Shown: positions 1 to 64,000 of the stretch, one piece after another
Layout: the number at the start of each line of letters is the position of its first letter
How positions within the stretch are numbered: the first letter of the stretch is position 1
Source of the DNA: Sebaldella termitidis ATCC 33386
GTDB taxonomy: Bacteria; Fusobacteriota; Fusobacteriia; Fusobacteriales; Leptotrichiaceae
Assembly: GCF_000024405.1 (NCBI RefSeq)
Contig: NC_013517.1
Span: 3,999,989 to 4,063,988, forward strand
DNA length: 64,000 bases
Direction of reading: 5' to 3'
The notes under the pieces: generated by a model
What the model was told of the DNA's origin: nothing
What the model saw: the letters and a program-made list of their open reading frames with translations, nothing else
Database searches by the model: none
Translations under genes and position numbers: made by a program

Positions 1-22
1 CCTTCATATGGTTATATTCCAT
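1..22 (-). CDS. 5' end of a gene leaving the window at its left edge
   Basis: Reading leftward, a GGAGGGA ribosome binding site (31-37) lies 8 nt before an ATG at 22 that opens the frame MEYNHMK before the sequence ends. A longer start at 76 in the same frame has a weaker AGAGG site. Seven codons are too few to assign a family, so this only marks that a minus-strand gene probably begins here. Confidence 0.35.
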
Positions 23-389
23 TAATACGCTCCCTCCATTTTCTATATTCGATTCTATTGCCGAATATTTCACCATTTTTAACCTCTTTATTTTTATATA
101 CCAAAAAAGATCATAACATTAGATTATTTTTAAAGCTGTTTCTTCTGATTACACAGAAATTACAACAGAAAACTGATTATTTCAAATGGATTTTTTTTAT
201 TATTTTAGAACAGATTTCTGAATAAATACAGAATTGAATTTGAAATTATCTGATTATATTATTTTTTCATGTTACACTTTATAAAAAAACAGATTTAAAA
301 ACAGAAATATTAATTTTATTAAAAATACAAAAATAAAAAGGTTTTTCAGAATCAAAACCCGTTACTAAAATATATATGAATAATCACTA

Positions 390-540
390 TTATTCTATAC
401 AATATCGCAGGTTCAAAAAATTCTTCAATCTATTATACCCCGAATAATTCATTATGTCGATAGCTGTTCCTCAATATTTCCGGAATATTTTTCCAGTTGT
501 TGCAAATCAAAGCCTCGAAATTCAAGGTATATATCATTTT
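390..540 (-). pseudogene. possible remnant of a small protein gene
   Basis: On the minus strand about 28 codons without a start (roughly 456-540) read like ordinary protein, with the segment YLEFRGFDLQQLEKYSGNIE, and end in two stops. In another frame a 20-codon ORF (452 to 390) follows immediately. Amino-acid composition rather than homology suggests a decayed gene. The rest of 77-566 is AT-rich and shows nothing else I can support. Confidence 0.2.
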
Positions 541-566
541 AAAATATAAAAAACTATTTTAACAAA

Positions 567-1094
567 TTATTGAAGTCTTATTTTCACACCGCTGCCGAAT
601 ACATCCCAGATAATTGCTTCATCTCCGTACTCAACCGGTATTTTAAATACAATTTTACTTTCTTTAGCTTCTTCAGGCTTTATCTGTCCGGAAAATGCCC
701 CATAACCCGGCTCATCTGTTTTTACGCTGTCTATTTCCAGCATATACTCCGCTTCCCCCAGAAGTATTTTCCCCGAATTCGGCAGATTTTTATTTTCGCT
801 GTTTTTGTTTTTGACCATTACATCTATAACAAAATATTCTGCTCCTTCTTCTTTATTTAACAATATTTTTGAGTCATTTTTTAAAGAATCGGAGAGACTT
901 GTTTTTATAATAGTAATTTCAAAATGATCCGCTAAGAACGGCTTGTTAAACCTCACCAGCCTTACTTTTTTTTCACCTACCTCATAAGTTTTCACTGCTT
1001 TGTAATTCTTCACAAAAAGTCTGCAGCCTATACCGCCTGCAGCTAAAATCACAAGAAAAATAACCCCTGAAATTAAGATTCTTTTTCTTTTCAT
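567..1094 (-). CDS. membrane-anchored DUF4352-like protein
   Basis: A 175-residue protein of unknown function. Residues 1-5 are basic (MKRKR) and residues 7-25 are a single hydrophobic segment, so it is either membrane-anchored or exported. The rest looks like an immunoglobulin-like beta domain of the DUF4352/telokin type: a central strand pattern EYFVIDVMVKN is followed by a polar loop and a closing strand near WDVFGSG. Such domains are common in extracytoplasmic proteins of Gram-positive bacteria and fusobacteria; their role is generally unknown. A purine-rich AAGGATG site precedes the chosen ATG. It stands alone, without an obvious operon partner. Confidence 0.6.
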   Translation of the reverse strand: MKRKRILISGVIFLVILAAGGIGCRLFVKNYKAVKTYEVGEKKVRLVRFNKPFLADHFEITIIKTSLSDSLKNDSKILLNKEEGAEYFVIDVMVKNKNSENKNLPNSGKILLGEAEYMLEIDSVKTDEPGYGAFSGQIKPEEAKESKIVFKIPVEYGDEAIIWDVFGSGVKIRLQ

Positions 1095-1180
1095 TTTTGC
1101 TCACATCCTTATACTAAATTAAACATTTAATTTCCAAAAATCATATTAATATTTTATACAGTAAAACAGCTTTCTTACAG

Positions 1181-1448
1181 TTATTCCTCCAGTTTGACAA
1201 AAAGCTCCTCTAAAGCAATGCAGGCAGTTTCCACTTTTTCACTGTCCTGCTCGGATAAAAATCGGCTTCCCCCAGAGAGAAAATCCGTTAAATAAATACA
1301 GCTTAAGAATAATCGTTTTGGAATATAGTCCTGTTTTTTCCAGATTTCTGTAAATCTCGTTATATAATAAATCATCAAATGTATTTTCATTTCTCAGTTT
1401 TACCAGAAAATTCATTACCTTATTTTCAAAATCATTGAAATTCTCCAT
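1181..1448 (-). pseudogene. small protein gene interrupted by a one-base frameshift
   Basis: Two overlapping minus-strand frames fuse into one credible protein of about 88 residues if one base is removed from an A6 tract (T1334-1339 on the plus strand). The first part, MENFNDFENKVMNFLVK, runs into the tract; the second continues as QDYIPKRLFLSCIYLTDFLSG and ends ALEELFVKLEE. The start at 1448 has an upstream GGGAGTGG. No family is recognised. The shift may be a true mutation, a slippage-controlled switch or a base-call error in a homopolymer. Confidence 0.45.
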
Positions 1449-1639
1449 TTTCCAAAACCACTCCCAAAGAAAAAACTGTTTTTTATTCATAAAAATATAT
1501 AAAACATTGTATCACGTACTCTGTGAAAACTCTAACATTATTAATTTAACACTGCTTTAGTAAAATTTATTTATTTTCCATTTTTTGCAATACACATTTT
1601 ATATTAGAACATAACATAATATTATTTTTACATAATATC

Positions 1640-1667
1640 AAAAAAAGCTGCCCTTATTAAGAGCAGC
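1640..1667 (-). terminator. intrinsic terminator after transketolase
   Basis: A hairpin with arms GCTGC and GCAGC, extended by CTT/AAG around an ATT loop (1647-1667), is followed in the minus direction by a run of seven T. It lies just past the transketolase stop and ends the sorC-gutM-tkt unit. Confidence 0.85.
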
Positions 1668-1675
1668 CTGTGTTT

Positions 1676-3655
1676 TTATCCTTTTATTTTATTAACGATT
1701 TTTTCTACTGTAAATCCATATTCTTCTATTACTTTTCCTGCCGGTGCTGATGCTCCGAATGTATCTATTCCTATTGCCAGTCCGTCCATTCCTACATATT
1801 TATGCCATCCGAATGTCGATCCCATCTCAAGTGATACTCTGTTTCTTACTCCTTTTGGAAGGATACTTTCCTTATACTCACAGCTCTGTCTTTCAAAAAG
1901 CTCCATACTCGGCATACTTACTACCCTTACTGATTCTCCTGCTTTTTCCAGTTCCTTTGCTGCTCCCACTGCCAGAGATACTTCTGATCCTGTTGCTATT
2001 ATTATTCTTCCAAAATCTTTGTTTGTCTCGTAAGATACATATGCTCCCTTTGCTACATCTTCCATTGACGAACCTTCTGTTACATCCAGATTCTGTCTGC
2101 TTAATACTAAAAGTGTCGGTGTCTTCTTACTTTCTGCAGCTACCTTCCATGCTCCCTGTGTTTCTCTGCTGTCTGCTGGTCTTATTACATTTATATTCGG
2201 AATTGCTCTTAAACCTGCAAGCTGTTCTATCGGTTCATGTGTCGGACCGTCTTCCCCTACTGCTATACTGTCATGAGTAAGTACATAAGTTACCGGTAAT
2301 CCCATTAATGCTGATAATCTTATTGCTGCCTTCACATAGTCACTGAATACAAAGAATGTTCCCCCGAATGTCTTCAGTCCTCCGTGTAATACCATTCCGT
2401 TCAGTATCGCTCCCATTGCAAATTCTCTTACTCCAAACTGAATATTTCTGTTTTCTCTGTGCTCTGCGTCAAACAGTCCTTCTCCTTTTATCATTGTCAT
2501 ATTTGAATGTGCTAAGTCTGCCGAGCCTCCTATGAAATTCGGTATCTGTCCTGCTATTGCATTTATCGCATCATTTGATGCATTTCTTGTTGCCTGTGAA
2601 TGTCCTGCTTCATATGCCGGGAATTCTATCTTTATATTATCAAATAATGTTCCTGCCGCTATTTCTTCTATCTCTTTTCCCAGCTCAGGATATTTTTCCT
2701 TATACTTTCCTACAAGGGCTTTCCATTCCTCTGACTTTGCTGTTCCTCTTTCTGCTACTGATTTCTTATAGTCCTCATATACCTCTGCCGGAACTTCAAA
2801 TGCTTCATAGTCCCATTTCAGATATTCTCTTAATCCTTTTGTTTCTTCTGCTCCCAAAGGTGCCCCGTGTGAACTGTTCTTTCCTGCTTTTGTCGGTGCT
2901 CCGTATCCTATTACTGTTTTTATCTCTATTAATGTCGGCTTTGTTACATCTTTCTTTGCTTCTTTTATTGCCGCATCTATTGCTCCAAGATCATTGCCGT
3001 CTTTTACCGTTAGTACCTGCCAGCCGTAAGCTTCATATCTCTTAGCCACATCTTCTGTAAATGTTTCTCTTGTTTCACCATCAAGACATATATCATTGGA
3101 ATCATAAAGTACTACCAGTTTCCCCAGCTTCTGTACTCCTGCAAATGAACTTGCCTCTCCGCTCACACCTTCCATAAGATCTCCGTCTCCGCAGATTACA
3201 TATGTAAAGTGATCTATTATATTCATATCTTCTTTATTATATTTTTTCGCAAGATGTGTTTCTGCCAGTGCCATTCCCACTGCTGTGGCAATTCCCTGTC
3301 CAAGGGGACCTGTTGTCGTGTCCACTCCTTTTGTATGTCCGAACTCAGGATGTCCTGGTGTCTTAGAACCCCACTGTCTGAAATTCTTTATGTCTTCCAT
3401 AAACACATCAAAACCGCTTAAATGTAATAATGAATATATTAACATCGATCCGTGTCCTGCTGACAGTACAAATCTGTCTCTGTTCAGCCATTCAGGTTCT
3501 TTTGGATTCACGTTAAGGTGTTCGCTCCAAAGTGTGTACGCCATAGGTGCCGCACCTAATACTATTCCGGGATGTCCTGACTTTGACTTCTCTATCGCAT
3601 CCACTCCCAGCATTCTTATTGCATCTACTGACAATTGTTTTACATTTTTTTCCAT
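1676..3655 (-). CDS. tkt: transketolase
   Basis: Transketolase, a TPP-dependent cytoplasmic enzyme moving two-carbon units between ketose and aldose phosphates in the pentose phosphate pathway. At 659 residues it is full length. Visible landmarks are the substrate histidine in SGHPG (His28), GPLGQG near 116-121, the TPP/Mg motif GDGDLMEG at 156-163, the catalytic glutamate in FGVREFAMG near 410, and [15 protein letters not shown] near 473. It is the last gene of a unit with a SorC regulator and GutM, 25 nt after gutM. That context suggests induction with the upstream sugar-alcohol genes, though it could also be the general housekeeping transketolase. A terminator follows closely. Confidence 0.96.
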
Positions 3656-3680
3656 TTAGCCATCTCCTCTTTTCCTTTTT

Positions 3681-4055
3681 TTAGTTTTCTTCTTTATTTT
3701 TCAAATTTCTTATCTGTTCTACGGCTGTTTTTATACTTTTTCCATATTTCTTATCTGTGTAAGCTTTATTATAAAGATCATCAATATTTTCTCCCAATAT
3801 TTCGGACAAATCCTTGAATCTGCTGAAAGTGCTGAATCCTCTCATAATTTTGCTGTCTATAACTGTCCCGCCTGCATCGGAACACAGTATGACGGCACAG
3901 CCTGAAAAAGCTCCCTTTGCCACGCCGAATCCTACATCTCCTTTTTGCCTTAATTCTATCAGCATCTGGGTATAATTTTTGGACTGCAGATATATAAAAT
4001 ATCTCTGAAGTGCCATGGCTATTACCACAAGTATTATTATATAAATATAATTCAT
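3681..4055 (-). CDS. gutM: glucitol-operon activator GutM/SrlM family protein
   Basis: A 124-residue protein with an N-terminal membrane segment (residues 3-17) and a cytoplasmic part containing KGDVGFGVAKGAF, the hallmark of the GutM/SrlM family. In enteric bacteria GutM activates the glucitol PTS operon together with a repressor; how it works is poorly known. It lies 3 nt after the SorC regulator and 25 nt before transketolase. Its presence links this distal unit to the glucitol-type PTS genes about 8 kb upstream, though the sugar need not be sorbitol. Confidence 0.85.
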   Translation of the reverse strand: MNYIYIIILVVIAMALQRYFIYLQSKNYTQMLIELRQKGDVGFGVAKGAFSGCAVILCSDAGGTVIDSKIMRGFSTFSRFKDLSEILGENIDDLYNKAYTDKKYGKSIKTAVEQIRNLKNKEEN

Positions 4056-4058
4056 AGT

Positions 4059-5024
4059 CTATTCACCTTTTTCTATATAGTTTTCTATCTCCTTAGCAAT
4101 ACTGTAGTTAGTTACCAGTACATCCAGAAATTTACCGTTCAATGCACCAATTACCGCATCTGTCTTTTCTACTCCTGCTGCGGCTCCGATTACTGTTCTT
4201 ATTTTCTTCAGATCATCAAGCTCTATTCCTATAACTCTTTCATTAAATTCAAAATTGTAATTTTCCCCGCTTTTATTGTAGAACTGCAGACATATATCCC
4301 CCACTACATTATTCTGCTTAAACTCTTCCAGCTCTGTTTTATTAAAATAGCCTGTTTTCATCATTGTAGACTCCTGACTCAGCGGTGTTCCTATTCCCAC
4401 CATGGCAATATCGCATTTTTTTCCGTATGAAATTATATCTGAAATATTTTTTTCTTTCAAAAATTCATTTTTTATCTCTTTTTTGGAAACAACTGCCGGT
4501 GCATGAAGAAGCTTAAATTCCCCTCCGTATTTTTTTACAAAATCAAGAACAATATCATTCGGATGTATTTCCTGCTGTATTTGTCCGGTTCCTCCTATCA
4601 GCGGAAGAAACGTAAGATTCAGATTCTGCCTTTTAGTTACATAATCCACTACGAGTTTTATTGTAGTTCCCATAGAAAAGCCTATTATATTATCTTTTTC
4701 AAGGACTCTGTCAAAATATTCCGCAGCAGCTTTTGCCACTTCCTTTTTTTGGATATATTCATCATTTTCATCAGGCACTATTATTACTTCCCTGAGTTCG
4801 TATCTTTTTTCCAGCTTTTCTGCAAGGTCAAAATAGTCATTGTTAAAAGGGTTTACAAGTTCCAGTTTTACTATCCCCTGTTCTTTTCCTCCTTTTAGAA
4901 GTCTTGCCACTGTTGGTCTTGATATCCCAAGGATTTCAGCTATCTCATTCTGTGTATAGCCTTCTTCATAATATAATTTGCATGTCTTGTATATCATTGC
5001 TAATTCGTCTGTTATTTTTTTCAC
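4059..5024 (-). CDS. SorC-family sugar-responsive transcriptional regulator
   Basis: A 321-residue SorC/DeoR-type regulator. Residues 23-42 form a winged-helix recognition region (YTQNEIAEILGISRPTVARL). The remainder is the sugar-phosphate sensing domain with the segments IGFSMGTTI, LPLIGGTGQI and VGIGTPL typical of SorC proteins. Translation is likely from GTG with GGAGG six bases upstream. A perfect TTGACA-N17-TATAAT promoter precedes it with a 14-bp palindrome at the start point, so autorepression is likely. Related palindromes flank the promoter of the PTS operon, making this the probable local regulator. Its effector is unknown, expected to be a phosphorylated sugar or polyol. Confidence 0.9.
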   Translation of the reverse strand: MKKITDELAMIYKTCKLYYEEGYTQNEIAEILGISRPTVARLLKGGKEQGIVKLELVNPFNNDYFDLAEKLEKRYELREVIIVPDENDEYIQKKEVAKAAAEYFDRVLEKDNIIGFSMGTTIKLVVDYVTKRQNLNLTFLPLIGGTGQIQQEIHPNDIVLDFVKKYGGEFKLLHAPAVVSKKEIKNEFLKEKNISDIISYGKKCDIAMVGIGTPLSQESTMMKTGYFNKTELEEFKQNNVVGDICLQFYNKSGENYNFEFNERVIGIELDDLKKIRTVIGAAAGVEKTDAVIGALNGKFLDVLVTNYSIAKEIENYIEKGE

Positions 5025-5093
5025 ACTCTACCTCCAATTAGCTACAAAGCTTGTATTTTTGACTTAGTATGCATTTATCTTTTGTTCTTATGC

Positions 5094-5107
5094 ATTACAT
5101 ATGTAAT
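5094..5107 (-). promoter_or_regulatory. candidate SorC operator at its own promoter
   Basis: ATTACATATGTAAT is a perfect 14-bp palindrome lying at the expected transcription start of the sorC promoter. Three sites before the PTS operon (16059-16072, 16149-16162, 16395-16408) share its core ATNTGTNN with ACA or GCA in front. Location and symmetry suggest a repressor site; the binding protein is inferred. Confidence 0.6.
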
Positions 5108-5108
5108 C

Positions 5109-5137
5109 ATTATATAGCTTATTTTTTCATTTGTCAA
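5109..5137 (-). promoter_or_regulatory. sorC-gutM-tkt promoter
   Basis: On the minus strand TTGACA (5132-5137) and TATAAT (5109-5114) are separated by 17 bp, a perfect sigma70-type consensus. It drives the SorC regulator, GutM and transketolase. Confidence 0.85.
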
Positions 5138-5295
5138 ATAATAAAACTACCAATCTTTAGCTATTGATTTTATATCTGTTACTTTTCCGGTGTGTTAGGG
5201 ATATATTATTTTTGTTGTACAGCCTGATATGCTTTTGACAGAAGACGGAACGGAAATCTTCATGTAATTTCCGTTTATCTTCTTTATTTACAGCC

Positions 5296-6285
5296 TTAAA
5301 TAATTACATCCAAAATTTCTTCTTCAGAAAATCCTGAGAAATATTCACTAACATTTACTGTCTTCAAATATTCCGCTATTTCACTTATCATATATTTTTT
5401 TCCTTTCAAGCCACTTTCCAAATCTTCTATTTCCCTGCTTGAAAAGAAATCTCCATATAGTTTTATATTTTCTATAAGTCCGTCTTTTAATTTTATATAG
5501 CTTTCTACCTTTCCGGCAGTATATTTTCTCTGTCTGTGAATGTCCGCTTCAGGTGATTCGCCATAATTCCATTCCCATTTGTCATATTTTTCTTTTTTCA
5601 GCTTCTCTATCTCTTTTTTGTCATTTTCAGTAAGAACATACTCCTCAAATTCTTCCATTCTGTTTTTCATATGTTCAAATAAGGCAACTTTAAAATCTGA
5701 AACTTCCTTTATCTTACTGTCTTCCCCTATATAATCCTTTATGTTGGCTACCCTGCTTTTTATTGATTTCAGACCCTTTGATTCGATTTTATCCTTTGAT
5801 ACCTTCAAACTGTTTACCAGCTCTTCCATTTCGCTGTTAAATAATAAAGTTCCGTGATGCAGAATTTTTTTCTTAAAAATATATTGGGCATTTCCAGAGA
5901 ATTTTTTACCATCTATTGCCAGATCATTTCTGCTGTTAAATTCCGCTTTTATTCCTAATTCACCCAGAAGATCAACTATAGGTCTTGTAAAAAAGCTGAA
6001 ATCAAAATCAGCAAGATCCTTTTTTTCCTGTATAAAAGAAAAATTTATATTTCCCAGATCGTGATAAACTGCTCCTCCTCCTGACATACGTCTTACTACA
6101 TGTATTCCCTTTTTTTCCACATAATCAAGATTAATTTCAGATATGGTATTCTGGTGCTTTCCTATTACTATAGTAGGTTCATTCTGCCATAAGAAAAAAT
6201 ACTCGCCGTCAAGATTTTTCAGCACATACTCTTCAAGTGCAAGATTATATCTGGGGTTATTATTTTCATTAATTATATATTTCAT
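5296..6285 (-). CDS. lplA: lipoate-protein ligase A
   Basis: Attaches lipoate through lipoyl-AMP to a lysine of lipoyl domains. The RRMSGGGAVYHD motif (residues 65-76) and the catalytic lysine in GKKFSGNAQ (Lys128) are clear, and a C-terminal accessory domain gives a typical length of 329 residues. I chose the ATG at 6285 (MKYIINENNN), which has GAGG six bases upstream, over an ATG 18 bases earlier with no such site. It lies just downstream of the E2 and E3 genes, both of which have a lipoyl domain, so it likely lipoylates that complex. A terminator and an extended -10 promoter separate the two, so it can be transcribed independently. Confidence 0.93.
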   Translation of the reverse strand: MKYIINENNNPRYNLALEEYVLKNLDGEYFFLWQNEPTIVIGKHQNTISEINLDYVEKKGIHVVRRMSGGGAVYHDLGNINFSFIQEKKDLADFDFSFFTRPIVDLLGELGIKAEFNSRNDLAIDGKKFSGNAQYIFKKKILHHGTLLFNSEMEELVNSLKVSKDKIESKGLKSIKSRVANIKDYIGEDSKIKEVSDFKVALFEHMKNRMEEFEEYVLTENDKKEIEKLKKEKYDKWEWNYGESPEADIHRQRKYTAGKVESYIKLKDGLIENIKLYGDFFSSREIEDLESGLKGKKYMISEIAEYLKTVNVSEYFSGFSEEEILDVII

Positions 6286-6447
6286 TCCGGACCTCTTTTC
6301 CATTATCTAAATTTATATATAAAACAAACAGGATATCCAGTCTGTTAACGATATTCTGCCGGACTGTCCTTCTTTATTTTATACATCGATTTACACAGAT
6401 ATTCAGAATAATTTTCTGTTTCCTAAAAATATACATAATACTAGAAA

Positions 6448-6458
6448 ATTATAGCATA
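6448..6458 (-). promoter_or_regulatory. candidate extended -10 promoter for lplA
   Basis: Reading minus, TATGCTATAAT contains a TGN-TATAAT extended -10 element about 160 bases before lplA. No good -35 is seen. It lies downstream of the E3 terminator, supporting a separate lplA transcript. Confidence 0.45.
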
Positions 6459-6572
6459 GAAACTATAAAACTATATTTAAAATAAAAAATTTTCTGCATA
6501 ATATTTTATTATATTCTGAATCTGTATTAGACAGATTTCTCCAAACCCTTTATTTCACAATACTAAATTCTA

Positions 6573-6628
6573 AAAAAAACAAGGAACTCATACAAAATTT
6601 ATTTTTATTTTGAAGTAGTCCCTTGTTT
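6573..6628 (-). terminator. terminator after the dehydrogenase-complex operon
   Basis: Arms AACAAGGGACT and AGTTCCTTGTT (one bulged base) enclose an AT-rich loop and are followed, in the minus direction, by eight T. It ends the E1-E2-E3 unit. Confidence 0.8.
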
Positions 6629-6653
6629 ATTATTTATATGAATGGGGAATTCA

Positions 6654-8342
6654 TTATTTTTTCTTCGGCAGATGAAGAGCCTTTCCAAGACAGTCAGCAC
6701 ATGCCTCCAGTATTGCTTCCGAGAATGTAGGGTGCGCATAGATCAGCTCTGAAGCTTCCTCTATTGTTATCTCCATTTCCATCAAGATTACTCCCGCACT
6801 TATCATCTCTGTTGCCTTACTCCCTATTACATGCACTCCCAGTATCTCTCCGTAATTATCATCACAGATTACCTTTACAAATCCTTCTTCCTCACTTGAA
6901 GCTATCGCTCTCCCGTTGGCTCCAAAGTTAAATCTTCCTGTTCTTATCTTTCCGTATTTCTTTAACGCTTCTTCTTCTGTCAGTCCCACTGATGCTATCT
7001 CTGGAAGAGTATACACACATTTCGGCGTATTATCCAGTCTTACCTCTTCTCTTCCTCCCAGTGCATTTCCTGCTGCCGTTTCTCCCATCTTAAAGGCTGA
7101 ATGGGCTAACATCGATAATCCATTTATATCTCCTGCTGCATAAACTCCCGCTATACTTGTTTCCATATATTCATTTACTATAAGCCTTCCTCTGTCCTGC
7201 TTTATTTCCAATCCATCCACACAGCTTAGGTCTGCCTCTCTTCCTATTGAGAAAAGTACATAGTCGCTGCTTAAGCTCTCTCCGCTCTTTAATACTGTCT
7301 CTATCTCTTTTCCCTTATCCTTAAATCCTGTTACCTGTTTATCTGTCAGAAGCTTTATCCCTTTTTTCTTAAATATCTTTTCCAGCTCCTGTGATATCTC
7401 CTTATCATTGAAAGGTAAAAGGTTTGACATTGCTTCCACTATTGTTACTTCTGTTCCGTATCCTCTGAATATCTCCGCAAACTCACAGCCTATTACTCCT
7501 CCTCCGACTATAACCAGTCTTTCAGGTACTTTATTAAGGTCTAGTATCGTTGTACTTGTCAGTATCTTATCACTGTCTATTCCGGGTATATTCAGATATC
7601 TTGTTTTTGATCCTCCTGCAAGGATTATCTTCTTACCTTTCAGTACCTGTCCGTCTTCCAGTGTTACTTTCTTTCCTTCTCCAAGCTTTCCTGCTGTACT
7701 GTATACATCTACGCCGTAGCTTCTCAGCAAGCCTCCCACTCCCTGTGAAAGCTTCTTTGTTACCTTATTCTTAAATTCCACTGCCTTTGTCAGATCTGAT
7801 ATATTCTTTGTTACCTTTATATCCAGTCCTCTTGACTCTGCTTTTTCTGCTTCTTCCAATATTTCTATATTCTTTATATATGTTTTGGTAGGAATACAGC
7901 CTCTGTTCAGACATGTTCCTCCAAGCTCTCTTTTTTCTACTAAAGCTGTTTTGGCTCCAAGCTGGGATGCCTTGTTGGCTGATATATATCCTGCCGGTCC
8001 TCCGCCTATTACTATTACATCATATTCTTTTTCATCTGATGTCTTTGTTTCGGTCTTTACTTCCTCTTTCTTTTCTGCTTCTTTTACTTCGCTTACACTT
8101 TCTCCTTTTTCTCCAATATAGCCTATTACTGTAAATACCGGCAGTACTTCATTCTCAAATCTTACTTTCTTTAGAAGATAACCCGAGCTCTCGGCTTCTA
8201 CCTCCATATTTACTTTATCTGTCAGTATTTCGACTATTGGTTCCCCTTCTTTTATGGCTTCTCCTTCTTCCTTCAGCCACTTTATTATAGTTCCTTCTTC
8301 CATTGACATTCCTGCTTTAGGCATTATTATTTCTACTGACAT
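6654..8342 (-). CDS. acoL: dihydrolipoyl dehydrogenase (E3) with an N-terminal lipoyl domain
   Basis: FAD enzyme that reoxidises the dihydrolipoyl group of the E2 partner with NAD. At 562 residues it exceeds the usual 470 because residues 1-80 are a lipoyl domain with the lipoylated Lys43 in TDKVN, followed by a charged linker. Next come the FAD fold (VIGGGPAGY, 112-120), the redox disulfide Cys144/Cys149 in GGTCLNRGCIP, an NAD fold (VIVGGGVIGCEFAE) and the C-terminal His-Glu pair in AHPTFSEA. The lipoyl domain is almost the same as that of the adjacent E2, indicating domain duplication. E3 with a lipoyl domain is known from acetoin and some pyruvate dehydrogenase complexes. The acoL symbol is by resemblance only. 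Confidence 0.93.
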   Translation of the reverse strand: MSVEIIMPKAGMSMEEGTIIKWLKEEGEAIKEGEPIVEILTDKVNMEVEAESSGYLLKKVRFENEVLPVFTVIGYIGEKGESVSEVKEAEKKEEVKTETKTSDEKEYDVIVIGGGPAGYISANKASQLGAKTALVEKRELGGTCLNRGCIPTKTYIKNIEILEEAEKAESRGLDIKVTKNISDLTKAVEFKNKVTKKLSQGVGGLLRSYGVDVYSTAGKLGEGKKVTLEDGQVLKGKKIILAGGSKTRYLNIPGIDSDKILTSTTILDLNKVPERLVIVGGGVIGCEFAEIFRGYGTEVTIVEAMSNLLPFNDKEISQELEKIFKKKGIKLLTDKQVTGFKDKGKEIETVLKSGESLSSDYVLFSIGREADLSCVDGLEIKQDRGRLIVNEYMETSIAGVYAAGDINGLSMLAHSAFKMGETAAGNALGGREEVRLDNTPKCVYTLPEIASVGLTEEEALKKYGKIRTGRFNFGANGRAIASSEEEGFVKVICDDNYGEILGVHVIGSKATEMISAGVILMEMEITIEEASELIYAHPTFSEAILEACADCLGKALHLPKKK

Positions 8343-8361
8343 ATTATTCCTTTCTATCCTA

Positions 8362-9690
8362 TTATATTAACAGACTATAAGGGTCTTCTATTAATTTCTT
8401 TACATACTGCATAAACTCTGCTCCAAGTGCTCCGTCTATTACTCTGTGATCAAATGTTGCACTAAGGTAAATTACTTTCTTTACTGATATTTTTCCTGCT
8501 TTTGCCACAGGCTTTTCTTCTATTGTTCCTACTCCTATTATACAGCTGTTTGGCTGGTTTATTATCGGATTAAAGTAATGAACTCCATACATTCCAAGAT
8601 TGCTTAATGTTATTGTACTTCCGCTCTGTTCTGCTGCTCCCAGTTTTCCTTCTCTTGCTTTTTTGATCAGATCTTTTCCTTCTGTAAGTATATTTCTTAT
8701 TCCTTTATCTTCTGTATTCTTTACTACAGGCACCATTAATACCCCGTTCCCTGATACTGCAAAGCCTACATTTATCTCTTTATGACAAAGGATTCCTTTA
8801 TCTGTTAATGATACATTTATATCCGGGTATTTTCTTACTCCTCTGCTTACTGCCAGAATAAGAAGATCATTTATTGTCAGCTTTTCTCCTGTTTCATCCA
8901 TCAGCGGTGCGGCTATTTTATCTTTCAGTTTTAGTAATTTATTTACTCCTACTTCTATATTAAGTGTAAATGTCGGTGCTGAGAACTGACTTTCTGTCAT
9001 TCTGTCCCCTATTACTTTTCTTATTCCTGAATATGGTTTCAGCTCTGCTTCTTTTGATATTATTTCCGGAGCTGCATTAAGAACAAGATCTCTTTTGAAT
9101 ATCTTTCCTTTTGCTCCTGTTCCGCTTATACCGTCCAGGTCTATTCCTTCCTGTCCTGCTATTTTTCTTGCAAGAGGAGTAGCCTTTACTGTACTTCCTG
9201 CTGCGAAGCTTTCCACATCTGCAAGCTGGACTCTTCCTTTCGGTCCTGAGCCTGGTATATCCCCGAGGTTCAGATTATTATCTCTTGCTTTCTTTCTTGC
9301 TGCTGGTGTTGCCCTGTTTAGTTTATCTGACTGCATAAGAGATTTATTAAAGAAGACAGAGTTTTCTTCTGTTTCCTTTTTGTCAGGTTTCTTTTCATCC
9401 TTGATTACTTCCGCTGTTTTGGCTTTTTCTTCTCTTTCACTTACGGTTTCACCTTTCTCACCTATATATCCTATTACTGTAAATACCGGCAGCACTTCAT
9501 CTTCAAATCTTACTTTTTTTATCAGAAAACCTGAGCTTTCAGCCTCTACTTCCATATTAACCTTATCTGTTAATATTTCTACTATAGGCTCCCCTTCTTT
9601 TATTTCATCTCCTTCACTTTTCAGCCATTTTACTATTGTTCCTTCTTCCATTGACATTCCTGCCTTTGGCATTATTATCTCTACTGACAT
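8362..9690 (-). CDS. acoC: dihydrolipoyl acyltransferase (E2) of an acetoin-dehydrogenase-type complex
   Basis: Core of a 2-oxo-acid/acyloin dehydrogenase complex: its lipoyl arm carries the acyl group from E1 to coenzyme A. Order of domains in 442 residues: lipoyl domain (1-80, Lys43 in TDKVN), charged linker, two consecutive peripheral-subunit-binding motifs (around 128-160, TPAARKKARDNNLNL, and around 172-205, TPLARKIAGQEGIDL), then the catalytic domain ending with FDHRVIDG (His415, Asp419). Two subunit-binding domains in one E2 are unusual. It sits 39 nt after E1 beta and 19 nt before E3. Substrate specificity lies in E1 and is not certain; acoC is by resemblance. Confidence 0.92.
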   Translation of the reverse strand: MSVEIIMPKAGMSMEEGTIVKWLKSEGDEIKEGEPIVEILTDKVNMEVEAESSGFLIKKVRFEDEVLPVFTVIGYIGEKGETVSEREEKAKTAEVIKDEKKPDKKETEENSVFFNKSLMQSDKLNRATPAARKKARDNNLNLGDIPGSGPKGRVQLADVESFAAGSTVKATPLARKIAGQEGIDLDGISGTGAKGKIFKRDLVLNAAPEIISKEAELKPYSGIRKVIGDRMTESQFSAPTFTLNIEVGVNKLLKLKDKIAAPLMDETGEKLTINDLLILAVSRGVRKYPDINVSLTDKGILCHKEINVGFAVSGNGVLMVPVVKNTEDKGIRNILTEGKDLIKKAREGKLGAAEQSGSTITLSNLGMYGVHYFNPIINQPNSCIIGVGTIEEKPVAKAGKISVKKVIYLSATFDHRVIDGALGAEFMQYVKKLIEDPYSLLI

Positions 9691-9729
9691 GTTTCCTCCT
9701 TCTTAGAAAGTTCTAAAAGCGGTTTTCTT

Positions 9730-10713
9730 TTATTTTCTGTTCATTGCCTTATATATTGCTTCTGTTATATCTTCCTTACTTGGTACTACATAGGCTTCCA
9801 GCTTAGGGTTATATGGTATAGGTGTATTTTTTCCCGAAAGTCTTATTATCTCTGAATCAAGATAATCAAATGCTTCGCTTTCCACTACTTCTGATACTAT
9901 TTCCCCTGCATAGCTTCCTCTTTTTACCGCTTCATTAACTACTATAAGTCTTCCTGTTTTGATTACAGAATTCTTTATTGTTTCTATATCAAGAGGTACA
10001 AGTGTTCTCGGATCAATTACTTCTACATCTATTCCGTCTTTTGCTGCTTCTTCTGCTGCTTCAAGAACTCTCGGAAGCATTCTTCCATATGTAACTACAG
10101 TAACATCTTTACCGGTTCTTTTTATATCAGCAACACCTAAAGGGATAGTATATTCTTCCTCAGGTACTTCGCCTTTTGTTCTGTACAGAAGCTTCTGTTC
10201 CACGAAGATAACAGGATTATTATCTCTGATAGAACTTTTTAGAAGACCTTTTACATCATAAGGTGTAGAAGGTGCAACAACTTTCAGTCCCGGAATATGA
10301 CAGAACCATGCTTCCAGACTTTGTGAATGCTGGGCGGCAGCTCCTGTACCTGATCCTGCAGGACATCTTAATACAAAGGGAACCTGTGCTTTACCGCCGA
10401 ACATATATCTCATTTTAGCTGCCTGGTTAACAATGGCATCCATAGCAATAGTAGAAAAGTCCATAAACATAAGTTCTGCTATTGGTCTCATACCTGTAAC
10501 TGCCGATCCAGCAGCAGCACCGGCAATAACTGCTTCAGATATCGGAGTATCTCTTACTCTCTCTTCACCGAATTCATCTATCATTCCTACAGATACACCA
10601 AAGGCTCCGCCGTATATACCTACATCTTCCCCTAACAGATATACATTTTCATCCCTTCTCATTTCTTCCGACATAGCTTCTCTGATTGCTTCTGCATATG
10701 TTATTTCTCTCAT
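9730..10713 (-). CDS. acoB: TPP-dependent dehydrogenase E1 beta subunit
   Basis: Beta subunit of a heterotetrameric E1 (327 residues, the usual length). It has the transketolase-type pyrimidine-binding domain ([20 protein letters not shown] with the conserved glutamate near 59; ELMFMDF) and the C-terminal transketolase domain ([27 protein letters not shown]). The pattern is closest to acetoin/pyruvate dehydrogenase E1 beta. It is separated from E1 alpha by about 250 bp containing a tandem 106-bp repeat, which is unusual for subunits that need equal expression. A CCTCC-complement ribosome binding site directly precedes the start. Confidence 0.93.
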
Positions 10714-10724
10714 TTTTTTCCTCC

Positions 10725-10936
10725 TAGTGTTTTGTCTAACTTAATTTCAAAAAACATAGACCTCTTAATGTCAAAACACTTGTGCCCCAAGCTGACTCTC
10801 ATATTTTAAAATACAGATAAGGCAGGGTGCTAGTGTTTTGTCTAACTTAATTTCAAAAAACATAGACCTCTCAATGTCAAAACACTTGTGCCCCAACCCG
10901 ACACTCATATTTCAAAATGCGGATAAAACAGGGTGC
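10725..10936 (-). repeat. two tandem 106-bp repeats between the E1 alpha and E1 beta genes
   Basis: Copies at 10725-10830 and 10831-10936 match over nearly their whole length; I see only about ten substitutions. Each contains the inverted arms AGTGTTTTG and CAAAACACT about 35 bp apart, so each can form a stem-loop in RNA. A diverged relative lies at 14565-14640 and similar arms occur at 26843-26889. No ORF spans the repeats. They may affect processing or stability of the mRNA between the two E1 genes, but that is inference. Confidence 0.85.
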
Positions 10937-10961
10937 TTGTGTTCTTGCTTACTTTTTATGC

Positions 10962-11924
10962 TTAATCAGCATATACATCAGTCAATGCTGTTTCCAATTC
11001 AGGATCAGGTGAATTATTAGCAAATTCCACTGCCTTTTCTATATCTGCCTTAGCCTGTTCCTCTATTGCAGTTAATTCCGCCTCTTTAAATATTTTTTCG
11101 CTTACAAGATACTTTTTCATTCTTTCTATAGGGTCCTTTGATTTCCAGTCCTCTATTTCTTCCTTTGTTCTGTATACATTGGCATCACTCTTTGAGTGTC
11201 CGAGCCATCTGTAAGTTTTGCTTTCCACAAGTACAGGTCCGTTTCCTTCCCTTACATACTTAAATATTTCAAGCATTTTATCATAAAGTCCCACAGCATC
11301 ATTTCCGTCAACTATATGTCCGGGAATACCGTAGCTTGATGCTCTGTCTGCGATATTTGTAATATTCATGTGTCTTTCCATTGACATAGACATACCGTAA
11401 AGATTGTTTTCGCAATAAAAGATAACAGGAAGCTTCCATATCGATGCCAGATTAAGAGCCTCATGAAAACTGCCTTCATTAGCAGCACCATCCCCAAAAA
11501 AGCAAAGTACAATTTTTCCTGTTTTTTTCATTTGCTGTGTTAATGCAGCACCTACCGAGAGACCATGTCCTCCACCCACTACACCGTTAGCTCCGAGATT
11601 TCCAGAATCAATATCGGCAATGTGCATAGAACCGCCTTTACCTTTACAGTAACCCGTAGCCTTACCAAGAAGCTCGGCCATCATTTTATTAAGGTCTACT
11701 CCTTTACCTATTACCTGACTGTGTCCTCTGTGTGTAGAAGTAATTAAGTCGCCGTCTTCAAGTGCCATGCAGGGAGCTACTCCCGAGGCTTCCTCACCCA
11801 TAGAAAGGTGTGTAGTTCCGTGAACCATTCCTCTTGAAAAGAACCATGATACTTTTTGTTCAAAGGCTCTTGCCTCATTCATTCTTTTGTACATTTCTCG
11901 ATATGTTTCTTTTTTTACTTTCAT
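10962..11924 (-). CDS. acoA: TPP-dependent dehydrogenase E1 alpha subunit
   Basis: Alpha subunit of the E1 component, which binds TPP and cleaves the substrate next to its carbonyl. It has 320 residues with GGSMHIAD near 97-104, the TPP/Mg motif GDGAANEGSFHEA (GDG at 144-146) and the partner asparagines in CENNLYGMS (173-174). The family covers acetoin, pyruvate and branched-chain dehydrogenases; the short length and the accompanying E3 with a lipoyl domain favour the acetoin type. Acetoin is a methyl acyloin, so another methyl acyloin such as a 1-deoxy-ketose phosphate is a reasonable alternative substrate here given the PTS and DRL-like neighbours. Confidence 0.92.
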   Translation of the reverse strand: MKVKKETYREMYKRMNEARAFEQKVSWFFSRGMVHGTTHLSMGEEASGVAPCMALEDGDLITSTHRGHSQVIGKGVDLNKMMAELLGKATGYCKGKGGSMHIADIDSGNLGANGVVGGGHGLSVGAALTQQMKKTGKIVLCFFGDGAANEGSFHEALNLASIWKLPVIFYCENNLYGMSMSMERHMNITNIADRASSYGIPGHIVDGNDAVGLYDKMLEIFKYVREGNGPVLVESKTYRWLGHSKSDANVYRTKEEIEDWKSKDPIERMKKYLVSEKIFKEAELTAIEEQAKADIEKAVEFANNSPDPELETALTDVYAD

Positions 11925-12062
11925 TTCTCTCTCTCCTTTGCTTTTTCATTCTTGAATTCCCACTTTTAACCGATACTTATTTTTACACAGACTTTCCCCT
12001 GATAAAACCCGGATTAAAAGAGAATATTTAAGAAGGAAAATCCTAAAAAGTTATTTTTATTG

Positions 12063-12335
12063 TTATAAATAACGGATCACTTCTTCACATACTGTTTTAA
12101 TCCCGTTTTTTGTTTCTATTTCATTTCCTGATACCACGGGTACCTTTGTTTCTATATGGTTTTTACCTAATATTACTATTACGTCGGGAATCTTTGTTTC
12201 CTTATTTATTTCGTATACATTTCTCCCTCTTACTTCCACATCTATATTTCTTCCTCTGCAGTATTCCGATATTGTCTGCATTGTATAATTCATTTTTTTG
12301 ACAGATACCCCTGCTGCCACTAATACTTTTTTCAT
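12063..12335 (-). CDS. GatB-like PTS IIB domain protein lacking the phosphoacceptor cysteine
   Basis: A 90-residue protein that aligns by eye to galactitol-type PTS IIB proteins: an opening strand KKVLVAAG, a helix with ISEYCRGRNIDVEV, and the ending PVVSGNEIETKNGIKTV. In GatB the residue after VA is the phosphorylated cysteine of the ACGG motif; here it is alanine (VAAGVS). The only cysteines (CRGR and VCEE) are in positions not used for phosphotransfer. It leads the E1-E2-E3 genes and has a strong GGGAGG ribosome binding site. It might be a sensor, a structural partner of the PTS or a relic. Family assignment is by fold pattern, not by a search. Confidence 0.65.
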   Translation of the reverse strand: MKKVLVAAGVSVKKMNYTMQTISEYCRGRNIDVEVRGRNVYEINKETKIPDVIVILGKNHIETKVPVVSGNEIETKNGIKTVCEEVIRYL

Positions 12336-12427
12336 ACTATTTCCTCCCGAGCTCAGTATATATTTATGATATTTTTCTTTCCAATAATAACCCGTTTAAT
12401 ATAATAATTTTTTATTTTCTTTGAAAC

Positions 12428-12478
12428 AAAAAGAGTATCCGGAAATTAAATTTTACTTTTTATTCCAATACTCTTTTT
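12428..12478 (-). terminator. terminator after the PTS genes
   Basis: Arms AAAAAGAGTAT and ATACTCTTTTT, extended by TGGAA/TTCCG with a bulge, form a stem followed in the minus direction by CTTTTTG. It divides the PTS unit from the dehydrogenase-complex unit, possibly allowing partial read-through. Confidence 0.75.
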
Positions 12479-12483
12479 ATTTA

Positions 12484-12515
12484 CACAGACTCATAAATTT
12501 CCATATGAGTCTGTG
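12484..12515 (-). other. perfect inverted repeat just upstream of the terminator
   Basis: CACAGACTCAT and ATGAGTCTGTG are perfect 11-bp arms with a 10-bp loop, between srlB and the terminator. There is no T tract, so it is not itself a terminator. It may protect the 3' end of the PTS transcript or bind a regulator. Confidence 0.6.
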
Positions 12516-12571
12516 CTTTCTGTAAAATTTAATTTTCTACAATTTGTCTTAATAATTTTTCTATATAAATA

Positions 12572-12928
12572 CTATTTAAAACTTATATAATCTCCTATTT
12601 CAATCACCGGATGATTTTCTCCTGCAAGTTCGATCTGTCCCGGAACTTCTGCTTCAGACTTCCCTGTGAACTTAAATGTACAATGTCCCAGTTCTTTCAG
12701 AGTAAGCATAGCTTCTGTTCCTACAGCCGTTACTTTATATCCGTGTTTCCCGAGAATTATTTCATCTCCGACTTTTATATCTCTTTTTATTTCACCTTCT
12801 TCGTGCAAAACAGCTATTTCAGCCAGTTCCTCAGGTGCTATATCATCAAATATTATCAAACATCCGCATTCCTCGTATAATTCCATTGCGCTCATTCCGA
12901 TTTTGTTAACCTTAACGTTATAATTCAT
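12572..12928 (-). CDS. srlB: glucitol-type PTS enzyme IIA
   Basis: IIA component of a glucitol/sorbitol-family PTS (118 residues). It receives phosphate from HPr on a histidine, here His42 in AEIAVLHEEG, and passes it to the IIB domain of SrlE. The later motif GKHGYKVTAVG is typical of the family. It follows srlE by 17 nt. The family is known for sorbitol, but members also transport other polyols, so the substrate is left open. Confidence 0.9.
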   Translation of the reverse strand: MNYNVKVNKIGMSAMELYEECGCLIIFDDIAPEELAEIAVLHEEGEIKRDIKVGDEIILGKHGYKVTAVGTEAMLTLKELGHCTFKFTGKSEAEVPGQIELAGENHPVIEIGDYISFK

Positions 12929-12945
12929 GTACCTTTCCTTTCCGA

Positions 12946-13956
12946 CTAAAATAATCCTATACTTGCTATATAAGCCAATACTACAGACAGCGGACCGGTT
13001 ACCAGTCTTGAGAACAGTATTGCAGGTACCCCTACTTCTATTGTTTCAGCTTCTGCGTCTCCCAAGCTTAGTCCTACCGGTATAAAGTCACATCCTACCT
13101 GTGGATCAATAGCGAACAGTGCCGGTAATGCCAGTGATGCCGGTATAGTTCCAAGACCTATCTGAGTTCCTACCAACACTCCTACTACTTGAGCTATAAC
13201 AGCTCCCGGACCTAATAATGGTGAAAATACAGGTATTGCACATATTATGGAAATTATAAGCAGTCCTATCATATTTCCTGCAAGCGGAGCAAGTTTGTTA
13301 GCTATGAAATCTCCTATTCCCGTACCCAGAATTATCCCTATTAGCATACTTGTAAAAGCCATAAACGGTAATATATTTTTTATTACAGTTTCTATTACTT
13401 CTCTACCTGATTGATAGAAAACAGCAATTACTCCGCCTGTAGCTTTTCCAAGTCTAGTCAGAAAACCTTCTTTTTCATACTTCGTATCTGCCAGCTTTTC
13501 TCTTGCTTCTTTTTTCAGTGCTTCACCTTTCTGCTTATTTGTCATTCCTTCCATAGCATCAGTTTCCGCAGCTGCAGTTACTTCTCCTTCTTCTGCAAGA
13601 GTTACGTTTTTATCTTTTACATCTGATACGTAAATATCTGAAGTTATATACTGCGCCAATGGACCAGCCTGTCCCACAGGCATTACATTTATAGTAAATA
13701 TTCTTTTCTTTGGATACACGCCGCATCTTGCTGTTCCGCCGCAGTCTACTATTACCACCATTATTTCATCTTCAGGTACTCCCGTAACAAATCCGTTAAC
13801 TATCTCGCAGCCAGTCAGTTCAGCCAGTTTATATGCTAAAGGATGAATTGTTTTCCCGGTTATACTTACTATCTTATTCTTTTTTTCAGTAGGAGTGATA
13901 ATTAACGGACCACCCCATCCATTCGGACCTTTTTCTATTTTTACCGCTTTATACAT
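12946..13956 (-). CDS. srlE: glucitol-type PTS enzyme IIB plus IIC1
   Basis: A membrane protein fusing the cytoplasmic IIB domain with part of the transport channel. The phosphoacceptor region [15 protein letters not shown] contains Cys72 and Cys78; after about residue 165 there are hydrophobic transmembrane segments (for example [20 protein letters not shown]). I chose the ATG at 13956 (MYKAVK) because GAGGAGG lies six bases upstream; an earlier GTG overlaps that site. The sequence overlaps the end of srlA region closely, so the two are translationally coupled. Together with SrlA and SrlB it brings in and phosphorylates a sugar alcohol. Confidence 0.92.
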
Positions 13957-13967
13957 ACTCATCCTCC

Positions 13968-14519
13968 TCACCCAGCTTTAGCTACTTTTTTAGATTTTCT
14001 ACCCATTAGTATAAGAGTTATTCTTTCTGTCAATACTCCTCTTATGAAAATAACCAGTATCCCCACAAGGAAATATCTTGTTGCAAGACCTGCTATTGGA
14101 AGCCCTAACTGTGTTATCCCGTTTGCGATTCCCATATAGACAAACAGCTCTCCTGCATTAGCATGCGGGAATAAACCTGTCACCGGGTGAACAAATGAAA
14201 CTGCCGAATCATAAAATGCCGGTTTGTACTTTTCTTCAACGAATTTCCCAAAAGTGTAACACATTGGGTTAGTTAAAAATAATACTGCTAATATTGGTAG
14301 TAATGTATATCTTGTAATTATATTCTTAGATGCCCATCTAGCTGCTGTATTTACCCTTTCTTCCCCGATTAACTTTATAACAGCCGTTATTCCTGTCATC
14401 AATACCACAAGTAATGGAATTATTCCTGAAACCCAGCCGGCAAATACTTCTCCGCCTTGTTGGAACAAACCTATAAAGTGCGTTGCGATTTTTGATATAA
14501 AATCGATAATACCAAACAT
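13968..14519 (-). CDS. srlA: glucitol-type PTS enzyme IIC2
   Basis: Membrane subunit of the glucitol-type PTS (183 residues) with several hydrophobic segments, including [20 protein letters not shown] and [18 protein letters not shown]. The charged stretch [15 protein letters not shown] between segments is typical of SrlA. Its stop lies 11 nt before the chosen srlE start. It follows the DRL-like oxidoreductase gene after a 218-bp gap that holds a diverged copy of the 106-bp repeat. Confidence 0.92.
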
Positions 14520-14564
14520 CCTAAACCTCCTATATTTTTAATTACTAGTTTCTGCATGATTAAA

Positions 14565-14640
14565 ATTTCAAATATCAATGCCAAAACACCTGTACCCTGT
14601 TTTATACCCCAGTTCAAAATTATAGCAGACAAGGTACTAA
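14565..14640 (-). repeat. diverged copy of the 106-bp repeat before srlA
   Basis: The segment TCAATGCCAAAACACCTGTA and its right-hand flank align with TCAATGTCAAAACACTTGTG and flank in the tandem repeats at 10725-10936, with more substitutions and no clear left arm. It lies between the oxidoreductase gene and srlA. Confidence 0.55.
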
Positions 14641-14737
14641 AATTCAGATCCTCTTTTATGCACTAAGATTTTTACTGTATCTTTACAGATACATTTTCCG
14701 ATAAAATTACAAGAATTTATTTATTCCTTTCTAAAAA

Positions 14738-16030
14738 TTAACCAAATAATTTGTCCTGTACTCTTCTTAACTGCAGTATGAATGAACTTTCATCAAGCTC
14801 TACCATATCATAAGTTATTACTTCACCTTTTTTAACATCTTTTACCAGCTTTGTTTTTTTAGTTATCAATCCTACAGGAAGTGCGTTCATTTCTTTTGCT
14901 GTTTCATATACTTCCACCGAACCGTATACTGTATATCCTCCGATTCCGTCTAAGTTTTCTCCTGCTTTAAGATCTTTTTTAGCTATTGTAATTACTTCTG
15001 AAACAAGTCCTCCCATTGGTGCTATTGTAGCTTCATGGTCTATTACTGCTTTTGCAGCTGATAATGGTGTTTCAAGACTGCACAGGTGATATGGTCTGTA
15101 TAAGATGTAGTTCGGCCCGTCTCCCATGTCCAGATATTTCATCTCTTTTCTTACTTCCTCCAGTTTGCTTGATACTACTACGAATACTCCTGGTGCTATT
15201 CCGTCTACGAAATCTACTACACCGTATTTACTAAGTATTCCTCCTTCTTCTTTCAGACTGAATACTTTTGGTACATCATTTACTTCACCTTTTATTCCGT
15301 GTGCTCCTCTTACATCAGGTATATATCCTGTAGAATTTGACATTACTGCTAATTCAACCATTGTTTTACTTCCTTCTTTAAATGAAGCAAGCATATGTGC
15401 ACTGACTCCTCTTCTTTCAGCTTCTTCGGCTACTGTATCAGGATTACAGTCTTTATCAATTTTATTATTTTTTCCTTTTCCTATTACTCTTACATCGAAT
15501 CCTGCTGCTTTTGCAAAATCATATAATTCTTTTGTTGCTGCAGGTTCGTCTCCTGCTGCTCCTGTATAAACTACTCCTGCATTATCAGCCAGTTTTTTTA
15601 ATAATGGTCCGATAACTACATCAGTTTCAGCATTCAACATTACTAAGTGTTTTTTACCCATGATAGTATCAAGTGCTATCTTAGCCCCTACTTCTGTTAC
15701 TCCTGTTGCTTCGATCAGAACTTCTATTTTTTTAGAATCTGTTACTACTTTCGAATCATCTGTTACAACAAAGTTTCCTTGTGCTATCCATTCATCAGCT
15801 TCACATGAGCATTTTGTATACTTTATTTTATCTTCGCTCACTCCTGCGTGCAGTAAAGCTTTTTTAGCCAGCTCTGTATTTATATCCACTACTATTGCAG
15901 GATTCATTCCTTCCATAAGATACATTTGGCTTACCATTCCCTGACCCATTTGTCCTGCACCTATTATTCCTGTAAGTATTGGTGTTCCGGCTTTCTCAAG
16001 CTTTTCCAGCTTATAGTTCAATCCTAACAT
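14738..16030 (-). CDS. DXR-like (DRL family) SAF-domain NAD(P) oxidoreductase
   Basis: A 430-residue oxidoreductase with a homoserine-dehydrogenase-like NAD(P) fold (IIGAGQMGQGM at about 22-32), a central catalytic domain (TGAAGDEPAATKELYDF; GKGKNNKID) and a C-terminal SAF domain (about 353-430, with VKKGEVITYDMVELDESS). This architecture is that of the DRL family, whose Brucella member converts 1-deoxy-D-xylulose 5-phosphate to 2-C-methyl-D-erythritol 4-phosphate; many paralogues have unknown roles. The start at 16030 has AGGAGG six bases upstream; an earlier in-frame ATG has none. It is the first gene of a PTS operon that lacks a sorbitol-6-phosphate dehydrogenase, so it probably oxidises the phosphorylated polyol. 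Confidence 0.75.
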   Translation of the reverse strand: MLGLNYKLEKLEKAGTPILTGIIGAGQMGQGMVSQMYLMEGMNPAIVVDINTELAKKALLHAGVSEDKIKYTKCSCEADEWIAQGNFVVTDDSKVVTDSKKIEVLIEATGVTEVGAKIALDTIMGKKHLVMLNAETDVVIGPLLKKLADNAGVVYTGAAGDEPAATKELYDFAKAAGFDVRVIGKGKNNKIDKDCNPDTVAEEAERRGVSAHMLASFKEGSKTMVELAVMSNSTGYIPDVRGAHGIKGEVNDVPKVFSLKEEGGILSKYGVVDFVDGIAPGVFVVVSSKLEEVRKEMKYLDMGDGPNYILYRPYHLCSLETPLSAAKAVIDHEATIAPMGGLVSEVITIAKKDLKAGENLDGIGGYTVYGSVEVYETAKEMNALPVGLITKKTKLVKDVKKGEVITYDMVELDESSFILQLRRVQDKLFG

Positions 16031-16058
16031 AAACTTCCTCCTAAAATATATTTTTATT

Positions 16059-16072
16059 TTTACATTTGTTTT
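16059..16072 (-). promoter_or_regulatory. candidate operator 1, downstream of the PTS-operon promoter
   Basis: TTTACATTTGTTTT resembles the palindrome at the sorC promoter. It lies about 15-30 bases after the expected start of transcription, a place where repressors act. Confidence 0.5.
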
Positions 16073-16094
16073 CACGTTTTACTTTTGATAATTA

Positions 16095-16122
16095 ATTATA
16101 CTTCATTTTTTACCATTGTCAA
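16095..16122 (-). promoter_or_regulatory. promoter of the DRL-PTS operon
   Basis: Minus-strand TTGACA (16117-16122) and TATAAT (16095-16100) are 16 bp apart. The 5' leader to the start codon is about 57 nt. Candidate operators lie on both sides. Confidence 0.85.
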
Positions 16123-16148
16123 TATTATTTTTCTTTTTGAAAACATCG

Positions 16149-16162
16149 TTAACATTTGTAAA
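16149..16162 (-). promoter_or_regulatory. candidate operator 2, upstream of the -35
   Basis: TTAACATTTGTAAA, an imperfect palindrome related to the sorC-promoter site, starts 27 bp upstream of the -35 element. With site 1 it brackets the promoter, which would suit looping or activation. Confidence 0.5.
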
Positions 16163-16394
16163 AATATTCGTTTTATAATTAAAGGAAGTTATTTTATTTT
16201 TGTTCTTTCTTACTTACTATTAGTGATTTACAGATATTCGAATGTTTTTTTATTTTATATTTTTTTTATTATCAAACTAAAAGATAACTAAAATCAAAAA
16301 TAAAAATAATCATTTTTTATCATTTTTATTATAAGTAAATAAATAATATAATGGATTTAAGTATAACATATATAAATATTTCTTTACTTTTATG

Positions 16395-16408
16395 TTTGCA
16401 TTTGTAAA
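16395..16408 (-). promoter_or_regulatory. candidate operator 3, distal
   Basis: TTTGCATTTGTAAA repeats the motif 246 bp farther upstream than site 2. Apart from these sites and the promoter of the divergent gene, the AT-rich stretch 16123-16765 shows nothing else I can support. Confidence 0.4.
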
Positions 16409-16765
16409 AATAATTATACAGTATATAAAAAAGTGGCTCTTTTAGTACAAAGCCAATTTTCCCCTTTTATTACTCGAATAATAAAATATTTATACTGGCA
16501 ATACCACATATCATTTTTACTTTTGCTATTATCTGTTTTTTCCTCCTTCTTTTATTTTTATTTTTGGTCTGTCTTACATTTCACCTCCATACATTAATAA
16601 TATATTTTACCTCGTTTCTTGATTTTGAAAAGTATTTATTATACAAATTTATAATTTCATTTTTTTACTTATTAATAGTCATTTTTTGCATTTATAAATA
16701 TTTTGGGAACAACTCCTGTTATCAAATCTTCATTGTCTGTAGTTAAACAAGATGTAATAATATGT

Positions 16766-16771
16766 TATAAT
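16766..16771 (+). promoter_or_regulatory. -10 element of the PHP-phosphatase gene
   Basis: TGTTATAAT contains an extended -10 (TATAAT at 16766-16771). A weak TTAAAC lies 17 bp upstream. It directs transcription away from the PTS operon. Confidence 0.5.
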
Positions 16772-16802
16772 GAATTATATTTTTCGAAAGGCGGTAGATA
16801 TA

Positions 16803-17639
16803 ATGTTAGCAGATTATCATATACACTCAGAATACAGTGATGATTCTGTCGAACCAATGGAAGCAATAATAAAAAGTGCAATAGAGAAAAATATTTCCGA
16901 AATATGTTTTACAGATCATGTGGATTATGATATAAAAATAGACCACGATATTTTCAGGCAGATGAATGATGAGGAAAAGGTCAGATATGAAAAAGTATTA
17001 AATGTGAATTATCCTGATTATTTTAAAGAAATAGAAATTTTAAAAAATAAATATAAAGACCGGATCATAATAAAAAAAGGGCTGGAGTTTGGAATTCAGA
17101 CACATACAGTCGAAAAATTCCGGAATTTATTTAACAGCTATGATTTAGATTTCATTATCCTTTCATGTCACCAGTCTGATAATAAGGAATTTTGGAATTA
17201 TGCCTATCAGGAGGGAAAAACAGAAGATGAGTATAATCTGGGATACTATCAGGAAATTTACAGCTGTATACATCAGTATAATGATTATAGTGTTCTCGGG
17301 CATCTTGACCTGATCCAGAGATATAACAAAAAAAGATATCCTTTTGAAAAATCCAAAGATATTATCACCGAAATTCTAAAAAAGATAATTAAGGAAAATA
17401 AAGGCATAGAGGTCAATACTTCCAGCTTTGCATATAAATTGGAAGATCTGACACCGTCAAGAGATATTCTGTCGTTATATTATGAATTAGGCGGAAAGAT
17501 CATTACTATCGGGTCCGATGCGCATAATGCCAAGAGTGTCGGCAGCCACATTGCGCTAATCCAGCAGGAATTAAAAAATATAGGTTTTCGTTACTTTTGT
17601 ACATTTGATAAAATGAAGCCTGTTTTTCATGAGTTATGA
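16803..17639 (+). CDS. PHP-domain histidinol-phosphatase-like protein
   Basis: A 278-residue metal-dependent phosphatase of the PHP superfamily, HisJ/HisK type. Metal ligands are seen in DYHIHSEYSDD near the start, FTDHVDY near 42-48, KKGLEFGIQ, LSCHQSDN, GHLDLI and GSDAHNAKSVG near the end. The start with AAAGGCGG upstream is preferred over an ATG 33 bases earlier, and places the HIH motif at residues 6-8. Histidinol phosphatase is the usual annotation, but there are no other histidine genes in the window, so another phosphomonoester substrate is possible. It is divergent from the PTS operon. Confidence 0.8.
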   Translation: MLADYHIHSEYSDDSVEPMEAIIKSAIEKNISEICFTDHVDYDIKIDHDIFRQMNDEEKVRYEKVLNVNYPDYFKEIEILKNKYKDRIIIKKGLEFGIQTHTVEKFRNLFNSYDLDFIILSCHQSDNKEFWNYAYQEGKTEDEYNLGYYQEIYSCIHQYNDYSVLGHLDLIQRYNKKRYPFEKSKDIITEILKKIIKENKGIEVNTSSFAYKLEDLTPSRDILSLYYELGGKIITIGSDAHNAKSVGSHIALIQQELKNIGFRYFCTFDKMKPVFHEL

Positions 17640-17651
17640 TTTTTAAAAATC

Positions 17652-17697
17652 AAAAAATAGATCTGTCAGCCTATAAGACCGAGGATCTATTTTTTTT
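17652..17697 (+). terminator. bidirectional terminator between convergent PHP genes
   Basis: Arms AAAAAATAGATC and GATCTATTTTTT give a stem with T or A runs on both sides, suited to ending both the plus-strand gene at 17639 and the minus-strand gene ending at 17723. Confidence 0.8.
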
Positions 17698-17722
17698 ATT
17701 GTTAATATAAAGATATTTATAA

Positions 17723-18454
17723 TTATATTTTTTCTCTTTCCCTGTTTCTTTTTATAAATTCCCGAAACTTCTCCGCCGAATTGTTTATCACCAGCTCTTC
17801 CGGAAAATTTACAGTTTCAAGAACCTTTTCCACATTGTCAAAATTGGCAATATCAGTCATATAATGTGCATCACTGCTTATTAATACAGGTATATTATGC
17901 TGTCTGCATAATTCCAGAATTTTTACCGAATTTTCAAACACATTTTTTCTTCTGCTGCTTCTCAAAGAATTATTGTTTATTTCTAACAGTACATGATATT
18001 CTTTTGCTGCCTGAACTACTTCATCATAGTCAAGAGGACAGTTGCCGTCATCCGGATGACTGATAATATCTATCACAGGATTTTTTATTGTATTTATTAT
18101 TGCCTGTGTATTTTCAGCAATAGTTCCGGATTTATAACACATCTCGTGAATACCGGCTATACGTATATCCAAGTGCTTGAAATACCATTCATCCAGCCCC
18201 AGAGTCCCTTTATAATCCAGAATATTTATCTCTGCACCGAGCATAAGCTCTATTCCAAACATATTTCTCGGAACCACTACCATATTTCCAAAGTAAAATT
18301 CATCACAAGTTCCCGGAATTCCCGTAGTATGTTCTGTTATCCCCAGTATTTTCAGTCCTTTTTCCGAAGCTGCCTTGGCCATTTCAGTTATCGTCCCGTA
18401 AGCATGCCCGCTTGCTATAGTATGAGTATGTACATCCAGTTCATATTTTCTCAT
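17723..18454 (-). CDS. ycdX: YcdX-family PHP phosphatase
   Basis: A 243-residue trinuclear-zinc PHP phosphatase resembling E. coli YcdX. Ligand motifs are DVHTHTIASGHAYG (7-20), GITEHTTG, GAEINI, HEMCY, ISHPDDG and SSDAHYMTDI. YcdX hydrolyses small phosphate esters and pyridoxal phosphate in vitro; the cellular substrate is not established. It is convergent with another PHP-family gene, but the two are not close relatives, so this pairing may be chance. Confidence 0.88.
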   Translation of the reverse strand: MRKYELDVHTHTIASGHAYGTITEMAKAASEKGLKILGITEHTTGIPGTCDEFYFGNMVVVPRNMFGIELMLGAEINILDYKGTLGLDEWYFKHLDIRIAGIHEMCYKSGTIAENTQAIINTIKNPVIDIISHPDDGNCPLDYDEVVQAAKEYHVLLEINNNSLRSSRRKNVFENSVKILELCRQHNIPVLISSDAHYMTDIANFDNVEKVLETVNFPEELVINNSAEKFREFIKRNREREKI

Positions 18455-18632
18455 TATTTTCTCCTTTTCAGCTTTTTATTGTAAACTGACCATGATATTT
18501 TCTGATATTGCCAATCTCTCTTTTTTCTTAATTTTACTACAATCTGAAATGAATTACAATGTGAAAATCAAGCCAGTATCTCTGTTCTTTTTTTAATTAT
18601 GTCCTGAAAAATCATGCAAAAATACATTTCTG

Positions 18633-19121
18633 TTATTTATTAATAACACTATCCAGCCTGCCAAATTTAGAAAGACAGGAAATATACTGAGCTACTAGAA
18701 AGTAATTGGACAGTTCCTTTTCATTCAGACCATGAAAAGCTGTAAGCTCATCATACAAAAAACTGCTTCCCTCTACCAGAAAAAAATTTGTTTCATATTC
18801 GATACCGACAATAATCTTACTTCCTGCAAAAATTTTATCCTGTTTTTCATATAATTTTTTACCTGCTCCGCTGTTATTGATGTAGAAGCCTCTGGATTTC
18901 AGCATATCCTTTTTTGGACGATACTCTAAAAGAGGATTTTCTGCCGCATTGCCTTTGATGACAAAATCTAACTTTTCATCAAATATCTCCGTCAGCGCAT
19001 ACTTCTGATTAAGATAGTTCAGAAGCTCTGTTACGTTTTTTTTATCGGGATAGAGCTTATCCTTATATTGTTCATATATATTTTTCCACTCTTCAATCAT
19101 TTCAGGTGCAGGCTTAGTCAT
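18633..19121 (-). CDS. hypothetical protein
   Basis: A cytoplasmic-looking protein of about 162 residues that I do not recognise. There is no signal peptide or membrane segment; it is mixed helix and strand with charged surfaces, ending LSNYFLVAQYISCLSKFGRL. Three ATGs lie close together at 19130, 19127 and 19121. The last has GGGGA about ten bases upstream and is chosen, the others place the site too close. It stands alone between ycdX and fucO, both also on the minus strand. Confidence 0.65.
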   Translation of the reverse strand: MTKPAPEMIEEWKNIYEQYKDKLYPDKKNVTELLNYLNQKYALTEIFDEKLDFVIKGNAAENPLLEYRPKKDMLKSRGFYINNSGAGKKLYEKQDKIFAGSKIIVGIEYETNFFLVEGSSFLYDELTAFHGLNEKELSNYFLVAQYISCLSKFGRLDSVINK

Positions 19122-19231
19122 TAACATCATTTCCCCAATCTTGAAAAATTATTCCGGCATTCATAAATCTGTACTAAAGAAAATTATACCGTATTAATAT
19201 TTTATCATATATATTTTTACTTTATAACAAA

Positions 19232-19263
19232 ACTCCTGAAAAAACTGTATATTTTTCAGGAGT
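19232..19263 (-). terminator. terminator after fucO
   Basis: Perfect 12-bp arms ACTCCTGAAAAA and TTTTTCAGGAGT with an 8-base loop, followed in the minus direction by TTTTG. Confidence 0.8.
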
Positions 19264-19287
19264 CTCTTATTTTATCAGCTTAATTAT

Positions 19288-20442
19288 TTAAAGTGCCTCT
19301 TTATACAGAGCTATTGTATCTTCCAGAGTAACCTCTCTTGGATTTGTCCCGGCACACACATCTTTCAGTGCATTTTCTGCCATTACCTTAAAGTCCTCTT
19401 CTTTTACCCCGAGTTCTTTCAGCCCTTTAGGTATTCCCACTCTTTCAGACAGCTTCATTATAGCTTCTATAGCCTTTGCATTTGCTTCTTCCACAGACAG
19501 TCCCTCTACATTTTCTCCGAGTATTTCCGCTACTTTTCTCAGTTTATCACCTGTATTTGCGGAATTAAATTTTTCCACATGAGGAAGAAGTATTGCATTA
19601 CATACACCATGCGGAAGATTATAGAAACCGCCGAGCTGATGTGCCATCGAATGCACATATCCCAGTCCTGCATTGTTAAAAGACATTCCTGCTATATAAG
19701 AAGCATATGCCATCTTTGATCTTGCCTCTATATTATTCCCGTCTTTTACGGCATCCTCAAGAGATTCGCCTATCAGCTTTACAGCTTCCAGTGCAAGAAC
19801 ATCTGTAAGCTCGTATGCGCCTGTAGAAACATATGCTTCTATAGCGTGTGTCAGCGCATCCATTCCTGTAGCCGCAGTAAGATCAGCAGGTTTTCCCGTC
19901 ATCAGCTCAGGATCGCTTACAGCTATACTTGCAAGACAGTTTTTATCAACCATAACCATTTTTATATGTGTATCTTCATTTGTTATAACATAGTTTATAG
20001 TAACCTCGCTTGCAGTACCGGCTGTAGTATTGATTGCAATTATAGGTACAGATTTGTGTTTTGACATGTTTATTCCTTCGTAATCCTTGATTTCACCGCC
20101 GTTTGTAGCCAGAAGACCTATTGCCTTACCTGCATCCTGAGGTGAACCACCTCCGATTGATATTACGAAATCACAATTTTCAGATTTGTAAGTGTTCAGA
20201 CCGTCATGAATATTTTTCATTGTAGGATTAGGCTGTATATCATCTACTACAACGTAATTTATACCGCTTTCATCCAGTACATCAGTTACTTTTTTCACTA
20301 CTCCGATCTTAACAAGAACATTATCTGTTACTACCAGAGCTTTTTTCAAACCTAAGTCCTTAATATCTCCTCCTATTTCTTTTACACACCCAGGCCCTAT
20401 CAGAGTGACTGCAGGCCAGTAAATCCTTCTGCTTACTTTCAT
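19288..20442 (-). CDS. fucO: lactaldehyde reductase / 1,2-propanediol oxidoreductase
   Basis: Iron-dependent group III alcohol dehydrogenase of 384 residues. It reduces L-lactaldehyde from rhamnulose-1-phosphate cleavage to 1,2-propanediol, regenerating NAD. Visible are the NAD motif SIGGGSPQDAGKAIG and the metal region DALTHAIEAYVS with the later histidines in YVHSMAHQLGGFYNLPHG. The start (MKVSRRIYW) follows GGAGGT; a longer ORF upstream has no such site. It has its own promoter and terminator but lies in the rhamnose locus, supporting the lactaldehyde role over a general alcohol dehydrogenase. Confidence 0.88.
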   Translation of the reverse strand: MKVSRRIYWPAVTLIGPGCVKEIGGDIKDLGLKKALVVTDNVLVKIGVVKKVTDVLDESGINYVVVDDIQPNPTMKNIHDGLNTYKSENCDFVISIGGGSPQDAGKAIGLLATNGGEIKDYEGINMSKHKSVPIIAINTTAGTASEVTINYVITNEDTHIKMVMVDKNCLASIAVSDPELMTGKPADLTAATGMDALTHAIEAYVSTGAYELTDVLALEAVKLIGESLEDAVKDGNNIEARSKMAYASYIAGMSFNNAGLGYVHSMAHQLGGFYNLPHGVCNAILLPHVEKFNSANTGDKLRKVAEILGENVEGLSVEEANAKAIEAIMKLSERVGIPKGLKELGVKEEDFKVMAENALKDVCAGTNPREVTLEDTIALYKEAL

Positions 20443-20599
20443 AAATACCTCCATATCTATTTTATAATATATTTGAAAACCACTTAAAAAATATAAATAT
20501 TTTGCTGCTTTATTCATAAATACAAGATTTTTTTACTTTATTTCGGAATACTGAGATTTTACAGGTTAATTGAAAAGAAAAACATGAGTACTTTATAAA

Positions 20600-20627
20600 A
20601 GTATATCATAATAAAACCTTTTGTCAA
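20600..20627 (-). promoter_or_regulatory. fucO promoter
   Basis: Minus-strand TTGACA (20622-20627) is 16 bp from TATACT (20600-20605), which also has a TGN extension. It is about 160 bases before fucO. Confidence 0.7.
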
Positions 20628-20714
20628 TTCCCCGACAATAAAAAACTTTAACACTATACTTCAATTAAGTTAATCAGAATACTGATATTTATTATAAATA
20701 TAAATCATATTTTT

Positions 20715-21650
20715 TTATAATTTTTTTTCTTTATTCAAAAAAACAGATATATTATTATATATCTCACGACATTCTTCCAAATATGGGAGAGCATGCATAA
20801 AAGCATGATTGAGACCGGAATATCTCGCGAACTCTACTCTGACCGAAGCTTTTTCCAGACATTCGGCATAATGCCGAGCTTCGTCACTAAGCGGATCATA
20901 CTCAGAACATATTATAAAGGTCTCGGGAAGTCCGAAAAGATTATTATCCCTGCTTAAAGAAACATAGATATTATCTTCATCCTCTTTATTTCCAAGATAA
21001 AAACTCCAGTATCTGTGCATGCTGCTGCTTGAAAGACCATATCCCCAGCTGTATTTTTTATATGACTCATATTTTGTTTCACTGTTCTTACTGTAAAAAT
21101 CAATAACAGGGTATATCAGTATCTGCTTTGATATTTTTATTTTCCTGTTATTTTTAAACTTTTTAGCTGCTGCTCCGGCAAGATTTCCTCCAGCACTATC
21201 CCCGCACACAGCAATTCTTTCCGGATCTATCCTTAACCGCTCTGCATTCTCTGCAGCCCATTCCACCACTTTACAGCAGTCTTCCAAAGGAACAGGAAAT
21301 TTATACTCGGGAGCAAGTCTGTATTCAGGCGATATCACTTTCCAGCCTGTATACTTTGCCAGATTTCTGCACATATCATCATGTGTTTCCACACTGCAGC
21401 GCACGAATCCTCCCCCGTGAAAAAATATTATCACAGGCTTTATTTTACCATCATCTTTATATTCATAAATTCTTACCGGAATTTCATAAGTATTATTTTT
21501 CACATGATCATTGCTTATTTTATCTATTTTTGTTCTTTGTTCCAGAGGCATATCCCAATCCGCCACTCTCATTTCTTCCACTGTAGGACTAAAATTCTTT
21601 GGTATGGGATTTTGTTCCAAATTTCTGGCTACTTCAGGATGCAAAGGCAT
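20715..21650 (-). CDS. alpha/beta hydrolase (HSL/Aes-type esterase)
   Basis: A 311-residue serine esterase of the hormone-sensitive-lipase family, probably cytoplasmic. The oxyanion motif is HGGGF near 77, the nucleophile serine is in GDSAGG near 151, the acid is in SEYDPLSDEA and the histidine in GLNHAFMHALP near 285. Its position in a rhamnogalacturonan-related locus suggests it may remove acetyl or other ester groups from pectin oligosaccharides, but substrate cannot be read from the sequence. A hairpin separates it from the upstream GH105 gene. Confidence 0.85.
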   Translation of the reverse strand: MPLHPEVARNLEQNPIPKNFSPTVEEMRVADWDMPLEQRTKIDKISNDHVKNNTYEIPVRIYEYKDDGKIKPVIIFFHGGGFVRCSVETHDDMCRNLAKYTGWKVISPEYRLAPEYKFPVPLEDCCKVVEWAAENAERLRIDPERIAVCGDSAGGNLAGAAAKKFKNNRKIKISKQILIYPVIDFYSKNSETKYESYKKYSWGYGLSSSSMHRYWSFYLGNKEDEDNIYVSLSRDNNLFGLPETFIICSEYDPLSDEARHYAECLEKASVRVEFARYSGLNHAFMHALPYLEECREIYNNISVFLNKEKKL

Positions 21651-21676
21651 TTCTTCCTCCTTTAAAAAATTTCATA

Positions 21677-21724
21677 AACAGGCTGCTCTGCTCAAGGATT
21701 AAAAACAGCCTGTTTTTTATGAAA
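21677..21724 (-). terminator. hairpin between the GH105 gene and the esterase gene
   Basis: Arms AACAGGCTG and CAGCCTGTT with an intervening loop of 30 bases. The T run is stronger on the plus strand than on the minus, where the sequence continues TATGAAATTTTTT, so termination may be partial. Confidence 0.55.
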
Positions 21725-21732
21725 AATTCTTA

Positions 21733-22824
21733 TTATTTAAAATAATTCAGATATTCTACAAGGCACAATACCGACAGGGACTGTCCGTAAGGCATCGGAG
21801 TAATAGGAATATCCTTATAAAACTGAAGATCATTTCCCATAGCTGTGCCAAATGATACATTCTGCACTTCGCCGTCCTCATTTATATTATTTATCACAGC
21901 ATTAACAGCTTTTAATGCTGTATCTTCATATTTTCTGTCTATATAACGCTTTCTTATGGCTTTCAAAATACCGAATGCAAAACCCGCAGTTGCCGAAGTT
22001 TCCACATAAGAGGAATTATCCATAAGAAGAGTGTGCCATAATCCGTTTTCATTCTGAACCTCTGCAAGTGTTTCTATTTGTCTTTTCAGTGTATCTATCA
22101 GATATTCCCTGAAAAAATCCCCTTCCTTCAGATCCAGAGTTTCAATTATTTCGGGAATAACAATAGTTACCCAGCAGTTTCCCCTTCCCCATAATGCTTC
22201 TGCAAAGTTATGATTTCCGTCAAATGTCCAGCCATGGAACCACAGACCGGTTTTTTTGTCAAAAAGATACTTTATATGCACCAAAAACTGCTTTTTAGCC
22301 TGTTCTATATATTCAGGCCTGTTTAAAAGCTTTCCTATTTTTGCCAGAGGAAGAACACTCATCATCAGTGTATCATCCCAAAGCTGATCTTTATTTTCAC
22401 TCAAAAACACCTTATGCTGTATTCCGTCATCTTTAGTACGGGGTATTCCGTGCATTACCCACTCTGCCCATATTTCCAGATAGGGAAGATACTTGGGATT
22501 TTTTGTTATTTCATATAAATACGCCAGTGTAAGCATAGGTGCCACAGTATTTACATTTTTTTCAGGCAGTCCCTCTTCGAATCTTCTGTCATACCATTCT
22601 GTCAGTAAATCCAGAAGCTTTCTATCTCCTGTTTGTTCATAATATTTATATATTCCGTAAAGAGCCACTCCCTGCGTCCATTCCCATCCGTTAAAACTTT
22701 TTGTATCATAAATAGAGCCGTCCTCAAGATGCCACACAAATTCCAGCTTCTCATCCTTCAGATTTTTCAGATTTTCCAGTAATAAATCAATATAATTTTC
22801 TATATCTTTCTGCTTAAGCAACAA
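21733..22824 (-). CDS. GH105 unsaturated rhamnogalacturonyl hydrolase
   Basis: Glycoside hydrolase family 88/105, resembling YteR/RhiN, 363 residues without a signal peptide, so cytoplasmic. These enzymes release the unsaturated galacturonyl residue from disaccharides produced by rhamnogalacturonan lyases, freeing rhamnose. Seen are GWEWTQGVALYGIYKYYE, the general-acid aspartate region DQLWDDTLMM near 140 and EALWGRGNCWV near 208. It follows the sugar-binding protein gene after 118 bp. With rhaBAMD it explains why rhamnose genes are here: the natural substrate is likely pectin fragments. Confidence 0.88.
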   Translation of the reverse strand: MLLKQKDIENYIDLLLENLKNLKDEKLEFVWHLEDGSIYDTKSFNGWEWTQGVALYGIYKYYEQTGDRKLLDLLTEWYDRRFEEGLPEKNVNTVAPMLTLAYLYEITKNPKYLPYLEIWAEWVMHGIPRTKDDGIQHKVFLSENKDQLWDDTLMMSVLPLAKIGKLLNRPEYIEQAKKQFLVHIKYLFDKKTGLWFHGWTFDGNHNFAEALWGRGNCWVTIVIPEIIETLDLKEGDFFREYLIDTLKRQIETLAEVQNENGLWHTLLMDNSSYVETSATAGFAFGILKAIRKRYIDRKYEDTALKAVNAVINNINEDGEVQNVSFGTAMGNDLQFYKDIPITPMPYGQSLSVLCLVEYLNYFK

Positions 22825-22942
22825 TTTTATTTCTCCTCTCCCGTGTATTCCGGTAATTCAAATTCAGCTTTACTTATTATAGCATACCCGGACAGAGAGG
22901 TATTCTTTTATGAAAAAACCTGTATCTGCCGGAGTATTTTTA

Positions 22943-24235
22943 TTATCTCAAAATATTCTTTAATGCTGCTTCCATATCAGCAATAATCCCTTCTGCCGCC
23001 TTGTCTATGTCAATCTGACCATAATCAATTTTTTGCACATAACCTGCAAATATCTTAATAAGTCTTTCGTCCTCATAATAAGGGCTTATCATTTTCCCCT
23101 GATATGCCAGAGCCTTATCAAGTACTTCTTTTGATATTCCTGTTATCATATTTTCCTGCTCCAATACCTCAAGAGCTTTTTTATTTGAAGGTATTCCTCT
23201 TGTCATTCCGAGTATTTTAGTAGCCTCAGGATCAGAAAGCATAAAATTCAAAAATTTTGCTGCTGCTTCGGGATGTTTTGTATTTTTATTTACTGCAAAT
23301 GCCATATTCAGTCTTATGAATGCTGCATTATGATCGCCTAAACCTTTAATATAGTTCCCGGAAGCCACCTGTCCTTCCTTAAGAGTGTCCTGAAATACCC
23401 CTGTTCTCGAAGACCATTCATAGGTTCCGCCGATATGCCCGTCTACCCACAGAGGATTCTGATCTCCGGGAACATTTCCAAGTCCCGCTCTGTCTTTCGT
23501 AGATAATGTAACCTTTTCATCAACCATTCTCTTATAAAATCTCAAAGCATCTGCAAGCTCTTCTTTTGTGATCCCTATCTTATTTTCCTCATTTATCAGA
23601 TTATTTCCTGTTTTTTGCAGAAGATAATAATTTATAAAATAATAGTTTACTTTTTCATCTGATACATCAAGAGGATAGTAATCGTCACCGAGCTTTTCTT
23701 TAAACATTTTATTTACTGCAAAAAGTTCATCTGCTGTTTCAGGAAATTTTGCCCCTGCTTTATCAAATACGCTTTGGTTATAATAAAAGCCCATTCCGTT
23801 CAGCCCTACCGGAACAGCATTAAGTTTATCTTTTATAACAGTATGGTTCAGAATTGCCTCGTCATAATTACTGAGATCAAAGTCTTTCAGGTCTTTCACA
23901 TTATAAAAACCGTCTCCGTTTTTAGAGAAAATATACAGCCAGTTCCAGTCTACCTGCATAACATCAGGAGCTGTTTTTCCGCTCATCTGTGTAGACAGTT
24001 TTTCCAGATACCCTTCATACCCTGAATATTCAGCCTTTATTTTTATTCCGGGATTTTTTTCCTCAAAAAGCTTTATTGCATCTAATGTAGCTTTATGTCT
24101 TGCATCAGACCCCCACCACATTACTCTTAATTCTACTTCTTTTCCTCCGTCTCCCCCGGTACCGCTGCTTTTTTTCTCTCCGCATCCAATTAAAAATAAT
24201 AATGTTAATATCAATAAACAAATTTTACTTTTCAT
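22943..24235 (-). CDS. ABC sugar-binding lipoprotein without adjacent permease
   Basis: Extracytoplasmic solute-binding protein family 1 (430 residues). The signal peptide ends in the lipobox LIGCGEKK, so it is a lipoprotein anchored at the membrane; the mature part has the typical segments VMWWGSDARHKATLDAIKLF and FMLSDPEATKILG. It is encoded between rhaD and the GH105 gene, suggesting binding of rhamnose or rhamnogalacturonan oligosaccharides. No permease or ATPase gene is nearby, so the membrane parts must be encoded elsewhere or shared. Confidence 0.9.
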   Translation of the reverse strand: MKSKICLLILTLLFLIGCGEKKSSGTGGDGGKEVELRVMWWGSDARHKATLDAIKLFEEKNPGIKIKAEYSGYEGYLEKLSTQMSGKTAPDVMQVDWNWLYIFSKNGDGFYNVKDLKDFDLSNYDEAILNHTVIKDKLNAVPVGLNGMGFYYNQSVFDKAGAKFPETADELFAVNKMFKEKLGDDYYPLDVSDEKVNYYFINYYLLQKTGNNLINEENKIGITKEELADALRFYKRMVDEKVTLSTKDRAGLGNVPGDQNPLWVDGHIGGTYEWSSRTGVFQDTLKEGQVASGNYIKGLGDHNAAFIRLNMAFAVNKNTKHPEAAAKFLNFMLSDPEATKILGMTRGIPSNKKALEVLEQENMITGISKEVLDKALAYQGKMISPYYEDERLIKIFAGYVQKIDYGQIDIDKAAEGIIADMEAALKNILR

Positions 24236-24258
24236 CAGGTCCTCCTAATTATTATATT

Positions 24259-25083
24259 TTATAATTTTAAAATTCCTTTACGCGGTGTTACTCCAAAACT
24301 TTCTGCCAGATCTGCCAGCTCTCTGTCAGTTATTTCCTGCTTTCTTCCTCCCATCGATATGACTTTCACCAGTATCTCCGCTGCTTTCTCAGCTGTATCT
24401 ATAAGTCCAAAAGCTTCATCAAGCGTTGCCCCCGTTCCGAATATCCCATGAAACGGCCATATTACCAGATTAAAGTCTTTCATCTTTTCCATTGTCTTAT
24501 TTCCTATTTCCACAGTTCCAGGAACTACCCAAGGTATTACGCCTATTCCTTCCGGAAATACCACAAGACACTCTGTACTCATCTTCCAGAGCTCCTTTGA
24601 AAACGTCTCCGTATTCAGATCCAGAACATATGTAAGTGATATAAGATTAGTAGCATGATTATGCATTACTACCCTGCTTTTATCCCCGCACAGTGATTTT
24701 TTTACCGAATGTGCCGACAAATGTGTAGGAAGCTCGCTTGTAGGCACTCCGCCGTTTTTATAACCCCATACTTTTCTGTATTTTGTCCCGTTTTCATTTA
24801 TTTTTATTATACCCAGTGTATCTTCCGGATCAAGTATCACATTTCGAAAAAATTTTCCGGATCCTGTGACAAGAAAATATTCATTTGCCAGATTCGGCAC
24901 TTCAAAATTCAAATCTGTATAATCTGTGTTCTCTGTTTCCTGTATATACTCCTCTGCTTCCTCATTTTTTATACGGTAACTGACATTTCCGCCGTTTCTT
25001 TCATCCCATCCTTTCAGCCACATATCGTGTATTACCTTTACCATTTCTTTCAAAAAACCGGCTTCAAATATATCCTTTTTCAT
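24259..25083 (-). CDS. rhaD: rhamnulose-1-phosphate aldolase
   Basis: Class II zinc aldolase of 274 residues, splitting L-rhamnulose 1-phosphate into dihydroxyacetone phosphate and L-lactaldehyde. Evidence: NGGNVSYRI near 32, FLVTGSGKFFRN, the zinc histidines in VVMHNHATNL near 140 and the third in WPFHGIFGTG near 212. Length and motif spacing match E. coli RhaD. It is in the rha operon, 23 nt before the binding-protein gene. Confidence 0.95.
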   Translation of the reverse strand: MKKDIFEAGFLKEMVKVIHDMWLKGWDERNGGNVSYRIKNEEAEEYIQETENTDYTDLNFEVPNLANEYFLVTGSGKFFRNVILDPEDTLGIIKINENGTKYRKVWGYKNGGVPTSELPTHLSAHSVKKSLCGDKSRVVMHNHATNLISLTYVLDLNTETFSKELWKMSTECLVVFPEGIGVIPWVVPGTVEIGNKTMEKMKDFNLVIWPFHGIFGTGATLDEAFGLIDTAEKAAEILVKVISMGGRKQEITDRELADLAESFGVTPRKGILKL

Positions 25084-25146
25084 ATTTCCTCGCTTTCATT
25101 ATGCATTTTCCAATCCGGTGTTACGGCTTTACCGGAAAAAAACACT

Positions 25147-25461
25147 TTATTTAAGATAAAAAACCTCTTTCAGTTCCACAGATTTCGGACTGTTATCATT
25201 GTTTGTCTCCATGATATCCTTCATAAAATCCCACCACTTTTTGCATTCTTCTGTTTCGGCTACTTTATTCCATAATTCTTCACTTTCCAGCTCCACATAA
25301 GCAAAAAGACTGTCTGTTTCTCCGTCAAGAAATATTGAATAATTATGTGCCCCGTGGCTTTTCAAAACATTTTTCAATGATTCCCAGATTTCATCGTGTC
25401 TCCTTTTATATTCCCCGTGATACTGACTGTACACTTTCATTTTAAGCGCTTTTCTTATCAT
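25147..25461 (-). CDS. rhaM: L-rhamnose mutarotase
   Basis: A 104-residue enzyme that interconverts the alpha and beta anomers of L-rhamnose. The conserved YKRRHDEIW segment near residue 18 contains the catalytic histidine, and the tryptophan pair in CKKWWDFM near 77 is characteristic. Start at ATG with AAGGAGG. It lies between rhaA and rhaD. Confidence 0.93.
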
Positions 25462-25510
25462 AACTGCCTCCTTCCCAGATAAGCCCCTTTTACATTTTTA
25501 TCTTTTCAAA

Positions 25511-26776
25511 TCAGCTTCTTTTGCTTAATTCATTTCTTTCATATTCCTTTACAATCTCAAGCCATGCTTCCCCTGCTGGGATATTCTTTACACTGCAGTA
25601 ATAATCCCATACTGCTCCGGCAGGATACATTTTATATTCTTCAAGAAGTGCAAGTCTGCTTGTGAAATCTCCCGAAAGCTCTGTTTCCTTTAATTTTTCC
25701 ACTGGCTCCAAAAGAGCAAGCATTAATGCCTTTCTTGTGTTTCTTACTCCTATTGCCCATGCTGCTATTCTGTTTATACTTGCATCAAAGAAATCTATCC
25801 CTATATGCACTCTTTTATCAAAATCATATCTTATAATCTGATTTGCTATTGCTCTCAGCTCGTCATCCAGAATAACAACATGATCACTGTCCCATTTTAC
25901 CGGTCTGCTTACATGAAGCAGTATCTGATCAAGAAATAAGAGCACTGACGGTATCTTATCCGATATTACTTCCGTAGGATGAAAATGTCCTGCATCAAGA
26001 CACAAAAGTGTTTTATTTTCCACAGCATAACCCATATAAAATTCATGTGATCCCACAGTGTAAGATTCCAGCCCCAGACCGAATACCTTTGATTCCACTG
26101 CATCAAGATTATATTCAGGGTTGATTTTTTCTTTCATAATTTCATCAAGTGATTCTTTCAGACGTTTTCTCGGCATATATCTGTCTACGGGTATATCCTT
26201 ATATCCGTCGGGAATCCATATATTAGTTACACACGGAATACCAAGCTCCTTTCCGAAATACTCCCCTATTTTTCTCGAAGCTTTGCAGTGCTTTATCCAA
26301 TAATCCCTTATTTTTTTGTCAGGATGTGATAAAGTCGCTTCTTCTGCAAGGGGATGTGAGAATAATGTCGGGTTAAAATCAAGACCAAGATTCATTTTTT
26401 TTGCCCATTCTACCCAATTCCTAAAGTGTTCGGGCTTTATCTCGTCTCTTCCTGTTTTTTCTCCTCCAAACTCTCCGTATATCGCATGAAGATTTACCTT
26501 ATGTTTTCCGGGTACAAGCTTAAATACCATTTCCAGATCCTGTCTCAGTTCGTCGGCGCTTCTTGCCTTTCCGGGATAATTCCCTGTAGCCTGAATTCCG
26601 CCGGTTAATGCTCCCTCCGGATTTTCAAACCCCTGCACATCGTCTCCCTGCCAGCAATGAACAGAAATCATTATTTCATCCAGTCTTTTTAATATTTCAT
26701 CTGTATCCACACCTATTTTTCCGTATTGTTCTTTTGCAAGCTCATAGCTTTTTATAATATTTTCCTTATTCTGCAT
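25511..26776 (-). CDS. rhaA: L-rhamnose isomerase
   Basis: Converts L-rhamnose to L-rhamnulose in the cytoplasm with Mn or another divalent metal. It has 421 residues, near the usual 420. Recognisable parts are [15 protein letters not shown] near 33-47, [39 protein letters not shown] near 256 and [12 protein letters not shown] near 292, which hold metal and substrate ligands. It follows rhaB after a gap of about 150 bp with an inverted repeat. Confidence 0.96.
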
Positions 26777-26842
26777 TATTTCCTCCTGTCAGTTATATTT
26801 CCCCAATCTTCCCCGTAAAATCAGATTAGATAAGCTGTATCA

Positions 26843-26889
26843 GGTGTTTTGCGGTTTTATTCCTTTAGATTTTGATATGGCAAAACACC
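26843..26889. repeat. inverted repeat between rhaB and rhaA
   Basis: Perfect arms GGTGTTTTGC and GCAAAACACC, 27 bp apart. The arms resemble AGTGTTTTG/CAAAACACT of the 106-bp repeats at 10725-10936, although the loops differ. There is no T tract for termination. Confidence 0.7.
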
Positions 26890-26925
26890 GGAAAAGAATT
26901 TTTTATTATTACATGCAATTTTTGA

Positions 26926-28383
26926 TTAACATAATTCAAGAAATTTTTTATACAGATCTTTCAAATCTCTTTCAGGTCTGTAGTATTTCAGTCCTGACGA
27001 GTTTTTGATTATTTCTCTTCCTTCTTCTATGCTTTTTATTTCGCCTCCTGCATAAGCCTGAACTGTTACATTTCCCAGAACAGTTGCTTCTACCGGCCCT
27101 GCAATAACCTTTATTTCTGCTGCATCTGAAGTAAGCTGGTTCAGATATTCATTCTGCGATCCTCCTCCTATTATATTCAGGCTTCTTATTGTAAGTCCGC
27201 TTAATTCGGACAGCTCTTTCAAAGTCTTGGCATAAAGAAATGCAAGACTGTGGAATATAAGCTTTCCAAACTGCCCGATGTTTTCCGGTGCCTTTTGATT
27301 AGTCTCAATGCAGTAATCACTTATTGCTTTTCTCATATTCTCAGGATTCAGAAATCTGTCATCATTAGGATTAATAAGAGATGTGAAATCTTTTTCTTCT
27401 TTTGCAAGAGCAGCTATTTCAGAAAATGAAAATTCATCGTTATATTCTTTTTTTACCCTTTGGATCAGCCATAATCCCATAATATTTTTCAAAAATCTCG
27501 ATTTATTTTCTATCACACTGGCTTCATTGGTAAAATTCAGCCCGTATGATTTTTCATTTACTATATACCCGCTTTCTATGCCCATCAGAGACCACGTTCC
27601 CGAGCTTATATATGCTGCTGTTCCTTCTTCTCCGGAATACGGTACTGCTGCAATGGCAGATGCGGTATCATGTGTTCCCGGAAGTATTACAGCAAGGTTT
27701 TTCACGCCAAGCTCCCTCTGTACCGTGCTGCTTATATTACCGACAGTATCTCCCGCTTTTCCCAGCTTTGTATTCTTTATCTTTTCAAAGCCGGTAATTT
27801 TTACTATTTCATCATCCCAAAAGCCTGTTTTATAATTCATCATCTGTGTAGTTGATGCATTTGTTATTTCATTTATCTTCTCTCCTGTCAGCAGATAGTT
27901 CAGATAATCAGGAATCATAAGAAACGTTTCAGCTTTTTCCAAAAGTTCTTTATTTTTCAAATTCAGTGCATAGAGCTGAAATAAAGTATTAAATTCCATA
28001 AACTGAATTCCTGTTTTTTCATAAATTTTCTCTTTTGCCATAATTCCGAAAACTTTCTCCATCATACCGTTCGTTCTTGAATCTCTGTAAGAAACAGCCT
28101 TGCCAAGCATACGGTCTTTACCGTCCAGAATTACAAAGTCCACTCCCCAGGTATCTATTCCTATACTCAGACCATCTTCTGCATTTTCATTAAAATATTT
28201 TTTTAAACCTGATATTATAGAACCGTAAATTTTCTCAATATCCCAAAAATAAGTTTTTTCTTCATACCTCAGGTAATCATCAAACCGGAATATTTCTCTC
28301 AATTCTATCTTTCTGTCATTTAGTACCGCTTCAAATATTCTTCCGCTTGAGGCTCCTATATCTGCCGCAAGATACTTTGCCAT
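26926..28383 (-). CDS. rhaB: rhamnulokinase
   Basis: FGGY-family kinase of 485 residues phosphorylating L-rhamnulose at O1 with ATP. It begins YLAADIGASSGRI, has the substrate region GIDTWGVDFVIL and YRDSRTNGMMEK near 80-92, LPGTHDTASA in the middle, and ends with the ATP site SLNIIGGGSQNEYLNQL. It is the first gene of the rha operon with a strong promoter and a candidate LacI operator upstream. Confidence 0.96.
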   Translation of the reverse strand: MAKYLAADIGASSGRIFEAVLNDRKIELREIFRFDDYLRYEEKTYFWDIEKIYGSIISGLKKYFNENAEDGLSIGIDTWGVDFVILDGKDRMLGKAVSYRDSRTNGMMEKVFGIMAKEKIYEKTGIQFMEFNTLFQLYALNLKNKELLEKAETFLMIPDYLNYLLTGEKINEITNASTTQMMNYKTGFWDDEIVKITGFEKIKNTKLGKAGDTVGNISSTVQRELGVKNLAVILPGTHDTASAIAAVPYSGEEGTAAYISSGTWSLMGIESGYIVNEKSYGLNFTNEASVIENKSRFLKNIMGLWLIQRVKKEYNDEFSFSEIAALAKEEKDFTSLINPNDDRFLNPENMRKAISDYCIETNQKAPENIGQFGKLIFHSLAFLYAKTLKELSELSGLTIRSLNIIGGGSQNEYLNQLTSDAAEIKVIAGPVEATVLGNVTVQAYAGGEIKSIEEGREIIKNSSGLKYYRPERDLKDLYKKFLELC

Positions 28384-28460
28384 GCTACCTCCCTATATTC
28401 ATTCCTGATATATCTGCATTTTTACAGATTTTCATTTTTTATCATCTTTATTTTTGCATA

Positions 28461-28472
28461 ATTTTGCAAAAT
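28461..28472 (-). promoter_or_regulatory. candidate operator of the LacI regulator before rhaB
   Basis: ATTTTGCAAAAT is a perfect 12-bp palindrome about 20 bp downstream of the expected rhaB transcription start. Palindromes with a central GC or CG are typical LacI-family sites. Confidence 0.5.
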
Positions 28473-28495
28473 ATTTTTCTTTATTCTTGCACTAA

Positions 28496-28524
28496 TTTAT
28501 AACCTTGATTTTTTATTTTGTCAA
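28496..28524 (-). promoter_or_regulatory. rha operon promoter
   Basis: Minus-strand TTGACA (28519-28524), 17 bp, TATAAA (28496-28501). Confidence 0.8.
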
Positions 28525-28545
28525 TAGGCATTTTGAAAATTTATG

Positions 28546-28574
28546 TTGAAATATATTCAAAAACTTTATATAAT
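28546..28574 (+). promoter_or_regulatory. promoter of the LacI-family gene
   Basis: Plus-strand TTGAAA (28546-28551), 17 bp, TATAAT (28569-28574). It is back to back with the rha promoter, 22 bp between the two -35 elements. Confidence 0.75.
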
Positions 28575-28665
28575 TAACTAATTGCTGCACTGGTATCATT
28601 TATTATTTTCCTGATTCTAAATAAGATACTGTACTAGCTTAATATATTCTGCAGGGAGGCTGAAA

Positions 28666-29646
28666 ATGACTTTAGAAGAAATCGCAAAATTATGCAATGT
28701 TTCTACTTCTACAGTTTCAAGAGTTCTCAATAATAAAAAAGGAATTAGTGAAAAAACAAGAAAAAATATTCTGGATTTAGTTAAGGATTTGGAGAAACAG
28801 GAAATACCAATATTGAAAAAAACAACGAAAACAATAGCTTTTATTGTTCCGTCTTTATCAAACTATTTTTTTTCCACTCTCCTGAAAAAAATTCTTATTG
28901 AAGTTGAAAATAAAAATATCGATATACTGGTTTTTGATATTAATGATGATATAGAACGTGAAATAGAAGTAATAAAAAATCTAAGCAATAAAAATATCGA
29001 TGGTATGATTCTCATAAGCTCCAGTAAAAATGACGAAAAGTTTAAGATAAAAAAAGAGCTTCTTACTTTTGTCCATCCGTTTATTCTTATGGACAGAAAA
29101 TTAAAAGACGCCAGTTTTGACGGTGTTTATGTAGATAATATAAGAGGTGTTTTCGCACTTACCGAATATCTTATAAAAAAAGGAAAGAAAGATATTACCA
29201 TTATTACCGGTGATAAAAACTCCAATATCAGTATGGAACGGATAGAAGGGTATAAAGAAGCCCTTTATATGAATGGAATTGAAATTTCCAGCGGTCATAT
29301 TGTCTTTGCGGATTTTTATGATTCACGCAAAATAGAAAAAAGTTTAAAATCTGTTATTACCGAAAAAAATTATCCCAAGACATTAATATGCTGTAATAAT
29401 ATAATACTGCAGATAGTTATTAAATTAATCATGCAGAATAACCTGAGAATAAACAAGGATATTACAGTTGTTTCTTTTGATAATACCGATTTTCTGGATA
29501 ATCTCGGCTTCAAAATCAGCTGTGTTTCACCTGATCTTGATACTCTGGTTTCACAGTCTATAAATCTGATTTTGGAAAATATATTAAATAAAAAGAATAC
29601 TACAAGACAGATCGATATTATCCCTGAGCTTGTAGAAAAAAATTAA
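28666..29646 (+). CDS. LacI-family transcriptional regulator
   Basis: A 326-residue regulator. Residues 1-45 are the LacI helix-turn-helix and hinge region (LEEIAKLCNVSTSTVSRVLN), followed by a periplasmic-binding-protein-like sensor (TIAFIVPSLSNYFFSTLL; ILMDRKLKDASFDGVYVDN; ITIITGDKN). It is divergent from rhaB and most likely represses the rhamnose genes, with a sugar of that pathway as inducer. Use of a LacI protein instead of AraC-type RhaR/RhaS is common outside enteric bacteria. A second plus-strand gene follows after 64 bp. Confidence 0.9.
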   Translation: MTLEEIAKLCNVSTSTVSRVLNNKKGISEKTRKNILDLVKDLEKQEIPILKKTTKTIAFIVPSLSNYFFSTLLKKILIEVENKNIDILVFDINDDIEREIEVIKNLSNKNIDGMILISSSKNDEKFKIKKELLTFVHPFILMDRKLKDASFDGVYVDNIRGVFALTEYLIKKGKKDITIITGDKNSNISMERIEGYKEALYMNGIEISSGHIVFADFYDSRKIEKSLKSVITEKNYPKTLICCNNIILQIVIKLIMQNNLRINKDITVVSFDNTDFLDNLGFKISCVSPDLDTLVSQSINLILENILNKKNTTRQIDIIPELVEKN

Positions 29647-29710
29647 ACTCCGGCAGTCATTGTCCGGTGCATAATTGATCAAATACTGCATTATAAGGAG
29701 CGTGAAGTTT

Positions 29711-30430
29711 ATGCCAAGTCACTTTGAAGCAATTGGTGTTAAAATTAATTCCATGGAAGAAATGGAAGAATTATTTTCAAAATGTTTAGAACATGGTACA
29801 GAAATTAATACCGAATACGGTATGTATTATTTCTGGGATATGGGAAACGGCGCAGAGCTTTGGGGACAGCTGGACTCTGATAATGAGGCTGGATTAAATC
29901 CTCATTTTTCAGGCAGTTCTTCATTTAAAGCAATACTGGAACGTGAAATAAAGGATGAGGAAAGGCCCGCAATGGACGGCTCGCTTCATTGCCAGTCAGT
30001 AGAAGGGCAGTATCCCTTTGCTGTGGATATACCTGATATGAAAGTCAGAAAAGTTGAATTTCCCAAAACGTGCAGTATTCAGCTTTCGGCATTTGCTCAT
30101 AATGTCGATATTTATGAATCTGAAGAAGATTATAATAAGAAAAATACTTCTGAACCAAAATTTGCCACAGAACATTTTATTCCCACAGGACTGTTTACCG
30201 ATGACGGACAAACAGCAACAGCTCATGCTATGTTCGGAGGAATAATAAAAACAGCTGAAAAAAGAAAAAATTCTGTTACAGGACTGGATTTTTATTATGC
30301 TTTGGTAAAAACACTGGGCGGAGAAATTGATGTTGTTATTTCTCCTGATCTGATAAAAGATGGTATTGTCTTGCAAAAAGACTATATCTTAAGCGGACAC
30401 TTCTGGCTTTCTGCCAAAATTTCCGGTTAG
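29711..30430 (+). CDS. hypothetical protein
   Basis: A 239-residue cytoplasmic protein of unknown function. It begins MPSHFEAIGVKINSMEEMEE and has WDMGNGAELWGQ near 46, reminiscent of proteins that bind small ligands in a VOC-like fold, but I do not place it in a family. The ATG at 29711 has AAGGAG at a good distance; an ORF opening farther upstream lacks one. It probably shares a transcript with the LacI-type gene, ended by the hairpin at 30483. Confidence 0.7.
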   Translation: MPSHFEAIGVKINSMEEMEELFSKCLEHGTEINTEYGMYYFWDMGNGAELWGQLDSDNEAGLNPHFSGSSSFKAILEREIKDEERPAMDGSLHCQSVEGQYPFAVDIPDMKVRKVEFPKTCSIQLSAFAHNVDIYESEEDYNKKNTSEPKFATEHFIPTGLFTDDGQTATAHAMFGGIIKTAEKRKNSVTGLDFYYALVKTLGGEIDVVISPDLIKDGIVLQKDYILSGHFWLSAKISG

Positions 30431-30482
30431 TTCTTATCAGGATAATAATTCTAAAAATTAAATATTTACTTCAAGAATTTGA

Positions 30483-30520
30483 AAAGGATTGAGCTCTGTA
30501 TAATACAGATTCAATCCTTT
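30483..30520 (+). terminator. terminator between convergent genes
   Basis: Arms AAAGGATTGA and TCAATCCTTT with an 18-bp loop and flanking A/T runs. It ends the plus-strand gene at 30430 and may also serve the minus-strand flavodoxin. Confidence 0.8.
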
Positions 30521-30597
30521 TATTTTATATCTTCTTCCAGTAATAATCCAGCTCTGTAAAATACATATTATTTTTTCTCCTTAATAATTTTTAGCTG

Positions 30598-31077
30598 TCA
30601 AATATCCAGATCATTAAGCCATTTTTCTATTTCTTCCTGAGAAGCAGAAGATGCGAATCGTTTTTCTGCAATAAAAACTGCATTAGGGGAAGATTTTTTT
30701 AATTCTGAAGTTGTATTTCCCATTCCGCTCATACCTGATGTAGCAAATAAAGCGATTTTCTTGCCGGAAAAATTATAGCTTTCCAGAAAAGTATTTATAA
30801 TTGTTGGAGCTACATACCACCAAATCGGGAAGCCCAGTAAAATAGCATCGTATTCATCAATTTTTTCAATTTTACTGCTTATGGGCGGGCGGCTTGATTT
30901 ATCCTGCATTTCGACAGAACTTCTACTCTGAGAATTCTGCCAGTCCAGATCATTATCAGTATAGAGCTGCTCCGGGACGATTTCAAATATATCGGCTTTT
31001 GCAGATGATGCTATTTTTTCGGCTGTTTTTTTTGTTACACCGCTTGCACTAAAATATGCTACAAGTTTTTTACTCAT
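30598..31077 (-). CDS. flavodoxin
   Basis: A 159-residue flavodoxin-fold protein without a signal peptide. The FMN phosphate loop is YFSASGVTKKTAEKIA (9-24), replacing the usual SxTGNT by SASGVTKK, and the second ring contact is FPIWWYVAPTI near 97-107. This type (flavodoxin_4) is often near aldo/keto reductases and probably carries electrons to an unknown oxidoreductase. A secreted paralogue is encoded at 46002-46592. Downstream of it on the same strand, upstream in transcription, are cyclophilin-like and carboxymuconolactone-decarboxylase-like genes. Confidence 0.9.
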   Translation of the reverse strand: MSKKLVAYFSASGVTKKTAEKIASSAKADIFEIVPEQLYTDNDLDWQNSQSRSSVEMQDKSSRPPISSKIEKIDEYDAILLGFPIWWYVAPTIINTFLESYNFSGKKIALFATSGMSGMGNTTSELKKSSPNAVFIAEKRFASSASQEEIEKWLNDLDI

Positions 31078-31173
31078 GTTATCTCCTCACTTTCATTATA
31101 ATTACGGCTTTAATAGTTTACGAATTTCCCGCTGCTGACAATCCGTTTTTCTATTTATTTTTTTATATTTAAA

Positions 31174-31707
31174 TTACTGAAGAATTTCTACCTTAACTTC
31201 GCCGTCAATATCTTTCAGATTTTCTAATCCGGCCTCTGTTTCACCTAAGATAATTAATCCGTTTGAATATTGAAAATCCTTATAAAAAACTGCTAAATTT
31301 CCCCATGGAGAATAGTAGGCAAAGCTTCCGGCTGACGGCTTGCTTCCGGAGGGTGCTCCGTCTTTAGATAATTTTTTCGGAAGATCACTGACTTTTTCTG
31401 TACCCGCATAATCTCTAAAATCTAATTTTAACGGAAGCAATTCTATAAAATCTCTAGCTGTCTTATTATCATTCATTCTGACAATAATCTCCTTATTATT
31501 AAAAGTTAGTTTTATCCTTATGTCCTCCATTTTATCCGCCTCTTTTTTATTATTATTCCCGCTTATTTTCTGAAAATTTTTATTATCCGATATCTCTATT
31601 TTTCTATTTTTCAAAACAGAATTTATCTGATCATATCTGTTATTAGCTATAATCACAATAATTCCCAAAAAAGATATCAAAATTATTATTACAGATATTT
31701 TTTTCAT
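31174..31707 (-). CDS. cyclophilin-like domain protein with N-terminal membrane anchor
   Basis: A 177-residue protein with one hydrophobic segment (residues 4-20) and, from about 63, the cyclophilin-like beta-barrel family that lacks proven isomerase activity: IRIKLTFNNKEIIVRMNDN, FIELLPLKLDFRDYAG, SFAYYSPWGNLAVFYKD and GLIILGETEAGLE. It is likely tethered outside the membrane. Proteins of this type frequently neighbour flavodoxins and related redox proteins, as here; the partnership is inference. Confidence 0.8.
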   Translation of the reverse strand: MKKISVIIILISFLGIIVIIANNRYDQINSVLKNRKIEISDNKNFQKISGNNNKKEADKMEDIRIKLTFNNKEIIVRMNDNKTARDFIELLPLKLDFRDYAGTEKVSDLPKKLSKDGAPSGSKPSAGSFAYYSPWGNLAVFYKDFQYSNGLIILGETEAGLENLKDIDGEVKVEILQ

Positions 31708-31878
31708 ATTTTATTCCTCTCTTTAATTTATAACTGATTTTCAGAACAAAAACAAATATTTTTTAAACTATTTTAAATTTACAGCCTGTTTTTCTATAAA
31801 AAATATCTCCAGCCGGTCTAATTAAGTAACTCTTTGAAGATACATACAGTTTTTTATACCGACTATCGTTTCATCCGG

Positions 31879-32580
31879 CTATTTTCGAACGGACTCAAAG
31901 ACTTTTTCAGCATTGTCTGCTTGTTTTCTGTTTATTTTTTCTTTAAAAATAACTATTATTTCTTCTATCTCTTCTTTTGTTATCCCGGTATTCATTCCTA
32001 TGTTAAAATGACCAGCAAGCTGTGGATTTACACCATTCATACTAGTCAGAGCAGATATTGTTACTATTTCTCTTGTTCTGTAATCCAAAATATCGCGGCC
32101 GAATATATCGCCAAATAAATGCCCTTTCAAATATTCATCTATATCCGGAGCAAAGCTATAAATTTCTCCTGTGACAGGCATTCCTACTAATTCTGTCTGA
32201 ACATCAGTACCATATTTAACACTGTCCCTATCCTTGGGAACTGGTGTTGAATTTCTTCCGTCCTGATCTTTTATTCCTCTCGCTTCTCTATCTTTCAAGA
32301 CTTCCATAAAAGTCGCTAATCCGTTTAAACTGCGCGGAAAACCACTGTAAGCATATAAATGAACTAAAACTTCCTTTATTTCATTCACGGTAAGTCCTGC
32401 ATCAAGCCCTTCGTTCAAAGCTTTATTTAATTTTTCAAGATTTCCGTCTGCTGTAAATGCAGAAATCATTACTATTTTTTGTTCTTTTTCAGTTAAGCCT
32501 TCTTTTTTCATTATACCCGCAGCCGATGTAAAACCAAAAGTAAATAATGAGATTAAAAGTATCAGTAATTTATTTTCCAT
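31879..32580 (-). CDS. secreted carboxymuconolactone-decarboxylase-like protein
   Basis: A 233-residue protein with a signal peptide (MENKLLILLISLFTFGFTSA) and two helical CMD/AhpD-like units: the first around KIVMISAFTADGNLEKLNKA and VNEIKEVLVHLYAYSG, the second around TREIVTISALTSMNGVNPQL and TKEEIEEIIV. There is no CxxC peroxidase motif, so AhpD-type thiol chemistry is unlikely. Export is unusual for the fold. It is the first of a redox-like set with the cyclophilin-like and flavodoxin genes. Confidence 0.83.
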   Translation of the reverse strand: MENKLLILLISLFTFGFTSAAGIMKKEGLTEKEQKIVMISAFTADGNLEKLNKALNEGLDAGLTVNEIKEVLVHLYAYSGFPRSLNGLATFMEVLKDREARGIKDQDGRNSTPVPKDRDSVKYGTDVQTELVGMPVTGEIYSFAPDIDEYLKGHLFGDIFGRDILDYRTREIVTISALTSMNGVNPQLAGHFNIGMNTGITKEEIEEIIVIFKEKINRKQADNAEKVFESVRK

Positions 32581-32862
32581 AATTGAATCCTCCTGATTTT
32601 TTATTGCAAAAAATTTTGAAAGAGAAGATACGTGTATTCACTACTTCCCTTTATAAGTTTAATATATAATTTTTCCAATATCAAATACTTATATTGCATT
32701 GATTACCATGCTTTTTAAGCATATTTTCAATTATACTGATTTTTCCGAAAAATAATTTAATTTTTTCACTTTATTTTCTAATAACATCTTACAATACTAT
32801 AAAATCTAAGTTTTATTTTTTGGAATTCAGTTTTACAAATAAACCGGCTGATAAAAGAAAAA

Positions 32863-32878
32863 GAGAGCTTACGCTCTC
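32863..32878 (-). terminator. terminator after the peptidoglycan-binding protein gene
   Basis: GAGAGC-TTAC-GCTCTC, a tight hairpin followed in the minus direction by TTTTTCTTTT. Confidence 0.8.
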
Positions 32879-32893
32879 AATATTTCTTATTAT

Positions 32894-33175
32894 TTAATTT
32901 AATCCCTCTCTTGCAAGAAGCTGTTCCAGTTTTTTATCTGTCCCCTGATTGTTTTTATACGTCTGAATAGCCTTTTTAGTCAGACTTCCGTTTATTCCGT
33001 CAAGCTTTCCTGTATAATATCCCATGTTTTTCAGTCTTTTCTGTATCTCTACAAAATTTGTTCTTCTCTTTTCTTTTGTTACCGACTGTGTTTTAGACGG
33101 TGCGGCAGCATTTATTACACTAAAACTCAAAACCGCCGTTAATAACAAAAATGCAGCTAATCTTAATTTTCTCAT
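32894..33175 (-). CDS. exported protein with a peptidoglycan-binding-like motif
   Basis: A 93-residue exported protein. The signal peptide covers residues 1-24, and the C-terminal half has VEIQKRLKNMGYYTGKLDGI, the pattern of the PG_binding_1 domain. Such a short protein would be only a wall-binding module with a brief charged linker. No neighbouring enzyme appears to use it. Confidence 0.75.
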   Translation of the reverse strand: MRKLRLAAFLLLTAVLSFSVINAAAPSKTQSVTKEKRRTNFVEIQKRLKNMGYYTGKLDGINGSLTKKAIQTYKNNQGTDKKLEQLLAREGLN

Positions 33176-33276
33176 AAACTTCTCCTTTTTAAATCTTTTT
33201 TCTATTATATACTTTTTTGAATTTCTTTGTAAATCTAAATTTACTTTAAAATTACATGTACAAAATAGGAAATAAA

Positions 33277-33324
33277 AAAACAGATTTAATTTTAATCCAG
33301 TGATTAAACAAGTAAATCTGTTTT
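33277..33324 (-). terminator. terminator after the small exported paralogue
   Basis: Arms AAACAGATTTA and TAAATCTGTTT, with T7 following in the minus direction. Confidence 0.7.
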
Positions 33325-33390
33325 CCGCTCCGGTTAATAATTAGAACTGCTCTTTTCCGGATATCCTCATCATAAATTCTCACTATTATT

Positions 33391-33780
33391 TTATTTCTTT
33401 ACCCATGCACTCGTATATTCCTGCAGCTTTCCTTTCAGATAAGTAAGCCCGTTCATAATCTGATTCATATCACGGTCACTGAAACTGTCTTTGTTTTTTA
33501 CGAATTTATCAAGTATTGTGTTTGCCCTTTTATCATAATACTTATTAAGTTTTACAAAATCTTCCTTTGACGTCAGCATAGAATCTACCTGTGCATCATA
33601 TACCAGTCTTGTAAAGTCATCCATTACTTCCTGTGCCACAGGACTTTCCATTACAGGTCTTGTAAGTCCCACCACATTATATACTGTCTGTATTTTTTCT
33701 TCTTTGCCGTTGCTGTAATAAGGTTTTGTATATGCTATTACTCCCAATAACAAAAACAAAGCAACCAGAACTTTTTTCAT
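33391..33780 (-). CDS. small exported helical protein, copy 1
   Basis: A 129-residue exported protein of unknown function: a signal peptide (1-18) followed by a mature region predicted mostly helical. It is a clear paralogue of the upstream neighbour at 33847: both have YY followed by a short basic stretch, ..VYNVVGLTRPVMESPVAQ versus VYSQMNLKRPVLKNQAAQ, and a LDKF/LDKL-KN segment. The length and helical content recall fusobacterial FadA-type small adhesins, but I see no real alignment to them. Confidence 0.75.
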   Translation of the reverse strand: MKKVLVALFLLLGVIAYTKPYYSNGKEEKIQTVYNVVGLTRPVMESPVAQEVMDDFTRLVYDAQVDSMLTSKEDFVKLNKYYDKRANTILDKFVKNKDSFSDRDMNQIMNGLTYLKGKLQEYTSAWVKK

Positions 33781-33846
33781 TTTTCCTCCTCAAATCTTTT
33801 ATGCTTAATAGACTGTGTTTCTTTTGTACTCTTTCATTTTCTTGTT

Positions 33847-34212
33847 TTACTGAAACTGATCTACGATTGCTTCTAATTTATTAAGATGATCCAATATCTT
33901 CTCTGCATCAGCTTCACTCATAGTGTTAATATTTTTATCCAGTTTGTCAAGCACTGCATTTGTTCTGCCCATGTAATAATCATCAAGCTTACTGTAATCC
34001 TTTTCAGGTGTCTCTGCATAATCCTGTACAGATTCATAAGTTATTCTTGTGAACTCATCAACTATTCCCTGTGCTGCCTGATTTTTCAAAACAGGTCTTT
34101 TCAGATTCATCTGACTGTAAACAGTGGTTATAGGTTCCTCTTTCCCGTAATAAGTCTTTGAAAATGCTGTTACTGTCAACAGTAAAAATAGCAATACAAA
34201 AGTTTTTTTCAT
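33847..34212 (-). CDS. small exported helical protein, copy 2
   Basis: A 121-residue exported protein, paralogue of the next gene (33391-33780). It has a signal peptide ending TAFSK, then KEEPITTVYSQMNLKRPVL and helices ending KILDHLNKLEAIVDQF. The two genes are 66 bp apart and probably arose by tandem duplication. Charged helices without cysteines suggest an oligomeric helical surface protein, but function is unknown. Confidence 0.75.
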   Translation of the reverse strand: MKKTFVLLFLLLTVTAFSKTYYGKEEPITTVYSQMNLKRPVLKNQAAQGIVDEFTRITYESVQDYAETPEKDYSKLDDYYMGRTNAVLDKLDKNINTMSEADAEKILDHLNKLEAIVDQFQ

Positions 34213-34327
34213 ACTTCCTCCTTATTTTTATTTATATATATATCAAACCCTTTTATGTACACGATAATTATTTCATATTCATGTGAATTTATTGTGAATA
34301 AAATAAAATTCTTTTTTATTTTTTCAG

Positions 34328-34864
34328 TTACTGACGAAGTATTTTCAGTTTCCGGCTTTCTTCCTGCTGTATCAAATAAAGCTTCATTTTATTTTCTTCT
34401 GCCTTTACATAGACTGTTCCGTCTATATCTTTTCCTGAATTCAATTCTTCTGTTTCACCTTCGGCAAGACCAAATTTTTTGTCTATATCTGAAAATTTTT
34501 CGTTTCCGGCTTTTCTGTATGTAATTATGTTATCCGAATACACTCTGAGCACGTTCCCTGCTGCTGCGATATTATCCATTTCCATATCCGGATTGTTAAG
34601 CAGGAGAACAGTAAGACTCTGTCCTGTTTTTTTAGTAATCTTGTAGATATTGTCGCCTTTTTGAACTGTATATTCTCTCTCGGTAATTCCGTTTACTGTT
34701 TTTATATTTTTCAGTCCTGTTATTTCTTCCTCTGCATCAGCTCTCAGTGTAAAATCATATGAGTATTTTTTCTGATATTGATTATTGCTGAATATATCTG
34801 ACCAGACAGTAAATATTATCCCTGAAAAAAATATTCCCAAAACGGCTGTCTTCATCTTTTTCAT
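34328..34864 (-). CDS. exported LysM-domain protein
   Basis: A 178-residue protein with an N-terminal hydrophobic segment (residues 7-22). The LysM motif REYTVQKGDNIYKITKKTG, near 63-81, is followed by LLLNNPDMEMDNIAAAGNVLRV, the end of the domain. A second, weaker repeat (YRKAGNEKFSDIDKKFGL) follows. LysM binds peptidoglycan or related glycans; no catalytic domain is present. Confidence 0.82.
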   Translation of the reverse strand: MKKMKTAVLGIFFSGIIFTVWSDIFSNNQYQKKYSYDFTLRADAEEEITGLKNIKTVNGITEREYTVQKGDNIYKITKKTGQSLTVLLLNNPDMEMDNIAAAGNVLRVYSDNIITYRKAGNEKFSDIDKKFGLAEGETEELNSGKDIDGTVYVKAEENKMKLYLIQQEESRKLKILRQ

Positions 34865-35021
34865 ATATCACCCGGTTTATCTGAAATTTTCTAAAATAAA
34901 TTATATAATATACATTTATCTCAGTATAATTTTATAAAAAATCTTAGTAGATATTTATAAGTATTCTAACATACCGGAATAAAATTGTATAGTATTTAAA
35001 TATGATATTATTCTATAAAAA

Positions 35022-35042
35022 AATACCTCAATAAGAGGTATT
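35022..35042 (-). terminator. terminator after the hypothetical gene at 35087
   Basis: AATACCTC-AATA-GAGGTATT type hairpin; in the minus direction it is followed by seven T. Confidence 0.8.
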
Positions 35043-35086
35043 GTTAAAATCCTGTATATCTTCAGGTTTGGACAGTACAGTTATTC

Positions 35087-35596
35087 TCAGAGCCGCTGTC
35101 TGTAATCCTTATGACTCAAACCAAAGGCCGCAAAATAAAGATTTTCTGTCTCGGTATTCCCGTAATCTTCGTTATATTCAGGAGAAAAATACAGCTCCAC
35201 ATTACTGTCCAATACCCTGATTATTACACTTTCATATTTATGCATCAAAGTAAAATTTAATTTATTCTGATTAAGTATAGCTATCATTTTGGAAACGTTT
35301 AATCTCTTTACATCGTTAAAAATCCATTTATTAAGCTTAATATTTTTTCCGGCAGTAAAATCAATAAAATTATCACACCAGATAGAAAAAAGAATCTCTT
35401 TATCAAAGTGAAACTCTATTCTTCCATACAGCCAGATTGATAATCCATGACCCATATCCCCGATCTGGTCAGGATCCGGAAAATTATTCAGTATCCACTC
35501 CTTTGTCTGACCATTTTCTATATAATCAAATTCTCCTTTTGTAACAAACTTAAATAAATCAACATTTACAGGGTTTTTTAGTTTGATTTTTATCAT
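35087..35596 (-). CDS. hypothetical protein, immunity-like in style
   Basis: A 169-residue soluble protein that I cannot place in a named family. It carries WILNNFPDPDQIGDMGHGLS and WLYGRIEFHFDKEILFSIW, a beta-rich composition seen in many stand-alone proteins of toxin-immunity loci, and it stands alone beside unrelated genes. The ATG at 35596 has GGAG directly before it, closer than ideal, so the exact start is doubtful. Confidence 0.6.
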   Translation of the reverse strand: MIKIKLKNPVNVDLFKFVTKGEFDYIENGQTKEWILNNFPDPDQIGDMGHGLSIWLYGRIEFHFDKEILFSIWCDNFIDFTAGKNIKLNKWIFNDVKRLNVSKMIAILNQNKLNFTLMHKYESVIIRVLDSNVELYFSPEYNEDYGNTETENLYFAAFGLSHKDYRQRL

Positions 35597-35733
35597 CTCC
35601 GCTTTTATAACAATTATTATTCTTTTGTACTGTACATTTTTTATTATATCATATTTTTTTTAAAATTCTGAAAGGCAGTCTCAGCATTATTTTTTTATAA
35701 ATATAACTAAGCAATAATTTTTCCTAATAAAAA

Positions 35734-35765
35734 AACCGCATCAAAAGTAAAATTTCGATACAGTT
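35734..35765 (-). terminator. terminator after rho
   Basis: Minus-strand AACTGTATC pairs with GATGCGGTT with two G-U pairs, and seven T follow. Confidence 0.65.
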
Positions 35766-35773
35766 CTTTTAGT

Positions 35774-37018
35774 TTACATTGTTATTTTCGAATTATCTTT
35801 TGATATCATATTTATCAGTTCGTCATTTGACTTTGTTTTCTTAATAAGGTCGATCAGTTTTTTCACTGCCTCAGCCTCATTATAATTGCTTAGATATCTT
35901 CTGAAATTCCATATTGTCTTTAATGTTTTTTCATCAAGAAGTATTTCCTCTTTTCTTGTTCCGCTCTTTAATACATCTATTGCCGGGAATATTCTTAATT
36001 CTGCCAGAGATCTCTCCAGAATTACTTCCATGTTTCCTGTTCCCTTGAATTCCTCAAATATTATGTCATCCATTTTACTTCCTGTTTCTATAAGCGCTGT
36101 AGCTATTATAGTCAGACTTCCGCCTTTTCTTATATTTCTTGCAGCTCCGAGAAATCTTTTCGGATAATAAAGAGCTTTCGGGTCAATACCTCCGGATATC
36201 AGCTTTCCGCTTGAAGGAACTACTATATTATATGATCTGGCAAGTCTTGTCAGACTATCCATCAATATTACTATATCCTTCCCTTTTTCTACCTCTCTTT
36301 TTGCCTTTTCAAGTACATCCTCTGTTACCTTTATATGTACACTCGGATCTTCATCAAATGTTGCCGAAAAAACTTCCGCATCACGTACATTTTCCTTTAT
36401 ATCGGTAACCTCTTCCGGTCTCTCGTCAATAAGCAGTATCCACAGCTCTACTTCCGGATTATTATTTATAATATCATTTGCCAGAGTAGATAAAAGTATT
36501 GTTTTACCTGCTTTCGGCGGTGCTACTATCAGACCTCTCTGCCCTTTACCTATCGGTGCTATCAGGTCTATTATTCTGGAAGACAGACTTGCCGATGATA
36601 AATTCAGCTTTTCTTCCGGATACGAAGGTGTAAGATCATCAAAAAACGGTCTGTTCGTTGATTTTTCAGGAGCATCTCCATTTATAAGAAGAGTTTTTAT
36701 AAGTGCATAATTTTTTTCTGTTCCTATTGGTTCTCTTACTTCCCCCAAAACTATATCTTCATTTCTAAGTGCAAATTTTCTCGCCTGAGATGCTGATACA
36801 TAAATATCAGGACCTACACTACTTTCTCTTAAAAATCCGTATCCGTCGGACATCATATCCAGTCTTCCTGATCCTAATATAATATTGTCTTTTTTAGCTT
36901 CTTCAATATAGATATTTGTTATAAGATCTGACTTCCCCATCGTGGAAAAACCAGTTATCCCATATTCTTTTGCTTTTTTTCTTAATTCCGTTAATTTCAT
37001 TTCGAAAATATTTTCCAT
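35774..37018 (-). CDS. rho: transcription termination factor Rho
   Basis: Hexameric RNA helicase that ends transcription at Rho-dependent sites. It has 414 residues from the ATG at 37018 (MENIFEMK), chosen because AGGGG lies about nine bases upstream; an ATG nine bases earlier sits within that site. Domains in order: N-terminal helical domain ([15 protein letters not shown]), RNA-binding cold-shock-like domain ([18 protein letters not shown]), Walker [23 protein letters not shown] and the Q/R loops around [11 protein letters not shown]. It overlaps the promoterless gap after the GH13 gene, suggesting cotranscription with miaB and that gene. Confidence 0.96.
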
Positions 37019-37030
37019 AATTTTCATCCC

Positions 37031-38341
37031 CTATTTTAATTTTTGATAAAATAATTTTGCCTCACCAGGCTGTAAATAATATTCCAGATTATCAGATACC
37101 TCATCCATCCTGTGACCATGTGATATATCTTCTATACTGTGTCCCTCCATAATTTTGAACATGTCGGGAACCTTCACGTCTACACCTGTTTTTGTATTGA
37201 TGTTTGCTATCATAAAGATTTTTTCAGTGCCGTCTAAAGATTTTTTCAAAAAAGAAAAAATATCACTGCTTCCAAAATCATAAATCTCGGCAAAACCATC
37301 CTCCTTAAGTATATTATATTCTGCTTTTATTTCATTGATTAATCTGATATCCTCCACAATATCATAATTTATTTCTTCGTAATCCTTGTATGTGGTATTT
37401 ACTACATCTATTTTTTTCTCAAAGCCGTACTCAAAACCAAGTGTAATCGCTATCCCCGAACAAAAATAAGCTTCTATTGCATAGTAGCATACTGCTTTTC
37501 TGCTGTCCCCGTTATACTCCTTTGCAAATCTTTCAGTATCATGATTTTCAGGAAAAGATAATGACGGACATCTTCCCGTCCACTTATTATAATCCTGTAA
37601 AAACCACTCATCTTTAAAATTCCACCATTTCAGGCTGTTCATAACAAAATCGAAGCCTGATTCTATTATTTCTATTATTTTTTCCGGAGTACAGCTTAAA
37701 GTTTCAGCTAAGAACAGTGTATCTGGATATTGTTTTTTTACTTCATTTATTAGATATTTCCAAAGACTGGAAGGGACCTGATATGCGGCATCGCACCTAA
37801 AACCTTTTATTCCTAGACCTGCGTAATATAAGATATAATCAAGCCAGTATTTCCAGAGATTTTCCTTATCACTGGAGTTCTCATTGTCAATTTGAGCTAA
37901 ATCACCCCAGATAATTAGTTTATCTCCATCTAAAGCTCCTGGATTTTTTATCGTTCCGTCCTCATTTTTTTTATACCATTCAGGCTTTTCTTTTATAAGG
38001 TCGGAATCAATGGATGTGTGATTTATCACAAGATCCATCATAACCTTCATTTTTCTTTTTTCTGCTTCCTTACAGAAATCCCTGATAAAGGAATCACCGA
38101 TTTCCCTGTATTTCTCTGCCTCTTTTTCCATTATTTCATAGTCAATTCCCAAAAGTACCGGACTGTATGCATAGTAGTCTTTTATGGAATAAACAGATCC
38201 TGAGAATCCTGGGAGATGAAAAGGATTTACATAGACCCAGTCAAAATTCATGAAATCTATGTCATCCAGTTTTTCAGCCCAGCTGTGAAAATTTTTCAGA
38301 AGATAAGGATACAGGTTATAAATTCTTGCACTAGTCATCAT
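37031..38341 (-). CDS. GH13 alpha-amylase-family protein, related to maltosyltransferases
   Basis: A 436-residue (beta/alpha)8 enzyme of family GH13. Conserved regions are MMDLVINHTS (region I), IKGFRCDAAYQVP with the nucleophile aspartate (region II), TLFLAETLSC with the acid/base glutamate (region III) and LSFPENHDTERF (region IV). The AAYQVP extension resembles GlgE-like maltosyltransferases (GH13_3), but the large N-terminal domain of GlgE is absent. It is cytoplasmic. No glycogen genes are near; it lies between miaB and rho, with overlapping or very short spacers. Confidence 0.88.
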   Translation of the reverse strand: MMTSARIYNLYPYLLKNFHSWAEKLDDIDFMNFDWVYVNPFHLPGFSGSVYSIKDYYAYSPVLLGIDYEIMEKEAEKYREIGDSFIRDFCKEAEKRKMKVMMDLVINHTSIDSDLIKEKPEWYKKNEDGTIKNPGALDGDKLIIWGDLAQIDNENSSDKENLWKYWLDYILYYAGLGIKGFRCDAAYQVPSSLWKYLINEVKKQYPDTLFLAETLSCTPEKIIEIIESGFDFVMNSLKWWNFKDEWFLQDYNKWTGRCPSLSFPENHDTERFAKEYNGDSRKAVCYYAIEAYFCSGIAITLGFEYGFEKKIDVVNTTYKDYEEINYDIVEDIRLINEIKAEYNILKEDGFAEIYDFGSSDIFSFLKKSLDGTEKIFMIANINTKTGVDVKVPDMFKIMEGHSIEDISHGHRMDEVSDNLEYYLQPGEAKLFYQKLK

Positions 38342-38401
38342 CTTTCCTCCCCTTGCCCGGCATAATATCCCATTTGCTTTAAGTCAAAACGGAACATTAC
38401 A

Positions 38402-39718
38402 CTAGACTAATTCACCATATAATGTCCATGTTTTTGTTTCATATATTTTTACATTTACAAATTTCCCCGAAAGCTCTTCATCACCTTTAAAAAGCACTAT
38501 TTTATGAGTAGAGGTTCTTCCTGTAAGCATATCAGGATTTTTGCTGCTCGGTCCCTCTACAAGAACCTTCAAAGTCTGACCATAATATTTTTTGCTCTCT
38601 TCTTTTGCTCTTGCATTCTGAAGTCTCATCAGCTGCTGAAGTCTTTCTTTCTTTACCTGTTCAGGCACCTGTTCTTCCAGCACTGCTGCAGGAGTTCCGC
38701 TTCTTTTGGAATACATAAACATGAATGCGTTTTCAAAACCTACCTGCTCCACTACATCCAGAGTATCCTGAAAATCCTCGTCAGTCTCTCCCGGAAATCC
38801 TACGATAATATCTGTTGTTATACCTATATCAGGAATCTCTTTTTTTATTTTAAGAGCAAGTTCTATAAATTCTTCCTTTGTATATCCTCGGTTCATTGCC
38901 CCGAGTATCTTAGTAGAGCCTGACTGCAGAGGCAGATGAAGCATTCTTGCTACCTTGGGATTTTCTGCTATTGCTTTTATTACCGAATCAGTAAAATCTT
39001 TCGGATGCGGCGAAATATATTTCAGCCAGAAGTCTCCTTCTATATTGGCAGCCTTTGTAAGAAGCCCGGCAAAATCTTCTCCCATTTCGATTCTGTCACT
39101 TCCGTAAGAATTAACATTTTGTCCTAAAAATAATATTTCTTTGTAACCTTTATCTGCATACTGCTTTACATCATCAAGTATTTCCCTCATTGGAACCGAT
39201 CTCTCCATTCCCCGTACGTAAGGCACTATACAGAATGTGCAGTAATTATTACAGCCGTAAGTTATTGAAACAGATGCTACTATATCATCTCCGAAATCAG
39301 CATCTACCCTTTTTGGAAGCTCATCTTCATCTTCTACCATTACTATATGATCTACTGTTCCTTTTTGAATTTTTTCTATGATGTCAGGAAGCTTGGCAAT
39401 ATTCTGATTTCCTATTACCAGATCTACAAAAGGAGTTCTTTTAATAAATTCTTCTCTGACCTCCTGGGCAAGACACCCAGTTACACCTATTATCATGTTG
39501 TTTCTTTTTTCTTTTAATTTCTTCAGTTCTCCTAATTTTCCGTAGACTTTTACCGCTGCTCCTTCTCGTACAGTACATGTATTCAGAAGAACAAGATCAG
39601 AAATTTTTATATCATCAACAATCTTATACCCGATGGACTGCAGCATTTTTTTCATCTTAGCGCTTTCATTCACATTCATCTGACAGCCGTAAGTAATTAT
39701 TGTTGCTTTCTTTTCCAA
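38402..39718 (-). CDS. miaB: tRNA-2-methylthio-N6-dimethylallyladenosine synthase
   Basis: Radical-SAM methylthiotransferase modifying A37 of tRNAs that read codons starting with U. The N-terminal domain has TYGCQMNVNES and the cluster cysteines in LLNTCTVR and GVTGCLAQ; the radical-SAM motif is GCNNYCTFCIVPYVRG; a TRAM domain ends the protein. Likely translation starts at the TTG at 39718 (MEKKATIITYG), with AAAGGATGG nine bases upstream; the ORF itself extends seven codons farther. It begins a cluster with a GH13 gene and rho. Confidence 0.95.
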   Translation of the reverse strand: MEKKATIITYGCQMNVNESAKMKKMLQSIGYKIVDDIKISDLVLLNTCTVREGAAVKVYGKLGELKKLKEKRNNMIIGVTGCLAQEVREEFIKRTPFVDLVIGNQNIAKLPDIIEKIQKGTVDHIVMVEDEDELPKRVDADFGDDIVASVSITYGCNNYCTFCIVPYVRGMERSVPMREILDDVKQYADKGYKEILFLGQNVNSYGSDRIEMGEDFAGLLTKAANIEGDFWLKYISPHPKDFTDSVIKAIAENPKVARMLHLPLQSGSTKILGAMNRGYTKEEFIELALKIKKEIPDIGITTDIIVGFPGETDEDFQDTLDVVEQVGFENAFMFMYSKRSGTPAAVLEEQVPEQVKKERLQQLMRLQNARAKEESKKYYGQTLKVLVEGPSSKNPDMLTGRTSTHKIVLFKGDEELSGKFVNVKIYETKTWTLYGELV

Positions 39719-39983
39719 ATTTTTAAACCATCCTTTCAATAAATCATCTCATAAATGATGACTGATTCTATATGCAAATATCATATTATTGTCAGTGTAT
39801 TTCTGCTTTTCAGATTTACACTGATATTTTTTTATACGTAAAGTACTAACATAACATTATATTACATTTTCAGAAAAAATAAAATATTTTTTTATAAAAT
39901 GGATCTTATTCTCAGGAAAAACAAGAAAGCTTTCCAAAAAATAAAATTCTGCCGTATTAAAAAAAATAAAACAGCTGTTTAAA

Positions 39984-40018
39984 AAATAAAATCCCGTTAT
40001 AGAAATAAAGGGATTTTG
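39984..40018 (-). terminator. terminator after the lipoprotein gene
   Basis: AAAATCCC and GGGATTTT arms with a 14-bp loop, followed in the minus direction by TATTTTTT. The region 39740-39983 upstream of miaB holds no gene that I can see. Confidence 0.75.
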
Positions 40019-40021
40019 GTG

Positions 40022-40429
40022 TTAGTCTATTATAACATCTGTCTGATATCTGTCTTCCGGAGCTCTGTAGTTCACTATTCTGTTAACATAAATAGTACCT
40101 TCTTTTATATCTCCCTGTATTTCCAAATTCACATATTCGTATGACTGAACATCAAATTTATCAGTTACTTTTTGAACTATATTTTCCAGAAGCCCTGTAT
40201 TATCTACCAGATTATAACTTATTTCTTTATCTTTCAAGATTAGTCTGTCTTTCTTATAAACAAAAACTCCCGTAGCCGGATAATACTGTCCTGCCCTTAC
40301 CGGTCCCATTGGCTTCTGCACCTCGGCCGCTGCTGCAGTAGATGTCTGTGTTTTTTTGCTGCTCTTTTTATTTGCTGACGAGCATGACATCAACAACAAT
40401 AAAATTAAGAATATTGATAACTTTTTCAT
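40022..40429 (-). CDS. small lipoprotein of unknown function
   Basis: A 135-residue lipoprotein. The signal peptide ends in a lipobox LLMSCSS with the lipidated cysteine at 16, followed by a Ser/Lys/Thr/Ala-rich linker. The C-terminal domain is strand-rich, with YEYVNLEIQGDIKEGTIYVN. Not assigned to a family. It is separated from RNase H by about 100 bp and stands alone. Confidence 0.75.
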   Translation of the reverse strand: MKKLSIFLILLLLMSCSSANKKSSKKTQTSTAAAAEVQKPMGPVRAGQYYPATGVFVYKKDRLILKDKEISYNLVDNTGLLENIVQKVTDKFDVQSYEYVNLEIQGDIKEGTIYVNRIVNYRAPEDRYQTDVIID

Positions 40430-40530
40430 ATATTTCCTCCAAAATTTATATATTTAATTTCTTTATCTTTCCCTACTATTATACATATTTTTATCTGTTA
40501 ATTCAAGTTTTCATAAATCAGCAGTACGGC

Positions 40531-41142
40531 TTATTTATGAAAGCCCAGATCAGCGGGGTTATAATCACCTGATATATGCTCTGCCCTTCCCCCGTTTTTT
40601 TCATATTCTTTTCTCATTTCAGTTACTTTCTCTATTAACTCAACAGTATCTTCCTCCAGCTTATCCCTGTTAAACAGACCCTTTGACCAGTAGTCAAGAA
40701 TCAGCTTACTGTCTCCGTATATTATTTTTATCCCTTTTTTGGCTGCATATTTTAAGGCTATATATATCCCTGCCAGCTCACCGTAATTATTTGTTCTTCC
40801 TTTTTTCAGGACGTAGTTCCCGTGAACAGAAACTTTTTCTTTAGGAAGTATTTGCGGTAAAAGTGAATTGCCTTTATAATCTGTTACACGTACTTCTACG
40901 CCTATGCCCCGTCCTGTTCCCGCATCAAAATAAAGTCCGTTTTTATCAAGGGCAGGTGCTTTTTTTTCCTTAATTTCATATTCTGCTCCGGAATCAAGCC
41001 ATGCTTTAGCCTCATCACGCGTCGGAAATGACTTATAACGTGCTTTTTGTCCTTTTACCAGTATTTCGCATTCCTTCCAGTTTTCAAGAATTCCGTTTTT
41101 ATCACTTTCTACCAGATAATATGCATAATATTTTTTTGCCAT
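40531..41142 (-). CDS. rnhA: viroplasmin-type ribonuclease H
   Basis: A 203-residue RNase H carrying an N-terminal caulimovirus-viroplasmin domain (residues 1-45, YYAYYLVE to FPTRDEAKAWL), which binds RNA/DNA hybrids. The catalytic domain follows: first aspartate in LYFDAGTGRG near 66, glutamate in NNYGELAGIYIAL near 117, second aspartate in IIYGDSKLILDYW, and the last in ISGDYNPADLG at the end. The ATG at 41142 follows GAGGAAA; an upstream ATG is a weaker choice. It removes RNA from RNA/DNA hybrids. Confidence 0.9.
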   Translation of the reverse strand: MAKKYYAYYLVESDKNGILENWKECEILVKGQKARYKSFPTRDEAKAWLDSGAEYEIKEKKAPALDKNGLYFDAGTGRGIGVEVRVTDYKGNSLLPQILPKEKVSVHGNYVLKKGRTNNYGELAGIYIALKYAAKKGIKIIYGDSKLILDYWSKGLFNRDKLEEDTVELIEKVTEMRKEYEKNGGRAEHISGDYNPADLGFHK

Positions 41143-41302
41143 TTTCCTCATTTTTCACTTTCAAATTTTCTTTTAATTATACCATATTATAAAGTTTTTA
41201 AAAAGATAATATTCTCAAATTATTTCATATTACTGCTTACTGCAATGTTTTCTTCATCTGCTGCAATGATCTGTCTTCTTTGAATTAGGAGAAAAGTAAT
41301 AT

Positions 41303-41331
41303 TTGACAAATTTCAAAATAAATACTAAAAT
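41303..41331 (+). promoter_or_regulatory. promoter of the metal-uptake operon
   Basis: TTGACA (41303-41308), 17 bp, TAAAAT (41326-41331). Confidence 0.75.
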
Positions 41332-41335
41332 AATA

Positions 41336-41350
41336 TGCGAATGATTTGCA
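41336..41350 (+). promoter_or_regulatory. candidate Fur-family operator
   Basis: TGCGAATGATTTGCA, an inverted repeat with one mismatch in the arms TGCGAAT and ATTTGCA, lies right at the expected transcription start. That is a position at which a metal-loaded repressor would block transcription. Confidence 0.5.
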
Positions 41351-41374
41351 AATTTATATAAGGTGATAAAAATT

Positions 41375-41731
41375 ATGAAACATTTAACTAAAAACAGAAA
41401 AGAAATTCTGGAAATAATCTCTGCTTCAAAGAAACCTCTTAATGTAAAGCAGATAAAAACACAGGTAGACTTTGATACTTCTACTATTTACAGGGCTTTG
41501 GATTTTTTGGAAAGTCTTGAATACATTCATTCCGTGATTTTTGATAATGAAAAATACTATTTTAAGGATAAAAACGGAAATTTTATTATATGTAATTCAT
41601 GCAGAAAAATAGAAGCTTTTCCTGTTCAGTCTATCAGCCGAGAAGAAAATATACTAAAACAGGAGTTTGGTTTTCTACCGTTATCGCATATCTTTTTATT
41701 TAAAGGCCTTTGCAGAAAGTGTAACACATAA
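41375..41731 (+). CDS. Fur-family metal-responsive regulator (Zur-like)
   Basis: A 118-residue regulator. The winged helix is QIKTQVDFDTSTIYRALDFL, followed by the dimerisation domain with two CxxC pairs (CNSCRK and CRKC) that bind structural zinc. It is the first gene of the importer operon and likely represses it in the metal-rich state. The ATG at 41375 follows AAGGTG by six bases; the GTG inside that site is a poorer start. The metal (zinc preferred from the histidine-rich binding protein) is inferred. Confidence 0.87.
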   Translation: MKHLTKNRKEILEIISASKKPLNVKQIKTQVDFDTSTIYRALDFLESLEYIHSVIFDNEKYYFKDKNGNFIICNSCRKIEAFPVQSISREENILKQEFGFLPLSHIFLFKGLCRKCNT

Positions 41732-41752
41732 ACCCGGAAAGGAGAGTAAACT

Positions 41753-42649
41753 ATGAGCAAAATTTCAAAGTACTTAATCACATGTTTTATTTTTCTTCTT
41801 TTTTTGATTTCATGCCAAAATCAGAAGAAATCAGATACAGTTGAAAATGCAGCTGCTTTAGACAGAAAGCCTCATATTTCAGTGAGTATCCCGCCGTTAA
41901 AGTGGATTACCGAGAAAATAGCCGGAAGTGATTTTACAGTAACATCTGTAGTCAGTTCAAATATAAGTCCCGAATTATTTGATCCGTCTGTAAAAACTAT
42001 TCAGGAGCTGGAGGAATCAGATCTGTACTTCTCTTTTGATTTATTTGCCTTTGAGCATAAACTGGAGGATGCAGTAAGCAATCCCGGAAAAATATACAAT
42101 GTTCTGGAAAATAACAGTTATCTGCTAAAGGAGGATCAGGAGGCACATACCGGCGACGGGCACAATCACGGCGATTATGATCCGCATGTATGGTTTTCCA
42201 TGGATATAGATTCTTCAATTGCAGAAAATATTAAGAATGTTCTTTCGGAAAAATATCCTGAAAAAAAAGATATATTTGAAAAAAATTATTCTGACTTTAT
42301 TTCAGAGATTAACACCTTTAATACAGAATTGAAAAATATACTAAGTGATAAAAAAAGTAAGATTTTTGTTATTTACCATCCTGCACTTACTTATTTCGCC
42401 AAGGAACATAATCTTACACAGGTTTCTGTGGAACAGGAAGGCAAGGAACCCACTGCGCAGTATCTGAAAAATGTAATAAACGAAATTAAAAAAAATAATG
42501 TAAAGGTTCTTCTTGTACAGCCTCAGTTTCCGAAAAGTTCCGTGGATCTGATTTCCAAAGAAGTACCCGGTATAAAAATTATAGAATTCAATCCTCTTGA
42601 GGAAAATATTTTTGACAATCTGAAAAAATTTACAGATTCATTGGAGTAG
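41753..42649 (+). CDS. znuA: metal-binding lipoprotein of an ABC importer (ZnuA-like)
   Basis: Cluster A-I substrate-binding protein, 298 residues. The signal peptide ends in LISCQNQ (lipobox). The mature protein opens with the conserved SIPPLKWITEKIAG and has a histidine/aspartate-rich loop, HTGDGHNHGDYDPHVWF, typical of zinc-binding members, then VIYHPALTYFAKEHNL and the final LEENIFDNL. It follows the Fur-family gene by 22 bp. A manganese role cannot be excluded but the His-rich loop favours zinc. Confidence 0.92.
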   Translation: MSKISKYLITCFIFLLFLISCQNQKKSDTVENAAALDRKPHISVSIPPLKWITEKIAGSDFTVTSVVSSNISPELFDPSVKTIQELEESDLYFSFDLFAFEHKLEDAVSNPGKIYNVLENNSYLLKEDQEAHTGDGHNHGDYDPHVWFSMDIDSSIAENIKNVLSEKYPEKKDIFEKNYSDFISEINTFNTELKNILSDKKSKIFVIYHPALTYFAKEHNLTQVSVEQEGKEPTAQYLKNVINEIKKNNVKVLLVQPQFPKSSVDLISKEVPGIKIIEFNPLEENIFDNLKKFTDSLE

Positions 42650-42651
42650 AT

Positions 42652-43317
42652 ATGACTAAACATTTGATCGAAATAAATAACCTGAACTTCAAATACGAAA
42701 ACAATATAATTCTGAATAATATTTCCTTTAATATCACAAAAAATGAAAATATCGGTATTCTTGGCAGAAACGGCGGCGGAAAATCTACGCTGATAAAAAT
42801 TCTTCTGGGATTTTTGAAGCCTGCATCCGGTTCGGTAAAATATAATATTGACAGAAAAAAAATCGGTTATCTGCCGCAAATACGCGAATTCGATGCTACT
42901 TTCCCGATTTCGGTTTATGACCTTGTTATTTCAGGGCTTACAAACAGAAAAAATTTATTCAGAAGGTTTGACTCACAGGAAAAAAAAGCTGCTTCTGATA
43001 TTATGGATGAATTCGGTATATCGGAACTGAATGATAAGCTCATTAATGAAGTTTCGGGCGGGCAGCTGCAAAGAGCCCTTATAGCCAGAGCTCTTATATC
43101 AAATCCTGAGCTTATTATTCTTGATGAGCCTGAATCATTTCTGGACAAAAATTTTGAGGCGAAACTATATAATAAATTGAAAACCTTGAAAAATTCTACG
43201 GTAATTATTATTTCTCACGAGCTGGACGAGATTTATAAGCATATTGATTCAGTTTTACTTGTAGAAAAAGAAGCGAAATTTTACAAAGACAAAAATACTT
43301 TTATGAAAGGCAGATAA
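42652..43317 (+). CDS. znuC: metal ABC importer ATPase
   Basis: ATP-binding subunit (221 residues) with Walker A GRNGGGKSTL near 36, signature VSGGQLQRALIARA near 133, Walker B LIILDEPES near 153 and the switch histidine in IIISHELDEI. It lies 2 nt after the binding-protein gene and abuts the permease gene, so the three are translated as a unit. Confidence 0.93.
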   Translation: MTKHLIEINNLNFKYENNIILNNISFNITKNENIGILGRNGGGKSTLIKILLGFLKPASGSVKYNIDRKKIGYLPQIREFDATFPISVYDLVISGLTNRKNLFRRFDSQEKKAASDIMDEFGISELNDKLINEVSGGQLQRALIARALISNPELIILDEPESFLDKNFEAKLYNKLKTLKNSTVIIISHELDEIYKHIDSVLLVEKEAKFYKDKNTFMKGR

Positions 43318-44160
43318 ATGGACTTTATTTCCTCAATATTAAAATATCCCTTTATGCAGAATGCACTGATTGTAGGATTCTTATCAAGTATATGCTGCGG
43401 TACCATAGGTACTTACATAGTCAATAAAAAAATGGTTTTTATTTCTTCCAGTATCAGTCATGCTTCGTATGGAGGAATCGGGATCGGCTTATACCTGATT
43501 TCGGTATTTGATCTTCCTGTAAAAGATCCGATACTCTTTGCTCTTGTTTTCTCCATATTTTCAGGAATTCTTATATTACTTCTGAAAGATAAATTTAATC
43601 TGAAAGATGATCTTAGTATAGGAATAATTATGACCTTCGGGATGGCTGTAGGAATTATATTTTCCTTTATGACACCGGGCTATCAGGCAGATTTATCTAC
43701 TTATCTCTTTGGGAATATACTTTTATCAAATAAAGAGAATATAATAATGCTGCTGCTTCTAGATATAACAATTATTATTGTTTTTTTTATTTTTTATAAA
43801 TCAATTATATACAGCAGCTTTGATGAAAATTTTTATAATATTTATGGAGTTCCTGTGAAATTTATAAATTATCTATTGATAATTCTGATATCTTCTGCTA
43901 TTATAATAAATATAAAGACAATCGGTATCATATTAATTATCTCCATATTAACCATTCCACAGGCAACAGCTTCGCTATTAGTAAAAAAGTACTATTTAAT
44001 AATTATTTTTTCAGGAATTTTCTCATTTTTGGGAATACTTTCCGGTTTATATTTTTCATATAGTCTGAATATTCCGTCAGGACCAGCAATAATACTTTCA
44101 CTTACAATTATTCTGCTGTTTACCAAAGGCTTTAGGAAAATCTTTTTAAAAACAACTTGA
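43318..44160 (+). CDS. znuB: metal ABC importer permease
   Basis: ABC-3 family permease of 280 residues with about eight hydrophobic segments; the family hallmarks ISSSISHASYGGIGIG and ILIISILTIPQATASLLV are present. It starts directly after the znuC stop. Its stop codon overlaps the -35 element of the next promoter. Confidence 0.93.
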   Translation: MDFISSILKYPFMQNALIVGFLSSICCGTIGTYIVNKKMVFISSSISHASYGGIGIGLYLISVFDLPVKDPILFALVFSIFSGILILLLKDKFNLKDDLSIGIIMTFGMAVGIIFSFMTPGYQADLSTYLFGNILLSNKENIIMLLLLDITIIIVFFIFYKSIIYSSFDENFYNIYGVPVKFINYLLIILISSAIIINIKTIGIILIISILTIPQATASLLVKKYYLIIIFSGIFSFLGILSGLYFSYSLNIPSGPAIILSLTIILLFTKGFRKIFLKTT

Positions 44161-44185
44161 CAAAAGTTTGGAAGAAGTGTATTAT
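44157..44185 (+). promoter_or_regulatory. dps promoter
   Basis: TTGACA (44157-44162) overlaps the znuB stop codon; TATTAT (44180-44185) is 17 bp away. Confidence 0.75.
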
Positions 44186-44233
44186 ATTAGATATAAAAAT
44201 GAAATGATTATAAATTTATAGGAGGTACATATT

Positions 44234-44671
44234 ATGACTAATGTAATTAAAAAACTAAACGTATATCTTGCGGATCTGAATGTAATGTACAGAAAGGTAC
44301 AGAATTATCACTGGAATGTGGATGGAAGAAACTTCTTTACTATTCATGCAAAGTTAGAAGAATACTATGATGAAATCAATGAAAACATCGACAGCATCGC
44401 AGAAAGAATTTTATCTATCAAAGGCAGACCATACGGAACAATGAAAAAATATCTTGAAATTACTAACATTAAAGAAGCTAACGATGAAGAGATTACTGAC
44501 CTTGATTTAGTAAAAATATTAAAAGCAGATTTTGAAGCTCTTTTAGGTGAAGTAAAAGACATCAAAGCAGCAGCTGATAAAGCTGATGACTACGGTACTT
44601 CAGCAATGATGGATGAATTAATAACAGGATATGAAACAAAATTATGGATGCTGGGTGCATTCTTAAAGTAA
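44234..44671 (+). CDS. dps: Dps-family DNA-protecting ferritin-like protein
   Basis: A 145-residue Dps protein. Dps forms a 12-subunit shell that stores iron and uses hydrogen peroxide to oxidise it. Ferroxidase residues are in NYHWNVDGRNFFTIHAKLEE (His and Asp/Glu near 26-44) and the helix pair ENIDSIAERIL. The start has an AGGAGG site. It sits after the metal importer but has its own promoter. Confidence 0.93.
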   Translation: MTNVIKKLNVYLADLNVMYRKVQNYHWNVDGRNFFTIHAKLEEYYDEINENIDSIAERILSIKGRPYGTMKKYLEITNIKEANDEEITDLDLVKILKADFEALLGEVKDIKAAADKADDYGTSAMMDELITGYETKLWMLGAFLK

Positions 44672-44700
44672 GAGAGACTTTTTAGACATATATAAATAAT

Positions 44701-44723
44701 ACCGGATTTTTATCCGGTTTTTT
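44701..44723 (+). terminator. terminator after dps
   Basis: ACCGGAT-TTTT-ATCCGGT followed by T6; the stem is perfect. Confidence 0.88.
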
Positions 44724-44833
44724 ATTGTATATTTTTATTCTTACTACTGCCTGTAGTCTGCTTATATTGGGTTAAATGCTTTAAAATACAAGTATTTACC
44801 GATACTGTAATACAATAATTCATAAAAAACTTC

Positions 44834-44864
44834 TTGACCTGGAGTTACTCCAAGGGTGTAAAAT
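44834..44864 (+). promoter_or_regulatory. MerR-type promoter for the aldo/keto reductase
   Basis: TTGACC (44834-44839) and TAAAAT (44859-44864) are 19 bp apart, a spacing that needs a MerR-family activator to untwist the DNA. The spacer holds GGAGTTACTCC, symmetrical around its centre. Confidence 0.7.
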
Positions 44865-44882
44865 ATATATAAATTATTATAA

Positions 44883-45749
<867 letters not shown>

Positions 45750-45859
45750 TCAGAGTTTTATCAGATAACTTTTTATATCTTTAGAGACTGCAGTATGTAC
45801 TGTTTTTTGCAGTTTGCTGCAATCTTTTTTTCTTTATAATAAAAAAGATAAAAAAACAC

Positions 45860-45890
45860 TTGCTTTGGAGTTAACTCCAAGTGATACAAT
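45860..45890 (+). promoter_or_regulatory. MerR-type promoter for the flavodoxin lipoprotein
   Basis: TTGCTT (45860-45865) and TACAAT (45885-45890) are 19 bp apart. The spacer is the perfect palindrome TTGGAGTTAACTCCAA (45865-45880), sharing GGAGTT with the promoter at 44834. Confidence 0.75.
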
Positions 45891-46001
45891 TTATTTATTC
45901 ATGAAGAATATTTACACACATTTCTTCTTTTTACACTTCTCAATCAACTCACATTACTAAAAATGAATCATAAAAAATCTAATTTAAACAGGAGGTCGAT
46001 A

Positions 46002-46592
46002 ATGAAAAAAATTTTTTTATCAAGTCTATTTTTATTGCTTTTTCTTTCACTTACTGCATGTGGAAACACTAAAGAAAATATTGAGACTAATACTGCTGCC
46101 AAAGAAAAAACCAGCAAAATTCTTATTGCATATTTTTCCAGAACAGGCAATACAAAAGAGATTGCTCTTAAAATACAAGAGAAAACAAATGGTGAGCTTT
46201 TTGAAATACAGCCTGCCGAACCTTATCCCGAAAATTATAAAGAAACTACAGATAAAGCCAAACAGGAGCTTAGCTCGGGATATCTTCCGCCGTTAAAAAC
46301 TAAAATAAACAATCTGGAATCTTATGATATTATCTTTATAGGATACCCTATCTGGTGGGGAACTATTCCAGGCCCTGTAAGAACTTTTCTCACTGAAAAT
46401 GATTTTTCAGGAAAAATTATTATACCGTTTTGCACACATGGAGGCAGCGGTATTGCCAGCAGTACTTCCGATATACAAAAGCTTGCCCCGCAGGCTGAAT
46501 TGAAAGAAGCTCTTGCAATTCCCGGATCACAGGCTAAAAATAGCGAAAACACTCTTAATGAATGGCTCAACAGTCTTCAGATATCCGAATAA
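46002..46592 (+). CDS. flavodoxin-domain lipoprotein
   Basis: A 196-residue protein with a signal peptide ending LTACGN (lipobox), so it is anchored outside the cytoplasmic membrane. The flavodoxin domain has YFSRTGNTKEIALKI (FMN phosphate loop) and GYPIWWGTIPGPV near 120. Its redox partners outside the membrane are unknown. ATG at 46002 follows AGGAGG; a longer upstream ORF lacks support. It shares a promoter type with the aldo/keto reductase before it. Confidence 0.9.
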   Translation: MKKIFLSSLFLLLFLSLTACGNTKENIETNTAAKEKTSKILIAYFSRTGNTKEIALKIQEKTNGELFEIQPAEPYPENYKETTDKAKQELSSGYLPPLKTKINNLESYDIIFIGYPIWWGTIPGPVRTFLTENDFSGKIIIPFCTHGGSGIASSTSDIQKLAPQAELKEALAIPGSQAKNSENTLNEWLNSLQISE

Positions 46593-46595
46593 ATT

Positions 46596-46630
46596 AAAAC
46601 AGCCCTGAATGAAAATTTTGGGGCTGTTTT
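46596..46630 (+). terminator. bidirectional terminator
   Basis: AAAACAGCCC and GGGCTGTTTT arms between the convergent flavodoxin-lipoprotein and DUF1003 genes. Confidence 0.8.
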
Positions 46631-46654
46631 AACAATTTTATTTATATATGAACT

Positions 46655-47365
46655 TTAAGTCTTGTAATTCTTATTTTCATATAACTCTATCTTTTTTTGC
46701 AGATCTTCAAGCAATTCCAGCTGAATTTCCTGTATTTCCACTAATCTGTCCCACTGATCCGTAATCAGGTGATTTAATTTCTCATGCAGAATTTTAATCT
46801 CTATTTCTGCCTTTAAGTTTACCTGATAATCATTTTCTGCCCTGATCCGGTCTTTTTCCTCCTGCCTGTTCTGGCTCATCATAATTACAGGCGCCTGAAG
46901 AGCTGCAAGACATGAAAGAACCAGATTCAAAAGAATATACGGGTAAGGATCAAACGGTTTTTTCATAAGCGCTATGCTGTTTAAAATAATCCAGAATAAT
47001 AAAATGAATATAAAGATCAGAATAAAAGTCCAGCTTCCTCCGAATTTAGCTACTGAATCTGCTATATTCTGTCCTATAAGCTGTTTTTTAGAATACACCT
47101 TATTACTGTTTTCAGAAATAATCTCTTTAGATAATATACTGTTTAATACATCTTCCTCAGTACGGGCATATTCTTTTTCTCTCTTTAACAATGATTCTAT
47201 ATATTTTTTTCTGTAATAATTCAAATCAGAGCTGGAGATAAAAGTATCCTCTGTAAACTCCGGATGATCACTCATTATTAATTCTGAAATTCCATTATAA
47301 ATATTTCTCAGAAAAATTCCGTTATCCTGATTTTTAGCATCTCTCCCTATACGCCTTCTCATCAT
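46655..47365 (-). CDS. DUF1003 membrane protein
   Basis: A 236-residue protein of the DUF1003 family. Two transmembrane segments (near 110-130 and 140-165: ILIFIFILLFWIILN and ILLNLVLSCLAALQAPVIM) are flanked by the family motif SQNRQEEKDRIRAENDYQVN and a C-terminal coiled coil. Related proteins occur near metal-transport or stress genes, but the function is unknown. N-terminal half is cytoplasmic and highly charged. Confidence 0.87.
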   Translation of the reverse strand: MMRRRIGRDAKNQDNGIFLRNIYNGISELIMSDHPEFTEDTFISSSDLNYYRKKYIESLLKREKEYARTEEDVLNSILSKEIISENSNKVYSKKQLIGQNIADSVAKFGGSWTFILIFIFILLFWIILNSIALMKKPFDPYPYILLNLVLSCLAALQAPVIMMSQNRQEEKDRIRAENDYQVNLKAEIEIKILHEKLNHLITDQWDRLVEIQEIQLELLEDLQKKIELYENKNYKT

Positions 47366-47496
47366 TTCTTCCAGCCTTTCCCAATAGATTCTTTAAAATG
47401 TACCAGTAAAAATTTTTTTCTATCTGAAAATCGGTATCTACAGCTTTGGTAATTGTGAGTTTTGTTGTTATTTTATATATTTTCTCGGGAATTCTT

Positions 47497-48555
47497 CTAC
47501 TTCATTTCAAAAAGAACACTTACATTCTGGGTAAGCTTGATTACCTGCGGCTTATAATCTACCTGTGGTTTTGGAGCAGGAGCAGCCTTTTCAGCCGCTA
47601 CTCTCATCATAGCTCCTGATGCATAATCTTCATCCGCTGCGATCTGCTGTCTGTAGTTATAATCTTCCATAATAGCCTGATTCTGATAAGATATGCTTTC
47701 ACTTACCACAAGAGGATCGCCGAGCTTCATCTCACTTGATCTCAATATGCTTGCAGCCTTTGTTTTTGTCTGTTCATAGGCAGTATTATACAGCTCTGAT
47801 TCTATCTGCTCTTTATTTGATATGTCGAATGCTATGCTTCCCTGAACATTTATTTTATTATTTTCCGCTATTTTTATTACATCATTTATTTTATTTATAT
47901 CTTTCAGTTCCAATACAAAGTTATTGTATATATTATGATATTCCTTATTTTTCAATGGTTTATTATCTGTTGTTTCTTTTGATACAGTAGAATATGAATA
48001 TACCGATATATCGTTACTGTTTATCCCAAGTCTTGAAAGCTGAGACTTCACATTATCATATACTTTAAATGTTTCCGATATTGCTGTTGCTTTTTCTCCG
48101 CTGTTTCTGTTTATTTCACCATAATATATTGATTTATCCGTACTGTCACTTTTCAAGCTTTTTATCTTGTTGCTTTCCGACAGACTTATCAAATCCGGAA
48201 TTTTTGTCAGATCTGTTACCTTTACTGCAAAATATAATGTTGTATAATACTCAGTTTTCTTATTTTCCGCAGTATCTCTTTCTGTTGTCTTTTGGGTATA
48301 ATAATTATAAGTTTCTATACTTCCTACAGAAATATTCTTCCTTCTCAGCTCACTTTTAAAATTTTCCATATTTTGAGAATTTTCCTGCCCGGCTTTTTTC
48401 AGGTCTTCACTCTTTGTATATACCCTGAAATTTATTTTTGCTATATCAGGCATAACTTCCTTCTCTGCATTTCCGGTAACACTTATTTTTCTGATCGGCT
48501 CACTAAATGCAAATACTGAAAATATCAAAGCTAATATTAAAATGATCTTTTTCAT
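47497..48555 (-). CDS. SIMPL-domain (DUF541) exported protein, copy A
   Basis: A 352-residue exported protein with a signal peptide (1-18) and the SIMPL/DUF541 domain: ISVTGNAEKEVMPDIAKINF near the start and repeated beta-alpha units to the end. The family is often outer-membrane or periplasmic; function is unclear. It is very similar to copy C (49719-50789): long stretches such as YYTQKTTERDTAENKKTEYY differ at few sites, implying recent duplication, while copy B is more distant. Confidence 0.9.
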   Translation of the reverse strand: MKKIILILALIFSVFAFSEPIRKISVTGNAEKEVMPDIAKINFRVYTKSEDLKKAGQENSQNMENFKSELRRKNISVGSIETYNYYTQKTTERDTAENKKTEYYTTLYFAVKVTDLTKIPDLISLSESNKIKSLKSDSTDKSIYYGEINRNSGEKATAISETFKVYDNVKSQLSRLGINSNDISVYSYSTVSKETTDNKPLKNKEYHNIYNNFVLELKDINKINDVIKIAENNKINVQGSIAFDISNKEQIESELYNTAYEQTKTKAASILRSSEMKLGDPLVVSESISYQNQAIMEDYNYRQQIAADEDYASGAMMRVAAEKAAPAPKPQVDYKPQVIKLTQNVSVLFEMK

Positions 48556-48623
48556 TTTCTCTCCTTTTCTTTCCGGTATGTTCCTGTAAAAAGAACCGGA
48601 ATTATGAATATGTCAATGAAAGT

Positions 48624-49691
48624 TTATTTTTTATTCATCTGGAATTCTATATTTACAGTTTTTGTTACAGTTAATTTCTTAGGACTTATTACTAAATTTG
48701 AAGTATTTGCCAGATCCATAAGCTCTTTATCACTGCTCTTTTTTACTTCGTCTGCCGCTCTTGCCAAAGAGTTATAATTGCTAAAATATTCATTATACGG
48801 CTGTATGCTGTATCTGCTGTTATCTGTCACAGAAAGCGGCTTTTGCAGACCAAGATCGGTTTTAGCGAGTATTTTATCAGCTTTCTTTTTTGCTTCAAGA
48901 TAAGCTTTTTCATATAATCTGTTTTCTATCTGCTCTTTATTGTTAATATCATACTGTATGTAACTGTTTGGCGTGATATTTAATGTATATCCCAGATTTA
49001 TCAATTTCCCCAGATTCTTTACATCACCTGTTTTTATTTTGATCACATGAGTTACTACATGTTTTTCCTTTTTCACTCTGTCATATTTTTCCAGACTCTT
49101 TTCACTTGTATCATAAGAGGCTATTCTTACACCGTCTACAAGATTAGTTTTCAGTACTTTGCTTTCCAGATTTTTATATCTTTCCAGTGCTTTTTGATAA
49201 GAAGTTTTTGTATCTTTCGCACTTTCACTTATATTAAAATTATATATTCCGAATTCTCTTCCTGATTTTGAAAAATAATTTATATTTTCTCCTGAAAGTA
49301 TATTTACTATTTCTCTCAGTTTATTCTGGTCATTAACTGTGATTTCTATATTCAAAGATGTCGAATATTCTTTTTCACCCTTATTTACAAGTATTGAATC
49401 CCAATATTCCCTTTTATTGGAATTATATGTTACTGATTCTATTTTCTCATATTTCACACCTGACTTTGAAAGTAAAGTTTTGTATCTGTCAAGAAGTCCT
49501 GCATTTTCCTCGCTTGCCTTATTCATATCCTCGTTTTCTGTATAAATGGTAAACATTATACTGGCAGTATCAGGCATCAGCGTTTCTGTGGCTGTCCCCG
49601 CTACCTGAATTCTCTTATAAAAAAGATCGCTTTCATCTGAAAATATCATTACAGAAAAAATTGTCAGTAAAATCAATATAATTTTTTTCAT
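48624..49691 (-). CDS. SIMPL-domain (DUF541) exported protein, copy B
   Basis: A 355-residue exported member of the same family, with signal peptide MKKIILILLTIFSVMIFS. It keeps the family opening RIQVAGTATETLMPDTASIM but has diverged across the middle part and lacks the alanine-rich loop near the end of copies A and C. Position between A and C suggests that an ancestral pair was later enlarged by duplication. Confidence 0.88.
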   Translation of the reverse strand: MKKIILILLTIFSVMIFSDESDLFYKRIQVAGTATETLMPDTASIMFTIYTENEDMNKASEENAGLLDRYKTLLSKSGVKYEKIESVTYNSNKREYWDSILVNKGEKEYSTSLNIEITVNDQNKLREIVNILSGENINYFSKSGREFGIYNFNISESAKDTKTSYQKALERYKNLESKVLKTNLVDGVRIASYDTSEKSLEKYDRVKKEKHVVTHVIKIKTGDVKNLGKLINLGYTLNITPNSYIQYDINNKEQIENRLYEKAYLEAKKKADKILAKTDLGLQKPLSVTDNSRYSIQPYNEYFSNYNSLARAADEVKKSSDKELMDLANTSNLVISPKKLTVTKTVNIEFQMNKK

Positions 49692-49718
49692 ATTTTATCC
49701 TTTCCCTTACTTTCTATA

Positions 49719-50789
49719 TTATTTTATTTCATAAAGTACGCTTACATTCTGAGTTAATTTCATTACCTGAGGCTTATAATCTATTTGGGGTCTGGCTTCT
49801 GTTGTTGCTGTCATTGCCGGTACTTGCCTATACTCCATATCCATACCGCCTCTTACATCTAAATTTTTTGCATTAATCTGCTTAGTATAATTATAATCCT
49901 CTTGGATGGCCTGATTCTGATAAGATATGCTCTCACTTACCACCAGCGGATCACCGAGTTTCATTTCACTTGATTTCAGTATGCTTACCGCCTTTGTTTT
50001 TGTCTGTTCATAGGCTGCATTATACAGCTCCGACTCTATCTGGTCTTTGTTTGATATATCGAATGCTATATTTCCCTGTACGCTTATTTTGTTATCTTCC
50101 GCAATTTTTATTACATCATTTATCCTGCTTATATCTTTCAACTCCAGCACAAAGTCATTATATATATTATGATATTCCTTGTTTTTTACAGATTTGTTAT
50201 CCGTTACTTCCCGTGAAGTTGTTGAATATGAATATACCGAGATGTTGCTGCCGCTTATTCCGAGCCTTGCCAGCTGGGATTTTATGCTGTCGTATACCTT
50301 AAATGTATCAGATATTGCTGATGATTTCTGAGAGCTGTTTCTGTTTATTTCACCATAATATATTGATTTATCCAGACTGTCGCTTTTTAAGCTCTTTATC
50401 TTATTGCTTTCCGATAGGCTTATCAGATCCGGTATTTTAGTCAGATCTGTTACCTTTACTGCAAAATATAATGTTGTATAATATTCTGTCTTCTTACTTT
50501 CCGCTGTGTCTCTTTCAGTACTTTTCTGCGTGTAATAATTATATGTTTCTATAGCAGTTACAGGAATATTTCTCTTTTTTAGCTCATTTTTAAAATTTTC
50601 CATATTTTTAGAGTTTTCCTGACCGGCTTTTTTAAGATTCTCATTTTTTGTGTATACTCTGAAGCTTATTTTTGCTATATCAGGCATGACCTCCTTTTCT
50701 GCATTTCCTGTAACACTCAGCTTTCTTATAGGCTCACCGGCTAAGAATACCGAGAAGCCCAAGGCTAAAACTAAAATAAACTTTTTCAT
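49719..50789 (-). CDS. SIMPL-domain (DUF541) exported protein, copy C
   Basis: A 356-residue exported SIMPL protein with signal peptide ending LAGE, first of the three in transcription order. It is nearly the same as copy A except in the signal peptide and the loop near residue 300-325. A TTGATT-N17-TATAAT promoter stands before it, so it probably drives all three; gaps between them are 27 and 68 bp. Confidence 0.9.
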   Translation of the reverse strand: MKKFILVLALGFSVFLAGEPIRKLSVTGNAEKEVMPDIAKISFRVYTKNENLKKAGQENSKNMENFKNELKKRNIPVTAIETYNYYTQKSTERDTAESKKTEYYTTLYFAVKVTDLTKIPDLISLSESNKIKSLKSDSLDKSIYYGEINRNSSQKSSAISDTFKVYDSIKSQLARLGISGSNISVYSYSTTSREVTDNKSVKNKEYHNIYNDFVLELKDISRINDVIKIAEDNKISVQGNIAFDISNKDQIESELYNAAYEQTKTKAVSILKSSEMKLGDPLVVSESISYQNQAIQEDYNYTKQINAKNLDVRGGMDMEYRQVPAMTATTEARPQIDYKPQVMKLTQNVSVLYEIK

Positions 50790-50824
50790 ACTCTCTCCTT
50801 TTCGTTTTATTTTCTCTTACCTTG

Positions 50825-50853
50825 ATTATAATAAATCAAATTTGTAAAATCAA
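50825..50853 (-). promoter_or_regulatory. promoter of the SIMPL gene cluster
   Basis: Minus-strand TTGATT (50848-50853), 17 bp, TATAAT (50825-50830). Confidence 0.75.
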
Positions 50854-51032
50854 TCTGTGGATTTTTTATTTTTTTTATGATATTACAATTAATACCCTGT
50901 GCTTTTCCTTGCAAAGCTTCCAAAATAACAAAAGATTTTTCAAAATTTCCATAATATGTCAATAACAGCAATTACTGACTCCTGTTATCATGAAAATTTT
51001 CAAAAGTATTCTGTCCTTTTTTCATTTCAGTT

Positions 51033-51071
51033 TTCTAAACTGCGGATTTTTCCACAGTTTAGAATTTTTTT
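51033..51071 (+). terminator. plus-strand terminator-like hairpin without an upstream gene
   Basis: TTCTAAACTG and CAGTTTAGAA are perfect 10-bp arms, extended by GGA/TCC, followed by T7 on the plus strand only. There is no plus-strand protein gene in 50854-51030. It might end a small RNA or only be the 3' structure for the minus-strand cluster. Confidence 0.5.
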
Positions 51072-51118
51072 ATACCTGTATTTTTTCCAGATATTTTTCT
51101 ACTTAAGCCATTTATCCT

Positions 51119-51346
51119 TTATTTATCAAATAACTTAAATATTTTCTTTATTAAGCTTTCCATATTTATCAAAATAAAAAAAATCAAAACTAACACTATA
51201 AACTGAAAATACAAAACATTTCCGTTATTTCCATTTATTTTACCGTCATTAATCAAAATTCTGAAAATCCATACTAAATCAATTACTACCCAAAATTGTA
51301 CTATAGTCAAAATACATTTTGACAGTACATTATATATTCTTTTCAT
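51119..51346 (-). CDS. small membrane protein
   Basis: A 75-residue protein with two hydrophobic segments (about 12-30 and 44-62) and short charged ends; GGAGG precedes the start. No family recognised. It is last in a minus-strand set that includes another small membrane protein and two larger proteins of unknown function; it could be an immunity or holin-like element, without proof. Confidence 0.6.
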   Translation of the reverse strand: MKRIYNVLSKCILTIVQFWVVIDLVWIFRILINDGKINGNNGNVLYFQFIVLVLIFFILINMESLIKKIFKLFDK

Positions 51347-51387
51347 TAAGTTCCTCCAATTTCAGTATTTATGACAAGAATTTTTTA

Positions 51388-51696
51388 TTAAAAAATACTA
51401 ATAACCATTAATATTGAACATAATTTTATCCCTGCTGCTCCTATTATCAGCGAAAATATTGAAATTATCAGAATATTAGGAATTCTGCTTATATTTTTAT
51501 TTGATAACTGAATAATCAAAAAATACATTACTAAAAATAAAAATAAATAAATTAGTGAAATTAGCGGATAAAAAATATTCAAATCAGAATTTTCTATAGC
51601 TACTTGCAGTGAATTCATATTTATATATGAAGCAGTCAGTCCCATAATCAATACTATGAAACTTAATACTTTATATATTCCTTTTAGTTTATTCAT
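51388..51696 (-). CDS. small membrane protein with about three membrane segments
   Basis: A 102-residue protein with hydrophobic segments around 8-25, 42-62 and 76-98 and the opening MNKLKGIYKVLSFIV. The ATG at 51696 follows GGAGAGAGG; a longer form opens in the previous stop region and lacks a site. It follows the 51710 gene almost directly, suggesting coupled translation. No family recognised. Confidence 0.6.
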   Translation of the reverse strand: MNKLKGIYKVLSFIVLIMGLTASYINMNSLQVAIENSDLNIFYPLISLIYLFLFLVMYFLIIQLSNKNISRIPNILIISIFSLIIGAAGIKLCSILMVISIF

Positions 51697-51709
51697 ACCT
51701 CTCTCCATA

Positions 51710-52330
51710 TTATTTCAGATTTTTATTTATTGCCGTTAATTGATTCAAATATGTTTCCAGATATTTATAAATACCTCTTTTATCATTTAATCTTTCATTT
51801 GTCCCATCTAAATAAGCATTTTCAAGTATAATTGAATTTCCCCCGTAAATATCTAAATCTGCAACTCTACAGCTTTCTACAGTTTTCTCGGCTCCCTTAT
51901 ACCATAAAACAGTCTTATCTTTTCGTGTCATCATTTTGGTCATTTCTGCCTTATTATGTCTTAAACCGTATGCTATCAGTAAATAATAAACATGAGCAAA
52001 TAATTCTATTCCGATTGACTCATCGGGTCTGGTTATATTATGCACTGTTTTTGATAATTTCCCGCCGCCTGGATATGATGAATTTTCAAGGGCTGCTGTA
52101 AATTCTTTTCCTATAATTTCCTTATACAGTTCTTTTAATTTTTTCCCAAAGCTTATATTAAAACTCACGCCCTGATGTCTTAATGCATAGGCTGCGAATT
52201 CTTTATCTTCACAAACTACAGATATGTATTTTCCAGCTGTAATTTTTACTAAAAATGTAATTTCTCCTCTAAAATCATGAGATACTATATAATATGTCTC
52301 ACCAGCATGTTTCATTTTTTTATAAGCCAC
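51710..52330 (-). CDS. hypothetical protein of the four-gene cluster
   Basis: A soluble protein of about 206 residues, unassigned. Features: VSHDFRGEITFLVKITAGKY, a glycine pair SYPGGGKLSKT, and a helix-rich centre ELFAHVYYLLIAYGLRHNKA. The likely start is GTG at 52330 with AAAGGAG five bases upstream; the ORF extends ten codons farther from a TTG. No HExxH or other catalytic motif stands out. Toxin or effector function is only a guess from the neighbours. Confidence 0.55.
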   Translation of the reverse strand: MAYKKMKHAGETYYIVSHDFRGEITFLVKITAGKYISVVCEDKEFAAYALRHQGVSFNISFGKKLKELYKEIIGKEFTAALENSSYPGGGKLSKTVHNITRPDESIGIELFAHVYYLLIAYGLRHNKAEMTKMMTRKDKTVLWYKGAEKTVESCRVADLDIYGGNSIILENAYLDGTNERLNDKRGIYKYLETYLNQLTAINKNLK

Positions 52331-52378
52331 TATATCTCCTTTTATTTCTGCTTTTGTCAAAATATAAACTTATTTAAT

Positions 52379-53188
52379 TTACTCTATTTCTATTTTTCTT
52401 TCACTGTATCTTTTTTGCTTTAATATTATAAAAAAATTCCCATTTCCGCTTCCTATACTTGAGTTTTCATTGTAGTCAGTAACATACATGTCCGGCAGTA
52501 CATAAGTCTTGCTTACACCCTCCGTAATTACCATTTCCAAGACAATATCTCTGTAGTCAGTACTTTCACCATAAGATAACGCCCATTTAGCCAGCTCTTT
52601 AGTATTTTCGATATTTTTCTGATATAAATTTCCCAGTCCGAGAGTGCTTCCTCCGAATTTCCCCATCATTCCGCTTAGTGTATTAGTAAGACCACCCGCA
52701 AAAGTACTTCCGAGAATCTGTATTCCCTTACTGAGACCGCTCGTCAATTCACTTACCCCTGCTGCGGCAAACCCTGAAAGCATTGAATTCATGCTCAAAG
52801 GCAGCCCGCCTTCATTTTCTTCCACATGTGACAATAGTTTCCCTGATAATCTCACTGTTACATTTGCTTCTGAATTTGATGTCTGGCTTATAGCATAATC
52901 TGATATACTTACATCTACACTCACTATTTCATCAGGACTCAGAATTATTCCCTGCTGACCTCCGGTCAAGGAACCTAATCCCGGTATATTTCCCATCATA
53001 CCGCCAAAACCACCTGTGTTAGCTGTTTTCCCGCCGGCCAGAATCCCGGTTGTTGCTCCGCTTGGCATCCTTAATCCTTTTCCGCCTGCTAAACTGCCTT
53101 CGCTGCTCAGACCGCTGCCGGAACTTATTCCTCCCATTCCCGGCACTGAAGCTTCCTGTCTCGGCATAATCGTCATTCTAAATCTCAT
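52379..53188 (-). CDS. glycine-rich protein with phage-structural character
   Basis: A 269-residue protein. Residues 15-80 are rich in Gly, Ser and Ala (VPGMGGISSGSG), followed by a beta-rich part (DEIVSVDVSISDYAISQTSN; ANVTVRLSGKLLSHVEEN) and a C-terminal domain RDIVLEMVITEGVSKTYVLP. The last two resemble in style the small proteins of phage tails or contractile injection devices, but I find no safe family. AGGGAGG precedes the ATG. It is the first of four same-strand genes. Confidence 0.5.
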   Translation of the reverse strand: MRFRMTIMPRQEASVPGMGGISSGSGLSSEGSLAGGKGLRMPSGATTGILAGGKTANTGGFGGMMGNIPGLGSLTGGQQGIILSPDEIVSVDVSISDYAISQTSNSEANVTVRLSGKLLSHVEENEGGLPLSMNSMLSGFAAAGVSELTSGLSKGIQILGSTFAGGLTNTLSGMMGKFGGSTLGLGNLYQKNIENTKELAKWALSYGESTDYRDIVLEMVITEGVSKTYVLPDMYVTDYNENSSIGSGNGNFFIILKQKRYSERKIEIE

Positions 53189-53225
53189 TTTCTGTTTCCT
53201 CCCTATTATAATGTATTTGAGTTAA

Positions 53226-53557
53226 TATATCATACATATTTTGAATTATATATTTTTAGATAAAACCTTATTTTCTTAAACTTCTATTATCTTTCTGCCG
53301 TTGTACTCTGATGTCCGTAAAACTCTTATACTGTCATAACCAATGTTTCGGAATTTCCCGGCACCCGGCTGCAAGTTCACAGAAAACTTTATCTTATCTT
53401 TACTTTAAATAACATAATCATTAAATATGAATTATTCAATTTATAATATCATATTCTTTAAAATGTTCATAGTATTTTATAGATACCATTCCGTTTATAT
53501 TATCACACATCAATATGAACTCAGTGTGAACTAAAAAAATTTCTGGAAATAAAAAAG
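53226..53557. other. intergenic region without a recognised gene
   Basis: About 330 bp between the glycine-rich protein gene and the terminator at 53558. The sequence is AT-rich with one GC-richer spot around 53295-53370, and I see no ORF with a ribosome binding site, no tRNA and no repeat of the families seen elsewhere. Confidence 0.4.
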
Positions 53558-53590
53558 AGTACACTAAATAACATAAGTATTCAGTGTACT
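53558..53590 (-). terminator. terminator after the DUF2145 gene
   Basis: AGTACACT and AGTGTACT arms with a 17-bp loop, followed in the minus direction by CTTTTTT. Confidence 0.78.
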
Positions 53591-53662
53591 AAAATATATT
53601 CTTTATCATTACTAATATTTTTTTCTGGTTCATTATAAATATGTGTTACGGCTTTTATTCCC

Positions 53663-54427
53663 TTACTCTTTTATTTCAATTAAAGTACTTTCGGGCTCCA
53701 GCTTCTGCACAAACTGCATTACTGTCTCCGCAGTTGCCACCTCTATCTCATCCGGTTTCTTCCTGTCTTTATGATCATCAAAGTGAACATTTCTCGCCAC
53801 TAAAGGGCCTAGTGTTCTTTCAAGAAGATTTACCTTTATTTTCTGCGGTCTGAATCCTTTTACCTTAGTCCAGTTTATGGCATCTCTTCTTGTCTTTACT
53901 TTTTTCCCGGATTTCACATAAACGTAAGCCTCCAGTACATACTGCACACAGTTTTGATATTTATCCGACCATGCATTGGCATTTATAGAGTAAACATCAC
54001 CTTTAAACTTTTCTATTTCTTTATTTTTTATTGCTTCCTTAAGCTCTGTCTGCGTTTCCATTGAAGGGATCAGCACGAGACTGTCATATATAGAAACAGG
54101 TGCAAAAAACAAAGCCATTCCGTCGTCATATGTTCCCAGCTCATCGGAATTTTCACAATTCTGAAGCAGATTTGTTACTACCCACTTTCCCTTATCATCT
54201 TTCCATGCCATCCCAAGATGAGTATATGAAATCCCGTGGTTTTCTTTATTTTTTCTTGCCACAAATGCCAGCTCGGCATTGTTGCTTTCTAAAAAATCTA
54301 TGACTTTCCCCGTAAGATCAAAGACCTTTATTGCTTCTTCCTTTGATTTTGGTTCTGTCTTACATACAGAGCCCACAGAAAACAGAGGAATTACACATAC
54401 CATAAATAAAAACAGTACTCTTTTCAA
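53663..54427 (-). CDS. exported DUF2145 protein
   Basis: A 254-residue exported protein of the DUF2145 family. The signal peptide spans residues 1-18. The family pattern is seen in ELAFVARKNKENHGISYTHL near 50-69, VVTNLLQNCENSDELGTYDD and NCVQYVLEAYVYVKSG. The conserved His/Cys arrangement (SYTHLG, NCVQYVLE) recalls NlpC-like hydrolases, but no activity is known. It lies 20 nt after a small exported protein gene and likely works with it. Confidence 0.82.
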   Translation of the reverse strand: MKRVLFLFMVCVIPLFSVGSVCKTEPKSKEEAIKVFDLTGKVIDFLESNNAELAFVARKNKENHGISYTHLGMAWKDDKGKWVVTNLLQNCENSDELGTYDDGMALFFAPVSIYDSLVLIPSMETQTELKEAIKNKEIEKFKGDVYSINANAWSDKYQNCVQYVLEAYVYVKSGKKVKTRRDAINWTKVKGFRPQKIKVNLLERTLGPLVARNVHFDDHKDRKKPDEIEVATAETVMQFVQKLEPESTLIEIKE

Positions 54428-54447
54428 AATTTTTCTCCCCGATTATT

Positions 54448-54861
54448 TTATCTTATTCCTCTTTCACTTAGTCCGCTGTATTTCATATCAGAAGGAACCA
54501 AAATTATTGGTCTGTCCAGATTTGAAACCAATATTCCCACATTCACCTTATCCAGATCCATTACGGCTTCCCCGTTCAAGGCATACATTTCAAGCCCTTC
54601 CTCGGAGAAAATATCCTTTGCCCTCACAGTTTCTCCCTGAGCAACAAGCTTATCAAAATAATCGTACCTGTCTTTTATTCCGTAATATTCGTCATCTGAC
54701 GAAGCAGATAAAATAGCACTGCTGAATAAAACATAAGACGAGGCTTCCAATACTGCCAGACTGTCTAACGAAACATCAAATGAATTATCATTCACACGAA
54801 TATCCGCAAATACCTGTGTTCCAAATATAACTGCTAAAATCAAAATCCCTAATTTTTTCAT
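54448..54861 (-). CDS. small exported protein beside the DUF2145 gene
   Basis: A 137-residue exported protein, unassigned. The signal peptide (MKKLGILILAVIFGTQVFA) is followed by a mainly helical domain and ends LVSNLDRPIILVPSDMKYSG. The ATG at 54861 has AGGTGA six bases upstream; a GTG earlier falls inside that site. It immediately precedes the DUF2145 gene and follows tyrS by 20 nt. Confidence 0.72.
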   Translation of the reverse strand: MKKLGILILAVIFGTQVFADIRVNDNSFDVSLDSLAVLEASSYVLFSSAILSASSDDEYYGIKDRYDYFDKLVAQGETVRAKDIFSEEGLEMYALNGEAVMDLDKVNVGILVSNLDRPIILVPSDMKYSGLSERGIR

Positions 54862-54881
54862 AAAAATCACCTTCTATTATA

Positions 54882-56096
54882 TTATTTTACCTTTACTATT
54901 TTTTTCTTTCCTGCTCTTATTATCATCCCGGCTTCAGGTGTAACCATGTGGTTTATGTCCTTTACAGGCTCGTCGTTTATCTTCAGACCGCCCTGCTGTA
55001 TAAGCCTTCTTGCCTCACTTGTCGATGACAAAAGGTTCAGATGCTTTACAAGTATATCAATAACTCCTGTTTCCGTATATTCCAGTTCCACTTCCGGAAG
55101 CTCTACATCAAGGTTCTTTTTGCTGAATACATTTTCAAACCATTCTCTTGCCTTTAGTCCTTCTTCCTTATTATGATATATAGCTACTACTTCTGATCCG
55201 AGACGTTTTTTTATTTCCATAGGGTGAAGAGTTCCGTTTTCCATGTCTGCCTTTAACTGCGCTATCTCTTCCAGAGGTATGTCCGTTATTATTTCATAAT
55301 ATCTGAACATAAGATCATCTGATATTGACATTATTTTACCAAACATATCATTCGGAGTATCAGTTATGCTTATATAGTTATTCAAAGACTTACTCATTTT
55401 TTCCACACCGTCAAGTCCTTCAAGGATAGGCAGAAGCATACATATCTGCGGATCCATTCCGAAATTTTTCTGTAAATCTCTTCCTTTTAAAATATTAAAT
55501 TTTTGTTCTGTAGCTCCCAGCTCTATATCACATTTCATTGCAACAGAGTCATATCCCTGTAAAATAGGGTACATAAACTCCACTAACGATACCGGCTTAT
55601 TTTCTGCAAGTCTTTTCGCAAAATCTTCTCTTGAAATCATTTGTGCTACGGTAAACTGTGATAACAGACCGAGAAAATCCTGAAGCGACAGTTTTTCCAG
55701 CCAGTCTGCATTATATAGAATTTCTGTTTTTTCCGAATCAAGTATCAGAAATACCTGCTCCAGATACGTAGCTATATTTTTCTGTATATCTTCAGGTGTA
55801 AGCATTTTTCTTGTTTCTGATTTACCTGTGGGATCTCCTATTCTTGCAGTAAAAGTTCCTATCAGAAACTGCACTGTATGTCCCAGCTCCTGAAACTGCT
55901 TTAACTTTCTCAAAGGAACGGCATGTCCTATATGAAGATCTGTCCCTGTAGGATCTATTCCCAGTTTTATTTTTAAAGGTTTATTTTCTTTTAATGACTT
56001 TTCCAGTCTCAGCTTTAATTCAGCCTCGTTTATTATCTCTTCACAGCCTCTTTTCAGTATATTAAACTGTCTTTCCACTTCATTTTTTATATCCAT
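54882..56096 (-). CDS. tyrS: tyrosyl-tRNA synthetase
   Basis: Charges tRNA-Tyr. The 404-residue protein belongs to the TyrZ/TyrRS2-like bacterial group: KLGIDPTGTDLHIGHAVPL carries the HIGH motif, GVEKMSKSLNN holds KMSKS near 230, and an S4 RNA-binding domain (SEARRLIQQGGLKIND) ends the protein. No T-box motif is seen upstream. A 25-codon ORF lies in its leader. The two exported-protein genes downstream follow so closely that they may be transcribed with it. Confidence 0.95.
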   Translation of the reverse strand: MDIKNEVERQFNILKRGCEEIINEAELKLRLEKSLKENKPLKIKLGIDPTGTDLHIGHAVPLRKLKQFQELGHTVQFLIGTFTARIGDPTGKSETRKMLTPEDIQKNIATYLEQVFLILDSEKTEILYNADWLEKLSLQDFLGLLSQFTVAQMISREDFAKRLAENKPVSLVEFMYPILQGYDSVAMKCDIELGATEQKFNILKGRDLQKNFGMDPQICMLLPILEGLDGVEKMSKSLNNYISITDTPNDMFGKIMSISDDLMFRYYEIITDIPLEEIAQLKADMENGTLHPMEIKKRLGSEVVAIYHNKEEGLKAREWFENVFSKKNLDVELPEVELEYTETGVIDILVKHLNLLSSTSEARRLIQQGGLKINDEPVKDINHMVTPEAGMIIRAGKKKIVKVK

Positions 56097-56150
56097 TTAT
56101 TTCTTCCTTTCCAGATTTTTGTTCAAATTACTATTTCAGAATTATATTTT

Positions 56151-56228
56151 CTATAAATCATCCCAGCTATCTGAAAATAAAGGAACAAACAGCGGCAATT
56201 CCAGATTCAAAAAAACACTTCTTTTCAT
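56151..56228 (-). CDS. 25-codon small ORF in front of tyrS
   Basis: An ATG at 56228 with AGGAGA seven bases upstream opens a 25-residue frame, MKRSVFLNLELPLFVPLFSD..., ending at 56151, 55 bp before tyrS. A strong ribosome binding site makes translation plausible. It has no tyrosine codon, so it is not a classical tyrosine-attenuation leader. It may be a small protein, a translation-coupled leader or chance. Confidence 0.35.
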   Translation of the reverse strand: MKRSVFLNLELPLFVPLFSDSWDDL

Positions 56229-56456
56229 AACATTCTCCTATTTTCATGATATTTTCTTACTATTATACCATATTTTTTCTTTTATAAGAACATAGATTTA
56301 ATATATTGTATTAATTACGTTTTTAGGGATAAAAATAATCAAAATAATTTATTTATTTTATTTTAGAATAATATACACTTAATAAAACATTTTTTCAAGT
56401 CTTTAAATAAAAAAAATGCTATAATTAAGTAAATTCTTATGAAGAAGGTGATTTTC

Positions 56457-57935
56457 GTGATATATATCGGCGATAATAAAACTACCGGTGAAATAGACAG
56501 TTATTCTATTAATACGCTAAATATCCCCGGAATTGTACTTATGGAAAATGCCGCGCGTAATTTTACCGGCACCATTGATACTAATCTTGATAACTTTCTG
56601 ATAGTCTGCGGCAAAGGTAATAATGGCGGTGACGGTTATGCCGTAGCAAGACAGCTTGTCTCCCTTAATAAACGGGTTTCTGTTTTTTCATGTGAAACAT
56701 CAGATATGAGCCGGGACTGCCAAATAAATTATGACATATGCCGGAATCTCGGTATTCCAATGGAGAATGATATTTCTGCTTTAGAGGAACTGATTATTTC
56801 ACATGATGTAGTTATTGATGCTGTTTTTGGCACAGGTCTTGATAAACCTTTAGCTGCACCTTATGATAAAATTATAAATAATATAAACCAATATGGAAAA
56901 TATATAATTTCTGTGGATATTCCCTCGGGAATAAACGGTTCTACCGGTGAAACCGCCGGAATTGCTGTCAAAGCCGATAGAACTGTTTCTTTTGTAACAT
57001 ATAAACAAGGCTTTCTTAATTATTCCGCCGCAGAATTTCTTGGTAAGATAAAAGTAGTAAATATTGGTCTTCCCGAACATGTTATCAAAAAATTTTCAAA
57101 TACAGTACTTATGGATAAAAAATATATAAGCAGCCTGCTTATTCCAAGACTGAAATATTCACATAAAGGAAATTTCGGACATACTCTTATAATAGCCGGT
57201 TCACCCGAATTTACAGGGGCTGCTGTGATTTCTGCCAATGCTGCCGTAAAAACCGGTTCCGGTCTTGTTACTCTTGCTGTATTTCATGAATGTCTGAATA
57301 TGCTTTCTTCATGCAGTCCGGAAGTAATGACTGCTGATCTCAGTGACAAAAACCGCCTTTTGGATCTTTTGAAAAAAGTAAATTCTATTGCTTTCGGACC
57401 GGGTCTGGGCAATAACCCCCGGACACTGGAACTGCTGAAATTTGTCCTTGAAAACAGTGATGCTCCTATGGTTATCGATGCTGATGGCATCAATGTTCTG
57501 GCAGAAGAACCTGCTCTGCTGGAAAAACTTAAAAACAGATGTATTCTTACTCCTCATTTAGGAGAATTCTCCAGAATATCAGGACTTTCCATAGAAGAAA
57601 TTTCCAAAGACAGAATTAAAGCAGCAAAAGATTTTTCAAAAAAATATTCAGTCATTTTATTATTAAAAGGTTATAATACTATTATTACAAATGAATGTGA
57701 CGTTTATGTGAACACAACGGGAAATTCTTCAATGGCTAACGGCGGTATGGGTGATACACTTACAGGTATTACTGCCTCACTTATTTCACAAAAATATACA
57801 ATTTTTGCTTCAGGAAAAATAGGAAGTTTTCTTCACGGTTATATCGGTGAAAAATTAAGTAAAAGATCCTTTGCAATCACAGCAGAAGATATTATAAGAA
57901 ATATTCCCTTTTATCAGAAAAAATTATTTCTGTAA
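56457..57935 (+). CDS. nnr: bifunctional NAD(P)HX epimerase / ADP-dependent dehydratase
   Basis: Repairs hydrated NADH and NADPH. The N-terminal YjeF epimerase domain (1-210) has GIVLMENAARNF and CGKGNNGGDGYAVARQL; the C-terminal ribokinase-like dehydratase has GHTLIIAGSPEFTGAAV, VIDADGINVL near 350, LTPHLGEFSRISG and NGGMGDTLTGI near 440, the ADP-binding motif. Likely start is GTG at 56457 with GAAGGTG six bases upstream; an ATG lies within that site. A TATAAT near 56420 is a plausible -10. Confidence 0.94.
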   Translation: MIYIGDNKTTGEIDSYSINTLNIPGIVLMENAARNFTGTIDTNLDNFLIVCGKGNNGGDGYAVARQLVSLNKRVSVFSCETSDMSRDCQINYDICRNLGIPMENDISALEELIISHDVVIDAVFGTGLDKPLAAPYDKIINNINQYGKYIISVDIPSGINGSTGETAGIAVKADRTVSFVTYKQGFLNYSAAEFLGKIKVVNIGLPEHVIKKFSNTVLMDKKYISSLLIPRLKYSHKGNFGHTLIIAGSPEFTGAAVISANAAVKTGSGLVTLAVFHECLNMLSSCSPEVMTADLSDKNRLLDLLKKVNSIAFGPGLGNNPRTLELLKFVLENSDAPMVIDADGINVLAEEPALLEKLKNRCILTPHLGEFSRISGLSIEEISKDRIKAAKDFSKKYSVILLLKGYNTIITNECDVYVNTTGNSSMANGGMGDTLTGITASLISQKYTIFASGKIGSFLHGYIGEKLSKRSFAITAEDIIRNIPFYQKKLFL

Positions 57936-58210
57936 TTTATGTCCTTATCAAATCAATAAAACAAAATATTGCCGCCGGTAATTTTATGTCAAAAAATAAC
58001 AGCTTGACCGGAAATATACTTTTTACAGCTTCGTTTAGAACGAATAACCATAGTTTTCTGCATTTTTTTTAAATCTGCTTTTTATTTTTAATAAAATTAT
58101 TTGCCTGAAAATACATTATTGTTTGAAACCGTGATATAATAACTATATAAGAAGACTGGTCATTTATAAATTTTCATAAATATTTATATTATTAGATAAA
58201 GGAGTGTAAA

Positions 58211-59371
58211 ATGAAAAACTTTAATTTTCATGCCAGAACTGAAATTCTTTTTGGAAAAGGACAAATCGAGGCTCTTCCTAAGGCATTGGCACCTTACGGA
58301 AAAAAAGTCCTTTTAGTTTACGGGGGTGGAAGCATAAAAAGAAACGGTGTTTATGACAGCGTTATAAAGCTTCTCGGGGAAAATAACTTTGAGGTTACGG
58401 AATTATCAGGTGTAGAACCGAACCCGCGTATTGAAACAGTCAGAAAAGGTGCTAAGCTGTGCCGTGATAACCAAATCGAAGTAGTCCTTGCAGTAGGCGG
58501 AGGGTCTACTATAGACTGCAGCAAAGTCATTGCCGGAGCCTGCTTTTATGACGGAGATGCATGGGATATCGTGCTTGACAAAGAAAAAATCACTAAAGTA
58601 CTTCCTATTGTTACTGTGCTTACTCTGGCTGCCACAGGTTCGGAAATGAATAAAAATGCCGTTATTTCAAAAATGGATACCAATGATAAAATAGGTACTT
58701 CTTCTCAGGAATTCGTCCCTATGGCATCTATCTGTGATCCTACATATATGTACACTCTCCCTGCTATTCAGACAGCTGCCGGAACTGCCGATATAATGTC
58801 GCATATTTTTGAAAATTACTTTAAGTCGGAAGAAGATACATATGTTCAGGATCGTTTTGCTGAAGGAATATTAAGAGCATGTATCCATTACTGCCCTACA
58901 GCAATTGAAAAACCTGATGACTACAGTGCAAGAGCAAATCTGATGTGGGCTTCCACTCTTGCATTAAACGGTCTTACAGGTGCAGGAAAAGGGCAGACAT
59001 GGTCATGTCACCCCATAGAACATGAACTCAGTGCTTATTATGATATTACGCATGGTACAGGACTTGCTATTCTTACTCCGAGATGGATGCGTTATATTCT
59101 GAGCGATAAAACTGTCTCAAAATTTGCAGACTATGGTGTAAACGTATTTGCACTTAATCCTGATGAAGATCCTTATAAAATTGCCAATAAAGCAATTGAT
59201 CTTACAGAAGAATTTTTCAAAAAAATCGGTATTCCTATGCATTTAAGCGAGCTTGGAATAGGTACTGAAAAATTTGATGAAATTTCACAAAAGCTTGACA
59301 GGAAATTTGATGATGCCTATATACCAATGACTCCTCAGGATGTAAAAAAAATACTCGAAATGTGTTTATAG
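58211..59371 (+). CDS. NADPH-dependent iron alcohol dehydrogenase (YqhD/BdhA-like)
   Basis: Group III alcohol dehydrogenase of 386 residues. It resembles YqhD and butanol dehydrogenases: FHARTEILFGKGQIEALP at the start, AVGGGSTIDCSKVIA near 95, DIMSHIFENYF and CHPIEHELSAYYDITHGTGL containing metal ligands. It reduces aldehydes such as butanal or methylglyoxal-type compounds. A TATAAT near 58136 and AAAGGAG directly upstream support expression. The 275-bp gap before it contains only that promoter as far as I see. Confidence 0.92.
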   Translation: MKNFNFHARTEILFGKGQIEALPKALAPYGKKVLLVYGGGSIKRNGVYDSVIKLLGENNFEVTELSGVEPNPRIETVRKGAKLCRDNQIEVVLAVGGGSTIDCSKVIAGACFYDGDAWDIVLDKEKITKVLPIVTVLTLAATGSEMNKNAVISKMDTNDKIGTSSQEFVPMASICDPTYMYTLPAIQTAAGTADIMSHIFENYFKSEEDTYVQDRFAEGILRACIHYCPTAIEKPDDYSARANLMWASTLALNGLTGAGKGQTWSCHPIEHELSAYYDITHGTGLAILTPRWMRYILSDKTVSKFADYGVNVFALNPDEDPYKIANKAIDLTEEFFKKIGIPMHLSELGIGTEKFDEISQKLDRKFDDAYIPMTPQDVKKILEMCL

Positions 59372-59374
59372 ATA

Positions 59375-59417
59375 AAAAACAGGCTGTATAAAAGGATTTT
59401 TAAGCAGTCTGTTTTTT
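59375..59417 (+). terminator. terminator after the alcohol dehydrogenase gene
   Basis: AAAAACAGGCTG and CAGTCTGTTTTT arms (one G-U pair) followed by a T run. Confidence 0.75.
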
Positions 59418-59444
59418 CTTACAGAAATATAAAAATTTATTTTC

Positions 59445-59475
59445 TTGACTCTGGTGTAACACGGAAGTTTATAAT
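59445..59475 (+). promoter_or_regulatory. MerR-type promoter of the MerR/GyrI-like gene
   Basis: TTGACT (59445-59450) and TATAAT (59470-59475) are 19 bp apart and the spacer contains GTGTAACAC. It fits autoregulation by the MerR-family product downstream; the palindrome differs from those at 44834 and 45860. Confidence 0.72.
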
Positions 59476-59527
59476 ATCAATATGTTCTAAAACTGTATCC
59501 AAAAAAAAATTTCAAGGCGGTAATAAT

Positions 59528-60370
59528 ATGTTTAAAACCGGTACTTTTTCCAAAATGTGCGGCTTGTCTGCCGATACACTTCATCATTATGAAAAAATGA
59601 AAATTCTTATACCCGAATATACTGATAATGATACGAGATATCGTTATTATTCTGCCGAGCAGCTTCTTACAGTCAATAAAATTTCTGCTTTAAAAGATGC
59701 AGGATTTTCTCTCAAGGAAATTGCCGGGATTTTAAATAATAAGAAAGATCATCATTCACTTACGGATTTACTTGAGGAAAAAGCTCTCAGCCTTGAAAAA
59801 ACTCTGGAACAGGAAACAGAAAGGTTAAAGCGCCTTTACACGAACATATTTTTAATAAAAAACGGAGGTGTTCCCTTGATGAATGAAATTACAATTAAAA
59901 AAACCGAATCTGTTCTGGCGGCTTCATTAAGAAGAAGGTTTCATAAAGATTTTTTTGATGAAGAGCTGGAGGAAATGTGGAGTAAAGTCAATGCTTCTAT
60001 TGAAAAACACAAAATTAAGAAAAGTGTACCGTGCCTGATGATTTATCATACCGGATGGTGGAATTTTGCTGATGATGAAAAAGAAGATGAAAGATATCTT
60101 GATGTGGAAATTTCCGAGCCTGTTCTGAAAAAATTTGAATCCGATGATGAAATCCGGGTATATAAGCTTCCCGCAGAAGAAAAAATGGCTTGTGTTGTTC
60201 ATCAAGGTTCTTTTGAAACTATCGGAAATACATTTGAAGTTTTTTTCAAATGGATCAGGGAGAATAAATATGTCATAAACGGTCCGCTACGGGAAATTTA
60301 TCATAAAGGCGACTGGGCTACTGACAATCCTGATGAATATATTACAGAGCTTCAGGTTCCGGTTAAATAA
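59528..60370 (+). CDS. MerR-family regulator with a GyrI-like ligand domain
   Basis: A 280-residue BmrR/TipA-like regulator. Residues 1-70 are the MerR DNA-binding domain (FSKMCGLSADTLHHYEKMKI; RYRYYSAEQLLTVNKI), then a coiled coil, then from about 118 a GyrI-like domain (EITIKKTESVLAASLRRRFH to ITELQVPVK) that binds hydrophobic or cationic compounds in relatives. The 19-bp-spaced promoter in front suggests it activates its own gene. No drug pump is adjacent. Confidence 0.9.
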   Translation: MFKTGTFSKMCGLSADTLHHYEKMKILIPEYTDNDTRYRYYSAEQLLTVNKISALKDAGFSLKEIAGILNNKKDHHSLTDLLEEKALSLEKTLEQETERLKRLYTNIFLIKNGGVPLMNEITIKKTESVLAASLRRRFHKDFFDEELEEMWSKVNASIEKHKIKKSVPCLMIYHTGWWNFADDEKEDERYLDVEISEPVLKKFESDDEIRVYKLPAEEKMACVVHQGSFETIGNTFEVFFKWIRENKYVINGPLREIYHKGDWATDNPDEYITELQVPVK

Positions 60371-60398
60371 CTCTATTATAAAAATTCTGCCTAAAAAT

Positions 60399-60448
60399 AA
60401 AATCTGGTGAATTATACAATAAAAAAATATAATTCTCTCCAGATTTTT
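60399..60448 (+). terminator. terminator after the MerR/GyrI-like gene
   Basis: AAATCTGG and CCAGATTT arms, extended by GAATTATA/TATAATTC, followed by T7. It may act in both directions with the convergent gene ending at 60468. Confidence 0.75.
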
Positions 60449-60467
60449 TTATATTATCATTCTAAAT

Positions 60468-61118
60468 TTACCAATTATTTTCTTTACACCTGAGCCAAAA
60501 ATTGAATTTTTCTTTTAATTCTTTAAAAGTTTTATTGTTTTTATCTTTTTGATATAAATCTTCGGTTATATTAGCTAAAAATTCACATATTACTTCTATA
60601 AAATATTTTCTTTCAATATTTTCTGTTCCCTTTTTGTATTCGTATTTAATGCGCAAATCTCCCTCTTCTTCATTATTCCATGTAATCTCTATTTTATTAC
60701 CTCTTCTGTAAAAAGAAACATTTGATATAAGCGAACCGCCGGACTCTGAAACCCATGCATGACGCCTTGTCCAAGTATGTAAAGCCCCGTACCAAAGATC
60801 AAATTCCAAATCATCTTCCCATTCTTTATTACATGCTATTTCTAACATATCATTTAAGTTTTTATCGGACTGAAAAAGAGGGAATGGATCATATCCAATT
60901 ATATACTCCAAATTATATACAAGCCATTCTGTGATATACACCAAATTCCATTCATATTTCCTTGTTTCTCCATACATTGTCACTCTGCATAAATCTTTAT
61001 TTTTAACATAAATTTCAAAAGTTCCCCAGCTATCAGAAAAATACTTTGATTCTCCAAAAGGGTCTTTTTTAAAATTATAAATTAATTGTAATTTATCTTT
61101 TTCTCCAAATTTTTTCAT
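60468..61118 (-). CDS. hypothetical protein
   Basis: A 216-residue soluble protein, family not recognised. Notable are SDSWGTFEIYVKNKDLCRVT near 28-47, LVYITEWLVYNLEYI and the conserved-looking HTWTRRHAWVSESGGSLISN with FYRRGNKIEITWNN after it. Its style recalls proteins in defence or toxin-immunity neighbourhoods, but no other such gene is nearby here. It stands between a MerR gene and a GNAT gene. Confidence 0.6.
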   Translation of the reverse strand: MKKFGEKDKLQLIYNFKKDPFGESKYFSDSWGTFEIYVKNKDLCRVTMYGETRKYEWNLVYITEWLVYNLEYIIGYDPFPLFQSDKNLNDMLEIACNKEWEDDLEFDLWYGALHTWTRRHAWVSESGGSLISNVSFYRRGNKIEITWNNEEEGDLRIKYEYKKGTENIERKYFIEVICEFLANITEDLYQKDKNNKTFKELKEKFNFWLRCKENNW

Positions 61119-61145
61119 AAAACTCCTGATATATTTTTTGAATAT

Positions 61146-61592
61146 TTAAGCCAGCTCCAGCCTCATATAAAGCCTGTCCTCATTTTCCCCGTATTCCTCG
61201 GTCAAAAGCTCTGCTTTTTCAAAACCGTGCTTTAGATAAAGGTTCACAGCCTTTTCATTTTCAGGATCTACAGTAAGTGTAACAGCTTCTATTCCTGATT
61301 TTTCCATCTCATTTATTATAAAATTCAGTAAAACAGAGCCGTAACCTTTTCTTGAAAATTTTTCCTTTGTAAAAAAGCCGTAAATATAAGCATCTTTTGT
61401 ATCGAATGTTCTCATTATCTCTGCTACAGAGACTATTTCCTCATTCTCCAGCAGGACATAAACTTTTCCATATCTTACAAAAGGCATTATTGTCCATCTT
61501 CCTATACCCCCGTCGCCGAAAATAAGCTCTTCATATTCTGCTATATCATTTATCCGTTCCTTCTCTGAAGGAAGAAGTTCTCTTATTTCCAT
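61146..61592 (-). CDS. GNAT-family N-acetyltransferase
   Basis: A 148-residue acetyltransferase. The acetyl-CoA loop is FSRKGYGSVLLNFIINE (motif A R-K-G-Y-G near 84), followed by VTLTVDPENEKAVNLYLKHG, the closing motif B. The substrate amine is unknown. It lies 22 nt after truA and may be cotranscribed. Confidence 0.88.
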   Translation of the reverse strand: MEIRELLPSEKERINDIAEYEELIFGDGGIGRWTIMPFVRYGKVYVLLENEEIVSVAEIMRTFDTKDAYIYGFFTKEKFSRKGYGSVLLNFIINEMEKSGIEAVTLTVDPENEKAVNLYLKHGFEKAELLTEEYGENEDRLYMRLELA

Positions 61593-61614
61593 AAATCCTC
61601 CTTTTTCTTACGTT

Positions 61615-62349
61615 TTAATAATTTACTTTATATAAGTATAAACCCTCTGACGGAGCAAGTATTTTTTCACCGTCGGAATCAGGATTATCAAGTTTATCAC
61701 ATATATAATCCGGGTTTCTCTTTTCAAAATACACAGCCAGTGCGCTTCCTATCATAATTCTTATCATTGTCTTCAAAAATGACTTTCCTTCTATTTCGAT
61801 AAACAGCCTTTTATCCTCTTCATAGCATCTGATATTATTGATTTCTCTTTCAGGATTTTTATTATCTTTATCTTTTTTTCTAAAGCTGTCAAAATTATGC
61901 CTTCCTATAAACGGCTCCATAATTTTTTGCAGCTTTTCAGGAATAATTTTCCCGTCAAGGGCTGAAACATAACTGCTTTCAAAGGGGGTAATTTCATCTT
62001 TAAGCTTCATTATGTAAAGATAAGTTCTGGTTTTGGCAGAAAATCTTGCATGAAAATCACTGTCAGCTTCTTTGGCATCTGTTACTCTTATTTTCCCTGA
62101 GAGAGCTCTGTTTAATATACCTTTTATAATATCAGGAGATATACTTTTTTCCATAAAAAAATTAGAAACCTGTCCCAATGCATGAACGCCTTTGTCTGTT
62201 CTTCCCGATGAAAGAAGATTTACTTCCTCGTTAAAGTAATTTTTGATTACCTCCTCTATACTTCCCTGCACTGTTTTTTTGTTTAGCTGTCTCTGAAATC
62301 CTGAAAATTTTGATCCGTCATATTCATAAACTATTTTTATATTTTTCAT
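61615..62349 (-). CDS. truA: tRNA pseudouridine synthase A
   Basis: Makes pseudouridine at positions 38-40 of tRNA. The 244-residue protein begins with YDGSKFSGFQRQ, contains SSGRTDKGVHALGQVSNF with the catalytic aspartate near 52 and RIMIGSALAVYF near 200. Standard length. Confidence 0.94.
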   Translation of the reverse strand: MKNIKIVYEYDGSKFSGFQRQLNKKTVQGSIEEVIKNYFNEEVNLLSSGRTDKGVHALGQVSNFFMEKSISPDIIKGILNRALSGKIRVTDAKEADSDFHARFSAKTRTYLYIMKLKDEITPFESSYVSALDGKIIPEKLQKIMEPFIGRHNFDSFRKKDKDNKNPEREINNIRCYEEDKRLFIEIEGKSFLKTMIRIMIGSALAVYFEKRNPDYICDKLDNPDSDGEKILAPSEGLYLYKVNY

Positions 62350-62540
62350 TTTCTCTCCCTGATTTTATATTACCACAATTTATAAAATATTATAACAATT
62401 CATTCTTTGTTTATCAAGTAAAGTCCATATTTTGAAGAATACAGCATTCTTTTTACAATATTTTTTCAGAAAATTTATTAATATTTTACATTGCTCAGTT
62501 ATAATGAAAAAAATATTTTAAACAGGAGGATATATTGATT

Positions 62541-64000
62541 ATGAAAGGAAAAGCATTTCTATTACTGGTTTTTTTTACTATATTTACACAAACTTATACT
62601 GTTCCCCTCGAAAAAACAGAAACAGGCTTTGCAAAAAATGTTATTATTCTTATACCTGACGGAATGAGTACTGACGGAGTAACACTTACAAGATGGGTTT
62701 ATAATGACGGAAAACCTCTAAATATGGATGAAATAGCTTCCGGGCTTGTGAGAACCCATAATTCTGATACTATTATTGCAGACTCTGCACCCGGCGGAAC
62801 TGCACTGGCAACAGGACACAAAACACAGGATAAGCTTATCGGGGTAAAGCCTAAAAAAGCAACTCTTTACGGTTCTGACAAAAATGACGAAAAAGATTAT
62901 TATTCCCCTGTGGCTTCTGTTTTGGAGCTTGCCAAATCTATGGGCAAATCTGCCGGAATCATAGCTACCTCGGAAATAATGCACGCTACACCTGCTGATT
63001 TTACTGCACATGCCACACACAGATCAAATTATAATGATATTACAGAACAGCAGGTTTTCCAAAATCTTGATGTAGTTTTTGGCGGCGGCGAATTTTTTCT
63101 AAAGGCTGAAAACAGAGAAGATAAAGAAGATATGACCGCTGCATTAAAGAATAATAATTATAAGGTAATAAAAAACAAAAAAGAGCTTGAACAGTTGAAA
63201 ACAGGAAAAGTATGGGGTCTTTTTTCTTCTAAGGACATTCCGTATGATATTGACAGAACTACTGAGCCGTCATTGGCCGATATGACAAAAAAGGCCATTG
63301 AACTGCTTTCAAAAAATGAAAACGGCTTTTTCCTTATGGTGGAAGGCTCAAAAATAGACTGGGCAGCTCACGCCAATTCCCCTGCCGGTCTGATAAGCGA
63401 GATCAAATCTTTCGATGATGCTGTGGGTGTTGCCCTGAATTTTGCCAAAAATAACAAAGACACTCTTGTTATTATTTCCAGTGATCATGGAAACGGAGGA
63501 ATTACAATAGGAAATCAGGACACGACAGGCAACTATCCGGAAATTCCTCTGGAAAGCTTTGTTTCTACATTAAGAAAAGTGACTTCTACAGAGGAGGCTC
63601 TTTCAAAAAGAATAGCTGAAAAACCTGAAAATACTGCTGATTTAGTTCAAAAATATTTTGGCTTTACACCTTCAGATGAGGAGATCCAAAATCTTAAATC
63701 CAAAAATAAAACCTCTGATATACAAAAAATCCTTTCAGAAATGCTGAACAAAAGATCGCATATCGGCTGGACTACAGGCGGACACACAGGTGAAGAGGTA
63801 GTACTTTATGTGTATGCTGATGATTATAAAAATATCCTCGGAGGAACAGTACAAAATTCAGACGTTGCCCGTTACATGGCAAAAGCTATGGGCGGTGACC
63901 TTGATAAACTGAGCAGTGAATTATTTGTTCCCTCAAAAGATTTCGGTAGCTATGGAATAACTGTTTCCAATGATCTTTCAGATAAAAATAATCCAAAATT
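62541..64000 (+). CDS. phoA: alkaline phosphatase, cut by the right window edge
   Basis: An exported alkaline phosphatase superfamily enzyme; about 486 codons are present and the frame is open to the end. After a signal peptide come IPDGMSTDGVTL, the nucleophile region ADSAPGGTALATGHKT (serine near 77), later GGEF and the metal ligands in MVEGSKIDWAAHAN, SSDHGNGG and GWTTGGHTGEEV. AGGAGGA precedes; a TTG six bases before the ATG is an alternative start, nearer to that site. TATAAT lies at 62500-62505. Confidence 0.92.
   Translation, partial: MKGKAFLLLVFFTIFTQTYTVPLEKTETGFAKNVIILIPDGMSTDGVTLTRWVYNDGKPLNMDEIASGLVRTHNSDTIIADSAPGGTALATGHKTQDKLIGVKPKKATLYGSDKNDEKDYYSPVASVLELAKSMGKSAGIIATSEIMHATPADFTAHATHRSNYNDITEQQVFQNLDVVFGGGEFFLKAENREDKEDMTAALKNNNYKVIKNKKELEQLKTGKVWGLFSSKDIPYDIDRTTEPSLADMTKKAIELLSKNENGFFLMVEGSKIDWAAHANSPAGLISEIKSFDDAVGVALNFAKNNKDTLVIISSDHGNGGITIGNQDTTGNYPEIPLESFVSTLRKVTSTEEALSKRIAEKPENTADLVQKYFGFTPSDEEIQNLKSKNKTSDIQKILSEMLNKRSHIGWTTGGHTGEEVVLYVYADDYKNILGGTVQNSDVARYMAKAMGGDLDKLSSELFVPSKDFGSYGITVSNDLSDKNNPK

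Follow-up and report, generated by a model that had tools for sequence, protein, structure and literature searches.

Why does an enzyme of the DXR-II (DRL) family, known as the biosynthetic enzyme that converts 1-deoxy-D-xylulose 5-phosphate (DXP) to methylerythritol phosphate (MEP), lead an operon that otherwise encodes a polyol phosphotransferase system (PTS) and an E1/E2/E3 dehydrogenase complex? The operon lies in the window, that is, the whole 64 kb stretch of DNA analyzed; the genome it comes from measures 4.49 Mb and belongs to the Sebaldella group, bacteria of a termite-gut type. The scattered distribution of DXR-II is a puzzle that its describers left unexplained; for instance, it has been asked how DXR-II arose in strains that already had DXR-I (PMC3847144), and a 2026 review finds no defining pattern in the distribution, certain pathogens aside (PMC13001223). 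Similar gene sets in distant bacteria suggest a purpose for the family: the window probably holds an operon that serves to break down a methyl-branched polyol, for which 2-C-methyl-D-erythritol is the most likely candidate.

Gene content and order of the operon

All operon genes lie on the minus strand. Domain and profile matches bear out the original prediction of a leading DRL-like gene, glucitol-type PTS genes, a dehydrogenase complex and lplA, in that order, and the features are as follows:

16095..16122, minus: sigma-70-type promoter before the DRL gene (perfect TTGACA, 16 nt, TATAAT; consensus match only)
14738..16030, minus: DXR-II/DRL oxidoreductase (PF21135 DRL_cat 217.1 bits, cut-off 27; PDB 3upy/3upl 320 bits, E 1.6e-94)
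13968..14519, minus: PTS glucitol-type IIC (NF049923 260 bits, cut-off 150)
12946..13971, minus: PTS glucitol-type IIB(C) (NF049924 491 bits, cut-off 400; TIGR00825 420.5, below cut-off 458.7)
12572..12928, minus: PTS glucitol-type IIA (TIGR00849 85 bits, below cut-off 190; NF007696 89 bits, below cut-off 165)
12063..12335, minus: PTS galactitol IIB-like protein without the active-site Cys (NF007643 E 6e-5, 23 bits, below cut-off 95)
10962..11924, minus: E1 alpha of an acyloin-type dehydrogenase complex (PF00676 281 bits; own clade and signature)
9730..10713, minus: E1 beta (Transket_pyr and Transketolase_C; NF006667 405 bits, above cut-off 321)
8362..9690, minus: E2 acyltransferase with lipoyl and E3-binding domains (PF00198, PF02817, PF00364)
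6654..8342, minus: E3 dihydrolipoyl dehydrogenase with N-terminal lipoyl domain (PF00364; TIGR01350 509 bits)
5296..6303, minus: lipoate-protein ligase LplA (PF21948 234 bits)
5109..5137, minus: sigma-70-type promoter before SorC (perfect TTGACA, 17 nt, TATAAT)
4059..5024, minus: SorC-family regulator with sugar-binding domain (PF04198 240 bits)
3681..4055, minus: GutM (PF06923 74 bits)
1676..3655, minus: transketolase (TIGR00232 946 bits)
1645..1669, minus: terminator-like hairpin after transketolase (pattern match only)

The longest DRL frame starts at 16075, and a better ATG, preceded by GGAGG, lies at about 16030. Perfect TTGACA/TATAAT pairs with a spacing of 15–18 occur only twice in the 64 kb (16122–16095 and 5137–5109), directly before the two gene groups. 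SorC, GutM and transketolase are present as predicted; all three, however, lie below 5025, outside the interval to which they had been assigned and behind their own promoter-like site. Against the curated glucitol PTS cut-offs, IIC scores above both of its models, IIB above one of two and IIA below both. No sorbitol-6-phosphate dehydrogenase, nor any other SDR, was found among the operon proteins scanned, in line with the first reading. The 90-aa IIB-like protein at 12063–12335 had escaped the first reading; it matches GatB-type proteins (hhalign 97.7%), and its active-site Cys is replaced by Ala/Thr in three of three copies.

The leading enzyme and the host background

The leading enzyme of the window is a DXR-II (DRL), as judged by its domain, the diagnostic residues checked and a published list. 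Its alignment was examined for the absence of catalytic DRL residues, and those reported as important are present: G121, T229, H250, R320 and V351 (Brucella numbering), positions that separate DXR-II from DLO1/DLO2, and E174, F178, K191, K193 and Y322, which are fosmidomycin/dimer residues (PMC3847144), are all identical in the window protein, and Thr229 is conserved in 99 of 106 alignment rows. The window protein shares 39% identity with the Brucella enzyme. In a DRL tree with no named DLO reference, both branch separately from the divergent rows L100, L102 and L161–L163. Moreover, the proposed family placement agrees with the published DXR-II clade, which names Sebaldella termitidis and of which 11 sequences were proven by complementation (PMC3847144).

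The genome also carries an ordinary DXR-I (474 bits) and PFOR (1868 bits), so that DXR-II and pyruvate dehydrogenase would both be dispensable for routine metabolism; given the DXR-I and the PTS/E1/E2/E3 setting of the window DRL, the latter probably runs in reverse. A search of the same genome for LipA gave no match. Alternatively, imported methylerythritol might enter isoprenoid synthesis directly as MEP, with DRL making DXP for thiamine and pyridoxal phosphate. Such salvage would account for genomes with DRL and PTS genes and no E1 complex, but it leaves unexplained the E1/E2/E3 and lipoate ligase genes of the window and the E1 genes by DRL at 15 other loci, and all four genomes tested (this one and three others) have their own DXR-I; we regard it as highly improbable.

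Class of the dehydrogenase complex

The original prediction of an acetoin-dehydrogenase-type complex stands in part: E1 alpha, E1 beta, E2 and E3 occur together, whereas the E1 belongs to a separate clade, with residues of its own, and not with the acetoin-context E1s. With moderate support, four acetoin-context E1s fall in a 25-row clade (93/83) and the window E1 in another, 30-row clade (93/96). The signature of the window E1 comprises Lys-Ser and Ser/Thr beside the presumed catalytic histidines, and these Lys/Ser/Thr residues are a candidate phosphate pocket. None of AcoR (sigma-54), AcoX or the acetoin/butanediol enzymes was found among the operon proteins scanned, which include SorC and GutM instead.

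The complex could also be an ordinary pyruvate or acetoin dehydrogenase, functionally unrelated to its neighbors, while the PTS, DRL and transketolase feed the pentose phosphate pathway. The best named models for E1 alpha and E1 beta are indeed PDH-named, and E1 beta exceeds the cut-off of one of them (405 bits against 321 for NF006667, a model of subfamily type), while it scores under that of the PDH equivalog NF008854 (387.3 against 454); loci with DRL and PTS and no complex are common, and a near-identical second copy of the E1/E2/E3 complex lies in a galactitol-PTS locus without DRL. Nevertheless, E1 alpha falls under the PDH equivalog cut-off (TIGR03182, 356.9 bits against 393.85) and outside the acetoin-context clade, and the genome holds PFOR. 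DRL–E1 adjacency in four lineages and the co-occurrence of DRL with close E1 across genomes, detailed below, also speak against two separate functions; this explanation is improbable.

Recurrence of the neighborhood in other genomes

The neighborhood, whose conservation had been proposed as a check, is conserved, and DRL–E1 adjacency extends to other phyla; because it recurs, the arrangement in the window is not a chance one. The new observation is that the pairing of DXR-II with a neighboring E1/E2 complex is found again in Alphaproteobacteria, Priestia and Clostridia, so that adjacency spans Fusobacteriota, Clostridia, Bacilli and Alphaproteobacteria, accompanied by interchangeable modules (PTS, ABC transporter with kinase, or MFS with kinase). 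At least two Gut PTS subunits occur in 59 of 105 DRL loci, and E1 alpha with E1 beta within 9 kb in 16, of which eight have a PTS, five a kinase instead and three neither by this count; the phosphorylating module thus swaps while DRL–E1 stays constant. At one of the three last-mentioned loci (L063), a IIA gene lies at the contig end.

The Brucella DRL, whose structure has been solved, shares 71–75% identity with seven E1-adjacent DRLs and is nested in a 14-row alphaproteobacterial clade (SH-aLRT 100), in which 11 of the 13 other rows are E1-adjacent. On plasmids, with 12 C. difficile records set apart, 33 of 34 E1 alphas that are 51–59% identical to that of the window have a DRL nearby (32 within 200 bp, one at 8.3 kb). 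A SorC-type gene stands just upstream of 14 of the 16 close E1 operons that lie away from DRL in DRL-positive genomes, as against none of 20 distant E1 loci and none of four acetoin-context E1 loci.

Genome-wide counts were made from the best 4–7 candidates per genome, with a 60% E1 alpha cut chosen after a gap was seen. Among Negativicutes genomes, which are related, DRL occurs in 8/8 with a close E1 alpha (>= 60%) and in 32/292 without (Fisher); among the likewise related Clostridia, the figures are 9/15 and 27/376 (Fisher), and genomes with a distant E1 lean to DRL as well (5/24 vs 31/367, Fisher P 0.06). At the same time, a close E1 is missing from 32 of 40 DRL-positive Negativicutes, and DRL from 6 of the 15 Clostridia that have a close E1; an adjacent E1 alpha is found at 0/41 Negativicutes and 2/39 Clostridia DRL loci. 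In 8 of 30 DRL-positive genomes searched, E1 alpha gave no hit better than 1e-8; one of these is C. intestinale, with a DRL that shares 73% identity with that of the window. Because DRL and Gut PTS occur in genomes without the complex, the family is probably not confined to one substrate; since the complex is missing beside most Firmicutes DXR-II/PTS loci, and from certain genomes altogether, additional branched polyols may serve as substrates.

These exceptions bear on a further explanation, in which some other polyol phosphate, branched or deoxy, is oxidized and rearranged (or oxidized only) by DRL to give a methyl ketose phosphate, which the complex would cleave. In a variant, hydroxymethyl-branched apiitol and hamamelitol would yield xylulose 5-phosphate or a ketohexose phosphate, which suits loci with transketolase or aldolase and TPI. 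Several substrates are suggested by the two or three DRL genes in nine sampled genomes (G545, G526, G555, G003, G517, G414, G450, G363 and G217), in the first five of which every copy adjoins Gut PTS genes. Transketolase occurs in 9 of 105 DRL loci, the locus in the window has one as well, and aldolase-like and TPI-like genes lie near DRL at some; all of these would be superfluous for DXP and count against the DXP route. However, a hydroxymethyl-branched polyol yields no methyl acyloin, leaving the adjacent E1/E2/E3 unexplained, and among the E1-adjacent DRLs are the nearest relatives found for the characterized Brucella enzyme. We regard a different substrate as rather unlikely.

Proposed pathway and its significance

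The preferred route, from methylerythritol phosphate through DXP to acetyl-CoA and glyceraldehyde 3-phosphate, fits the findings. The PTS would import methylerythritol and form methylerythritol phosphate, which DXR-II would oxidize to DXP, a reversal of the isoprenoid-pathway step; DXP, being a methyl acyloin, would then be split by the thiamine-dependent E1/E2/E3, giving acetyl-CoA, glyceraldehyde 3-phosphate and a second NADH. Scavenged lipoate would be placed onto E2 and E3 by LplA; SorC may detect a pathway phosphate, and GutM may have an assisting role.

Plants produce methylerythritol, and isoprene in the air gives rise to related methyltetrols; a bacterial route for consuming methylerythritol would therefore bear on plant–microbe and carbon-cycle chemistry. 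We give even chances to the broader proposition that bacteria from three or more phyla consume 2-C-methyl-D-erythritol via MEP and DXP, running isoprenoid synthesis backwards at its first committed step with a dedicated, yet-unrecognized subfamily of DXP-cleaving, lipoate-dependent dehydrogenases, and that DXR-II was catabolic at its root and was recruited only later, from an operon of this kind, for biosynthesis in Brucella-like bacteria. If true, a further kind of E1 dehydrogenase would stand beside the pyruvate and acetoin types. Genome context offers a pattern for the distribution of DXR-II, which accompanies polyol uptake in many lineages and an acyloin-type complex in several, and the question thereby becomes testable by growth assay.

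Comparison with known systems

The window protein resembles the Brucella abortus DRL (PDB 3upl/3upy; PMC3847144) in domain, length and diagnostic active-site residues. The glucitol/sorbitol PTS operon (srlAEB, gutM) shares IIC, IIB, IIA and GutM with the window, which differs in having a SorC regulator, no sorbitol-6-phosphate dehydrogenase and a IIA below the model cut-offs. The acetoin dehydrogenase complex (AcoABCL) has the same E1 alpha/beta, E2 and E3 layout, and the reaction proposed for the window complex likewise cleaves a methyl acyloin to acetyl-CoA; the window E1 differs in the residues beside the presumed catalytic histidines. The pyruvate dehydrogenase complex shares the component layout as well; in human PDH the two Ser after the alpha His are common to the window E1, with Met between them in the former and Lys in the latter. 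DXS models match the E1 subunits weakly, far below cut-off. DXS is a thiamine enzyme that forms the same C–C bond in the opposite direction to the proposed E1 reaction, which, by contrast, would proceed without decarboxylation; E. coli PDH E1 mutants are reported to have raised DXP about 20-fold and replaced DXS, a chemical precedent, as the reverse C–C step, for the cleavage of DXP by an E1 (PMC3424233).

Operon Organization and Identity of the Oxidoreductase

The window spans 3,999,989-4,063,988 of contig C1, in a three-contig genome of 4.49 Mb that belongs to the Sebaldella group. Family matches confirm the gene set originally read from it: on the minus strand, DRL leads a Gut-type PTS (IIC, IIB, IIA), a 90-aa PTS IIB-like protein not named in that reading, the acyloin-type complex (E1 alpha, E1 beta, E2, and an E3 with its own lipoyl domain), and lipoate ligase; a second minus-strand group, behind a second promoter-like site, comprises SorC, GutM, and transketolase, with a terminator-like hairpin after the last. 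Perfect TTGACA/TATAAT pairs with a spacing of 15–18 occur at only two sites in the 64 kb, namely before DRL and before SorC; a common operator was rejected, as no convincing motif is common to both, and an Rfam search of window positions 1-22000 for riboswitches or other RNAs gave no match at gathering score.

12063-12335, minus strand: PTS galactitol IIB-like protein, in which Ala or Thr replaces the active-site Cys

In both the window and Sebaldella sp. (L003), this IIB-like protein adjoins the E1 genes; at a second locus of the window genome (L012), it lies near them. Judged by its residues, a IIB-like protein without the active-site Cys should not accept phosphate in the usual way, and it is perhaps a regulatory subunit. 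Locus L012 carries a near-identical second E1–E3 block (L012:5308-12124; C1:33307-40123), with DNA identities of 99.8% and 98.0% to window 6657-11939, which suggests recent duplication or gene conversion; on reading of the sequences, an SDR, a class II aldolase, and PTS genes of galactitol type (two of them IIC) share this locus, which lacks both DRL and lipoate ligase.

The proposed DRL-like nature of the leading oxidoreductase is borne out by a PF21135 match of 217 bits, by its solved relatives (only the Brucella DRL entries 3upy and 3upl were found, at 320 bits), and by all ten checked positions, which include residues named in PMC3847144 as separating the DXR-II from the DLO families, binding fosmidomycin, or forming the dimer. 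The DXR-II clade described there contains 53 sequences, including Sebaldella termitidis, 11 of which are proven by complementation; by these sequence features, the window oxidoreductase is a DXR-II. According to the same paper, DXR-II is active in Finegoldia magna, a genome where no other MEP or mevalonate enzymes were found, and in Chloroflexus aurantiacus, which reportedly relies on the mevalonate pathway alone; an MEP-pathway role for DXR-II is hard to see in these two organisms. In the window genome, DRL as the sole DXR was rejected, since DXR-I is present (474 bits), as it is in 3/3 other genomes tested.

The window DRL is 89% identical to that of Sebaldella sp. and 39% identical to Brucella DRL, and it groups with Negativicutes, Propionispora, and Clostridium intestinale in a tree of 106 DRLs (built by a quick search, with long branches and with SH-aLRT as its sole support measure). 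The link to the CHARACTERISED enzyme is that Brucella DRL falls inside a 14-row alphaproteobacterial clade (SH-aLRT 100), a class sampled only through plasmid records picked by eye, in which 11 of the 13 other members are E1-adjacent (exceptions L157 and L159). Brucella DRL is 71–75% identical to seven E1-adjacent DRLs (L019, L017, L018, L156, L020, L154, and L155) and 74% identical to L157, which has no E1.

Gene Neighborhood of DRL in Other Genomes

The 105 DRL loci inspected consist of 38 of 40 Clostridia match rows (leaving out G314) plus C. intestinale (L004); 40 of 49 Negativicutes rows (leaving out G713, G725, and, twice each, G570, G553, and G732) plus Propionispora (L005); 21 of 110 plasmid records, picked by eye for variety; and the window, L003, L101 (cut by a contig end after a IIB-like gene), and L102. 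The related-locus scan from the window yielded only four loci. At least five of the 105 (L100, L102, and L161-L163) are probably not DXR-II, since several diagnostic residues are missing from their sequences. Within 9 kb of DRL, at least two Gut PTS subunits are found at 59 loci, and both E1 alpha and E1 beta at 16; a SorC gene occurs in 60 and transketolase in nine, the window's own transketolase lying outside the 9-kb range and hence uncounted.

The DRL–PTS–Aco neighborhood, whose conservation was to be checked, recurs, with E1 beside DRL in the window, L003, two Clostridia (L063 and L065), Priestia (L014), and eleven Alphaproteobacteria, among them L020 on plasmid pRM41A of Sinorhizobium meliloti Rm41. 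DRL and E1 remain constant in these 16 loci while the uptake module varies: a Gut PTS in eight, a kinase with an ABC or MFS transporter in five, and neither in three, although in L063, counted among these three, IIA stands at a contig end. E1 alpha directly follows DRL in the annotated alphaproteobacterial records. A reverse search with the window E1 alpha at 1e-70 or better gave 62 plasmid records, 60 of them listed; after 12 Clostridioides difficile elements, the next 34 E1 alphas among those listed (51–59% identity) have DRL within 200 bp in 32 cases and at 8.3 kb in one (Priestia), and for the remaining record, Rhizobium SSA_523, the 60 listed rows include no DRL.

Other arrangements were also observed, in which class II aldolase, TPI, isoleucyl-tRNA synthetase, FAD oxidoreductase, SDR, and galactitol IIC genes of unannotated loci were named by eye rather than by family search. 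Many of the Clostridia loci L078-L099 have DRL (40–55% identity) beside FAD oxidoreductase-like and isoleucyl-tRNA synthetase-like genes, with no PTS. Two Ligilactobacillus salivarius plasmids (L016 and L165) carry DRL–Gut PTS–GutM–SorC, then annotated fructose-6-phosphate aldolase and transketolase, near inositol genes. In the 12 C. difficile plasmid records, E1 alpha is about 70% identical to that of the window; one of these plasmids (L187, NZ_CP149721.1) combines SorC-E1-E2-E3 with GH43, a cellulase-family hydrolase, and a galactitol-type PTS.

Co-occurrence of the Complex and DRL

Because E1 rarely adjoins DRL in Firmicutes (0/41 loci in Negativicutes and 2/39 in Clostridia), presence was compared across whole genomes. 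With P values that are optimistic because the genomes are related and not independent, the 60% identity cut was set post hoc where the data showed a gap, and scoring covered only the few best candidates of each genome, close E1 alpha (at least 60% identical to that of the window) was found in 8/300 Negativicutes genomes, all eight DRL-positive (40/300 overall; Fisher 5e-8), and in 15/391 Clostridia genomes, nine of them DRL-positive (36/391 overall; Fisher 6e-7). Genomes with distant E1 alone were DRL-positive in none of 37 Negativicutes and in five of 24 Clostridia (P 0.06).

DRL-positive genomes also hold 16 close E1 operons that lie apart from DRL (L167-L182); immediately upstream of 14 of them is a SorC-type gene, on the same strand in nine cases and divergent in five. 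No SorC-type gene was found upstream of six close E1s in DRL-negative Clostridia (L188 is cut upstream), of E1 at 20 distant loci (L206 likewise cut upstream), or at four acetoin-context loci. At the Negativicutes loci L178-L182, E1-E2-E3 operons with divergent SorC run on into genes for LipA and for IIA and IIB of galactitol type; the same complex may there be supplied by another type of PTS, and the substrate, as a guess, is perhaps free 1-deoxyxylulose.

Proposed Pathway and Its Fit

In the predicted route, MEP formed by the PTS would be oxidized and rearranged to DXP by the DXR-type enzyme. DXP has the form CH3-CO-CHOH-R, and thiamine would attack its ketone; retro-acyloin cleavage would then give hydroxyethyl-thiamine and glyceraldehyde 3-phosphate, and the hydroxyethyl group would pass to lipoate to yield acetyl-CoA. 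According to PMC3424233, E. coli PDH E1 variants with single changes restore cells that lack DXS and increase DXP ~20-fold, with the authors' caveat that the direct product might be a precursor of DXP; because such mutants replace DXS, the E1 family can, by analogy, probably form and, by reversibility, break the DXP C–C bond. Lipoate is probably scavenged, with which LplA fits, because a LipA search of the window genome gave no match, a control search finding LipA in 12/14 genomes.

Some observations fit less well. DRL with a Gut PTS and no complex is common among the inspected loci, and an E1 alpha match better than 1e-8 is absent from 8/30 DRL-positive genomes searched (chosen, not drawn). 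Aldolase-like and TPI-like genes lie near DRL in some loci and transketolase in others, the window has both complex and transketolase, and DRL is present in two or three copies in nine sampled genomes. Most simply, DRLs would act on several branched polyol phosphates, of which the methyl-branched one would be marked by the E1 module. The original pathway is favored by the DXR-II identity, the recurring DRL–E1 neighborhood, and the co-occurrence, and is weakened by DRL and PTS in genomes with no E1 alpha match; it is the best-supported reading, which the comparative evidence raises from a guess to a specific proposal with a putative substrate and putative DXP cleavage. Among the literature titles and abstract beginnings listed, none concerned methylerythritol catabolism or linked DXR-II to polyol uptake, which is weak evidence of absence with most subscription journals outside the scope.

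E1 Subfamily and Comparison with Known Dehydrogenases

The complex as the genome's needed pyruvate dehydrogenase was rejected, since PFOR is present (1868 bits) and would cover pyruvate, and E1 alpha scores below the equivalog cut-off; against this, E1 beta scores over the cut-off of a PDH-named subfamily model. A plain acetoin dehydrogenase was rejected, because both the tree position and the residues of E1 differ. Four acetoin-context E1s (L214-L217), whose neighbors are acetoin reductase, NAD kinase-like AcoX, butanediol dehydrogenase, or sigma-54 regulators, group within a 25-row clade (93/83) of a 69-row E1 alpha tree. A separate 30-row clade (93/96) holds the window E1 alpha; its members are E1s linked to SorC, E1s linked to DRL in Sebaldella and Clostridia, a few further close E1s from DRL-positive genomes, the six close E1s from DRL-negative genomes, and L201, a distant row. 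The E1s linked to DRL in Alphaproteobacteria make up another clade (100/100), and the Priestia E1 is paired with the distant row L198. By tree and residues, the complex is assigned to its own E1 subfamily.

Residues of 31 DRL-adjacent or SorC-linked E1s were contrasted with 27 others, plus a wider table, with L012, L173, L174, L183, and L188-L193 outside the contrast. Part of the contrast columns make up the signature, in window numbering: alpha H35, T37, S41, N109, and S244-K245-S246 (Lys in 29, Arg in two), and beta Y34, A37, S121, and T123. At alpha 44, also a contrast column, the window carries the other group's residue, and L065 deviates at several signature positions. The signature marks the subfamily and not gene linkage, because much of it is common to the six DRL-negative close E1s and L198. 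Its positions flank alpha H39, alpha H243, and beta H129, which are presumed from PDH structures to be the catalytic histidines, and a phosphate on the substrate would be well accommodated by Lys and Ser/Thr where other E1s have Phe, Glu, or aliphatic residues. At the signature positions, the alpha residues are P, F, Y, M, and F-E-G in acetoin-context E1s and R, F, C, F, and S-M-S in human PDH; the beta residues of the acetoin-context E1s are F/W, V, A, and F/A/L.

Follow-up and report, generated by a model that had tools for sequence, protein, structure and literature searches.

A DXR-II gene heading a glucitol-family PTS operon in Sebaldella termitidis suggests a catabolic route for a branched polyol

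We found that a gene of the DRL (DXR-II) family heads a glucitol-family PTS operon, which also encodes a thiamine-diphosphate dehydrogenase complex (E1/E2/E3), in a 64,000-nucleotide stretch of the Sebaldella termitidis ATCC 33386 genome (the window; source assembly of 4.49 Mb in 3 contigs). We consider it somewhat likely that the operon serves the catabolism of a branched polyol, with 2-C-methyl-D-erythritol (ME) as the likeliest candidate and DRL running backwards. Our data establish what the genes encode, the retention of the DXR-II residues, the recurring cassette, an E1 clade of its own and the joint occurrence of this E1 with DRL. From the gene context we infer the catabolic role of DRL; which polyol is used, which way DRL runs and whether E1 acts on DXP are proposed in the same conditional sense. 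The DXR-II of this strain, the single Fusobacteria entry in a 2013 survey, was placed there in the functional DXR-II clade (PMC3847144); therefore, the protein itself is already known, and the new part is its operon context. That survey makes no mention of PTS operons (PMC3847144), and no published description of a catabolic DXR-II pathway was found in the literature searched.

The DRL gene is an open reading frame of 430 amino acids with its ATG at 16030, its stop at 14738 and an AGGAGG Shine–Dalgarno sequence ahead of the ATG. In an HMM search, the protein matched both the DRL catalytic domain (PF21135 DRL_cat, 217 bits, residues 160–321, profile positions 1–164 of 164; Pfam cut-off 27) and the SAF domain (PF08666, residues 349–411). 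The SAF score of 21.0 bits lies exactly at the curated Pfam cut-off of 21 and is marginal alone; the domain scored 24.2 bits in a separate search, and this C-terminal domain is backed by an end-to-end alignment to 3UPY. The N-terminal Rossmann NAD(P)-binding domain was recognized from GIIGAGQMG and the full-length 3UPY alignment, direct HMM matches being weak. The only PDB relatives were those of Brucella abortus DRL (3UPL/3UPY), which aligned over the full length (E 1.6e-94). The preliminary description had assigned the protein to the DRL family and had named the segment TGAAGDEPAATKE, which is present at residues 156–168; both statements agree with our results. Homoserine dehydrogenase, its proposed competitor, was rejected, as no such catalytic domain was found with Pfam and PRK06349 scored just 18 bits against a cut-off of 205. 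The Pfam, HMM and PDB matches likewise rejected a polyol dehydrogenase identity.

We compared the window DRL with Brucella DXR-II at the residues that part DXR-II from DLO1/DLO2 and those that bind fosmidomycin (positions from PMC3847144, including K191, K193, T229, H250, R320, G121 and V351), and all 19 of the 19 checked positions were identical. In the DRL tree, which holds no DLO reference by name, the window protein shares a large clade with Brucella DXR-II. By these sequence criteria, 14738–16030 is DXR-II proper and not a divergent branch outside it. The retention of all diagnostic Brucella residues and the position in the DXR-II clade suggest that the enzyme probably catalyses the known DXR-II reaction in reverse and not a different one. 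A single-sequence DRL scan of genome contigs yielded four close relatives, and an AlphaFold2 model from a four-sequence alignment, with a mean pLDDT of 43, was uninformative.

The genes are transcribed in the order DRL, SrlA, SrlE, SrlB, GatB-like, E1alpha, E1beta, E2, E3, LplA, SorC/DeoR-type regulator, GutM and transketolase (TKT) on the minus strand (Table 1). The complete promoter-like match upstream of DRL and the glucitol-family EII genes downstream support its earlier description as the first gene of a PTS operon. The operon is longer than had been described, since E1alpha, E1beta, E2, E3 and LplA, which had not been mentioned, also lie downstream; the E1/E2/E3 genes are the decisive neighbours of DRL. 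The regulator, GutM and TKT genes may form a separate transcript, as a second perfect promoter match lies before the regulator gene. A second Sebaldella assembly showed the identical gene order from DRL to LplA. No SDR gene, and thus no SrlD-type sorbitol-6-phosphate dehydrogenase, was found within 1676–16030, where every operon gene was otherwise identified. E2 and E3 have lipoyl domains that agree at 77 of 85 positions. In addition, a perfect 12-bp inverted repeat (CACAGACTCATA..TATGAGTCTGTG) occupies 12484–12515 between SrlB and the GatB-like gene and may be an operator, an attenuator or a processing site.

Table 1. Features of the DRL operon in the window.
Feature	Position	Strand	Evidence
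Promoter-like site TTGACA-16-TATAAT before DRL, sigma-70-type	16095..16122	-	12/12 consensus positions; consensus match only; 65 bp upstream
DRL/DXR-II oxidoreductase, proposed MEP to DXP	14738..16030	-	PF21135 217 bits, PF08666 21 bits, 3UPY 1.6e-94, 19/19 residues
SrlA-type PTS EIIC, glucitol family	13968..14519	-	PF03608 266 bits; NF049923 260 bits, cut-off 150
SrlE-type PTS EIIB/EIIC, glucitol family	12946..13971	-	PF03612, PF07663; NF049924 491 bits, cut-off 400
SrlB-type PTS EIIA, glucitol family	12572..12928	-	PF03829 125 bits
Small GatB-like protein, PTS IIB-like	12063..12335	-	Weak NF007643 match, 23 bits; conserved in Sebaldella only
E1 alpha, thiamine-diphosphate dehydrogenase, GHSKSD-loop type	10962..11924	-	PF00676 281 bits; clade and loop
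E1 beta	9730..10713	-	NF006667 405 bits; tree
E2 dihydrolipoyl acyltransferase	8362..9690	-	Profile match
E3 dihydrolipoyl dehydrogenase with own N-terminal lipoyl domain	6654..8342	-	TIGR01350 509 bits
Lipoate-protein ligase LplA	5296..6303	-	TIGR00545 431 bits, cut-off 280
Promoter-like site before regulator gene	5109..5137	-	12/12 consensus positions; consensus match only
SorC/DeoR-type sugar-binding transcriptional regulator	4059..5024	-	NF053881 247 bits (cut-off 420)
GutM-type regulator	3681..4055	-	NF007592 45 bits
Transketolase, possible pathway member	1676..3655	-	TIGR00232 946 bits; second copy at C1:1647289

We postulated a route from ME through 2-C-methylerythritol 4-phosphate (MEP) and DXP to glyceraldehyde 3-phosphate (GAP) and acetyl-CoA. 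The glucitol-family PTS would import ME and phosphorylate it to MEP, DRL would return MEP to DXP by oxidation, and E1/E2/E3, which is related to acetoin dehydrogenase, would split DXP into GAP and acetyl-CoA and yield NADH. LplA would provide lipoate, and the SorC-type regulator and GutM would govern the genes. DXR-II interconverts DXP and MEP, and the window DRL retains every diagnostic residue checked. DXP is a methyl-ketone acyloin, the substrate class of acetoin; therefore, acetoin-dehydrogenase-like cleavage would give acetyl-CoA and GAP. The reverse carboligation is documented: purified pyruvate dehydrogenase (PDH) yields 1-deoxyxylulose, and DXP is produced in vivo by aceE mutants of E. 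coli (PMC3424233). The ME pathway was proposed from this precedent together with DXR-II chemistry and the acyloin likeness of DXP. The reverse DXR direction needs removal of the product. ME is the least certain part of the pathway and C6 analogues are possible; a C5 substrate that gives GAP would not require TKT, whose presence may point to a branched C6 polyol.

We gathered 95 DRL loci from Fusobacteriota, Bacillota and plasmids with a PF21135 search (one contig counted twice); the genome samples are phylogenetically uneven. Within 9.5 kb of DRL, SrlA/SrlE were found at 46 of the 95 loci and E1alpha together with E1beta at 28 of the 95, the latter in Fusobacteriota, Bacillota and Alphaproteobacteria. 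A SorC-type regulator was present at 39 DRL loci and the GutM family at 28. The gene order SorC-GutM-SrlA-SrlE-SrlB-DRL-E1a-E1b-E2-E3 was repeated in Bacillota, and DRL-E1a-E1b-E2 was contiguous on alphaproteobacterial plasmids. The plasmid hits include the rhizobia Sinorhizobium fredii NGR234 and Rhizobium sp. N324, and for N324 the genes flanking DRL were read. Most of the alphaproteobacterial cassettes came with one of two import systems, a glucitol PTS that includes ptsP or an ABC transporter plus a sugar kinase. At loci that lacked a PTS, a kinase (FGGY, PfkB or sugar kinase) often stood beside an ABC or MFS transporter, and the Priestia cassette carried an MFS transporter and an FGGY kinase. 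A kinase and a transporter in place of the PTS are what would be expected of a DRL that uses an imported compound after its phosphorylation, and an imported, phosphorylated substrate is the common denominator of the cassettes. Neither PTS, E1 nor a fructose-6-phosphate-aldolase-like gene (FSA) was found near DRL at 33 of the 95 loci.

Several arrangements stood apart from these cassettes. At loci L019, L208, L211 and L213, all on alphaproteobacterial plasmids, DRL was accompanied by GutM and by a complete glucitol-type PTS that includes ptsP for enzyme I, which is unusual for the class. In small Clostridia-class genomes, DRL lay near ileS and an FAD-dependent reductase in the absence of PTS, E1 or kinase (L083, L085, L091, L092, L094, L095, L097–L099, L102, L112 and L119); the proposed pathway does not explain the function of these ileS-adjacent genes. 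At 11 DRL loci (L017, L113, L114, L117, L118, L131–L134, L137 and L139), an FSA-like gene, sometimes with transketolase, replaced E1, and this subgroup suggests another fate or another carbon skeleton.

The same module may instead act on another skeleton in Sebaldella, a possible but rather unlikely alternative in which the PTS would import a different branched polyol (for instance, a C6 2-C-methyl-pentitol, or a hamamelitol-like or apiitol-like compound), DRL would make the matching ketose phosphate, and E1 (together with TKT/FSA in some genomes) would split it to an acyl-CoA and an aldose phosphate. The specificity of a Gut-type PTS is not readable from its sequence, and the TKT downstream in the window, along with FSA and TKT beside DRL in Ligilactobacillus and other loci, would suit tetrose or hexulose phosphates. 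However, most E1 cassettes lack TKT, and the diagnostic residues of DRL are those of an enzyme known for DXP/MEP.

Next, we assessed the identity of the dehydrogenase complex. In a concatenated E1alpha/E1beta tree, the DRL-linked E1 and the E1 found elsewhere in DRL-bearing genomes formed one clade (99/98 support). Among the sampled sequences, the nearest outsiders were acetoin dehydrogenases, which we recognized by AcoX, AcoR or butanediol dehydrogenase neighbours, and pyruvate dehydrogenase was remote. The E1alpha loop, which we take from human PDH E1 to belong to the active site, carried K/R in 31 of 31 clade members (GHS[K/R]SD or a close variant), whereas 8 of 8 acetoin dehydrogenases carried E (GHFEGD). 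At a second E1alpha position, a conserved F is changed to T in the DRL-linked clade. K/R at the place where acetoin enzymes have a negative charge would fit an anionic, phosphorylated substrate. An ordinary acetoin dehydrogenase was rejected on the separate clade, the GHSKSD loop and the lack of AcoX/AcoR in the operon; a pyruvate dehydrogenase was rejected on the loop, the remote tree position and scores below the cut-offs (TIGR03182, 357 bits vs 394; TIGR03181, 258 vs 411).

These results bear on the improbable alternative that DRL occupies the SrlD slot as a polyol-phosphate dehydrogenase for a linear hexitol or pentitol phosphate, with no rearrangement, beside an ordinary pyruvate or acetoin dehydrogenase. 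The operon indeed lacks an SrlD-type SDR, its PTS genes are of the glucitol family, and the homologous Listeria operon has been termed sorbitol metabolism (PMC11176438). However, the DXR-specific substrate residues are intact, and the E1 does not belong to the acetoin clade, is distant from PDH, has another active-site loop and is strongly associated with DRL.

This association was quantified in 299 Bacillota genomes, of which 32 encoded DRL and 18 the GHSKSD loop; 17 of these 18 also had DRL (Fisher p 4e-18, a value that ignores kinship). A nineteenth match to the GHSKSD DNA pattern (G621) contained a stop codon and was discounted as chance. Among 16 genomes with DRL and PTS that had no adjacent E1, 10 had an E1 of this type at another location, in most cases together with a SorC-type regulator, and 6 had none. 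These six genomes, together with the 33 loci without PTS, E1 and FSA, indicate that not every DRL belongs to this pathway. In two genomes (G732 and G755), the cassette E1alpha was the only full-length E1alpha.

The Sebaldella genome contains the E1a-E1b-E2-E3 block (~5.3 kb) twice, at 6657–11942 of the window and at 4314–9493 of a second locus (L188, G000:C1:29000-47000), in two different PTS operons. The copies share 99.8% DNA identity over 4.2 kb and 97.9% over a further 1.1 kb, which points to a recent duplication or gene conversion. The second operon comprises a galactitol-type PTS, an SDR and a class II aldolase that scored above the L-ribulose-5-phosphate 4-epimerase cut-off (258 vs 251). 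A small GatB-like protein, with no Pfam match, is encoded shortly before both blocks (9984–10256 in L188). A similar arrangement was found in C. difficile and another genome. The E1 clade also occurs in operons without DRL, so that it may have substrates other than DXP. A polyol dehydrogenase with a 4-epimerase could also give DXP or another 1-deoxyketose phosphate, and it is our speculation, consistent with gene content, that this clade may consist of phospho-1-deoxyketose dehydrogenases of general scope.

The sole member of the E1 clade from outside the DRL-sampled genomes came from a Clostridioides difficile plasmid (NZ_CP149721.1, loci L202/L207), where the E1 is accompanied by a SorC regulator, a sigma-54/PRD regulator, a galactitol-type PTS, a class II aldolase and LplA. 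Immediately downstream of this operon lie ispD-ispF and tRNA ligase genes, and the record resembles a chromosomal segment labelled as a plasmid. C. difficile is itself listed with DXR-II (PMC3847144).

It is very improbable that DRL is a second DXR that feeds MEP to isoprenoid synthesis and lies in an operon with sugar genes only incidentally: its diagnostic residues are retained and members of the DXR-II clade complement dxr-deficient E. coli (PMC3847144), but the genome also encodes a canonical DXR (474 bits), so that MEP can be made without DRL, the genes inherited together with DRL are those of PTS or kinase and E1 complexes and not isp genes, and Finegoldia and Anaerococcus have DXR-II with no other MEP or MVA enzymes found (PMC3847144). 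The canonical DXR and the embedding of the gene in a conserved catabolic cassette make a non-isoprenoid role of DRL probable. The earlier suggestion of a catabolic DRL branch with a function other than isoprenoid synthesis thus holds for the function, whereas the separate branch does not, as the protein is DXR-II proper.

DXR-II has so far been treated as an alternative isoprenoid enzyme, and its patchy distribution is puzzling, as some species have a canonical DXR and in others no other MEP enzymes were found. In our tree, Brucella DXR-II, represented by a single sequence, nests among alphaproteobacterial DRL proteins; of the nine others sampled in this clade, all from plasmid loci, eight are linked to E1. 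This nesting is expected if the isoprenoid role was recruited from a catabolic one. We therefore advance, more tentatively than the ME route itself, the idea of a widespread and undescribed pathway, in which E1 enzymes with the GHS[K/R]SD loop would be phospho-1-deoxyketose dehydrogenases (a new ThDP/lipoate activity), fed with DXP that DRL makes from the MEP of imported 2-C-methylerythritol, and elsewhere by polyol dehydrogenase/epimerase routes; Brucella DXR-II would be a catabolic enzyme recruited into biosynthesis. If so, a catabolic function would explain the patchiness of DXR-II and suggest the origin of the Brucella enzyme, and phosphorylated acyloins would be a new substrate class for dehydrogenase complexes of the acetoin/pyruvate type. 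It would also provide termite-gut, soil and rhizosphere bacteria with a route to consume methylerythritol, a plant polyol. Methylerythritol is close to the 2-methyltetrols of isoprene-derived aerosol.

Finally, we compared the Sebaldella system with known ones. Brucella abortus DXR-II (3UPL, 3UPY) has the same full-length domain architecture and diagnostic residues as the window DRL; however, it serves isoprenoid synthesis, whereas the Sebaldella gene sits in a PTS/E1 operon beside a genomic canonical DXR. The E. coli PDH that forms DXP (aceE suppressor mutants, PMC3424233) shows that a PDH-type E1 can handle the partial reaction of hydroxyethyl-ThDP, GAP and DXP. Unlike the step proposed here, that PDH has a homodimeric E1 and works in the opposite direction as a mutant or side activity. 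The glucitol/sorbitol PTS operon (srlAEB, gutM) shares SrlA, SrlE, SrlB and GutM family proteins with the Sebaldella operon, which has DRL and the E1/E2/E3 complex instead of a sorbitol-6-phosphate dehydrogenase and a regulator of the SorC type. The acetoin dehydrogenase complex (AcoABC, E3) has the gene set E1a-E1b-E2-E3-LplA in common with Sebaldella, as well as the acyloin-cleavage chemistry that we propose. Acetoin dehydrogenases are also the nearest E1 relatives, with 50–56% E1alpha identity for the closest of those linked to AcoX/AcoR; however, the Sebaldella E1 belongs to a separate clade, has GHSKSD and not GHFEGD, lacks AcoX/AcoR and is tied to DRL and sugar import.
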